Part shown: one piece after another, positions 1 to 38,494 of the stretch
How positions within the stretch are numbered: the stretch's first letter is position 1
Layout of the letters: each line of letters opens with the position of its first letter
NCBI RefSeq assembly: GCF_003385215.1
Contig: NZ_PQHW01000070.1
Span: forward strand, 1-38,494
Direction of reading: 5' to 3'
Origin: Amycolatopsis thermalba
Lineage (GTDB): Bacteria; Actinomycetota; Actinomycetes; Mycobacteriales; Pseudonocardiaceae
Length of the DNA: 38,494 bases
Program-made: the position numbers and the translations under genes
The notes under the pieces: model-generated
Told to the model about the DNA's origin: nothing
The model's input: the letters and a program-made list of their open reading frames with translations, nothing else
Database searches by the model: none

Positions 1-236
1 ATCCGGGGGCGGGTGGATGGTGGGTGGCCGCACCCCGGGATAGCGGCACCTCGCGGGGTTGTTCGCCCAGGTGCGGGTGGGCACGGGCCGGCTGCGTGGG
101 GTGGTGGCGGGTCGGTCACCGGCGGGTGGTGTCGGTCAGGACGAAGGTGTCCGGGGGCGGGTGCGCGGCGGTGGCCGCTCCCCGGGGAAGCGGCACCTTG
201 CCGGGTCGTTCGCCCCGGTGGGGTGATGAGGGTCGG
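1..236 (-). repeat. Two decayed tandem copies of the treZ 3' end
   Basis: No intact gene is seen here. Bases 113-225 repeat 234-345, the 3' end of treZ, at an offset of 121 bases. Over the first 52 bases I count 5 mismatches, and similarity continues past the stop codon into the flank. Read on the minus strand, the copy ending at 116 encodes a TreZ-like tail (PDTFVLTDTTRR then stop, against PDTFVLIDTARR then stop in treZ). An older copy, cut by the window edge, lies at 1 to about 100; its block at 2-13 matches 150-161, and it carries a one-base shift relative to the other copies. These are best read as non-coding remnants of repeated tail duplication. Confidence 0.75.
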
Positions 237-1946
237 TCACCGCCGGGCGGTGTCGATCAGGACGAACGTGTCCGGGGGCAGGTGGGTGGCGGTGGCGGCG
301 CCCCACGACGCGAGGACCTCGCCCGCGGGTTCGCCCAGGTCGGCCGGCTCGGGGCCGAAGTTGCACACCAAGCGCAGCGCGCCGCGGTCCAGTACCAGCA
401 GCGCGTCGTCGGCGTGCACCGCGAACCGGTCCAGCCACGGGTCCGCCAGCTCGGGCCGGGACCGGCGCAGCGCGATCAGCGACCGGTACAGCTCGAGCAT
501 CTTGCGGTGCCCCTCCTTGCCCGGCTCCGACCAGTCCAGCCGCGACCGCTCCACCGTCGCCCGGTCCATCGGGTCCGGCACCTCGGCCTCGCCCCAGCCG
601 TGGCGCGCGAACTCGCGCCGGCGGCCCGTCCGGACCGCCTCCGCCAGCTCCGGGTCGGGGAACGAGGCGAAGAACTGCCACGGCGTGCTCGCCGCCCACT
701 CCTCGCCCATGAACACCATCGGCGTGTACGGCGAGCAGAACACGATCGCCGCGCCGCAGGCCAGCCGGCCGGGGGACACCGAGGCGGACAACCGGTCGCC
801 GGTCGCCCGGTTGCCGATCTGGTCGTGGTTCTGCAGGTAGATCAGGAACCGGTGGCCGGGAACGGTCCGCGTGTCCACCGGGCGGCCGTGCGTCCGCTCC
901 CGGAACGACGACCACGTGCCGGCGTGGAAGAACGCCTGCCGCAGCGTCCGCTCCAGCGCCCCGGGCGCGCCGAAGTCGGCGTAGTACCCGCTGGTCTCCC
1001 CGGACAGCGTCACGTGCAGCGCGTGGTGCAGGTCGTCGCACCACTGGGCGTGCAGCCCGTACCCGCCGCCCTCGCGCGCGGTGACCAGCCGCGGGTCGTT
1101 GAGGTCCGACTCGGCGATCAGCGTCAGCGGCCGCCGCACCGCCGCGGACAGCGCCTCCACCTCCACGGCCAGCTCCTCCAGCAGGTGCGTGGCCCGCCGG
1201 TCGTTCAGCGCGTGCACCGCGTCCAGCCGCAGCGCGTCGACGTGGAAGTCGCGCAGCCAGCCCAGCGCGTTGTCCAGCACGTACCGGCGGACCTCGTCGG
1301 AGCCCTCCCCGTCGAGGTTCAGCCCGGGACCCCAGTCGTTCCGCCCGGCGAAGTACGGCCCGAACCGGTCCAGGTACGCCCCGGACGGCCCGAGGTGGTT
1401 GTAGACCACGTCGAGCACCACGGCCAGGCCCCGCGCGTGGCAGGCGTCGACGAACCGCTTGAACCCGTCCGGCCCGCCGTAGGGCTCGTGCGCCGCGCCC
1501 CACAGCACGCCGTCGTACCCCCAGCCGTCGGTGCCGTCGAAGGAGTTGACCGGCAGCACCTCGACGAACGTGACCCCGAGGCCGGCCAGGTGGTCCAGCC
1601 GCTCGATCGCCGCGTCGAACGTGCCCTCGGGCGTGAACGTGCCGATGTGCAGCTCGTAGATCACCCCGCCGGGCAGGGCGCGTCCGGTCCACGAGGCGTC
1701 GGTCCAGGCGAACGCGGAGTGGTCGTAGATCCGCGACGGCCCGTGCACACCCTGCGGCTGCCAGGCCGAGCGCGGATCGGGAAGCGCTTTCTCATCGTCG
1801 TCGAGCACGAACGCGTAGTCGGCGCCCGGCGGCGCGGGCACGTCGGAGAACCACCAGCCGCCGCCCCCGGCGGTCATCTCGTGGTCGGCGCCCCCGGTGC
1901 GCACGCGGACCCGGGAAGCCGCGGGGGCCCACACGCGGAACGTCAT
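237..1946 (-). CDS. treZ: Malto-oligosyltrehalose trehalohydrolase
   Basis: This GH13 enzyme releases trehalose from maltooligosyl-trehalose, the last step of the TreY-TreZ pathway in the cytoplasm. The 569-residue protein starts with an E-set/isoamylase-like beta domain (FRVWAPAASRVRVR, residues 3-16). The GH13 barrel follows with VLDVVYNHLGP, DALRLDAVHALND (nucleophile Asp), LIAESDLNDPRLV (acid Glu) and LQNHDQIGNRATGD (third Asp). Length is normal for the family. Its ATG overlaps the treY stop by 4 bases, so the two are probably translationally coupled. The last ~35 codons have been duplicated downstream in decayed form. Confidence 0.96.
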   Translation of the reverse strand: MTFRVWAPAASRVRVRTGGADHEMTAGGGGWWFSDVPAPPGADYAFVLDDDEKALPDPRSAWQPQGVHGPSRIYDHSAFAWTDASWTGRALPGGVIYELHIGTFTPEGTFDAAIERLDHLAGLGVTFVEVLPVNSFDGTDGWGYDGVLWGAAHEPYGGPDGFKRFVDACHARGLAVVLDVVYNHLGPSGAYLDRFGPYFAGRNDWGPGLNLDGEGSDEVRRYVLDNALGWLRDFHVDALRLDAVHALNDRRATHLLEELAVEVEALSAAVRRPLTLIAESDLNDPRLVTAREGGGYGLHAQWCDDLHHALHVTLSGETSGYYADFGAPGALERTLRQAFFHAGTWSSFRERTHGRPVDTRTVPGHRFLIYLQNHDQIGNRATGDRLSASVSPGRLACGAAIVFCSPYTPMVFMGEEWAASTPWQFFASFPDPELAEAVRTGRRREFARHGWGEAEVPDPMDRATVERSRLDWSEPGKEGHRKMLELYRSLIALRRSRPELADPWLDRFAVHADDALLVLDRGALRLVCNFGPEPADLGEPAGEVLASWGAATATHLPPDTFVLIDTARR

Positions 1947-4209
1947 GACTCTCCTCGCACCAGCAGGGCGACCGGGTACCGCGCCAGCATTGCGGACAGC
2001 TCACCGGTGACCGCCGCCCCGGTGATCGCGTCGGTCCACGCACCGGCGGGCAGCGGCAGCACCGTGTCCCGCCAGCCGCCGCCCTCGGCGAGCCCCACCG
2101 GCAGCCGCGTGGCCACCGTGATCAGCCCGCTGCGCTCGAAGGCGACCGCGTGCGCGGCGGCCGGGCCCTCGGCGTGCAGGCGGCGGTAGCCGGTGAACAG
2201 CTCCGGGCGGTCCCGGCGCAGGGTCAGCGCCCGGTGCACGACGAGCAGCTTCGCCGCACCGGAGGAGTCGACCGGCGGCAGCCACCCGCCCGCGATCTCC
2301 TCCAGCAGCCTGGCGCGCAGCGCGTAGTCCACCGGCCGCCGGTTGTCCGGGTCGACCAGCGACAGGTCCCACAGCTCGGTGCCCTGGTAGACGTCCGGCA
2401 CGCCGGGCGCGGTGAGCTGGATCAGCTTCTGCGCCAGGGAGTTCGACCACCCCGGGCCGCGCACCCGCTCGACGAACTCCTCGACCTCGGCCGCCAGGTC
2501 CGCGTCGCCGAGGACCTCGTCCGGCCAGGCCGCGACCGCCCGCTCGAACTCCTCGTCGTGGTCGGTCCAGGTGGTGCGGAGCTTGCTCTCCTTGGCCGCC
2601 TTGTCCAGGTAGCCGCGCAGCCGGTCCGGGGTGATCGGCCAGGCGCCCACCAGCGTCTGCCACGCCAGCAGGTTCAGCGACGGCTCGTCGATCCCGCGCC
2701 GCGCGGTCCACCGGGTCACCGCCTCGGCGAACTCGCCCGCCACCTCCGACAGCACCGCCAGCCGGGCCCGCACGTCCTCGGACCGCTTGGTGTCGTGCGT
2801 GGTCAGCGTGGTCATCGCCGCCGGCCAGCCGGCCTCGCGCGCGGCGGCCATCGCGTGGAAGGCGTCCACGGAGGAGCCGAAGTCGTGCGGGGAGCCGCCG
2901 ACCTCGTTGAGCGCGGCGAAGCGCGTGTAGCGGTAGAAGGTGGTGTCCTCGGTGCCCTTGGCGACCACCATGCCGGACGTCTGCTGGATGCGGGTGGCCA
3001 GCTCGCCGCGCGGGTCCTCGCGCACCTGGAAGTCCAGCGCGTCGATCGCCTCGGCGAGATCGGGCCGCGCGGCGCGGGCGGCGGCGAGCGCGCCGGCCCA
3101 GTGCGCCGCGCCCTCGGGCAGGTAGGACCGGTACACCGGGAACGCGATCATCGTCTCGGCCACCGCGCCCTGTGCCGCCTCGGGTTCCACGCCGCGCACC
3201 AGCGCGGCGATCCGGCGCACCTCGGCCACCAGGATCCGGTCGGTCACCAGGCGCCGCGCCCGGTCCTCGACCTCGGCGTAGTCCACCGGCTGGCCCAGCC
3301 GCCGGGCCAGCTCCGTCAGCGGCGCCTCCCCGGCCGGGTCGACCAGCAGCCCGGTGATCTCCCGCAGCGCGTCGTAGCCGGTGGTGCCGTCCACCGGCCA
3401 GCTCTGCGGCAGGTCCTCACCCGGGTGCAGGATCTTCTCCACCACCAGCCACGCCTCCGGCGCGCCCGCGCGCAGCATCCGCATGTAGCCGCCCGGATCG
3501 GCCAGGCCGTCCGGGTGGTCCACGCGCAGCCCGGTGACCTCGCCCTCGGCGACCCAGCGCAGCACCTCGCCGTGCGTGGCCTGGAAGACGTCGGGCAGCT
3601 CGACCCGCACCGCGGCGAGCGTGGTGATGTCGAAGAAGCGGCGGTAGTTCAGCTCCGCGTTGCCGCGCCGCCAGCCCACCAGCTCGTAGTGCTGCCGCGC
3701 GTGCACCTCCTCGGGGCTGCCCTGCCCGGTGCCGGGCGCGATCGGGAACCGGTGCTCGTAGTAGACGAGTTCCTCGCCCTCGACCCGCAGCCCGGCCACG
3801 TCGGCGTCGTCCCCGAGGACGGGCAGCAGCACCTTGCCGCGCCGCCAGTCGATGTCGAAGTAGTCGGCGTGGGCCGAGCCGGGGCCGTGCCGCAGCACGT
3901 CCCACCACCACGGGTTCGCCTTGGCGACCTCGACCGCCATGTGGTTGGGCACGATGTCCACGACGAACCCGAGCCCGGCCGCGCGCAGCCGCTTCGCCAG
4001 CGCCCGCCGCGCGTCCTCGCCGCCCAGCTCCGGCCGTGCCCGCGTCGGGTCGACCACGTCGTAGCCGTGGGTCGAACCGGGCGTGGCGTCCAGCACCGGC
4101 GAGGCGTAGAGCGCGCCCACGCCGAGCTCGCGCAGGTAGGGGATGCGGTCGGCGGCGTCGGCGAAGGTGAACTCCGGGCGCAGCTGGACCCGGTAGGTGG
4201 CGGAGGGTC

Positions 4210-4213
<4 letters not shown>
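1943..4213 (-). CDS. treY: Malto-oligosyltrehalose synthase
   Basis: TreY is an intramolecular transglucosylase of GH13 that turns the reducing-end alpha-1,4 link of a maltodextrin into the alpha-1,1 link of trehalose. The 756-residue protein begins with the typical TYRVQLRPEFTFADAAD and PYLRELGVGALYASPV, then LGFVVDIVPNHMAV, GLRVDHPDGLADPGGY (nucleophile region), WLVVEKILHPGEDLP (catalytic Glu) and TTLTTHDTKRSEDVRARL (third acid). It overlaps treX upstream and treZ downstream by 4 bases each. This is the compact treXYZ arrangement known from actinobacteria. Confidence 0.96.
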
Positions 4214-6327
<2,114 letters not shown>

Positions 6328-6388
6328 AGGTTCTCCTTCTAGCGTTGAGCGAGCCGTGATGTCCGACGTGTGCCCAATCTAGCGGTCT

Positions 6389-8329
6389 TCACGCGCTTCG
6401 CCCGGCCAACCGGCGCGCGGCGCGCAAATACTCCACGACATGGCGCACTCGTGCGTCCGCGAAGAACGCTTCCACCGCGACGGGCAAGGGAATCCGCCAG
6501 TTCGGGTACTCGTCCGTGGTGCCGGGCAGGTTGGGCTGGCGCCGCTCGCCGATCACGTCGGCCGGCGCGGTCAGCAGCAGGCGCGACGCGGCGGAGGCGA
6601 GCAGGGTGTGCAACGCCGTCACCGGGTCGTCGCCCGGGATGCCCTGCTCGGCGATGAACGCGAGCAGGTCGGACCGTTCGGCCGCGGCGCTCGCCGCCTC
6701 CTTCTCCGGCGGCCCGTCGAGCAGCCCCAGCTCGGCCCGCACCCGCACGTGCTCGCCCGCCAGCCACCCGGCCACGGTCGGCAGGTCGTGGGTGGTGATG
6801 CTCGCCATCGCGTCGCGGTCCCACTCGGCGGGCGGCACGAACGGGTGACCGGGGGAGTCGTAGTCCCGCTGGAACCACAGCACCGCGGAGCTGAGCACCC
6901 CGCGCTCGTGCAGGGTCTTGGTCACCGCGGCCTCGACCGTGCCCAGGTCCTCGCCGACGACCACCGCGCCCGCGCGGTGCGCCTCCAGCGCGAGGATGCC
7001 CAGCATCGCCTCGGCGTCGTAGTGCACGTAGGTGCCGCGGGAGGGCGGCTCGCCCGGTGGGATCCACCACAGCCGCCACAGCCCGGCGACGTGGTCGATC
7101 CGGATGCCGTCGGCGTGCCGCAGGACGCCGCGGATGACGTCGCGGAAGGGCGCGTAGCCCAGCTCGGCCAGCCGGTCCGGGCGGAACGGCGGCAGGTTCC
7201 AGTCCTGGCCCTGCTGGCTGAAGGCGTCCGGCGGCGCGCCGACGGTCACCTCGGTCGCGAACGCGTCCCCCAGCGCCCAGGTGTCCGCGCCGCCGGGGTG
7301 CACGCCGACCGGCAGGTCGTGCACGATCCCCACCGGCATCGCCCCGGCCGCCTCGCGGGCCCGGCCGAGCTGGTCCTCGCACAGCTGCTGCAGCCAGCCG
7401 TGGAAGGCGATCCGGCCGGCCAGCTCGGTGCGGGCGGCGGCGACCGCGCCGCCGCGCGGATCGCGCAGCGGTTCCGGCCATTCGCGCCAGTCCGGGCCGT
7501 GCCGCTCGGCCAGCGCGCAGAACGTCGCGAAGTCGCGCACGGCCTCGTCCAGCGCGGTGGGCTCGTGCAGCGGCCACAGCAGTTCGAGCGCGGCCAGCTT
7601 GGCGCTCCAGATGGCGTCGTAGTCGATCAGGTCCGCGTTGTCCGGCCGCAGGGCCAGCACCCGCGCGCGCAGGTCCTCGCCGGCGCGGGCGAACTCGGGC
7701 GTGCCGGTGACCCGCAGGTAGAGCGGGTTGGCGTAGCGGCGGCTGGCCGGCGAGTACGGGGAGCGTTCGACCGGGTGGACCGGGCTGATCGCCTGCACGG
7801 GGTTGACCAGCAGCACCCCGGCGCCCAGCTCGGCGGCCGAGCGCCGGGCGAACTCGGCCAGGTCGCCGAAGTCCCCGGCGCCCCACGAGGCGTCCGAGCG
7901 CAGCGAGTACAGCTGCAGCATCCAGCCCCAGGCCGGCGGCACCTCGGGCAGGCGGTGCGGCACGACGGCGAGGGTGATCTCCTGCCCGGCGGTCTCCACG
8001 CGGTGCCAGCCCAGCGGCAGATCGGCGGGGATCATCCGGCCGATCTCCCGGCGGGTGCCGTCCTCCAAATGCAGGACAGCGGGCCCGCCCGCGTCGTGTT
8101 CGGTACCTTCTCGCAGCACGAGCGTCGGGGGCAGCACGGTGGCCGCCCGGCGTTCGCGGACCGCGGCCAGCTCGCGGCGGATCGCGTCCGGCCCGGACGC
8201 GTCCACCCCGAACTGGGCGAGGACGGCGACGACGACGTCCGCCTCGACCTCGACCTCGCGTTGCTCGGCGTTCTCGTACCGGGTGGCCACTCCGTGGGCG
8301 TGCGCGAGGGCGATCAGGTCGGGTTCCAC
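6389..8329 (-). CDS. malQ: 4-alpha-glucanotransferase (amylomaltase)
   Basis: MalQ (GH77) disproportionates malto-oligosaccharides in the cytoplasm, releasing glucose and longer chains. An N-terminal actinobacterial MalQ domain (LIALAHAHGVATRYEN; LHLEDGTRREIGRMIPADLP) precedes the catalytic domain with QLYSLRSDASWGAGDFGDLA, DGIRIDHVAGLWRLWW (nucleophile Asp), VVVGEDLGTVEAAV (acid Glu) and TTHDLPTVAGW. The open frame extends to ATG 8389, but that start has no ribosome site and adds 20 residues rich in Arg and Pro. GTG 8329, giving 646 residues beginning VEPDLIALAHAHG, fits the family better. The exact start is uncertain. Confidence 0.93.
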   Translation of the reverse strand: MEPDLIALAHAHGVATRYENAEQREVEVEADVVVAVLAQFGVDASGPDAIRRELAAVRERRAATVLPPTLVLREGTEHDAGGPAVLHLEDGTRREIGRMIPADLPLGWHRVETAGQEITLAVVPHRLPEVPPAWGWMLQLYSLRSDASWGAGDFGDLAEFARRSAAELGAGVLLVNPVQAISPVHPVERSPYSPASRRYANPLYLRVTGTPEFARAGEDLRARVLALRPDNADLIDYDAIWSAKLAALELLWPLHEPTALDEAVRDFATFCALAERHGPDWREWPEPLRDPRGGAVAAARTELAGRIAFHGWLQQLCEDQLGRAREAAGAMPVGIVHDLPVGVHPGGADTWALGDAFATEVTVGAPPDAFSQQGQDWNLPPFRPDRLAELGYAPFRDVIRGVLRHADGIRIDHVAGLWRLWWIPPGEPPSRGTYVHYDAEAMLGILALEAHRAGAVVVGEDLGTVEAAVTKTLHERGVLSSAVLWFQRDYDSPGHPFVPPAEWDRDAMASITTHDLPTVAGWLAGEHVRVRAELGLLDGPPEKEAASAAAERSDLLAFIAEQGIPGDDPVTALHTLLASAASRLLLTAPADVIGERRQPNLPGTTDEYPNWRIPLPVAVEAFFADARVRHVVEYLRAARRLAGRSA

Positions 8330-8387
8330 CCGTTCAGGATCCCGGTCCGGGGCGGGTGCCGCCACACGAACGAGACGAGGAGAACGC

Positions 8388-9644
8388 ATGGCGCGCTGGG
8401 CCGATCACGCGATCTGGTGGCACGTGTACCCGCTCGGCTTCACCGGCGCCCCACCGTCGGCGCTGCCCGAGGGCAGCGGGCCCGAGCACCGGCTGGCGCG
8501 GCTGGAGCCGTGGCTCGACTACGCCGTCGAGCTGGGCTGTTCCGGTCTGCTGCTGGGTCCGGTGTTCGCGTCGCGGACCCACGGCTACGACACGGTCGAC
8601 CACTTCCGGATCGATCCGCGGCTGGGCGACGACGCCGATTTCGACCGGTTCGTCGCCGCCGCGCACGGCCGCGGCCTGCGGATCGTGCTGGACGGTGTCT
8701 TCAACCACGTTTCGCGCGAGTTCGGGCATCCCGAGTGGTTCCGGCGCGAGGGTTCCGGCCACGCGGTGTTCGAGGGGCACCAGCACCTGGTCGCGCTGGA
8801 CCACACGCAGCCGGCGGTCGCGGACTACGTGGGCCGGGTGATGAGCCACTGGCTCGGGCGCGGCGTGTCCGGGTGGCGGCTGGACGCGGCGTACGCGGTG
8901 CGGCCGGAGTTCTGGGCCGCGGTGCTGCCCGGGGTGCGGCAGCGGTTCCCGGACGCGTGGTTCGTGGGCGAGGTGCTGCACGGCGATTACGCGGGTTACG
9001 TCGCGCGCAGCGGCCTGGACTCGGTGACGCAGTACGAGCTGTGGAAGGCGATCTGGAGCTCGCTGCACGACGGGAACTTCTTCGAGCTGTCGTGGGCGCT
9101 CAAGCGGCACGACGAGCTGATGGAGTCGTTCGTGCCGCAGACCTTCACCGGCAACCACGACGTGACGCGGCTGGCGAGCCGGCTGCCCGACGAGCGGCAC
9201 GTGGCGCACGCGCTGGCCGTGCTGTTCACGGTGGGTGGCGTGCCGAGCGTGTACTACGGCGACGAGCAGGCCTTCCGCGGTGTCAAGGAGGAACGGGAGG
9301 GCGGGGACGACGAGATCCGCCCCGAGTTCCCGGCCGGCGCGGGGCAGCTCGCGCCGTACGGCTGGCCGGTGTACCGGCTGCACCAGAGGCTGATCGGCCT
9401 GCGGCGGCGGAACCCGTGGCTGGTGCGGGCGCGCACGGAGGTCGAGCACCTGACCAACCGGGCGATGGCGTTCCGCTCCCGCGACGGTGACGAGGAGATC
9501 CTGACGTTGCTCAACACGGGTGACGACCCGTATCGATTCCCGGTGGGCATCGATGGGTTGCGGGTGCTGGACTCCTCGTCGCCGGACGGAAAGGCCCCGT
9601 GGCCGACGGTGCCGCCGCACGGATGGGCGGTGCTGGGCCGGTGA
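8388..9644 (+). CDS. GH13 alpha-amylase-family protein
   Basis: A 418-residue cytoplasmic glycoside hydrolase family 13 protein with no signal peptide. The catalytic motifs are present: LRIVLDGVFNHVSREF, GVSGWRLDAAYA (nucleophile Asp), WFVGEVLHGDYAGYV (acid Glu) and TFTGNHDVTRLASRL (third Asp). It ends in a short beta domain. The barrel is compact, with a reduced domain B. The start ATG 8388 is supported by GAGGAG 5 bases upstream. It is divergent from malQ with at most 58 bases between start codons, so both may serve maltodextrin use. The exact substrate (malto-oligosaccharide or trehalose-type) cannot be read from the sequence. Confidence 0.9.
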   Translation: MARWADHAIWWHVYPLGFTGAPPSALPEGSGPEHRLARLEPWLDYAVELGCSGLLLGPVFASRTHGYDTVDHFRIDPRLGDDADFDRFVAAAHGRGLRIVLDGVFNHVSREFGHPEWFRREGSGHAVFEGHQHLVALDHTQPAVADYVGRVMSHWLGRGVSGWRLDAAYAVRPEFWAAVLPGVRQRFPDAWFVGEVLHGDYAGYVARSGLDSVTQYELWKAIWSSLHDGNFFELSWALKRHDELMESFVPQTFTGNHDVTRLASRLPDERHVAHALAVLFTVGGVPSVYYGDEQAFRGVKEEREGGDDEIRPEFPAGAGQLAPYGWPVYRLHQRLIGLRRRNPWLVRARTEVEHLTNRAMAFRSRDGDEEILTLLNTGDDPYRFPVGIDGLRVLDSSSPDGKAPWPTVPPHGWAVLGR

Positions 9645-9710
9645 CCGGGGTGCGGCCGGATTGAGCCGCGCCCTCCGCGCACCTGCTGCGGGCCGGCGTT
9701 GAACCGGGCT

Positions 9711-10031
9711 TCAGGCGGTGTCCTCCGGGCGGCGCCGCTCGATCATCGTGTCCGGCGCCGACTCCGGGACCTCCGTGCGCAGGTCGGAGTCCCGCAGCAC
9801 CTCACGTGCCTGGGCCTCCGGGTCGGCGCTGCCGGCGTGCTCCTCCTCGGGCAACAGGGTCGACCGCGTTTCCGCGCGGTCGTCCACCGCGTTGCGCTCG
9901 TCGAACACCCGCGGCCGGTCGAGGTCGTGCTCGGCGCGGACGCGGTTCTCCTCGGCGGGCGACATCTCCGTGGCGCCCAGGTCCAGTGGCTCGTCGTTGC
10001 GCGGTGTCACACCGCGGGCGTACCCGATCAC
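9711..10031 (-). CDS. Small acidic hypothetical protein
   Basis: I do not recognise this family. It is a 106-residue hydrophilic protein rich in Glu, Asp, Arg and Pro, with no membrane segment, signal or cysteine, and is probably disordered. The frame opens at GTG 10043, but that start sits against a 13-bp hairpin that would bury any ribosome site. GTG 10031 has AAGGA 4 bases upstream and is preferred. It lies downstream of the DUF6801-like gene in the same direction and converges on the amylase gene. Coding status rests on codon bias and the ribosome site only. Confidence 0.6.
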   Translation of the reverse strand: MIGYARGVTPRNDEPLDLGATEMSPAEENRVRAEHDLDRPRVFDERNAVDDRAETRSTLLPEEEHAGSADPEAQAREVLRDSDLRTEVPESAPDTMIERRRPEDTA

Positions 10032-10047
10032 GGGTTCCTTCACACCC

Positions 10048-10077
10048 CGCCGGCCCCGCGTCCGCGCGGGGCCGGCG
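10048..10077 (-). terminator. 13-bp GC hairpin after the DUF6801-like gene
   Basis: Perfect 13-base arms at 10048-10060 and 10065-10077 with a TCCG loop lie 13 bases beyond the stop codon of the secreted-protein gene. No T-run follows on either strand, as is common for actinobacterial terminators. The hairpin also separates that gene from the small acidic protein gene. Confidence 0.65.
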
Positions 10078-10089
10078 ACAGCACGCGCG

Positions 10090-10728
10090 TCAGCGGGTCC
10101 GCTGCTCGGTCGCGGCCGGGGTGGCCTCCGTGATCTGCACGGTCGCGAGCACGTTGTCCTGGCCGGGGTTCTGCGTGCACTGCGAGTCGAACGTGCCGAG
10201 GCCGGTGTCGGAGCCGTCGGCCTTCTTCGGGTGCAGCGTCAGCAGCAGGTCGCCGACCGAGACGGTCGCCGGGCCGGCCTGGGTGAACGTCAGCGACGGC
10301 GTCGTGCCGGTCGCGGTCACCTCGAAGGCGCCGGAGGCGGGGATCGCGATGGGGGCGATCGTCGTCGGGACCGTGACCGGCAGCGTCGCCTCCGGGGCGG
10401 CGACCGTCGCGGACGCCTGGGCGGTGCCCTCGACCGTCTTGGCGCCGACCAGGTTCAGCCCCGCCGTCGCGGTCGCCGGCACGGTGGCGACGGCCTCGAT
10501 GCCGAACTCGGGCGTCGGCTGGCCCACGGTCGCGGTGGCGGGGATGTCGGCGTTGATCACGACGCTGATCTGCTGGTTGCCGATCAGCGGGAACGGGCAG
10601 GTGTAGGTCAGGGTCAGCGAGGCCGGGTCGGCGGCGCCGGTGCCGGCCCCGGCGAGCAGCCCGGCCGCGGCCGAAACCGCCAGAACCGACCCGGAGAGAA
10701 ATCCGCCCGCAACGCTCTTCCGATTCAT
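10090..10728 (-). CDS. Secreted DUF6801-like protein
   Basis: A 212-residue exported protein of unknown function. A Sec signal peptide covers residues 1 to about 33 (MNRKSV..., then a hydrophobic stretch, cleavage near GTGAADP). The mature part begins LTLTYTCPFPLIGNQQISV, which I associate with the actinobacterial DUF6801 secreted domain; I am fairly but not fully sure of that name. The rest is a Thr/Ala/Val-rich beta protein with two cysteines (CPF and QCTQ) that could form a disulfide. The start at ATG 10728 is chosen over the frame's first codon at 10947, because GGAG precedes it and the signal peptide begins there. Confidence 0.85.
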   Translation of the reverse strand: MNRKSVAGGFLSGSVLAVSAAAGLLAGAGTGAADPASLTLTYTCPFPLIGNQQISVVINADIPATATVGQPTPEFGIEAVATVPATATAGLNLVGAKTVEGTAQASATVAAPEATLPVTVPTTIAPIAIPASGAFEVTATGTTPSLTFTQAGPATVSVGDLLLTLHPKKADGSDTGLGTFDSQCTQNPGQDNVLATVQITEATPAATEQRTR

Positions 10729-10772
10729 CGAAATCTCCGTTGATTGTTCGCCGGAAAGGATTACCGGCGAGT

Positions 10773-10801
10773 AATCTAATGACCGGAAAATGGCCGGGCA
10801 A
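10773..10801 (-). promoter_or_regulatory. Candidate sigma-70-type promoter for the DUF6801-like gene
   Basis: On the minus strand TTGCCC (10801-10796) and TAGATT (10778-10773) are separated by 17 bases, 45 bases upstream of the ATG. A 7-bp inverted repeat (TCGCCGG/CCGGCGA, near 10747-10769) lies in the leader between promoter and start. Confidence 0.5.
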
Positions 10802-10940
10802 GGCGCGGCGGAAAACTTGTCACCGGGTGCAGGGGTTTTCCCGGGGAAGTTGGCATTCCCGGTGGAGCTGCGGATTTCCGCTTCGCACTCACCCGGATGA
10901 CAAGTCTCGATTCGTTCCGCTGGCACCGCGCTGACAAGTT

Positions 10941-10969
10941 TTGACACCCATTCGCAAGATCACTAAGGT
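10941..10969 (+). promoter_or_regulatory. Strong promoter giving a leaderless transcript
   Basis: TTGACA (10941-10946) and TAAGGT (10964-10969) are 17 bases apart. The expected first transcribed base is close to 10976, the G of the ligase-like gene's GTG start. The message would therefore be leaderless, which fits the lack of a proper ribosome site. Three copies of TGACAAGT lie just upstream (10815-10822 inverted, 10898-10905, 10932-10939), the last directly abutting the -35 region. Confidence 0.65.
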
Positions 10970-10975
10970 CCCGTC

Positions 10976-12475
10976 GTGACCCAATCCCTGCCGCAGTTTC
11001 TCGCGACCTGGGCCCGCCGGGAACCGGACGCCGTCGCGGTGTCCGACCCCACCCGCTCGCTCACCTGGGCCGAACTCGACCGGCGCGTGACCGCGGTGGC
11101 CGCGTGGCTGCGGCGCTTCAGCTTCGACGGCGTCCGCGCCGCGATCCTGGCCGACGAGGGCGTCGACTGGGTCGTGGGCTTCCTCGCCACCCTGCGCGCC
11201 GGCCTGGTCGCGGTGCCCGCCTTCGCGCCCGGGCGCGACGACGCCTGGCTCACCGCGACGATCACTGACGCCGCTCCGGAAATCGTGCTCACCACCGGGG
11301 AAAAACTGCTCGACGTCCGCGCGCTCCTGGACACCGCCGGGGTCGAGGTGTGGCGGATCGTCGCGATCGACTCCGTGCCCGCCGAGGAGTCGGGCCTGGC
11401 CGAGCCGGACCCCGCCGGCGACGCCTGCCTGTGCTACACCTCCGACTCGGTCGGGGTGGTGCTCACCCACGCCGGTCTCGTCGACAGCGCCGCGCGCACC
11501 GCCGAGACACGCCTGCTCGGCGACCGGGCCGCCGTGGTCGTCAACTGGCTTCCGCTGTGCCAGCTGGGACTTCCGCTCGCCGTGGCCGCGCCGGTGTTCG
11601 CCGGCTGCCCGGTGGTGCACCTGCCGCCCGAGGAGGTTCGGGAGCGCCCGGAGATCTGGCTGCGCGCGCTCGAGGCCCACCCAGGCGCGGTGACCGCGGC
11701 GGCGAACTCGTTCCTCGCGCGCTGCCCGGTGCCCGAGGGGCTGGACCTCAGCGGCGTCCGTGCGCTGCTCGACGTGGGCGAACCGGCGCGGTATCGCGCG
11801 GTGCTGCCCGGGTCGGGCCTGCGCCCGGACGCGCACCGCGCCGCGTACGGGCTGCTGGAGGCCACCGGCCTGGTGTCGGTCGGAGACGGCCCGATGTCCA
11901 GCGGGCGGCCCGGCCGCACCGTGGTGATCGCCGACCCGCGGACGCGGCGCTCGCTGCCCGCGGGCGTGGTGGGGGAGATCTGGGTGACCGGGCCGACGGT
12001 CGCGCGCGGGTACTGGCGGCGGCCCGCCGCGTCGGCGGAGACGTTCTGCGCCCTGCTGCGCGACGACGCCGAGGCGGGGGAGCCGGGCTGGTGGCTGCGC
12101 ACCGGCGACGCCGGGTTCCTCTCCGGCGGCGAGCTGACCGTCCTCGGGCGCCTGGCGAACCGGTTCCGGGCCGGGGACGCGGAGATCCAGGCGGAAACCG
12201 TGGAGGCGACGGTCGAACGGGTCGTGCCCGAGCTGCTGCCGGGCTCGGTGATCGTCTTCCCAGTCGCCGAGGGGGAGGTCGTGGTGCTGGCCGAATCGGA
12301 CGGCCCGTTCGCCGGCGCGGTGGCGATCGAACAGGCCGTCGCGGACGGCTTCGAGCTGCGGGTGCGTGACGTGCACGTGGGCTCACCGGGCTGGCTGCCG
12401 CGCACCGTGGCGGGCAAGCCCGCGCGCGGCGCCTGCCGGGACGCCTACCTGGCGGGCATCCCGGCGGCTCCGTAG
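10976..12475 (+). CDS. Divergent acyl-AMP-ligase-like (ANL superfamily) protein
   Basis: A 499-residue adenylate-forming-enzyme relative, closest in layout to fatty acyl-AMP ligases. Recognisable parts are RSLTWAELDRRVTAVA, the A5 region YGLLEATGLVSVG (Glu kept), the A7 region WWLRTGDAGFLSGGELTVLG, and a C-terminal GKPARGACRDAYL like the catalytic-Lys loop. The ATP-binding P-loop is degenerate: CYTSDSVGVVLTH (residues 153-165) replaces the usual YTSGSTGxPKGVxxTH, with residues missing. The A4 region reads NWLPLCQLGLPL without the usual His-Asp. It may be a weak or dead enzyme, or have another role. No carrier protein or synthase gene is adjacent. It converges on the PucR gene with a 3-base gap. 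Confidence 0.8.
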   Translation: MTQSLPQFLATWARREPDAVAVSDPTRSLTWAELDRRVTAVAAWLRRFSFDGVRAAILADEGVDWVVGFLATLRAGLVAVPAFAPGRDDAWLTATITDAAPEIVLTTGEKLLDVRALLDTAGVEVWRIVAIDSVPAEESGLAEPDPAGDACLCYTSDSVGVVLTHAGLVDSAARTAETRLLGDRAAVVVNWLPLCQLGLPLAVAAPVFAGCPVVHLPPEEVRERPEIWLRALEAHPGAVTAAANSFLARCPVPEGLDLSGVRALLDVGEPARYRAVLPGSGLRPDAHRAAYGLLEATGLVSVGDGPMSSGRPGRTVVIADPRTRRSLPAGVVGEIWVTGPTVARGYWRRPAASAETFCALLRDDAEAGEPGWWLRTGDAGFLSGGELTVLGRLANRFRAGDAEIQAETVEATVERVVPELLPGSVIVFPVAEGEVVVLAESDGPFAGAVAIEQAVADGFELRVRDVHVGSPGWLPRTVAGKPARGACRDAYLAGIPAAP

Positions 12476-12478
12476 CCG

Positions 12479-13747
12479 CTAGCCCCCGGCCGGCGTCAGC
12501 AGTTCCGCGGCCCGCAGCGCGATCTCCAGCCGCAGGCGGTGCTCGGGATCGTTCAGGCGGTCCCCGAACAGCTCCTCGATCCGGCGCATCCGGTAGCGCA
12601 CGGTCTGCGGGTGCACGCCCACCAGCAGCGCCATCTCCGGCGCGCTCCCGCTGGACTGCAGCCACGCCAGCAGCGTCTGCCCGAGCCGGGTGCGCTGCTT
12701 GTCGGTCAGCCCGTGCAGCGGGGCCAGGCACCTCTCCCGCAACTGTCCGATCAGGAACTCGTCGGCCAGCAGCCACAGCGTGGCCAGGTGGTCGTCGGCG
12801 TGCAGCACCGGGGTGCGCGGGAGGATGCCGCGCACGCTCAGCTCCATCGCGCGGCGCGCCCAGCGCAGCGACACGGCGGCCTCCGCCAGGGGCACCAGCG
12901 GCCCGACCGCGACCCGCCAGCCGCGCAGCGCCCCCTCCAAATCCTCCGGTGGCGCGGCCGCGAGCAGGCACGGCTGCGGGCTCTCCAGGTCCGCGAGGAC
13001 CTCGGCGGGCAGGGCGGGCGGCGGCAGCCGGTGCTGGTCGTGGCGCGGCTCCAGGGCCATCGCGACGACCTTGTCCGGCACGTGCCACCCGGCGGCGCCG
13101 GCCAGTCCCTCGACGGCCTGCGGCGCGGGCGCGGGCTCGGACAGCACCAGGCCGAGCAGCTGCCTGCGCTGCCGCGCGCGGGTGCCGGCCGCGCGGGCCT
13201 GCGCGGTGCGGTAGCCCTGCACCGACAACGCGGAAATCTCGTCCACATAGGCCAGTACGGCCTCGGCGCCGACGTAGAGCAGGTCCGACGGCAGGCCGCG
13301 CGCCTGGCCGACCTTGGCGATGTAGCGCCACGCCGCCAGCCCGCCGACCCGGTAGGCCGTCTGGATCTGGTCCAGCGGGCGGCCCTCGCTGTACTCGATG
13401 CGGCCCAGGTGCCGGAACACGCCGATCCAGTTCTCCTGGTTCACCGCCGGGTTGCCGAGGTTGTCCAGGCACTGCCCGACCGCCTCCCGCACGCCGCGCA
13501 CGATGACCTCGCCGAACGGGCCCTCCAGCGGCCGGGCGTACTCGGGCACCGCGCACTGGATCTCGGCCAGGATGACCCGGGTGAGCGCGTCGGCGTGCGG
13601 GCGGAACACCTTGGTCAGCTCGCGCGGCAGCGACGCCCACAGCGCGCCGGCCCGGCCGAGCACCCGGGCCTCGCCGGGCGGGCGGCGCGGGTGCGGCGCC
13701 CGCGGCGGCGCGGTGCGTCCGGGCCGGACGTCGGCATCGATCGTCAT
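12479..13747 (-). CDS. PucR-family transcriptional regulator
   Basis: A 422-residue cytoplasmic regulator of the PucR/CdaR type. The N-terminal part (about residues 30-200, with CAVPEYARPLEGPFGEVI) is the all-helical domain common in actinobacterial PucR-like proteins. The centre resembles a GGDEF-like sensor domain. The C-terminus (about residues 365-400, MALLVGVHPQTVRYRMRRIE) is the PucR helix-turn-helix. The start ATG 13747 is preceded by AGGGG. It is paralogous to the next gene upstream and points the same way. Target genes cannot be read from the sequence; the flanking ligase-like gene and its own partner are candidates. Confidence 0.88.
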   Translation of the reverse strand: MTIDADVRPGRTAPPRAPHPRRPPGEARVLGRAGALWASLPRELTKVFRPHADALTRVILAEIQCAVPEYARPLEGPFGEVIVRGVREAVGQCLDNLGNPAVNQENWIGVFRHLGRIEYSEGRPLDQIQTAYRVGGLAAWRYIAKVGQARGLPSDLLYVGAEAVLAYVDEISALSVQGYRTAQARAAGTRARQRRQLLGLVLSEPAPAPQAVEGLAGAAGWHVPDKVVAMALEPRHDQHRLPPPALPAEVLADLESPQPCLLAAAPPEDLEGALRGWRVAVGPLVPLAEAAVSLRWARRAMELSVRGILPRTPVLHADDHLATLWLLADEFLIGQLRERCLAPLHGLTDKQRTRLGQTLLAWLQSSGSAPEMALLVGVHPQTVRYRMRRIEELFGDRLNDPEHRLRLEIALRAAELLTPAGG

Positions 13748-13895
13748 GTCAACCCCTGCTCGGGAACCCGCAGCGCTTGCGGTGGATGGAGTTTTTCGCC
13801 GGCGGCACGCTGATCGTGACCCGCTCGCGGAGCCAACATGGCATCACCCGGCCCGCGTTGGCAAGAACCGTTGACACACTCCGAATTCCTCCGCC

Positions 13896-13934
13896 ACCCG
13901 TTCGGGTGACGAGTGTCGAAGCGGGTGACACCCG
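13896..13934. promoter_or_regulatory. Palindrome pair between the two PucR genes
   Basis: ACCCGTTCGGGT (13896-13907) and CGGGTGACACCCG (13922-13934) are two palindromic words that share CGGGTGAC, 15 bases apart. The 211-base space between the two regulator genes holds nothing else clear. They could be operator half-sites for a PucR dimer, or a terminator for the upstream gene. Confidence 0.3.
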
Positions 13935-13958
13935 GCCGGGTCCGGGTTCGCGCGTGCC

Positions 13959-15119
13959 TCACAAAGCCCGCTCCCCGGTCCCGAGTCGCCTGCGCAGCAC
14001 CAGGTGCAGGCCGAACCGCGTGTCCGCGTCGTCCAGCCGGTCGCCGAACAGCTCGCGCAACTGGTGCAGCCGCGCCCGCACGGTCTGCGGATGCACGTGC
14101 AGACGGCGCGCGATCTCCGGTGCGCCACCACGGGTTTCCAGCCAGGCGAGCAGGGTTTCGCCGAGCCGGGCGCGCTGCCGGTCGCTGACCGCGTCCAGCG
14201 GTGCGAGGTACTTCGCGGACAGCCGCTCGGCGAGGAAGTCCTGGGAACGCAACCAGAGCGTGCCGAGGTGGTCGGCGCACCACACGACGTCCCCGGGCAG
14301 CGCCAGGCCGCGGCGGGCCAGACGGTGCGCGGCGGCGGCGAGGGCGAGCGGAACCGCGGGCGACACCGCGGCGCGCGCGGGTTTTTCCCAGTTGCCGGAC
14401 AGGATCTCGAGCACCCGCTCCGGGCTCGGGGTGATCAGGCACGGGCGGTCGCCGTCCGGACCGGCGAGGACGTCGTCGCCGAGGCGGCCGGCGGGCAGGC
14501 CCTCGGCGTGCGCGAGCGCGATGACGGAAACCTCCCCGGGCAGCCGCCACCCCGCGTCCGCGGCGGGTCCGGTGAGATCGGGCTGCGGCTCGGCCAGGAC
14601 CAGGGCGGCCAGCCGGCGGCGCAGTTCGTCGCGGGCGGAGCCGGGCGGGTGCTGCGCCGCCTGGAAACCTTCGAGCGCGGTCGCGGACAGCTCGTCGACG
14701 AAGGCGAAGATCGCCTCCGCCGCGGTGGTGAGGGTCTGCGGGCCGGCGCCGAGGTCGCGCAGCACCGGGGTCAGGTACTGCCAGGCGACCCGGCCGCCGA
14801 TGCGCACCGCGGCCTGCAGGGCGTCGAGCGTGCGGCCCTCGGCGAACTCGCGCCGCCCGCGCTGCCGGAACTGCCGCACCCACTCGCTGTGGTCCGGGCG
14901 CGGGTTGCCGATGCAGCGGAAGCAGTGCCGCACCGCGACCTCGATGCCCTCGGCCAGCGCGCGGGCGAACCGGCCGCCGGGCGGGCCGGCGTACTCCGGC
15001 ACCTCCCGCCGTACCTCGCGCACGATCGTCTCCGCGAGCGGCCGGGTGTGCGGCTCCAGGGCGGCCGCGAGTTGTCGGGGCGCGGCCGCCAGGGCCTGCG
15101 CGCTGCGGTAGTCCGGCAC
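13959..15119 (-). CDS. PucR-family transcriptional regulator (paralogue)
   Basis: A 386-residue paralogue of the neighbouring regulator with the same three-part layout. The helical N-terminal domain shows REVPEYAGPPGGRFARAL, the middle domain follows, and the C-terminal PucR helix-turn-helix reads ARRLHVHPQTVRARLHQLRE followed by LFGDRLDD. It starts with GTG 15119 behind AAGGGGG. The two proteins differ mostly in the middle domain, so they may sense different signals while binding similar DNA. It is divergent from the DUF2235 gene, with 157 bases between starts. Confidence 0.88.
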   Translation of the reverse strand: MPDYRSAQALAAAPRQLAAALEPHTRPLAETIVREVRREVPEYAGPPGGRFARALAEGIEVAVRHCFRCIGNPRPDHSEWVRQFRQRGRREFAEGRTLDALQAAVRIGGRVAWQYLTPVLRDLGAGPQTLTTAAEAIFAFVDELSATALEGFQAAQHPPGSARDELRRRLAALVLAEPQPDLTGPAADAGWRLPGEVSVIALAHAEGLPAGRLGDDVLAGPDGDRPCLITPSPERVLEILSGNWEKPARAAVSPAVPLALAAAAHRLARRGLALPGDVVWCADHLGTLWLRSQDFLAERLSAKYLAPLDAVSDRQRARLGETLLAWLETRGGAPEIARRLHVHPQTVRARLHQLRELFGDRLDDADTRFGLHLVLRRRLGTGERAL

Positions 15120-15196
15120 TTCCCACCCCCTTGACGCGCCGGGACCAAACCTGAAGCTGCCTCGCGTTCGTGCAGGTCAGCCGATGGGACGAACGA

Positions 15197-15214
15197 TGCT
15201 ACCGCCTGGTAGCA
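15197..15214. promoter_or_regulatory. Candidate operator in the PucR/DUF2235 divergent region
   Basis: TGCTACC-GCCT-GGTAGCA is a perfect inverted repeat with 7-base arms and a 4-base centre. It lies 63 bases before the DUF2235 start and 78 bases before the PucR start, where a dimeric repressor could act on both. The binding protein is unknown. Confidence 0.45.
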
Positions 15215-15276
15215 AGACCGGGCAGTAACCCTCGGCACTCGATCGGCGACAATCCGGGCGTCGAGGGGAGCGGGAC

Positions 15277-16341
15277 ATGACCAAGCGGCTGGTGATCTGC
15301 TGCGACGGCACCTGGAACACGCCGGACCAGCCGGCGCCGACCAACGTGTGCCGGGTCGCGCTCGCGGTGGCGCCGTCCGACGGGGCAGGCCGCGAGCAGC
15401 GGATGTTCTACCACTCCGGCGTCGGCACCCGGCCCGGCGAGCGCCTGTGGGGCGGGGCGTTCGGGTTCGGGTTGTCCCGCACCGTGCGCGAGGCCTACCG
15501 GTTCCTGGTCCGCACCTTCGAGCCGGGGGACGAGCTGTTCCTGTTCGGGTTCAGCCGCGGCGCCTACACCGCGCGCAGCCTCGCCGGGCTGGTGCGCAAC
15601 TGCGGCATCCTGCGCCCCGAGCACGACGACCGGATCGGCGAGGCGTACGCGCTCTACCGCGCCCGCGGGTCGAAAACGCATCCGCGCTCGGCGGCCGCGG
15701 AGCTGTTCCGCCGGTCGTACTCGCGCGAGACCCGGATCCGGTTCCTCGGCGTGTGGGACACCGTCGGGGCGCTCGGCATCCCGCTGTCCGGGCTGCGGCT
15801 GGTCAACCTGGTGAACCGGCAGTGGCAGTTCCACGACACCGAGCTGAGTTCGAGCATCGACGCGGCCTGCCAGGCGCTCGCGATCGACGAGCGCCGCCCG
15901 CCGTTCCGGCCCGCGCTGTGGCGGTCGAGCGGCCGGACGCGCGTCGAGCAGGTCTGGTTCGCCGGGGTGCACTCCGACGTCGGCGGCGGCTACCCGGACC
16001 GCGCGCTGGCCGACATCAGTCTGTTGTGGATGGTCGAGCGGGCGCGGGCGCACGGGCTCGCGTTCGAGCCGGGGGCGTTCGCGACCACGGAGCCGGACCC
16101 GCTGGGGCAGGCGCACGAGTCGCGCGCCGGGTTCTACAAGCTGATGCGCCCGCACGTGCGGACCCTGGGCACGACCGCGCACGAGTACGCGGCGTCCAGC
16201 GCGGTCCAGCGGCAGGCGATGGTCGCCGGGTACGCCCCGAACCTCGACACGTACCTGTCGGAGGGCGGCGCGGTGCTGCCGGTCGGCAGCGACGAGGGAG
16301 AGCGCTTCCCGGTGCCCAGCCCCGCACCGGAGCCCGCCTGA
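15277..16341 (+). CDS. DUF2235 (Tle1-like) alpha/beta-hydrolase
   Basis: A 354-residue protein of the DUF2235 family, which includes the Tle1 phospholipase effectors of type VI secretion. It begins RLVICCDGTWNTPDQPAPTN and has the nucleophile elbow LFGFSRGAYTARSLAGL (Ser of GxSxG). A later Asp lies in RFLGVWDTVGALGIP, and WFAGVHSDVGGGYPD carries the probable catalytic His. There is no signal peptide or membrane segment. No type VI or other secretion gene is nearby, so an intracellular lipid or ester hydrolase is as likely as an effector. The start ATG is behind GGGGAG at 7 bases. Confidence 0.9.
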   Translation: MTKRLVICCDGTWNTPDQPAPTNVCRVALAVAPSDGAGREQRMFYHSGVGTRPGERLWGGAFGFGLSRTVREAYRFLVRTFEPGDELFLFGFSRGAYTARSLAGLVRNCGILRPEHDDRIGEAYALYRARGSKTHPRSAAAELFRRSYSRETRIRFLGVWDTVGALGIPLSGLRLVNLVNRQWQFHDTELSSSIDAACQALAIDERRPPFRPALWRSSGRTRVEQVWFAGVHSDVGGGYPDRALADISLLWMVERARAHGLAFEPGAFATTEPDPLGQAHESRAGFYKLMRPHVRTLGTTAHEYAASSAVQRQAMVAGYAPNLDTYLSEGGAVLPVGSDEGERFPVPSPAPEPA

Positions 16342-16349
16342 CCGCGCCC

Positions 16350-16432
16350 CCGAACGCAGAACTCGCGCCCCCGAACGCAGAACTCACGCGCCTGAGCGTG
16401 GGACTCGCGGGCGTGAGGAGTTCTGCGTTCGC
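16350..16432. repeat. Intergenic repeat cluster with hairpin, convergent site 1
   Basis: The 104 bases between the convergent DUF2235 and capA-like stops are almost entirely repeats. CGAACGCAGAACTC occurs at 16351-16364 and 16372-16385 and inverted at 16418-16431. A related unit GAGCGTGGGACTCGCG lies at 16394-16409. The inverted copies give a 14-bp perfect stem, so the element probably terminates both genes. The 16-base unit recurs exactly at 37394-37409. Confidence 0.8.
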
Positions 16433-16445
16433 GTGACGGGTGCGG

Positions 16446-17558
16446 TCAGCCGCGGGTCAGGCCGTGTGCGGCGGCGCCGCGGCTGAGCACCACCTGGTCG
16501 GTGCGCGCCAGCGCCTCCGCGGCGCGTGACCGGTCCAGCGCGGGGTCGTCGGCGGTGCGCAACCGGATCGGGGGGCCCAGGTCGATCACCGTCGGCACGT
16601 ACTCGGCCCGGTCCACCGTCCATCCCACGCCGGAACGGGTGAAGTGGAACCGCCCGATCAGGCCCTCCTCGGTCGTCCCGCGGGGCTCGGAGTGCCGGGC
16701 GATCGAGTTGCCCAGCCCGTAGGCCACCCACTTGCCGCCGATCTTCTCCATCGGCTGCACCACGTGCGCGTGGTGGCCGATGATCAGGTCCACCGCCGGG
16801 TCCGACAGCACCCGCTGCGCGATCTGCCGCTGCGCGGCCGTCGGCTCGTGCTGGTACTCCGTACCCCAGTGCAGGCTCGCGATCACCACCTGCGCCCCGG
16901 TCGCCCGCGCCGCCCGGGCCTCGGCGAGCACGGCGTCGGTGTCGAGCGTGTTCGACACCCACTGCTTGCCGCCGGGCAGCTTCTTGCCGTTGAACCCGAA
17001 CGTGTAGGACACGTGCCCGACCTTGGCCCCGCGCACGTCCAGCACCAGCGGCGTGCGCGCCTCCTGCTCCGTCCGCGCCGAGCCGGTGTGCCGGATCCCG
17101 GCCTCGTCCAGCTCGTCCAGCGTCCGGTTCACGCCCGCAGTGCCGGTGTCGATCGTGTGGTTCGACGCGGTCGAGCAGTCGTCGTACCCGGTGTCGGCCA
17201 GCGCGTCGGCGATCTCCGGCGGTGCGCTGAACTCCGGGTAGCCCTGGAACGGGCCCTCCTCGGGCGCGAGCGGCGTTTCCAGGTGGCACACCGCCAGATC
17301 GGCCGAGCTGATGTCGTCGCGGATCCCGGCCAGCAGCGGCCGGTAGTCGCGCTTCCCGCCGCCGTCGGCGACGGCCTGTTCGGTCAGCGCCGGGTGGATC
17401 AGCACGTCCCCGGTCGCCGCGACGGTGAACCCCGCCTCCGCCGGCGGGGCCGCCACGCTCGGCGCGGCCGGCTCGACGGGCGCGTCTTCGTCCGGTGCGA
17501 AGCAGGCGGCGAGCACCGCGCCCGCCGCGAAGCCCGCGAGAACCAGACGGATGCGCAT
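16446..17558 (-). CDS. CapA-family lipoprotein (metallophosphoesterase-like)
   Basis: A 370-residue member of the CapA/PGA_cap family. A lipoprotein signal ends at Cys19 (LAGFAAGAVLAAC), so it is probably anchored outside the membrane. Family motifs follow: VAATGDVLIHPAL, DLAVCHLETPLAPEEGPFQG, DCSTASNHTIDTGTAG, VVIASLHWGTEYQHEPT, LIIGHHAHVVQPMEKIGG and VAYGLGNSIA. These are the metal-binding residues of a calcineurin-like fold. No capB or capC is adjacent, so poly-gamma-glutamate synthesis is not implied. The ATG 17558 is chosen over the frame start at 17624 because GGGAG precedes it and the lipobox is then in place. Confidence 0.9.
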   Translation of the reverse strand: MRIRLVLAGFAAGAVLAACFAPDEDAPVEPAAPSVAAPPAEAGFTVAATGDVLIHPALTEQAVADGGGKRDYRPLLAGIRDDISSADLAVCHLETPLAPEEGPFQGYPEFSAPPEIADALADTGYDDCSTASNHTIDTGTAGVNRTLDELDEAGIRHTGSARTEQEARTPLVLDVRGAKVGHVSYTFGFNGKKLPGGKQWVSNTLDTDAVLAEARAARATGAQVVIASLHWGTEYQHEPTAAQRQIAQRVLSDPAVDLIIGHHAHVVQPMEKIGGKWVAYGLGNSIARHSEPRGTTEEGLIGRFHFTRSGVGWTVDRAEYVPTVIDLGPPIRLRTADDPALDRSRAAEALARTDQVVLSRGAAAHGLTRG

Positions 17559-17576
17559 GACTCCCGATCCTGCCAG

Positions 17577-17615
17577 AGGGCCACTCTCGGTGCTTCCGGC
17601 ACCGAGAGTGGCCCT
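17577..17615 (-). terminator. 17-bp perfect hairpin after the sugar dehydrogenase gene
   Basis: Arms 17577-17593 (AGGGCCACTCTCGGTGC) and 17599-17615 are perfect complements with a 5-base loop, 13 bases past the dehydrogenase stop. No T-run follows. It lies 18 bases before the capA-like ATG, so it separates the two transcripts. A stem this long and perfect suggests recent origin or strong selection. Confidence 0.75.
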
Positions 17616-17628
17616 GGCGTTCACCCGG

Positions 17629-20600
17629 TCAGGGCTTCAGTGCTCCCGACAGGGCGGTGGCGTCGCGACGGAGAGTCTCCGCGGCGAGCCGGTCCGGGAC
17701 CTTGGTGCGGTCCTGGGTGATGGCTGCGAAGTTCCGCAGCGCGTCCCGGGCGGCGTTGATCCGCCCGGCGTCGGCGTGCTTCTGGGCCGTGTCGAGGGCG
17801 TTGTGCAACTGCATCGCCCCCGTCCTGGTGACCCCGCCGGCGTCGCGGAACCGGTCGATCAGGGCGCGCACGTCACCGAACGACGTCCCGGTCGTGAAGT
17901 TCACGGCCTTGGTCGTGGTGAGCCCGGCCCGGTCGGTCACGGTCACCGACAGCTGGTGCGCCCCGAGCGGCAGCCGCCACAGCTCCAGCGGCGTGCCCGG
18001 CGTGACCGGCTGACCGTCCACCGTGGCCTGGACCGTGCCCACGCCGGACGCGGCGTCGGTCGCGGTGACCACCGGCGTCAGGGCCGCGGCGTCACCGAAG
18101 GCCTGCCCCTCGGTCACCCCGCCGATCGTCACCGCGGGCGCGGTCTTGTCGATCTTGACCGTGAGCGTGCCCGGCGCGGACACGTTGCCGCCGTTGTCCG
18201 TCGCCCGGTACAGCACCGTCGTGGTGCCCTCGGCCGACAGCGTCACCGGGTTGGCCGCGTTGGCCCACGTGGCGCCGTTGTTCACCGAGTACTGCCTGCT
18301 GGCCACCGTGCCGTTGTCGGTGGCGGACACGGTCAGCGTGACGTTGCCCGTGTACCAGCCGTTCGCCCCGGTCGGCGCCGACGGCGTCAGCGCGGCCGAC
18401 ACCGTGGGCGGCGTCTTGTCCGCGACCCCGGCGCCCTGGAACGTGAAGGCGTCGACGTCGACCCCGCCGCTGGAGGTGACGAACAGCTTGCCGGCGCCCG
18501 AGGGCAGCCCGGACAGCGGTGTGGTCACCGTCCGCCAGCCCGCACCGGCCGGGACGTCGATCGTCGCGAACGGCGCCGCGTCGGCGGCGTTCCACCGCAG
18601 CTGCAGCTGGCCGGCGCCGCGTGCCTTGGTCTGCACGCCGGTGATGCCGCTGAAGTTCACCGGGTCGTAGGCCAGCCAGTCACCGGCGTCGAAACCGGTG
18701 ATCGCGCGCAGCCCGGACGCGGTGGAGTCGTCGGTGATCGTCACGCCGCTCGACTCGTCGGCGTGCTCGCCCTGCATGAGCTTCGGGTTCAGGATCGCCT
18801 GCGCCTCACCGGTCGCCGGCGGCACACCGTTCGCGCCGCTGTCGGTGTAGGTCACGTTGAGCACACCGAAGACGTTCTCCGTCTCACCGTGCCCGGCGTC
18901 GGTCGGCGTGGCCACGGCGCCGGTGCAGCCGGTGCCGCTGTTGACCGGGTGCCCGTGCTGGTTGTGGCCCAGGCCGAACGCCCACGACACGCGGCTGCAC
19001 ACCGGGGTCGTGCCGTCCTCCGGGTCGTTGACGGTCACCGCGTAGGGGATCGCGTCGCCCCAGTCGAAGAACCCGCCGTGCGCCGGGGCGGTCAGCCCGA
19101 CCGTGGGCGCGGTGTTGCCGATGGTGACCTGCCGGGAGGTCAGGCCGTGCCTGCCCGCCGGGTCGGTGACCCGCAACCGGGCCTCCACCTGCCCGTTCGC
19201 GGTGTAGGTGTGGGTCGCCCGCGGCCCGGTGGCGTCGAAGGTGCCGTTGCCGTCGAAGTCCCACTCGTAGGTCAGCGCCGCACCCTCGGGGTCGCTGGAG
19301 GTGCTGCCGTCGAAGGACACCGTGAGCGGCGCCTGCCCGGACGACGGGGTCGCCGTCATCCGCGCGGTCGGGGTCTTGTTGCCCTGCGCGAAGTCGATCC
19401 GGTACAGCCCGGCGTCCGGGTTCTGCCGGAAGAAGCCGTCCCCGTAGTCCAGGACGTAGAGCGAGCCGTCCGGCCCGAACTCCAGGTCCATCGGGTTGTC
19501 CCAGATCGGCTGGCCCAGCGTGGACAGGTCCCGGTTGGGCAGGAAGTTCTCCAGCTTCGTCACCGGGCCGTCCGGGCCGGCCAGGGTGAACGCGGCGACG
19601 TAGTCCTGCGAGAACTCGCCGAAGAAGGCCTTGCCGTCCCAGTAGGCCGGGAACTTCGTCGGCGACGGGTTGTTCGCGTCGTAGTGGTAGACCGGGCCGC
19701 CCATCGGGGCCTGGCCGCCGCTGGAGCGGAACGCGGTCAGCTCGGGCCACGGCTGGTCGCTGTCCTTGTCGCCGTACCACAGGGTGGCCGGGGTGGACGG
19801 CGGCAGCGTGCGCAGACCGGTGTTCCAGCGCGAGTCGTTCACCGGCGCGGCGCAGTCGAACGCCGGGCCCGGGGTGAGGGTGGCGAAGTCGAAGTCCCGG
19901 TAGGGCTGGGAGTTGTCGGCCGTGCAGAACGGCCAGCCCGAGTTCATCGGCTTCGTCGTGATCTGCCATTCGACGTAGCCCATCGGGCCGCGGTTCGGGT
20001 CGGCGGTGCCGGCGTCGGGGCCGTAGTCGCCCCACATCACCGCGCCGGTCGCCTTGTCCACGGTCATCCGGAACGGGTTGCGCAGGCCCATCACGAAGAT
20101 CTCCGGCCGCGTCAGCGGCGTGCCGGGGGCGAACAGGTTGCCCTCGGGGATCGTGTAGGAGCCGTCGTCGTTGACGTGGATGCGCAGGATCTTGCCGCGC
20201 AGGTCGTTGGTGTTGCCGGCGCCGCGGCGCTCGTCGAGGCCGGGGTTGTAGCCGGGCGCGTCGTTGATCGGGGTGTAGCCGTTGACGTTCGGGCCGGAGG
20301 CGGGGGTGTTGCCACCGGTCGACAGGTACAGGTTGCCCTGCGCGTCGAAGTCGACGTCACCGGCCACGTGGCAGCACTGGCCGCGGTTGGTGGGGATGCG
20401 GATGATCTCCTGCTCGGTGCTCAGGTCCAGCGACTCGCCGGTCCACTTGAACCGGGACAGGACGTCGTAGCCCTCCCACTGCTTCCAGTACGAGTCGTCC
20501 GCGCCGGCGGGAAGCGTGTTCGGGGCCGAGCCGGGCGGGGTGTTCAGCTTCGGCGAGTAGAAGAGGTAGACCCAGTTGTTCTCGGCGAAGCCCGGGTCGA

Positions 20601-20907
20601 GCGTCACCGTCTGCAGGCCCATCTCCGAGTTCTGGTAGACGGGGATCGTGCTGACGACCTTGGTGACGCCGGTCTTCGGGTCGGTCAGCCGCACCTCACC
20701 GCTGCGCGCGGTGTGCAGGACGCGGTTGTCCGGCAGCACGGCCAGGTCGATGGGTTCGCCCACGTTCTTGGTGAGCGTGATCTTCTCGTAGTTGTGCCAG
20801 TCCAGGGCCGGGTCCGCGGCCTGTGCCGCGGCGGGTACGGCGAGGCCGAGCACCGGCAGGGCCGTCACCGCGGCGGCGGTGATCAGCCGTCTCAGGGCAG
20901 GGTGCAT
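17629..20907 (-). CDS. Secreted multi-domain PQQ-type sugar dehydrogenase
   Basis: A 1092-residue exported protein. A Sec signal covers residues 1-29 (cleavage near AAAQA). Residues 35-505 form a glucose/sorbosone-dehydrogenase-like beta-propeller (GEPIDLAVLPDNRVL, MGLQTVTLDPGF, GQCCHVAGDVDFDAQGNLY, EIFVMGLRNPFRMTVD, NPMDLEFGPDGSLYVLDYG). A PKD domain follows at about 511-598, a CBM6-like carbohydrate-binding module at about 700-825, OmpL47-type beta repeats at about 830-1005, and a C-terminal helical FIMAH-like domain at 1008-1090. It probably oxidises or binds sugars or glycans outside the cell. It lies 49 bases after the Tat-exported isomerase gene and is probably co-transcribed with it. 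Confidence 0.9.
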   Translation of the reverse strand: MHPALRRLITAAAVTALPVLGLAVPAAAQAADPALDWHNYEKITLTKNVGEPIDLAVLPDNRVLHTARSGEVRLTDPKTGVTKVVSTIPVYQNSEMGLQTVTLDPGFAENNWVYLFYSPKLNTPPGSAPNTLPAGADDSYWKQWEGYDVLSRFKWTGESLDLSTEQEIIRIPTNRGQCCHVAGDVDFDAQGNLYLSTGGNTPASGPNVNGYTPINDAPGYNPGLDERRGAGNTNDLRGKILRIHVNDDGSYTIPEGNLFAPGTPLTRPEIFVMGLRNPFRMTVDKATGAVMWGDYGPDAGTADPNRGPMGYVEWQITTKPMNSGWPFCTADNSQPYRDFDFATLTPGPAFDCAAPVNDSRWNTGLRTLPPSTPATLWYGDKDSDQPWPELTAFRSSGGQAPMGGPVYHYDANNPSPTKFPAYWDGKAFFGEFSQDYVAAFTLAGPDGPVTKLENFLPNRDLSTLGQPIWDNPMDLEFGPDGSLYVLDYGDGFFRQNPDAGLYRIDFAQGNKTPTARMTATPSSGQAPLTVSFDGSTSSDPEGAALTYEWDFDGNGTFDATGPRATHTYTANGQVEARLRVTDPAGRHGLTSRQVTIGNTAPTVGLTAPAHGGFFDWGDAIPYAVTVNDPEDGTTPVCSRVSWAFGLGHNQHGHPVNSGTGCTGAVATPTDAGHGETENVFGVLNVTYTDSGANGVPPATGEAQAILNPKLMQGEHADESSGVTITDDSTASGLRAITGFDAGDWLAYDPVNFSGITGVQTKARGAGQLQLRWNAADAAPFATIDVPAGAGWRTVTTPLSGLPSGAGKLFVTSSGGVDVDAFTFQGAGVADKTPPTVSAALTPSAPTGANGWYTGNVTLTVSATDNGTVASRQYSVNNGATWANAANPVTLSAEGTTTVLYRATDNGGNVSAPGTLTVKIDKTAPAVTIGGVTEGQAFGDAAALTPVVTATDAASGVGTVQATVDGQPVTPGTPLELWRLPLGAHQLSVTVTDRAGLTTTKAVNFTTGTSFGDVRALIDRFRDAGGVTRTGAMQLHNALDTAQKHADAGRINAARDALRNFAAITQDRTKVPDRLAAETLRRDATALSGALKP

Positions 20908-20936
20908 CGCGAGATCACTCCGGTGGGATTTCGACA

Positions 20937-20956
20937 GGGGAGGGGAGGGGAGGGGG
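20937..20956 (+). other. Four-tract G-quadruplex motif
   Basis: Three runs of four G and one of five G, each separated by a single A, fill the gap between the isomerase stop and the dehydrogenase start. The plus strand is the template for both genes, so the message there is C-rich. Single-base loops predict a very stable parallel quadruplex that could slow polymerase between the two genes. Confidence 0.75.
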
Positions 20957-21916
20957 TCAGCCGCGCAGTTCGGCCAGCGCCTGGTAGCTGCGCAGCGCCG
21001 CGCCGAACGAGCCGGGCGGGTTGGGCTGCGTGCTGGGCGCGGTGTCCTGCTCCCAGATGCCGTGGTAGCGGCCGCGGCCGTTGACCCGCTTGAGGAACCG
21101 GTCGTAGGGCAGGTCGCCGGCGCCGAACTCGACGATGTCGTAGCCGTTGGGGTTGGCCGGGTTCGCGTCGCCGTCCTTCAGGTGCAGCAACGGGTAGCGG
21201 TGCGGGGCGCGGGTGATGTAGTCGGCGGGCTCGAACCCGGGGTAGCGGTACTTGCCGACGTAGGCCCAGTACACGTCCATCTCGAGGTAGACCAGGCGGG
21301 GATCGGTGTTGTCGAAGAAGACGTCGTAGAGCCGGACGCCGGGACGGTCGGTGGCGAAGGCGAACTCGCCGGCGTGGTTGTGCTGGTAGAACTTCAGGCC
21401 GCGCGCGGCGGCCGCGGCGCCGATGCGGTTGAACTCCTCGGCGGCGGCCTGGTAGCCGGCCACGGTGTTGACGTTGGTCGGGGCGTTGGCGGTGCCGATG
21501 TGCTTCAGGCCGAGGATTTCGGCGTTGTCCAGTTCGGCCTGCAGGTTGGTGCGGAAGTTGTTGAGGCCGACGTGGCTGCCGACCGCCTTGAGCCCGAAGT
21601 CCTTCAGCAGCTGGGCGATCTCGGGCACGGTGATCTGCCGCCCGAGGATCGAGGTGCTCTGGGTGTAGCCGGCGAACTCGATCTCGCGGTAACCGATGCG
21701 GGACAGCTCCTCGAACACGGCGCGGAAGCCGAGCTGGGAGACCTTGTCGCGGACGCTGTAGAGCTGGATGCCGATCTGGTTCTGCGGGACGAGACGGCCG
21801 CCGCCCTGGCTGGCGGCGGCGGGCAGCGATCCGGCGAGCGCCGCGGCGCTGACCGCGACGGTCGCCCCCGCCGCGGTGCGCAGGAAACCGCGGCGGTCGA
21901 ACGACGAGTGGGACAC
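20957..21916 (-). CDS. Tat-exported sugar phosphate isomerase/epimerase-like protein
   Basis: A 319-residue AP-endonuclease-2/xylose-isomerase-like TIM barrel. A twin-arginine signal is clear (FDRRGFLRTAAGATVAVSAA, cleavage after AAA near residue 35). The barrel has NQIGIQLYSVRDKVSQLG, SRIGYREIEFAGYTQ, LKFYQHNHAGEF, YLEMDVYWAYVGK and YPLLHLKDGD, which are metal-binding Glu/His/Asp positions typical of the family. Export outside the cytoplasm suggests action on free sugars rather than phosphates. The start is GTG 21916 with AAGGAG 6 bases upstream. It is probably co-transcribed with the dehydrogenase gene. Confidence 0.9.
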   Translation of the reverse strand: MSHSSFDRRGFLRTAAGATVAVSAAALAGSLPAAASQGGGRLVPQNQIGIQLYSVRDKVSQLGFRAVFEELSRIGYREIEFAGYTQSTSILGRQITVPEIAQLLKDFGLKAVGSHVGLNNFRTNLQAELDNAEILGLKHIGTANAPTNVNTVAGYQAAAEEFNRIGAAAAARGLKFYQHNHAGEFAFATDRPGVRLYDVFFDNTDPRLVYLEMDVYWAYVGKYRYPGFEPADYITRAPHRYPLLHLKDGDANPANPNGYDIVEFGAGDLPYDRFLKRVNGRGRYHGIWEQDTAPSTQPNPPGSFGAALRSYQALAELRG

Positions 21917-21968
21917 GGATTTCTCCTTCAGCCGAGTGTGAACCGACCCCCTTGTCACGTGCGCCGGT

Positions 21969-22013
21969 AACGTAGGCAACTTCCGCTGAAAGTGTCCAGA
22001 GTTTCGGACTTTC
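21969..22013 (-). promoter_or_regulatory. Promoter with overlapping inverted repeat, isomerase/ROK divergent region
   Basis: On the minus strand TGGACA (21998-21993) and TACGTT (21974-21969) are 18 bases apart, reading toward the isomerase gene. GAAAGTGTCC (21988-21997) and GGACTTTC (22006-22013) form an imperfect inverted repeat over the -35 box, a natural position for repression by the divergent ROK regulator. The 187-base region also has TACAGT at 22061, a possible -10 for the ROK gene. Confidence 0.45.
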
Positions 22014-22103
22014 CGGAACAAAGTTCGGCCGCGTCTGCTCAAAAGAGGCGGGAACGGGTCTACAGTCGGAGCACGCGCGAGCAGCGAGGAGGCTGGTGCC
22101 CCC

Positions 22104-23300
22104 ATGACCACCAGCGGTTTTCCCCCGTCGGCCGAGACCCGCGAGCAGGCCGGGCTGCTCGCCCTGCTGCGGGACGAGGGCCCGATGGCGCGGGTCGAAC
22201 TGGGTGAACGGCTCGGGGTGCCGCGGGCCCGGCTGGCGGCGGAGATCACCCGGCTGGCCGAAGGCGGGCTCGTCGAATCCGGCGGCCCGGCGGCCAGCCG
22301 CGGCGGGCGGCGGTCGACGCTGGTGCGCCTGGCCGACGACGTGCGCTTTCTCGGCGTGGACGTCGGCGCGACGTCGGTGGCCGTGGCGGTGACCGACGGG
22401 CGGTGCGAGGTGCTCGCGTTGGCGGTCGAGGACTGCGACGTGCGGCAGGGCCCGGTGCCGGTGCTGGACCGGGTGCAGCAGCTGGCGGCGAAGGTGCTGC
22501 AGGACGCCCCCGGGCGGCTCGCCGGGGCCGGGATCGGGCTGCCCGGGCCGGTGAGCTTCCGCGATGGGATGCCGGTGGCGCCGCCGATCATGCCGGGCTG
22601 GGACCGGTTCCCGGTGCGCGACCGGCTGGCCGGGCACTGGGGCTGCGCGGTGACGGTCGACAACGACGTGAACGTGATGGCGCTGGGGGAGCGGCACGCC
22701 GGGGTGGCCCGGTCGCTGGACGACCTGATCTTCGTGAAGGTCGGGACCGGTATCGGCGGCGGGATCGTCGTCGCGGGCCGCGTGTACCGCGGCGTGGCCG
22801 GCACCGCGGGCGACATCGGGCACATCAAGCTCGACGACTACGGGCCGGCGTGCGCCTGCGGCGAGGTCGGCTGCCTGGAGGCCTACTTCGGCGGGGCGGC
22901 GCTGGCCCGGGACGCGCTGACGCTGGCGCGCAGCGGGCGGTCCCCGTATCTGGCGGCGTTGCTGGAAAGCCGTCCGGCGCTGACCGCGCGGGAGGTGGCC
23001 GAGGCGGCGCAGGCCGGCGACTTCGCGGCGGTGACGCTGGTGCGCGAGGGCGGGCGGCGGCTGGGGCAGGTGATCGCGTCGCTGGTGAGCTTCCTGAACC
23101 CCGGGATGGTCGTGATCGGCGGCGGGGTGTCCCGGCTCGGGCACACCCTGCTGGCCGAGGTGCGGTCGTCGGTGTACCGGCGGTCGCTGCCGCTGGCCAC
23201 CGGGAACCTGCCGATCGTGTTGTCGGAGCTGGGTGACCAGGCGGGCGTGATCGGCGCCGCGTGGCTGGCCACCGATCACGCGTTCAGCGTGCCGGCCTGA
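22104..23300 (+). CDS. ROK-family transcriptional regulator
   Basis: A 398-residue ROK protein with an N-terminal winged-helix DNA-binding domain (about residues 12-62, ELGERLGVPRARLAAEITRL) and a sugar-kinase fold. The kinase part shows LGVDVGATSVAVAVTDG, GAGIGLPGPV, VTVDNDVNVMALGE (catalytic-type Asp), VGTGIGGGIVV and the zinc motif CACGEVGCLEAYFGG. Such proteins sense sugars. ATG 22104 follows AGGAGG at 11 bases. It is divergent from the isomerase-dehydrogenase pair and probably controls it; control of the downstream ABC operon is also possible. Confidence 0.92.
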   Translation: MTTSGFPPSAETREQAGLLALLRDEGPMARVELGERLGVPRARLAAEITRLAEGGLVESGGPAASRGGRRSTLVRLADDVRFLGVDVGATSVAVAVTDGRCEVLALAVEDCDVRQGPVPVLDRVQQLAAKVLQDAPGRLAGAGIGLPGPVSFRDGMPVAPPIMPGWDRFPVRDRLAGHWGCAVTVDNDVNVMALGERHAGVARSLDDLIFVKVGTGIGGGIVVAGRVYRGVAGTAGDIGHIKLDDYGPACACGEVGCLEAYFGGAALARDALTLARSGRSPYLAALLESRPALTAREVAEAAQAGDFAAVTLVREGGRRLGQVIASLVSFLNPGMVVIGGGVSRLGHTLLAEVRSSVYRRSLPLATGNLPIVLSELGDQAGVIGAAWLATDHAFSVPA

Positions 23301-23355
23301 CCGATCCGGCCTCGCCGGGCGTCGCTTGTCCGAACTTGAGCACACTTTCGGCAGT

Positions 23356-23396
23356 CCGGTTAAAAGTAACGATCTGATTGTTACTCCTTTTGCCGG
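23356..23396. promoter_or_regulatory. Long imperfect inverted repeat, candidate ROK operator
   Basis: CCGGTTAAAAGTAACGATC on the left pairs with GATTGTTACTCCTTTTGCCGG on the right, with a 2-base centre. The inner GTAAC/GTTAC half-sites are exact and the outer CCGG ends match. It is an A/T-rich island in very GC-rich DNA, 104 bases before the ROK-ABC operon start. A weak promoter (TTGTGG at about 23398, 17 bases, CAGAGT) lies just downstream, so binding would block it. Confidence 0.6.
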
Positions 23397-23499
23397 ATTG
23401 TGGCAGAAGTACCCGCCAGTCAGAGTAGGCGGCGTACGCCAGAGCACTGACACCCAGCACTGAGACCGGCCAGTTTCCCGACGAAGTGGAGCGTCCCCG

Positions 23500-24723
23500 G
23501 TGCCCCATCCTTTCGACCGGCCGACGGACCGCGCCGGTGTTCGCAGAGCCAACCTGTCTCTGCTGGTCCGGCTCCTGCGCCGGCACGGGGGCCTGTCCCG
23601 CGCGCAGCTGGCGGCCCTGAGCGGCCTGAGCAAGGCCACCGTCTCCGGCCTGGTCGCCGAACTGGAGGTCCGCGAGCTGGTCCAGGCAGGCGGCCGTCAC
23701 GAGGGCGGCCAGGGCAGGCCGGGCCAGCTCGTCGAGCTGCGGCCGCGCGGCAACTGGGGCATCGGGCTGTCGGTCGCCGAGGACCACCTCGGCAGCACGG
23801 TCCTCGACCTGTCCGGCACCGCCGCCGCCCGCCGCCGCGTCACCTGCGACGTCCGCGCCCTCGGGCCGGAGCGCACCCTCGACGAACTGGCCGCCCTCGT
23901 GCTCGCCGCGGTGTCCGAAGTGGACCAGGTCGCGGGCATCGCCGTGGCCGTGCCCGGGCTCGTCGACCCCGCGGGCACCGTCCGCCTCGCGCCGGGCCTG
24001 CGGTGGCGCGACCTCGCCCTCGCCGACGGGCTCGCCGCCCGCACCGGCTTCCCGCTCGATCGCGTCGTCGTCGGCAACAACGCCAACCTGGCCGCGCTGG
24101 CCGAGGCCGACAGCGGGGCCGCCCGCGGCTGCCACGACGTCGTGTACCTCCTCGGCGGCGTGGGCGTCGGCGCGGGGCTGATCACCGGCGGCCGGCTGAT
24201 CGGCGGCGCGGCCGGCGAGGTCGGGCACCTGTCGCTGGAACCCACTGGCCGCCCGTGCGTGTGCGGCCGCCGCGGCTGCTGGCAGACCGCCGTCGGGATC
24301 GACGCGTTCCTGCACTCGCTGGCCACCCCGCGGGACCTGGTCCACGACCCGTCCCTCGACCTGGCCCAGCGCACCGCGATCGTGCGCCAGCGCGCCCAGC
24401 AGGGTGACCGCCGCGTCCTCGACGCGCTCACCCAGCTCGGCGCCGGCCTCGGCCACGGCATCGCGGTCCTGGCCGACCTGCTCGACCCGCGGATCGTCGT
24501 CCTCGGCGGCTACTTCGCGCCGCTGCGCGACTGGCTCGCCGAGCCGATCCGCGCCGAACTGGCCGCCCGCTCGGTGACCGCCGAGACCGGCGGCCCCCGC
24601 ATCGTGGCGTCCCGGCTCGGGTTCACCGCGGTCGGCACCGGCGCGGCGCAGGCCGCGATCCGGCCCCTGCTGGACGATCCGACGCTGGCCCCGGCCAGCG
24701 CCCCGGTGAGCGTGGAGGCGTGA
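23500..24723 (+). CDS. ROK-family transcriptional regulator (operon leader)
   Basis: A 407-residue ROK regulator. The N-terminal helix-turn-helix (about residues 20-65) shows LSRAQLAALSGLSKATVSGL. The ROK part has GIAVAVPGLVDPAGTVRLAP, VVVGNNANLAALAEADSG (Asn-Asn where the Asp of kinases usually sits, so kinase activity is unlikely), AAGEVGHLSLEPTGRPC and the zinc motif CVCGRRGCWQ. The start is GTG 23500. Its stop overlaps the ATPase start by one base. It is therefore co-transcribed with the importer and probably represses it until the imported sugar or a derivative binds. Confidence 0.93.
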   Translation: MPHPFDRPTDRAGVRRANLSLLVRLLRRHGGLSRAQLAALSGLSKATVSGLVAELEVRELVQAGGRHEGGQGRPGQLVELRPRGNWGIGLSVAEDHLGSTVLDLSGTAAARRRVTCDVRALGPERTLDELAALVLAAVSEVDQVAGIAVAVPGLVDPAGTVRLAPGLRWRDLALADGLAARTGFPLDRVVVGNNANLAALAEADSGAARGCHDVVYLLGGVGVGAGLITGGRLIGGAAGEVGHLSLEPTGRPCVCGRRGCWQTAVGIDAFLHSLATPRDLVHDPSLDLAQRTAIVRQRAQQGDRRVLDALTQLGAGLGHGIAVLADLLDPRIVVLGGYFAPLRDWLAEPIRAELAARSVTAETGGPRIVASRLGFTAVGTGAAQAAIRPLLDDPTLAPASAPVSVEA

Positions 24724-26231
24724 TGACCGAAGACCTGTTGTCCATGCGCGGCATCGTCAAGACGTTCCCGGGTGTCCGGGCGCTGGACGGTGTCGAGCTG
24801 TCGGTGCGGGCGGGGGAGGTGCACTGCCTGCTCGGCCAGAACGGCGCCGGCAAATCGACCCTGATCAAGGTCCTCGCCGGGGCGCACCAGCCGGACTCCG
24901 GCGAGATCCGCTGGCAGGGCGAACCGGTCACGCTGTCCTCCCCGGTCGCGGCCCTGCGCCGCGGGATCGCCACCATGTACCAGGAGCTCGACCTCATCCC
25001 CGCGCTGTCGGTGGCCGACAACATCTTCCTCGGCCACGAGCCCGCCCAGGCCGGGTTCACCCGCGACCGGCAGGCCCGCGCGAAGGCCGGCGAGCTGCTG
25101 GCGCGGCTGGGCCACCCGGAGATCCACCCCGACCGCGAGGTCGGCGAACTGTCCGCCGCCGGGCAGCAGCTGGTCTCCATGGCCCGGGCCCTGGTCCACG
25201 ACGCGCGCCTGATCGTGATGGACGAGCCGACCGCCGCGCTCGCCTCCGACGAGGTGGACAACCTGTTCCGCATCGTCGCCGAGCTGACCGCGGACGGCGT
25301 GGCCGTCGTCTACATCTCGCACCGGCTCGAGGAGATCCGCCGCATCGGCAACCGCGTCACCGTGCTCAAGGACGGCGCCACCGTCGCGGCCGGGCTGGAG
25401 GTCGCCGACGTCACCACCGACCACCTGGTGTCGCTGATGTCCGGCCGCCGCGTGGAGACCGTCTACCCGGAACGCCTGGAATCCACTGTGGACATCGGTA
25501 CCGAGCTGCTGCGCGTGGAGAACCTGACCCGCCGCGGCGAGTTCTCCGACGTCAGCTTCACCCTGCGCCGCGGCGAGATCCTCGGCCTGGCCGGCCTGGT
25601 CGGCGCCGGCCGCAGCGAACTGCTGGAGACCATCTTCGGCGCCCGCAAACCGGACGGCGGCCGGGTCTTCGTCGAGGGCAGGCGGCTCAAGCCCGGTGAC
25701 GTCCCGAGCGCGGTCAAGGCCGGGATCGGCCTGGCGCCGGAGGAACGCAAGAGCCAGGCGCTGCTGCTGGAGATGTCGGTCGCGCACAACGTGACGCTGG
25801 CGAGCCTGCCCGAGTACAGCCGCCTCGGCTTCACCGACCGCGCCCGCGAGATCGGGGACTCGGCCGAGCGCCTGCGGCAGCTGGACCTGCGCCCGGCGGA
25901 CCCGCGCCGCCCGGTGGGCACGCTCTCCGGCGGCAACCAGCAGAAGGCGGTCGTCGCGCGCTGGCTGGTGCGCGGCTGCTCGATCCTGCTGCTGGACGAG
26001 CCGACCCGCGGCGTGGACGTCGGCGCGCGGGCCGAGCTGTACCGGCTGATCCGCGAGCTGGCCGCGGCCGGGGTCGGGCTGGTGCTGGTGTCCAGCGAGA
26101 TGCCCGAGGTGCTCGGGCTCGCCGACCGCGTGCTCGTGCTGCGGGAGGGCCACGTGGTCCGCGAGGCCCCCGCGAGCGAGCTGACCGAAGCAGACCTGCT
26201 GAATCTGGTGATGGAGGGAAGTGCGGCATGA
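24723..26231 (+). CDS. Sugar ABC importer, double ATPase (RbsA/MglA type)
   Basis: A 502-residue ATPase with two fused ABC cassettes, as in ribose, galactose and inositol importers. The first has Walker A CLLGQNGAGKSTLIKVLAGA (about residue 35), a signature VGELSAAGQQLVSMARAL and Walker B LIVMDEPTAAL. The second has the degenerate Walker A usual for this family (GLVGAGRSELLETIFGA), signature LSGGNQQKAVVARWL and Walker B ILLLDEPTRGVDVGA. ATG 24723 has GGAGG 4 bases upstream and is preferred over GTG 24720. It overlaps the ROK gene by one base and the permease gene by 4. The palindrome TCCACTGTGGA lies within it at 25482. Confidence 0.95.
   Translation: MTEDLLSMRGIVKTFPGVRALDGVELSVRAGEVHCLLGQNGAGKSTLIKVLAGAHQPDSGEIRWQGEPVTLSSPVAALRRGIATMYQELDLIPALSVADNIFLGHEPAQAGFTRDRQARAKAGELLARLGHPEIHPDREVGELSAAGQQLVSMARALVHDARLIVMDEPTAALASDEVDNLFRIVAELTADGVAVVYISHRLEEIRRIGNRVTVLKDGATVAAGLEVADVTTDHLVSLMSGRRVETVYPERLESTVDIGTELLRVENLTRRGEFSDVSFTLRRGEILGLAGLVGAGRSELLETIFGARKPDGGRVFVEGRRLKPGDVPSAVKAGIGLAPEERKSQALLLEMSVAHNVTLASLPEYSRLGFTDRAREIGDSAERLRQLDLRPADPRRPVGTLSGGNQQKAVVARWLVRGCSILLLDEPTRGVDVGARAELYRLIRELAAAGVGLVLVSSEMPEVLGLADRVLVLREGHVVREAPASELTEADLLNLVMEGSAA
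25482..25492. repeat. TCCACWGTGGA palindrome (one of three)
   Basis: The same 11-base palindrome occurs at 5135-5145 (inside glgX), here (ATPase gene) and at 31879-31889 (TIM-EboA gene). The copies are read in different frames and use otherwise rare A/T-ending codons. Confidence 0.5.
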
Positions 26232-27259
26232 CGAAGGACTCCTCGTCGGTGTTGCCGGAGGCCACGCAGGCCCCGCCGCCCCCGGCCGCGCCGCCGGCCC
26301 CGAAGGCCGCGCGCGGGCGGTTCCCGGTGGACGCCCGGCTGGCCGGGCTGTTCGGCGTGTTCGTCCTGCTGTGCCTGGTGGGGTGGCTGACGCGGCCGGA
26401 CGCGTTCTTCACCGAGGGCAACCTCTCGACCGTGCTGCGGCTGGCGGCCGCGATCGGCGTGGTGAGCGTCGGCATGACGTTCGTGATCATCAGCGGCGGG
26501 ATCGACCTGTCCGTCGGCTCGATCGTCGCGCTGTCCAGCGTGTGGGCGACGACGCTGGCGACGCAGTCGTTCGGCCCGGTGGTGATGGTGGTCTGCGCGC
26601 TGGCGGTCGGCGTCGGCTGCGGCCTGATCAACGGCGTGCTCGTCTCCTACGGCAGAGTGGTGCCGTTCATCGCCACGCTCGCGATGTACGCCTCGGCGCG
26701 CGGCCTGGCCGAGCGGATCAGCGGACGGCAGACCCAGGTCGTGCGGGAAACCGGGTTCCTGACCGTCTTCCGCGGTGACTTCCTCGGCATCCCGGTGCTG
26801 ATCTGGATGTTCGCCCTGGTGTTCGTGGTCGGCTGGGTCCTGCTCAACCGCACCACGTTCGGCCGCCGCACGTTCGCCGTCGGCGGCAACACCGAGGCCG
26901 CGCGCCTGGCCGGCATCAACGTCAAGCGGCACACCGCGCTCGTCTACGCCGTGGCCGGGCTGTGCTGCGGCATCGCGGCGATCATGGTCGTGGCGCGCAC
27001 CACCTCGGGCGCCTCGACCAACGGCCTGTACTACGAGCTGGACGCGATCGCCGCGGTGGTCATCGGCGGCACGCTGCTCTCCGGCGGCCGCGGCACCCTG
27101 ATCGGCACGCTCATCGGCGTCCTGATCTTCACGGTGCTGGGCAACATCTTCACGCTCAACAACCTCGACACCGACATCCAGAACATCGCCAAGGGCGCGA
27201 TCATCGTGCTCGCCGTTCTGCTGCAGTTCCGCACCAACCGCAGTCGCAAGTCCACTTAG
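26228..27259 (+). CDS. Sugar ABC importer, permease
   Basis: A 343-residue inner-membrane permease of the BPD_transp_2 (RbsC-like) family. A Pro/Ala-rich cytoplasmic N-terminus of about 35 residues is followed by roughly 8-10 hydrophobic segments. The family blocks are TFVIISGGIDLSVGSIVALS, VPFIATLAMYASARGLAE, FAVGGNTEAARLAGINVKR (the loop that contacts the ATPase) and GGTLLSGGRGTLIGTLIGV. The ATGA overlap with the ATPase gene indicates coupling. Confidence 0.95.
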   Translation: MTKDSSSVLPEATQAPPPPAAPPAPKAARGRFPVDARLAGLFGVFVLLCLVGWLTRPDAFFTEGNLSTVLRLAAAIGVVSVGMTFVIISGGIDLSVGSIVALSSVWATTLATQSFGPVVMVVCALAVGVGCGLINGVLVSYGRVVPFIATLAMYASARGLAERISGRQTQVVRETGFLTVFRGDFLGIPVLIWMFALVFVVGWVLLNRTTFGRRTFAVGGNTEAARLAGINVKRHTALVYAVAGLCCGIAAIMVVARTTSGASTNGLYYELDAIAAVVIGGTLLSGGRGTLIGTLIGVLIFTVLGNIFTLNNLDTDIQNIAKGAIIVLAVLLQFRTNRSRKST

Positions 27260-27293
27260 GAAACACCACCCCCGACGACCACTGGAGTTCGCC

Positions 27294-28349
27294 ATGTCCG
27301 GACCATCCTCCCTCGCCCGCCGCCGCTTCCTCACCGGTGGCGCGGCCGTCGGCGCCGGCGCCCTGCTGGCCGCCTGCACGTCCAACGAGTCGCCGCAGTC
27401 CGCCCCGCAGGCCGTCGCCGGCACCGCGGGCCAGAACGCCCAGCCCGGCAAGCACGTGACGATCGGCTTCTCCGCCCCGGCCGCCGACCACGGCTGGATG
27501 GCGGCGATGACCAAGAACGCCCGCGCCCAGGCCGGCCGGTTCTCCGACGTCACCTTCACCGCCACCGAGGGCACCAACGACGTCAACCAGCAGATCGCCC
27601 AGGTCGAGACCCTGATCAACCAGAAGGTCAACGTCCTGGTGATCCTGCCCTTCGACGGCAAGGCCCTCACCCAGGCCGGCCAGCAGGCCATGGACGCCGG
27701 CATCCCGGTCGTCAACGTGGACCGGGTGTTCGACACCCCGCTGGCCTACCGCACCTGGATCGGCGGCGACAACTACCGCATGGGCGTCAACGCCGGCAAC
27801 TACATCGCCGGGGAGCTGAAGAAGAAGGGCGTGAGCAACCCGGTGATCGGCGAGGTCGCCGGCATCGACTCGCTGCCGCTGACCCAGGAACGCAGCCAGG
27901 GCTTCAAGGACGCGCTCGCCAAGCACGGGTTCGCCGTCGGCCCGCGGGTGTCCGCGCAGTTCACGCCGGAGAGCGGCGAGCAGATGACCTCGAACCTGCT
28001 CCAGTCGGCCAGCAGGCTCGACGCGCTGTGGAACCACGACGACGACCAGGGCATCGGCGTGCTCGCGGCCATCGACAACGCGCGCCGCAGCGAGTTCTTC
28101 ATGGTCGGCGGCGCCGGGTCGCGCAACATGATGGACCTGATCAAGGCCGACAGCGGCGTGATGAAGGCGACGGTCCTCTACAGCCCGTCGATGGCGTCCT
28201 CGGCGATCGCCCTGGCCCGGCTGCTCGGCCAGGACAAGGGCATCGGCGACCTCGCCGAGCACGAGATCCCCGCGAACGTCACGACCTACTCGGCCGTGGT
28301 GACCAAGGAGAACGTCGATTCCTATGCCGATGTCGCCTTCGACTCCTGA
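27294..28349 (+). CDS. Sugar ABC importer, substrate-binding lipoprotein
   Basis: A 351-residue periplasmic-binding-protein-like (Peripla_BP_4) lipoprotein. The N-terminus carries both a twin-arginine stretch (RRRFLTGGAAVGAG) and a lipobox LLAAC with Cys28, so it is probably Tat-exported and lipidated. The ligand domains show GFSAPAADHGWMAAMTKNA, QIAQVETLINQKVNVLVI, GIPVVNVDRVF and GVLAAIDNARR, as in ribose or inositol binders. The exact ligand cannot be read. The start is 34 bases after the permease stop, with TGGAG as ribosome site. Its 3' end overlaps the oxidoreductase gene by 26 bases. Confidence 0.94.
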   Translation: MSGPSSLARRRFLTGGAAVGAGALLAACTSNESPQSAPQAVAGTAGQNAQPGKHVTIGFSAPAADHGWMAAMTKNARAQAGRFSDVTFTATEGTNDVNQQIAQVETLINQKVNVLVILPFDGKALTQAGQQAMDAGIPVVNVDRVFDTPLAYRTWIGGDNYRMGVNAGNYIAGELKKKGVSNPVIGEVAGIDSLPLTQERSQGFKDALAKHGFAVGPRVSAQFTPESGEQMTSNLLQSASRLDALWNHDDDQGIGVLAAIDNARRSEFFMVGGAGSRNMMDLIKADSGVMKATVLYSPSMASSAIALARLLGQDKGIGDLAEHEIPANVTTYSAVVTKENVDSYADVAFDS

Positions 28350-29526
28350 CCCCGTGGGCGCCTCCATCGGCGTGGGCATGATCGGGCACGCCTTCATGGG
28401 CGCCGTCCACGCCCACGCCTGGCGCTCGGTCCACCGGTTCTTCGACGTGCCCCTGGTGCCGCGGCTGGCCGTGCTCGGCGGCCGCGACCCGGAGCGCACG
28501 AAGGCCGCCGCCGCCAAGCAGGGCTGGCCGGACACCGAGACCGACTGGGCCACCCTGGTCGCCCGCGACGACGTCGGCATCGTCGACATCTGCACGCCCG
28601 GGGACTCGCACGCCGAGATCGCGCTGGCCGCGCTGGCCGCGGGCAAGCACGTGCTGTGCGAGAAACCCCTGGCGAACTCGGTCGCCGAGGCCGAGGAGAT
28701 GGCCGCGGCCGCCGAGCGCGCGGCGGTCAACGGGCAGCGGGCGATGGTCGGGTTCAACTACCGGCGGGTGCCGGCGATCGCGCTGGCCCGCAGGATGGTC
28801 GCCGACGGCAGGCTGGGCACGATCCGCCAGGTGCGGGCCGCCTACCTGCAGGACTGGCTGGCCGACCCGGCCACGCCGATGACCTGGCGGCTGCGGCGGG
28901 ACAAGGCCGGGTCCGGGGCGCTGGGCGACATCGCCGCGCACGCGGTGGACACCGCCCAGTTCGTCCTCGGCGACCGGATCACCGGGGTGTCGGCGATGAC
29001 CGAGACGTTCGTGCGGGAGCGGCCGCTGTCCGGGGAGCCGGGCAGCGCGCTGGGCGAGGTCGACGTGGACGACTGCGCGGTGTTCCTGGCCCGGTTCACC
29101 GGCGGCGCGGTCGCCACGTTCGAGGCCACCCGGTTCGCGCTGGGCCGCAAGAACGCGCTGCGGCTGGAGATCAACGGGTCGCGTGGCAGCCTGGCCTTCG
29201 ACTTCGAGTCGATGAACGAGCTGTCGTTCTACGACGGCGACGACGACCCGGCCGAGGCGGGGTTCCGGCGGATCCTGGTGACCGAGCCGGACCACCCCTA
29301 CGTCGGGGCGTGGTGGCCGCCCGGACACCTGCTGGGCTACGAGCACACCTTCACCCACGAGATCGCCGACTTCCTCACCGCCATCGGCGAGCAGCGCGAC
29401 CCCGAGCCGTCCTTCGCCGACGGCCTCCAGGTCCAGCGGGTGCTGCACGCGGTGGAGGAGAGCGCGGGCAACGGAACGTCCTGGGTCGGCGTATCAATGT
29501 CGACCGAAAGGGTGATCGATGCCTGA
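28324..29526 (+). CDS. Gfo/Idh/MocA-family oxidoreductase
   Basis: A 400-residue NAD(P)-dependent sugar or cyclitol dehydrogenase. The Rossmann domain has GVGMIGHAFMGAVHAHAW, DICTPGDSHAEIALAAL and the family hallmark HVLCEKPLANSVAEAEEM. The C-terminal domain includes GFNYRRVPAIALARRM, LGDIAAHAVDTAQFVLGD with the usual catalytic His, and DDCAVFLARFTGG. The chosen ATG lies inside the binding-protein gene, with AAGGAG 13 bases upstream; GTG 28354 just after that gene's stop is an alternative. Its position suggests it oxidises the imported ligand. It overlaps the Ino1-like gene by 8 bases. Confidence 0.94.
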   Translation: MPMSPSTPDPVGASIGVGMIGHAFMGAVHAHAWRSVHRFFDVPLVPRLAVLGGRDPERTKAAAAKQGWPDTETDWATLVARDDVGIVDICTPGDSHAEIALAALAAGKHVLCEKPLANSVAEAEEMAAAAERAAVNGQRAMVGFNYRRVPAIALARRMVADGRLGTIRQVRAAYLQDWLADPATPMTWRLRRDKAGSGALGDIAAHAVDTAQFVLGDRITGVSAMTETFVRERPLSGEPGSALGEVDVDDCAVFLARFTGGAVATFEATRFALGRKNALRLEINGSRGSLAFDFESMNELSFYDGDDDPAEAGFRRILVTEPDHPYVGAWWPPGHLLGYEHTFTHEIADFLTAIGEQRDPEPSFADGLQVQRVLHAVEESAGNGTSWVGVSMSTERVIDA

Positions 29527-30670
29527 GAGAACTGGATTGTGGCTGGTCGGCGCGCGTGGCTCGGTGGCCACGACGGCGATCAGCGGGCTGCTCGCGATGC
29601 GGTCCGGCCTCGCCGGGCCGGACGGCTGCGTGACCGAGCGGCTCGACGTGGCGCCCGGGGTGCTCCCGGGCTGGGACGAGCTCGTCGTCGGCGGGCACGA
29701 CCTGGTGGACACGCCACTGGAGAAGAAGGCGGAGCAGCTCACCGCGGGCGGGCTGCTCCCGGCCGGCCTGCTGCCGGCCATCCGCGACGGCCTGCGTGCC
29801 GTCGAGGCCGACCTGCGCCTGGTGCCCGCCGGGCGCACGCAGGCCGAGATCGCCGCGCGGCTGGCCGACGACCTGCGCGAGTTCCGCACCCGGCACGGCC
29901 TGTCGGCCGTCGTGGTGATCAACGTCTCGTCCACGGAACCCCCAACCGTGGACGCGCCGGAGCACCACGACCTCGACGCGCTGGTGGCGGCGCTGGACGA
30001 GCCGGACCGGGAGGTGCTGCCCGGCAGCTCCCTGGCGGCGTACGCGGCGGTGTCGGCGGGGTGCCCCTTCGTGGACTTCACGCCGTCGACGGGCATCCGG
30101 TTGCCCGCGCTGGTGGAATTCGCCCGGCGGCAGGGTCTGCCCTACGCCGGATCGGACGGCAAGACCGGTGAGACGCTGCTGCGCTCGGTGCTCGCGCCGA
30201 TGTTCGCGGCCCGGGCGCTGAAGGTGCGCTCGTGGTCGGGCACGAACCTGCTCGGCGGCGGGGACGGCGCGACCCTGGCCGACCCGGTGAAGGCGGCCGG
30301 GAAGCTGGAGTCGAAGGCCCGCGGCCTGGCGGCGCTGCTCGGTGACGACGTGACCGCGCCGCTGCACATCGACCACGTGCCGGACCTGGGCGAGCAGAAG
30401 ACGGCGTGGGACCACGTGTCGTTCGAGGGCTTCCTGGGCGCGCGGATGACCCTGCAGTTCACCTGGACCGGCTACGACTCGGCCCTGGCCGCGCCGCTGG
30501 TGCTGGACCTGGCGCGGCTGACCGCGGCCGCGTACCGGGCCGGCGAGTCCGGGCCGCTGGGCCAGCTGGCGTTCTTCTTCAAGGACCCGGTGGGCACCGG
30601 CGAGCACCGGTTCGCCGAGCAGGCGCGGATCCTGGCCGAGTGGGCGTCGTCGCTGGGGCGGCAGCAGTGA
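29519..30670 (+). CDS. Ino1-like inositol-3-phosphate synthase
   Basis: A 383-residue member of the myo-inositol-phosphate synthase family, which converts glucose 6-phosphate to inositol 3-phosphate with NAD. The Rossmann motif LWLVGARGSVATTAISG is at residues 7-23, and VVVINVSSTEPP and the active-site block GSDGKTGETLLRSVLAPMF (about residues 211-229) follow, then RSWSGTNLLGGGDGATLADP. It is not in a housekeeping context. It sits between an oxidoreductase and an ebo-type prenyltransferase, the place held by the EboD sugar-phosphate cyclase in other ebo clusters. Its product may therefore be the head group for the next enzyme. The GTGA overlap with the prenyltransferase gene suggests coupling. 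Confidence 0.92.
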   Translation: MPERTGLWLVGARGSVATTAISGLLAMRSGLAGPDGCVTERLDVAPGVLPGWDELVVGGHDLVDTPLEKKAEQLTAGGLLPAGLLPAIRDGLRAVEADLRLVPAGRTQAEIAARLADDLREFRTRHGLSAVVVINVSSTEPPTVDAPEHHDLDALVAALDEPDREVLPGSSLAAYAAVSAGCPFVDFTPSTGIRLPALVEFARRQGLPYAGSDGKTGETLLRSVLAPMFAARALKVRSWSGTNLLGGGDGATLADPVKAAGKLESKARGLAALLGDDVTAPLHIDHVPDLGEQKTAWDHVSFEGFLGARMTLQFTWTGYDSALAAPLVLDLARLTAAAYRAGESGPLGQLAFFFKDPVGTGEHRFAEQARILAEWASSLGRQQ

Positions 30671-31521
30671 ACCCCTACGTACAGCTGGTCCGGGCCCCGG
30701 CCGCGCTGAGCGTCCTCGGCGACACCGTCGCGGGCGCCGCCGCGGCCGGTCGTCCGTTGCGGGGACGGCGGCTCGCGCTGCCGCTGGCCTCGGTGGCCTT
30801 CTACTGGTCGGGCATGGCGCTCAACGACTGGGCCGACCGGGACCTGGACGCGGTCGAGCGCCCGGAGCGGCCGATCCCGTCCGGCCGGGTCAGCCCGAAC
30901 CGGGCGCTCGGGATCGCGGCCGGGCTGACCGGGGCGGGTCTCGGGTTGTCCGCGCTGGCGGGTGGCCGGGACGCCCTCAAGGTCGCCGCGCCGCTGGCGG
31001 CGGCGGTGTGGGCCTACGACACCGTGCTGAAGAAGACCCCGCTCGCGGCGGTGTCGATGGCGGTGTGCCGGTCGCTGGACGTGCTGCTCGGCGCGGGTGG
31101 CTCGGGTGCGGCGAAGGCGGTGGTCCCGGCCGCGGTGCTGGGCGGGCACACGCTCGGCGTGACGGCGTTGTCGGCCGGTGAGGTGCACGGCGGTTCCCCG
31201 GCGCGGGCGGCCGGTGCCCTCGCGCTGACCTCGGCGTCCGCGGCCGCCGCGGTGTCCGGCCGCGGCGGTGCGCCCGGTCACCGGGTGGCGGCGCTGGCCG
31301 CGGCCGCCGGATACGGCGTGAGCGTCGGGTCCAAGCAGTACGCGGCGGTGCGCAAGCCGTCCGCGGCGGTGGTCCGGACGGCCACGGCCGCCGGGATCCA
31401 CGGCATGGTCCCGCTGCAGGCCGCGCTCGCGGCCCGGCGCGGCGGCGTGCTGGGCGGCGGCCTGGTCGCGCTGGCGCTGCCGCTGGCCAAGCGGCTGGGC
31501 CGGAAGGTGAGCCCGACATGA
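30667..31521 (+). CDS. eboC: EboC/SCO3242-type UbiA-like prenyltransferase
   Basis: A 284-residue integral membrane protein with about 8-9 hydrophobic segments, of the UbiA superfamily. The first Asp motif is present near residue 52 (LNDWADRDLDAVERPERPIP). Family blocks AVWAYDTVLKKTPLAAVSMA and CRSLDVLLGAG follow. The second Asp-rich motif of ordinary UbiA enzymes is not visible; the corresponding stretch near residue 169 reads LSAGEVHGGSPARA. It probably transfers a prenyl group to a non-aromatic acceptor, perhaps an inositol phosphate or a derivative. The start is GTG 30667, overlapping the Ino1 stop by 4 bases. The acceptor and prenyl chain length are inference. Confidence 0.88.
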   Translation: MNPYVQLVRAPAALSVLGDTVAGAAAAGRPLRGRRLALPLASVAFYWSGMALNDWADRDLDAVERPERPIPSGRVSPNRALGIAAGLTGAGLGLSALAGGRDALKVAAPLAAAVWAYDTVLKKTPLAAVSMAVCRSLDVLLGAGGSGAAKAVVPAAVLGGHTLGVTALSAGEVHGGSPARAAGALALTSASAAAAVSGRGGAPGHRVAALAAAAGYGVSVGSKQYAAVRKPSAAVVRTATAAGIHGMVPLQAALAARRGGVLGGGLVALALPLAKRLGRKVSPT

Positions 31522-32930
31522 GCGGCTACCACCTCGGCTACGGCACCAACGGGTTCGCCAACCACCGGCTCGACGACGCGCTGGCGATCATCGCCGACCT
31601 GGGCTACACCTCGGTCGCGCTGACGCTGGACCACCAGCACCTCGACCCGTACGCCGGCGACCTGGCCGCGCGGGTGGACCGGGTCGCGGCCCGGCTGGGC
31701 GAGCTGGGCCTGCGGTGCGTCGTGGAGACCGGCGCGCGGTTCCTGCTCGACCCGTGGCACAAGCACGAACCGACCCTGGTCAGCGAGAACGCGGACCGGC
31801 GCCTGGACTTCCTGGCCCGGGCGATCCGGGTCGCCGAGGGCCTGGGCGCCGACTGCGTGTCGTTCTGGTCCGGCGTGTCCACAGTGGACACCGCGACGGC
31901 GTGGGAGCGGCTGCGGTCGCGGATGCCCGCGGTGCTGGCCGAGGCGGACCGGCGCGGTGTCCGCCTCGGCCTGGAACCGGAACCCGGGATGCTGGTGGAG
32001 ACCCTGTCGGACGCGCTGCGGCTGCGCACCGAGCTGGGCGAACCCGAGCTGCTCGGGATCACCCTCGACGTCGGGCACTGCGTGGCCGTCGAGCCGACCG
32101 ACGCGGCCGCCTGCATCCGGCAGGCCAAGGGGCTGCTGGTCAACGTGCAGCTGGACGACATGCGGCCGGGCGTGCACGAGCACCTCGAGTTCGGCGACGG
32201 CGAGCTGGACCTGCCGGCCACGCTCGCCGCGCTGGACGAGATCGGCTACACCGGGGTCGCCGCCGTCGAGCTGCCCCGGCACAGCCACGCCGCGCCGCAG
32301 GTCGCCCGTGCCGCGCTGACCGCGTTGCGGGCGGCGCGGCTGGACCAGTCGTGGCTCGGCGAGGCGCAGCGGCGGATCGCGACCGATCCGGCCGCGGTGG
32401 CGACCCTGTTCCCGGCCGCCGGACGGCACGTCGGGCGCGGGCCGCTGCACCCGGACACCGATCCGGACGGCCTGGCCCACGGCACGGCCGACGACCTCGC
32501 GCGCACGCGGCTGCTGCAAACACTGGCGGCCGCCCTGCCCGCGGACGACTTCGCCGCGGAGCTGGCCGACCTCTACCGCTACGGCGACGGCGCCGAGCGG
32601 CGGGGCGTGCTGCGGGCGCTGGCCGCGGTCGGCGACAAGGCCGTCGCCGCCGGTCTCGACCTCGTCCGCGACGCCCTGCGCAGCAACGACACCGGCCTGA
32701 TCGCCGCCGCGCTCGGCCCGTTCGCCGCCCGTCACCTGGACCAGCACGGCTGGCGCCACGGCGTGCTCAAATGCCTGTTCACCGGCATCCCGCTCGCCGC
32801 CGTCGCCGAGCTGGACCGGCGGGCCGACGACGAGCTGCGCCGCATGATCACCGACTACGCGGGGGAGCGCCGCGCCGCCGGCCGCCCGGTTCCCGCCGAC
32901 GCCCTCCGCTTCCTGGAAGAGACACCCTGA
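31518..32930 (+). CDS. eboA: TIM-barrel isomerase fused to EboA domain
   Basis: A 470-residue two-part protein. Residues 1 to about 275 are a xylose-isomerase-like TIM barrel (LGYGTNGFANHRLDDALAII, GVRLGLEPEPGMLVE, LGITLDVGHCVAVEP, LVNVQLDDMRPGVHEHLEFG, VAAVELPRHSHAA), with Glu, His and Asp at metal-ligand positions. Residues about 290-470 are the helical EboA domain (LADLYRYGDGAERRGVLRAL, LVRDALRSNDTGLI, WRHGVLKCLFTGIPLAAVAE, DELRRMITDYAGERRAAGR). In most ebo clusters EboA is a separate small protein of unknown function, so the fusion ties it to a sugar or cyclitol step. The gene starts with ATG and overlaps the prenyltransferase stop by 4 bases. Confidence 0.9.
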   Translation: MSGYHLGYGTNGFANHRLDDALAIIADLGYTSVALTLDHQHLDPYAGDLAARVDRVAARLGELGLRCVVETGARFLLDPWHKHEPTLVSENADRRLDFLARAIRVAEGLGADCVSFWSGVSTVDTATAWERLRSRMPAVLAEADRRGVRLGLEPEPGMLVETLSDALRLRTELGEPELLGITLDVGHCVAVEPTDAAACIRQAKGLLVNVQLDDMRPGVHEHLEFGDGELDLPATLAALDEIGYTGVAAVELPRHSHAAPQVARAALTALRAARLDQSWLGEAQRRIATDPAAVATLFPAAGRHVGRGPLHPDTDPDGLAHGTADDLARTRLLQTLAAALPADDFAAELADLYRYGDGAERRGVLRALAAVGDKAVAAGLDLVRDALRSNDTGLIAAALGPFAARHLDQHGWRHGVLKCLFTGIPLAAVAELDRRADDELRRMITDYAGERRAAGRPVPADALRFLEETP

Positions 32931-33805
32931 TGCGCCTGTTCGATCCGCACATCCACATGACCTCCCGCACCACCGACGACTACGAGGCCATGTACGCCGC
33001 CGGCGTGCGGGCCCTGGTCGAGCCCGCGTTCTGGCTCGGCCAGCCGCGCACCGGTGTGTCGTCGTTCACCGACTACTTCGACGGCCTGATCGGCTGGGAA
33101 CGCTTCCGCGCCGCCCAGTTCGGCATCCGCCACCACTGCACGATCGCGCTCAACCCCAAGGAGGCCAACGACCCGCGCTGCACGCCGGTGCTCGACGTGC
33201 TGCCGCGTTACCTCGCCAAGGACGGCGTGGTCGCGGTCGGCGAGGTCGGCTACGACTCGATGACCCCGGCCGAGGACGCCGCCTTCGCCCGCCAGCTGGA
33301 ACTGGCGAAGGAACACGACCTGCCGGTGCTGGTGCACACCCCGCACCGCGACAAGCTGGAAGGCACCAAGCGCACGCTCGCGGTGGTCGCCGAGTCCGGC
33401 ATCGCCCCGGAGCGGGTCGTGGTCGACCACCTCAACGAGGTCACCGTGGGCCTGGTCAAGGAGTCCGGCGCCTGGATGGGCTTTTCCATCTACCCGGACA
33501 CCAAGATGGACGAGCAGCGCATGGTCGCGATCCTGCGCGAGTACGGCACGGAGAAGATGCTGGTCAACTCCGCCGCCGACTGGGGCCGCTCGGACCCGCT
33601 CAAGGTGCACAAGACCGGGCTGGCGATGCTCGGCGGCGGGTTCGCCGAGTCCGATGTGGACAAAGTGCTGTGGGCCAACCCGGTCGCCTTCTACGGCCAG
33701 AGCGGCCGGCTGGTACTCGACGAGCTGCCTGGCTTCAGCGCGGCCAAGGAGACCTTCGAGGGCAACTCGGTGCTGCGCGGCGGGCGGGACGAGGCGGTCG
33801 CGTGA
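32930..33805 (+). CDS. eboB: EboB, TatD-like metal-dependent hydrolase
   Basis: A 291-residue amidohydrolase-superfamily protein of the TatD-like EboB type. Metal-binding motifs are LFDPHIHMTSR at residues 3-13, VGEVGYDSMTP, PVLVHTPHRDKLEGTK and VVVDHLNEVTVGLVK, with the late Asp in LVNSAADWGRSDPLK. All lie in the expected order for a TIM-barrel hydrolase. Its substrate in ebo clusters is not known. The ATG shares one base with the preceding stop, and the stop overlaps the eboE GTG by 4. Confidence 0.92.
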   Translation: MRLFDPHIHMTSRTTDDYEAMYAAGVRALVEPAFWLGQPRTGVSSFTDYFDGLIGWERFRAAQFGIRHHCTIALNPKEANDPRCTPVLDVLPRYLAKDGVVAVGEVGYDSMTPAEDAAFARQLELAKEHDLPVLVHTPHRDKLEGTKRTLAVVAESGIAPERVVVDHLNEVTVGLVKESGAWMGFSIYPDTKMDEQRMVAILREYGTEKMLVNSAADWGRSDPLKVHKTGLAMLGGGFAESDVDKVLWANPVAFYGQSGRLVLDELPGFSAAKETFEGNSVLRGGRDEAVA

Positions 33806-34887
33806 CGCCCCTGTCCTACTGCACCAACGTCCATCCGGCCGAGGACCTGCACGGGGTCCTCGGCCAGCTCGACTCCTACGCCCTGCCGGTGCGCGAGCGG
33901 CTCGGCGCGGACCGGCTCGGGCTGGGACTGTGGCTGGCCGCCGACGTCGCGTCGGCGCTGGCCGCGGACGCGGGCGAGCGCAAGCGGTTGCGCGCCGAGC
34001 TGGACGCGCGCGGCCTGGAAGTGGTGACGCTCAACGCGTTCCCCTACGGCGGGTTTCACGACCCGGTCGTCAAGCAGAAGGTCTACCACCCACGGTGGAC
34101 CGCCCGGGCACGCGCGGAGTACACGCTGAACTGCGCGGCCGTGCTGTCCGCGCTGCTGCCCGGCGACGCGGAGTTCGGCAGCATCTCGACCCTGCCGCTG
34201 GGCTGGCGGGAACCGTGGACGCCGGAGGACGACACGGCGGCCCAGCGGTTGCTCGACGAGGTGACCGCCGGGCTGCGGGCTCAGGAGCGGACGATCCGGC
34301 TCGCCGTCGAGCCGGAACCCGGCTGCATCCTGGACACCGTGCACGACGCCGTGTCCTGGCTGGCCGGGCGCGTCGATCCGGCCCACGTCGGCCTGTGCCT
34401 GGACACCTGCCACCTCGCGGTGTCCTTCGCCGACCCGGCCGGGGCGGTCGCCGAGATCGGCGCGGCCGGGCTGGACGTGGTGAAGGTCCAGATGTCGGCC
34501 GCGCTGCACGTGCCGGACCCGCGGGACCCGGCGGCGCGCGAGGCCCTGGCGGCGTTCGACGAGCCGCGGTACCTGCACCAGACCCGGGAGTCGGCGGGCG
34601 GCGGCGTCCGCAAGGCCGACGACCTGGGCGAGGCGTTCGCGGACCTGCCGGGGGAGGGGCCGTGGCGCGTGCACTTCCACGTGCCGCTGCACGCGACCCC
34701 GGCGGCGCCGCTGTCCTCGACCACCGAGGTGCTGGCCCAGGCCCTCGCCGCGCTGCCGCCGAAACCGGCGCACCTGGAAGTGGAAACCTACACCTGGACG
34801 GTGCTGCCGGAGGCGCACCGCCAGGACCTCATCGGCGGGATCGCGGCGGAGCTGTCCTTCGCCGCGGGATTGGTGGCGACGAAGTGA
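33802..34887 (+). CDS. eboE: EboE, TIM-barrel metabolite-traffic protein
   Basis: A 361-residue xylose-isomerase-like TIM barrel of the EboE family. It begins with the characteristic [20 protein letters not shown] and contains [53 protein letters not shown] (Glu), [16 protein letters not shown] (Asp and His), [15 protein letters not shown] and [17 protein letters not shown]. The substrate is unknown; the family name comes from ebo clusters implicated in export of a metabolite. The start is GTG 33802. Both ends overlap neighbours by 4 bases. Confidence 0.92.
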
Positions 34888-36278
34888 AACCGCTCCTGGT
34901 GCTCGACGTCGTGGGGATGACCCCGCGGCTGCTCAGGCACATGCCGAACGTGGCGAAGCTGGGGCAGCAGGGCTGGCAGGCGCGGCTGGACACCGTGCTG
35001 CCCGCGGTGACCTGCAGCGTCCAGTCCACGTTCCTGACCGGGCGGATGCCCAGCGAGCACGGCGTCGTCGGCAACGGCTGGTACTTCCGCGAGCTGGGCG
35101 AGGTCTTCCTGTGGCGCCAGCACAACAAGCTGGTCGAGGGCGAGAAGCTGTGGGAGACCGCGCGGGCGGTGCACCCCGGGTACCGCGCGGCGAACGTGTG
35201 CTGGTGGTACGCGATGGGCGCGACCACGGACTTCACCGTGACCCCCCGGCCGATCTACTACGCCGACGGGAAGAAGGCGCCGGACTGCTACACGCGCCCG
35301 CCGGAGCTGCACGACCGGCTCACTTCGCGGCTGGGCGAGTTCCCGCTGTTCCAGTACTGGGGCCCGACCGCGTCGATCGCCTCCACCGACTGGATCGTCG
35401 GGGCGACCTCGGCGATCCTGCGGGAGGACCGGCCGGAGCTGACCCTGGCCTACCTGCCGCACCTGGACTACGACCTGCAGCGGTTCGGCCCGGACTCGCC
35501 GCAGGCCATCGCGGCGGCACGCGCGGTCGACGCGTCCGTGGCGCCGCTGCTGGACCAGGCCCGCGGCGCCGGTGTCGGGGTGGTGGCGTTGTCGGAGTAC
35601 GGCATCACCAACGCGCACCGGCCGGTGGACGTCAACCGGCTGCTGCGCCGCGAGGGCCTGCTCGAGGTCTACACGCAGGACGGCATGGAGTACCTGGACC
35701 CGTGGACGTCGCGGGCCTTCGCCGTCGCCGACCACCAGGTCGGCCACGTCTACGTGGCCGACGAAGCGGACCTGCCGCGGGTGCGCGGCCTGCTGGGGGA
35801 ACTGTCCGGTGTGGACGAAGTGCTGGACCGACAGGCCCAGTCCCGCTACGGTATCGACCACCCGCGGGCGGGCGAGTTCGTGGTGACCGCGGAGCCGGAC
35901 GCGTGGTTCACCTACTACTACTGGCTCGACGACGACCGCGCGCCGGACTTCGCGCGTGGCGTGGAGATCCACCGCAAGCCCGGGTACGACCCGGCCGAGC
36001 TGTTCTTCGACCCGGCCGATCCGCTGGTCAAGGCCAAGGCCGGGCTGAACCTGGTGCGCAAGAAGGCCGGCCTGCGGTACGCGATGAAGACCACGCCGCT
36101 GGACCCGGCGCCGGTGCGCGGCTCGCACGGGCGACTGCCGGACTCGCCGGACGACGGGCCGGTGCTGCTGTGCGGGGACGCGGACGTGCCGGAGCGGGCA
36201 CGGCTGGCCGCCACCGAGGTCCGCGACCTGCTGCTGAGCGTGCAAGGACTGAAGACGACGGAAGGGAGCCGGCGATGA
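34884..36278 (+). CDS. eboF: EboF-like alkaline-phosphatase-superfamily phosphodiesterase
   Basis: A 464-residue type I phosphodiesterase/nucleotide-pyrophosphatase-like protein. Near the start are [18 protein letters not shown] (metal Asp) and the nucleophile block [20 protein letters not shown] with Thr. [15 protein letters not shown] supplies the next metal ligands. The usual SDHG second-site motif reads [15 protein letters not shown], with Glu and Tyr in place of Asp and His. The C-terminal [17 protein letters not shown] keeps the late His. There is no signal peptide, so it acts in the cytoplasm, perhaps on a phosphate or pyrophosphate bond of the pathway product. The start is GTG 34884. 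Confidence 0.88.
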
Positions 36279-37279
36279 GCCGTCCGGTCACGTTGTTCAC
36301 CGGCCAGTGGGCCGATCTGCCCTTCGAGGAGGTGTGCCGGCTCGCCTCGCAGTGGGGCTACGACGGGCTGGAGATCGCCTGCAGCGGCGACCACTTCGAG
36401 GTCGACCGGGCGCTCGCCGAGGACGACTACGTCGCGGGACGGCACAAGATCCTGGAGTCCCATGGCCTGAAGGTGTGGGCGATCTCGAACCACCTGGTCG
36501 GGCAGGCGGTGTGCGACGACCCGATCGACGAGCGGCACCGCAACATCCTGCCGCCCCGCGTCTGGGGCGACGGCGAGCCGGAGGGCGTGCGTCAGCGGGC
36601 GGCCGCCGAGATGGCCGACACCGCCCGGGCCGCGGCGAAGCTCGGCGTGGACACCGTCGTCGGCTTCACCGGGTCGAAGATCTGGAAGTACGTGGCGATG
36701 TTCCCGCCGGTGTCGCAGGACGTGATCGACGACGGGTACGCCGACTTCGCCGAGCGCTGGAACCCGATCCTGGACGTGTTCGACGAGGTGGGGGTGCGGT
36801 TCGCGCACGAGGTGCACCCGTCGGAGATCGCCTACGACTACTGGACGACTCGCCGGGCCCTGGACGCGGTGGGCAACCGGGCGGCGTTCGGGCTGAACTG
36901 GGACCCGTCGCACTTCGTGTGGCAGGACCTCGATCCGGTCGGGTTCATCCTGGACTTCGCCGACCGGATCTACCACGTCGACTGCAAGGACACGAAGAAG
37001 CGGTTCGACGGCCGCAACGGGCGGCTCGGGTCGCACCTGGCGTGGGCCGATGCGCGGCGCGGGTGGGACTTCGTGTCCACCGGGCACGGTGACGTGCCGT
37101 GGGAGGAGTGCTTCCGGGCGCTCAACTCGATCGGCTACCGCGGGCCGATCTCGGTGGAGTGGGAGGACGCCGGCATGGACCGGTTGCGCGGCGCCGAGGA
37201 GGCGGTCGGGTTCGTCCGGAACCTGCTGTGGGACAAGCCCGCCGCCGCCTTCGACTCCGCGTTCAGCACCGAGCGCTGA
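36275..37279 (+). CDS. Sugar phosphate isomerase/epimerase (TIM barrel)
   Basis: A 334-residue AP-endonuclease-2-type TIM barrel. It opens with [20 protein letters not shown] and has [52 protein letters not shown] (Glu, His), [19 protein letters not shown] (Asp, His), [10 protein letters not shown] and [12 protein letters not shown] (final Glu), the complete metal set of the family. Such proteins often work with Gfo/Idh/MocA dehydrogenases in cyclitol or rare-sugar use, so it probably acts with the oxidoreductase at the other end of this operon. The ATG overlaps the phosphodiesterase stop by 4 bases. It is the last gene of the unit. Confidence 0.94.
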
Positions 37280-37282
37280 CCC

Positions 37283-37409
37283 CGCGAGTCCCACGTTCAG
37301 TCGCGCGAGTCCCACGTTCAGGGCCTCGAGTTCCGCCTTCAGGCGCCCGGGTCGCCCAATCGCCAGTTCAGTGACTGTGCGACCCGCGTTCCGGAGCGTG
37401 GGACTCGCG
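37283..37409. repeat. Intergenic repeat cluster with hairpin, convergent site 2
   Basis: Between two convergent stops lie units CGCGAGTCCCACGTTCAG (37283-37300 and 37304-37321), a diverged one (37325-37342), and an inverted one (37391-37409). Units two and four give a 13-bp perfect stem, so the element can terminate both genes. GAGCGTGGGACTCGCG at 37394-37409 is identical to 16394-16409, placing both sites in one repeat family. Confidence 0.8.
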
Positions 37410-37413
37410 CCGG

Positions 37414-38418
37414 TCAGCTGAACAGCGCGCTGTAGCCGTTGAGCGCGGGCTGGCCGCCGAGGTGCGCGTACAGCACGGTCGAGTCCGCGGGGATTTCCTT
37501 GCGGGACACCAGGTCGATGAGCCCGGCCATCGACTTGCCCTCGTACACCGGGTCGGTGACCATGCCCTCGGTGCGGGCGGCGAGCTTCATCGCGTCGAGG
37601 GTCTGCTCGTCGGGGATGCCGTAGATGCCGGCGTGGTAGCGCTCGTCGAGTTCGACCTCCGGTTCGCGCTCGACGCCGAGCAGTCCGGCGGTGTTGCGGG
37701 CGATCCGGGCGATCTGGTCGCGGGTCTCGTCCGGTTTGGCGGAGCCGTCGATGCCGAGGACGCGGCGCGGCCGGTCCTCGTCCAGGGCGGCGAACCCGGC
37801 GATCATCCCGGCCTGGGTGGAGCCGGTGACCGAGCAGACGATGATCGTGTCGAAGTGCACGCCCAGCTCGCGTTCCTGCTCGGCGACCTCGGCGGCCCAC
37901 CGGGCGAAGCCGAGCCCGCCCAGGCGGTGGTCGGACGCGCCGGCCGGGATCGCGTAGGGCTTGCCGCCGCGTTCGCGGATCTCCTCCAGGGCCTGCTCCC
38001 AGCTCTCCTTGACGCCGATGCCGAAGCCGGCCTTGACCAGCCGCACGTCGGCGCCGGCCAGGCGGCTGATCAGGATGTTGCCCACCTTGTCGTAGACGGC
38101 GTCCGGCCAGTCGACCCAGCTCTCCTGCACCAGGACGCACTTCAGCCCGGCCCGTGCCGCGACGGCCGCGACCTGCCGGGTGTGGTTGGACTGGACGCCG
38201 CCGATGGAGACCAGGGTGTCGCAGCCCTGGGCGATGGCGTCCGCGACGAGGTACTCCAGCTTGCGGGTCTTGTTCCCGCCGAACGCGATGCCGGAGTTGC
38301 AGTCCTCGCGCTTGGCCCAGATCTCGGCGCCGCCGAGGTGGGCGGTGAGCCGGTCCAGCCGGTGCACCGGCGAGGGCCCGAAGAGCAGGGGATAACGCTC
38401 GAAGTCGGCGAGGGACAT
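37414..38418 (-). CDS. acdS: 1-aminocyclopropane-1-carboxylate deaminase
   Basis: A 334-residue fold-type II PLP enzyme that breaks ACC, the plant ethylene precursor, into ammonia and 2-oxobutanoate. It has the PLP-Lys block [32 protein letters not shown] and the cofactor-binding [13 protein letters not shown]. It keeps the residues that separate true ACC deaminases from D-cysteine desulfhydrases: Tyr-Glu in [16 protein letters not shown] and Leu in [20 protein letters not shown] 38418 follows GGAG at a good distance. It is convergent with the ebo-type operon and probably unrelated in function. It suggests a plant- or soil-associated lifestyle. Confidence 0.95.
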
Positions 38419-38494
38419 GGGGGCTCCGGTCCCGGGGGGGCGTTCGTGCAGGGCTGCCTCCTATAGACATCTGACGCTGCCGACGAAGCGCGGG
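38419..38494 (-). promoter_or_regulatory. Partial acdS upstream region
   Basis: The window ends 76 bases before the acdS ATG. On the minus strand ATGTCTATAGGA (from 38469 down to 38458) is the only A/T-rich stretch and could hold a -10 box or a half-site for a GntR-type regulator, but it is too short to judge. Confidence 0.3.

Follow-up and report, generated by a model that had tools for sequence, protein, structure and literature searches.

What is new in the ebo operon of Amycolatopsis thermalba described here is, on the evidence of its sequence, the absence of EboD and the presence in its stead of an archaeal-type myo-inositol-1-phosphate synthase (Ino1), an unrelated enzyme that appears to have taken over the ring-forming step of the ebo pathway at EboD's place. 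When the ebo operon eboABCDEF was named in 2016, a cyclitol was argued for on the strength of EboD, an enzyme whose activity was unproved (PMC5133447). The same paper noted eboA/eboG variants, a few eboD-less operons and, as 'data not shown', EboA-xylose isomerase hybrids in Actinobacteria, and the word 'inositol' is absent from its main text (PMC5133447). The operon studied here, which lies within a contig of 38,494 nucleotides analysed as a whole (the window), shares with eboABCDEF an EboA domain, EboB, an EboC-like UbiA protein, EboE, EboF and a compact arrangement, but differs in possessing Ino1 and a TIM-barrel protein (TIM1), in the lack of EboD from both locus and genome, in the fusion of EboA to TIM1 and in an EboC that belongs to the SCO3242 family.

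Organization of the operon

Twelve co-directional genes, in frames with coding-type GC3, occupy positions 23500–37279 of the plus strand. Their junctions (4-base overlaps at the first two, a 34-base gap at the third and, from there on, overlaps of 26, 8, 4, 4, 1, 4, 4 and 4 bases) agree with the preliminary description of genes that overlap by 1–26 bases with a single 34-base gap, although the 26-base overlap becomes a 4-base gap if the Gfo/Idh start is the GTG at 28354. The series begins with a ROK-family regulator (23500–24723; PF00480, 143.3 bits), followed by a CUT2 importer made up of an RbsA-type double ATPase (24720–26231; ABC_tran, PF00005, 189.3 bits in two stretches), an RbsC-type permease (26228–27259; BPD_transp_2, PF02653, 140.8 bits) and a substrate-binding lipoprotein (SBP, 27294–28349; Peripla_BP_4, PF13407, 145.2 bits). 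The last presents, by eye, a Tat-like leader and a LAAC lipobox, and has ribose- and YtfQ-type binding proteins among its nearest PDB matches. A Gfo/Idh/MocA dehydrogenase (GFO, 28324–29526; GFO_IDH_MocA, 579.9 bits to 4h3v) precedes Ino1 (29519–30670; Inos-1-P_synth, with PF07994 at 161.1 and PF01658 at 103.7 bits), the EboC-like UbiA prenyltransferase (30667–31521), TIM1, a 3-epimerase/xylose-isomerase-like barrel of the AP_endonuc_2 family fused to the EboA domain (31518–32930), EboB, a TatD-family metal-dependent hydrolase (32930–33805; TatD_DNase, PF01026, 49.1 bits against a cut-off of 27), EboE (33802–34887; NF035939, 424.8 against 250), EboF, a member of the alkaline phosphatase superfamily in which the metal site is altered (34884–36278; Phosphodiest, PF01663, 211.6 against 23), and TIM2, a hydratase-like TIM barrel (36275–37279; AP_endonuc_2, 579.8 bits to 2zds). 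These profile matches confirm the relatives of EboA, EboB, EboC, EboE and EboF previously recognized downstream; beyond that description, EboA proves to be the C-terminal domain of TIM1, EboD is missing from the locus, and the unit extends to the left.

This left arm consists of two minus-strand genes (17629–21916) and a further, first ROK-family gene on the plus strand (22104–23300; PF00480, 211.9 bits). The larger minus-strand gene (17629–20907) encodes a protein of 1092 amino acids that combines a glucose/sorbosone dehydrogenase-like domain (GSDH; PF07995, 97.8 bits) with PKD (PF18911), CBM6 (PF03422) and FIMAH (PF22888) domains behind a leader that by eye resembles a signal peptide; a domain search of this protein found no 3-keto-disaccharide hydrolase domain (PF06439). 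A similar GSDH frame lies ∼14 kb from EboE in nine of the ten EboE-bearing genomes of the genus (the window's included) and is broken in one. Beside it, a xylose-isomerase-like TIM barrel (20957–21916) carries an apparent Tat signal, DRRGFL, and matches the tatTIM frame in locus L047 at 282 bits. A palindromic candidate operator, GTAACGAT-n5-TGTTAC (23366–23384), is the single exact site in the 7.24 Mb genome and precedes the importer-side ROK gene in 8/8 loci of the genus searched.

Conservation of the core proteins

Ino1 aligns with 1u1i, which we take to be the Archaeoglobus fulgidus enzyme, at 221 bits, with D213, N243, K262, K266, K294, D320 and K355 conserved; these lysines, aspartates and asparagine are presumably catalytic. 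It thus resembles the archaeal-type synthase at its catalytic residues while being distant from the mycothiol-type enzymes, with 26.4 bits to TIGR03450 (cut-off 638). The genome encodes its mycothiol-type INO1 separately, on contig C163 (692.8 bits to TIGR03450). The EboA domain, residues 325–465 of the TIM1 fusion, lies well above its cut-off (NF035938, 163.9 bits against 50), and the metal ligands of EboB (H7, H9, E105, H136, H167 and D217) are identical in all nine rows compared. In EboF several canonical metal ligands are replaced, Q198, E237 and Y238 standing at the positions of the H, D and H of phosphonoacetate hydrolase, and canonical ligands are likewise partly replaced in EboF of EboD-type loci. 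EboC retains an intact NDxxDxxxD motif and falls under the cut-off of the EboC equivalog (NF035940, 137 bits against 250) but above that of the SCO3242 family (NF045897, 359.4 against 260). Its homologue Ubi-297 from Flavobacteria is described as farnesylating quinoline acids in vitro, in an account that also depicts Saccharomonospora clusters (PMC9235831). Both enzymes are UbiA-family proteins with an Asp-rich motif encoded in an ebo cluster.

Replacement of EboD by Ino1

Among 166 ebo loci, defined as EboE plus at least two of EboA, EboB, EboC and EboF, 54 contain EboD, 102 contain Ino1, ten contain neither and none contains both. TIM1 accompanies Ino1 in 98 of 102 loci and is found in none of 61 EboD loci. 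A profile of EboD detected no such protein in 76 actinobacterial ebo genomes, an Ino1 locus being seen in 73 of them (best match at most 194 bits, against 646 and 571 for two positive controls); in the present genome the top match (155.5 bits) is the single DHQ_synthase place. Since a profile built from a single AroB sequence matches as many frames as the EboD profile (62), and the controls score far higher, the mutual exclusion of EboD and Ino1 is not a detection artefact. The order Ino1-EboC-EboB-EboE-EboF is maintained in 94 of the 97 Ino1-type loci of the class, and this arrangement is therefore more than chance. Two YcaO clusters that yielded no ebo gene also carry Ino1 and TIM1 together.

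The exchange occurred at least twice. A Gemmatimonadota (Gemmatirosa) locus combines Ino1 with an EboB of the EboD type, 76% identical to EboD-type EboB as against 46% to the best Ino1-type sequence, and a single clade of Ino1-type EboB is rejected in a sample of 36 rows (p = 2.7e-37). Two haloarchaeal loci present an Ino1-type core of Ino1, EboB, EboC, EboF and two TIM1-like proteins, in which EboE and EboA were looked for and not found; one of them is adjoined by a GSDH protein and an ABC binding protein. EboC of Gemmatirosa groups with the Ino1 type at weak support (46 to 85), and haloarchaeal EboC with EboD-type rows (support 75). In a tree of Ino1, from which ordinary archaeal synthases were left out, the ebo-type sequences of the window, the haloarchaea and Gemmatimonadota form a clade apart from those of YcaO clusters and Runella (support 99). 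Such exchanges are few in number, with two or three counted, and most Ino1 loci descend from one of them. Replacement of EboD by an unrelated cyclitol-forming enzyme on at least two independent occasions, with a near-constant TIM partner, provides comparative evidence for a cyclitol-based ebo product.

The importer and 3-keto-sugar enzymes

The survey of the 97 Ino1-type loci took in ∼12.8 kb before EboE and 6 kb beyond it, with shorter flanks at contig ends. Within this stretch an importer gene on the ebo strand was present in 46 loci and a Gfo/Idh gene in 52, and 36 showed none of GFO, SBP and TIM2, although extension revealed such genes in one of these (L045). In 20 extended loci, hand-chosen mainly where the module ran beyond the surveyed stretch, ROK, RbsA, RbsC, SBP and GFO all lie on the ebo strand in 17, made up of 12/12 loci of genus g26 and 5/5 of genus g41. 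Four named Streptomyces plasmid loci (L170 and L171, and L305 and L306 with 16 kb flanks) contain neither the importer nor GFO, SBP or TIM2; L306 has EboB, EboE and EboF, with Ino1 and EboC absent within 16 kb. The proposed continuity of importer and ebo genes is thus upheld as a common arrangement in the class, yet one that is far from universal.

The nearest characterized relatives of the Gfo/Idh protein and TIM2 appear to be 3-keto-glycoside enzymes. The former scores 292.2 bits to 6a3f, listed as a putative dehydrogenase and which we take to be levoglucosan dehydrogenase, 223.3 bits to the scyllo-inositol dehydrogenase 5ya8, and 357.5 bits to the levoglucosan dehydrogenase profile NF052479, under its cut-off of 650. 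TIM2 scores 146.4 bits to the 2-hydroxy-3-keto-glucal hydratase 8ro4, the other of its two PDB matches having no activity assigned by name. The module occurs in several actinomycete families that have secreted 3-keto-sugar enzymes: relatives encode secreted 3-keto-disaccharide hydrolase, ThuA and GSDH proteins, PF06439 being detected in 41 of the 97 loci by a one-sequence search. We read the importer module as a probable 3-keto-glycoside scavenging system coupled to ebo, rather than as part of one linear sugar-to-lipid route.

GSDH-type proteins lie beside 59 of the 97 Ino1-type loci as against 3 of 61 EboD-type loci. Among the matches listed, GSDH domains average at least 3.86 per genome in 92 ebo genomes and 1.15 in 301 others, these being raw counts that ignore kinship and genome size, with the excess due in part to genes inside the ebo locus itself. 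In genus g26, likewise among the matches listed, at least two GSDH domains occur in 28 of 30 ebo genomes and in one of the 13 ebo-less genomes that gave a match. PqqE (TIGR02109) exceeds its cut-off in ten of 393 genomes of the class; it does not do so in this genome (best 120.6 bits against 381) or in 85 of the 92 ebo-bearing genomes of the class.

Discussion

From the gene content, the swap of cyclases, the frequent linkage and the conserved residues we infer the reactions, the product, the regulation and the reason for the joining of the two halves. The reading that we favour, with moderate confidence, is an inositol-type variant of ebo in which Ino1 would convert glucose 6-phosphate to inositol phosphate, TIM1, with EboE and EboB, would isomerize, dehydrate or trim it, and EboC, as a membrane enzyme, would attach a prenyl chain to the cyclitol, giving a product that would act in the membrane or beyond it. 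The operon's left half, presumably ROK-regulated and preceded by the candidate operator, would take up and reduce sugar fragments freed extracellularly by C3-oxidation and elimination, and would be made together with ebo because both halves serve one envelope chemistry. The earlier suggestion of an Ino1-made cyclitol as the likely starting compound is likewise sustained.

That the two halves share only transcription, by accident and with no common product, the importer side being an ordinary catabolic operon for levoglucosan-like 3-keto-glycosides, is possible, if doubtful. Regions for the levoglucosan/3-keto-glycoside pathway (LgdA-B1-B2-C) are described with similar parts, namely the Gfo/Idh proteins LgdA and LgdC, the TIM-type LgdB1/B2, an ABC importer and a LacI or ROK regulator (PMC7676230, PMC10066097); the window shares with them a Gfo/Idh dehydrogenase, a relative of the TIM hydratase, an ABC importer and, in some cases, a ROK-type regulator, and the module is wanting in the 36 loci and four plasmids noted above. 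The window departs from those regions in the score of its Gfo/Idh protein, below the levoglucosan dehydrogenase cut-off, and in the attached GSDH-type proteins and ebo genes. Against an accidental union, the genes of the window overlap, a haloarchaeal Ino1 locus likewise has GSDH and an ABC binding protein, and GSDH domains are commoner in ebo genomes. The link also recurs across several families with differing internal order (TIM2 lies 3′ of EboF in 32 loci and 5′ in 23), and its persistence despite this reordering points to selection for staying together. We regard as unlikely a supply line close to the preliminary description, in which inositol, or a sugar converted to glucose by Gfo/Idh and TIM2, would enter through the importer to feed Ino1 in one linear route to a prenylated cyclitol. 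CUT2 importers and Gfo/Idh/TIM pairs do serve inositol elsewhere, and besides the scyllo-inositol dehydrogenase match there are weak matches of TIM2 (40.8 bits) and TIM1 (27.2 bits) to inosose dehydratase, but Ino1 would be superfluous if inositol were imported, about one-third of the Ino1 loci are without the module in the surveyed stretch, and both the 3-keto-glycoside affinities and the secreted proteins of relatives, which suit extracellular attack on glycans, speak against an imported sugar being oxidized or epimerized and then prenylated in a single line.

Two further readings concern ebo itself. For Nostoc, in work that treats the Pseudomonas EDB cluster as related, an ebo deletion strain is described as scytoneminless and ebo is credited with excreting intermediates to the periplasm (PMC6282210). 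A gene of the ScyD/ScyE family adjoins Ino1-ebo in a Streptomyces plasmid, in keeping with a device for metabolite traffic that moves other compounds over the membrane and has no product of its own. We consider this quite improbable: a mere exporter would not need the ring-forming cyclase present in all but ten of the 166 loci, and EboC is presumably the sole protein of the ebo core from a membrane-protein family. A lipid carrier would reconcile the two views. It is very unlikely that Ino1 is just an extra source of inositol for mycothiol or phosphatidylinositol, its position incidental; its residues do match a true inositol-phosphate synthase, but a mycothiol-type INO1 is encoded separately, and Ino1 excludes EboD across the 166 loci and keeps a constant place before EboC.

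As a broader and distinctly speculative proposal, to which we give a low probability, ebo in its EboD and Ino1 forms, in Bacteria and Archaea alike, might make a prenylated compound, derived from a cyclitol, that serves extracytoplasmic oxidoreductases such as the GSDH-type and cyanobacterial Scy proteins as redox cofactor or carrier lipid, substituting for PQQ in glycan C3-oxidation in organisms unable to make PQQ. Most ebo genomes of the class are without PqqE above its cut-off yet rich in GSDH domains, and the proposal, if true, would explain the need for ebo in the periplasmic maturation of scytonemin in cyanobacteria; its weak point is the presence of GSDH near only three of the 61 EboD-type loci.

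The Ino1 form offers an easier entry to the ebo pathway: an ordinary inositol phosphate is expected as its first product, and the Ino1-type core is present in named Streptomyces strains. With the haloarchaeal core set the pathway reaches the Archaea as well as the Bacteria, and the frequent link with 3-keto-sugar enzymes suggests where the ebo product may act.

Replacement of EboD by an inositol-phosphate synthase

The strong result of this analysis is that the ring-forming enzyme has been exchanged. EboD, a sugar-phosphate cyclase, is a component of known ebo operons according to PMC5133447, and in the window its position is occupied by Ino1, an archaeal-type inositol-phosphate synthase (29519-30670, ebo strand). 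The open-licence literature searched gave no text connecting ebo genes with an inositol synthase. Loci were mapped at class level (120; 119 fetched plus the window), on plasmids (11) and in the best 80 of 584 genome-contig loci, ordered by similarity to an Azospirillum EboE, giving 209 rows over thresholds; 118 of the 120 class rows were mapped, the short EboE fragments L135 and L136 falling below threshold. With a full ebo locus defined as EboE plus at least two of EboA, EboB, EboC and EboF, and the genome-contig part being those best 80 of 584, there were 166 full loci, of which 54 carry EboD, 102 Ino1, none both and ten neither; L292-L303, L305 and L306, seen later, stand outside this count, and the samples are non-independent draws in which many rows represent one event through kinship. 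Among the ten lacking a cyclase are L093, L094 and L152, which are truncated at contig ends, L050 and L143, each an extra copy in a genome that also carries an Ino1-bearing one, and L088, which bears the importer and no cyclase in the locus.

All 99 cyclase-bearing ebo loci at class level are of the Ino1 kind, as is a Gemmatimonadota plasmid locus. The EboD kind is represented by eight annotated plasmid loci from Alpha- and Betaproteobacteria, Deinococcota and Bacteroidota. Elsewhere in the phylum, the Ino1 type is represented by five loci and the EboD type by one (L302); a further locus, L303 (genome G665), is of neither type. It has broken frames, with EboC and EboE each spread over several of them and no cyclase found, and seems incomplete. 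The Streptomyces plasmid locus L305 is Ino1-type, while in another, L306, EboB, EboE and EboF were found and Ino1, EboC and EboD were not found within 16 kb, so that this too seems an incomplete ebo locus. On a further Streptomyces plasmid (L171, 1-16994) an Ino1-ebo set is accompanied by genes for NRPS, ABC transporter and phosphopantetheinyl transferase proteins. The EboD-type loci L168, L169, L177 and L220 (Beta- and Alphaproteobacteria, Bacteroidota) have in common a ferritin-like protein and a large uncharacterised protein.

Two other explanations were considered. EboD might lie elsewhere in the genome, as in Nostoc according to PMC5133447; with an EboD profile run over whole genomes, this was rejected for 76 actinobacterial ebo genomes, where the best score was 194 bits, while two genomes known to carry EboD scored 646 and 571 bits. 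An Ino1 locus was seen in 73 of these 76. Of the 92 class genomes whose ebo locus is full, the search took in 74 (the other 18, all of one genus, g26, being left out), together with three additional genomes from the phylum and three records; among the 74 are G024, G064 and G196, whose ebo loci showed no cyclase, and for Gemmatirosa (the Gemmatimonadota locus) and Halobaculum only plasmid records were covered. Alternatively, the ebo Ino1 might be the housekeeping synthase, which was rejected, the mycothiol-type inositol synthase being a separate gene. The lysines, aspartate and asparagine that are catalytic in the archaeal-type reference 1u1i have aligned counterparts conserved in 95% or more of 101 ebo Ino1 proteins, and in the Gemmatimonadota and haloarchaeal ones as well; changed letters visible among the PDB alignment rows bear on these roles.

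Repeated exchange of the cyclase

From the trees, all built on random samples of Ino1-type rows, the EboD/Ino1 exchange took place more than once. In a joined tree of EboB, EboC and EboF (100 rows, 45 Ino1-type rows picked at random), the actinomycete Ino1 loci and four cyclase-less loci form one side of a branch with support 100, while the Gemmatirosa Ino1 locus sits within EboD-type loci of Chloroflexota, Deinococcota and Acidobacteriota (support 100 and 86). The Gemmatirosa EboB shares 76% identity with an EboD-type EboB versus 46% with the best Ino1-type. In 36-row samples a single Ino1-type clade is rejected by EboB (p 2.7e-37), marginally by EboF (p 0.042) and not by EboC. The Gemmatirosa row groups with the Ino1 type in the EboC tree, with weak support, and its EboC and EboB take different places (p 0.0023). 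This placement fits, and does not prove, a co-transfer of EboC with the cyclase, the outcome to be predicted were EboC to recognise the cyclitol; counter to this, the haloarchaeal EboC groups with EboD-type rows (support 75).

Two haloarchaeal plasmids (L292, L293) carry Ino1, EboB, EboC, EboF and two genes like TIM1, an epimerase/xylose-isomerase-like barrel. On one of the two, from Natronococcus, the ebo-like core adjoins a TIM barrel protein, a PQQ-type sugar dehydrogenase matching GSDH (glucose/sorbosone dehydrogenase-like) and an ABC binding protein. In the Ino1 tree, from which ordinary archaeal synthases are absent, the actinomycete, Gemmatimonadota and haloarchaeal proteins are a clade of their own, separate from the proteins of YcaO clusters and Runella (support 99). 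Hymenobacter and Roseomonas plasmids carry Ino1, Gfo/Idh, YcaO and TIM1 in clusters (L294, 6797-13423; L295, 6638-13990) that also contain HD or MBL-fold proteins, one of them with a methyltransferase in addition; these clusters possibly represent an undescribed cyclitol natural product pathway.

EboF and EboE

The metal-ligand motifs D-x3-H and D-H of phosphonoacetate hydrolase appear in EboF as D-x3-Q and E-Y; this holds for at least 95% of the Ino1-type proteins and for nearly all EboD-type ones. The window EboF (34884-36278) and the compared EboFs have Q, E and Y where the hydrolase has H, D and H. The first aspartate varies in a nine-row comparison: the four EboD-type rows show N or C and the Gemmatirosa row L, the alignment being unsure at its end. 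In both forms of the pathway, EboF may be something other than an ordinary phosphodiesterase.

EboE alone was rejected as an ebo marker, since there are EboE-like frames that lack EboD and have at most one ebo neighbour: 13 class-set loci and 23 of the best 80 genome-contig loci, some adjoining RbsA/RbsC. In L071, L107, L215, L217, L226 and others the EboE-like gene adjoins RbsA and no other ebo gene was found. These RbsA-adjoining genes may be a paralogue group that the label 'metabolite traffic protein EboE' misnames.

Layout of the window and the sugar half

The preliminary description of an ebo-type cluster joined to importer and oxidoreductase genes stands as an observation on gene families and order, and the coding frames bear out twelve co-directional genes at 23500-37279 with the junctions claimed. 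Family scans give the series ROK, RbsA, RbsC, binding protein (SBP), Gfo/Idh/MocA (GFO), Ino1, EboC-like UbiA, TIM1-EboA, EboB, EboE, EboF and TIM2, a hydratase-like barrel. EboE shares 96% identity with an Amycolatopsis protein and TIM1-EboA 95% with an A. thermoflava protein; the EboA part is predicted to be all helical. The gene unit extends leftwards beyond these twelve, to a further ROK gene (22104-23300, plus strand) and a left arm on the minus strand with a Tat-signal TIM barrel (20957-21916) and a GSDH-PKD-CBM6-FIMAH protein of 1092 residues (17629-20907). Between the two ROK genes lies a palindrome (23366-23384), a candidate operator, which precedes the importer-side ROK gene in all eight genus loci searched, its middle varying. 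A whole-genome search of the source (7.24 Mb, 222 contigs) gave no second site with the exact pattern; of loci from other genera, L081, L101, L104, L148 and L088 gave no match to the palindrome, and a promoter and terminator scan gave no signal above chance. Elsewhere in the window are an ACC (1-aminocyclopropane-1-carboxylate) deaminase directly 3' of the cluster on the opposite strand (37414-38418; 554.1 bits, cut-off 392), a match to a T6SS Tle1-like phospholipase catalytic domain, here in an actinobacterial host (15277-16341; 287.7 bits), an AMP-binding enzyme (10976-12475) and four frames at 1-9644 that match alpha-amylase domains of starch or trehalose type.

The proposed co-occurrence of ebo genes with the importer holds for part of the Ino1-type loci. 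On the ebo strand within the fetched stretches, 46 of 97 have an importer gene, 52 Gfo/Idh and 55 TIM2, and the same stretches contain GSDH (59), ThuA (46) and a 3-keto-disaccharide hydrolase match (41); GFO, SBP and TIM2 are all absent from the stretch in 36 of the 97, which counts against a general rule. ROK, RbsA, RbsC, SBP and GFO lie upstream on the ebo strand in 17 of 20 extended loci, and the importer was not found in four plasmid loci of named Streptomyces. L047, of genus g26, has between TIM2 and Ino1 a 1327-residue frame uniting GSDH, PKD, CBM6, ThuA and 3-keto-disaccharide hydrolase. GSDH was found close to only 3 of 61 EboD-type loci (one-sequence search), and ScyD/E neighbours at only 4 of 102 Ino1 loci. 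In raw counts that ignore kinship, GSDH domains are commoner genome-wide in ebo carriers, and PqqE exceeds its cut-off in 10 of 393 class genomes, seven being ebo carriers; most ebo carriers are without it.

The closest relative of TIM2 with a named activity is 2-hydroxy-3-keto-glucal hydratase, and the top NCBIfam match of Gfo/Idh, under its cut-off, is levoglucosan dehydrogenase; levoglucosan gene regions, as described in PMC7676230 and PMC10066097, have a similar content. Because of these relatives and that content, we read the sugar half as 3-keto-glycoside scavenging. The chemistry of the preliminary description, in which an imported or Ino1-made sugar or cyclitol is oxidised or epimerised, prenylated by EboC and processed to a lipid-linked product or carrier, proves half right; we infer what ebo makes, what TIM1 does and why sugar oxidation is joined to them. 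The exchange of the cyclase makes it testable what kind of product ebo yields.
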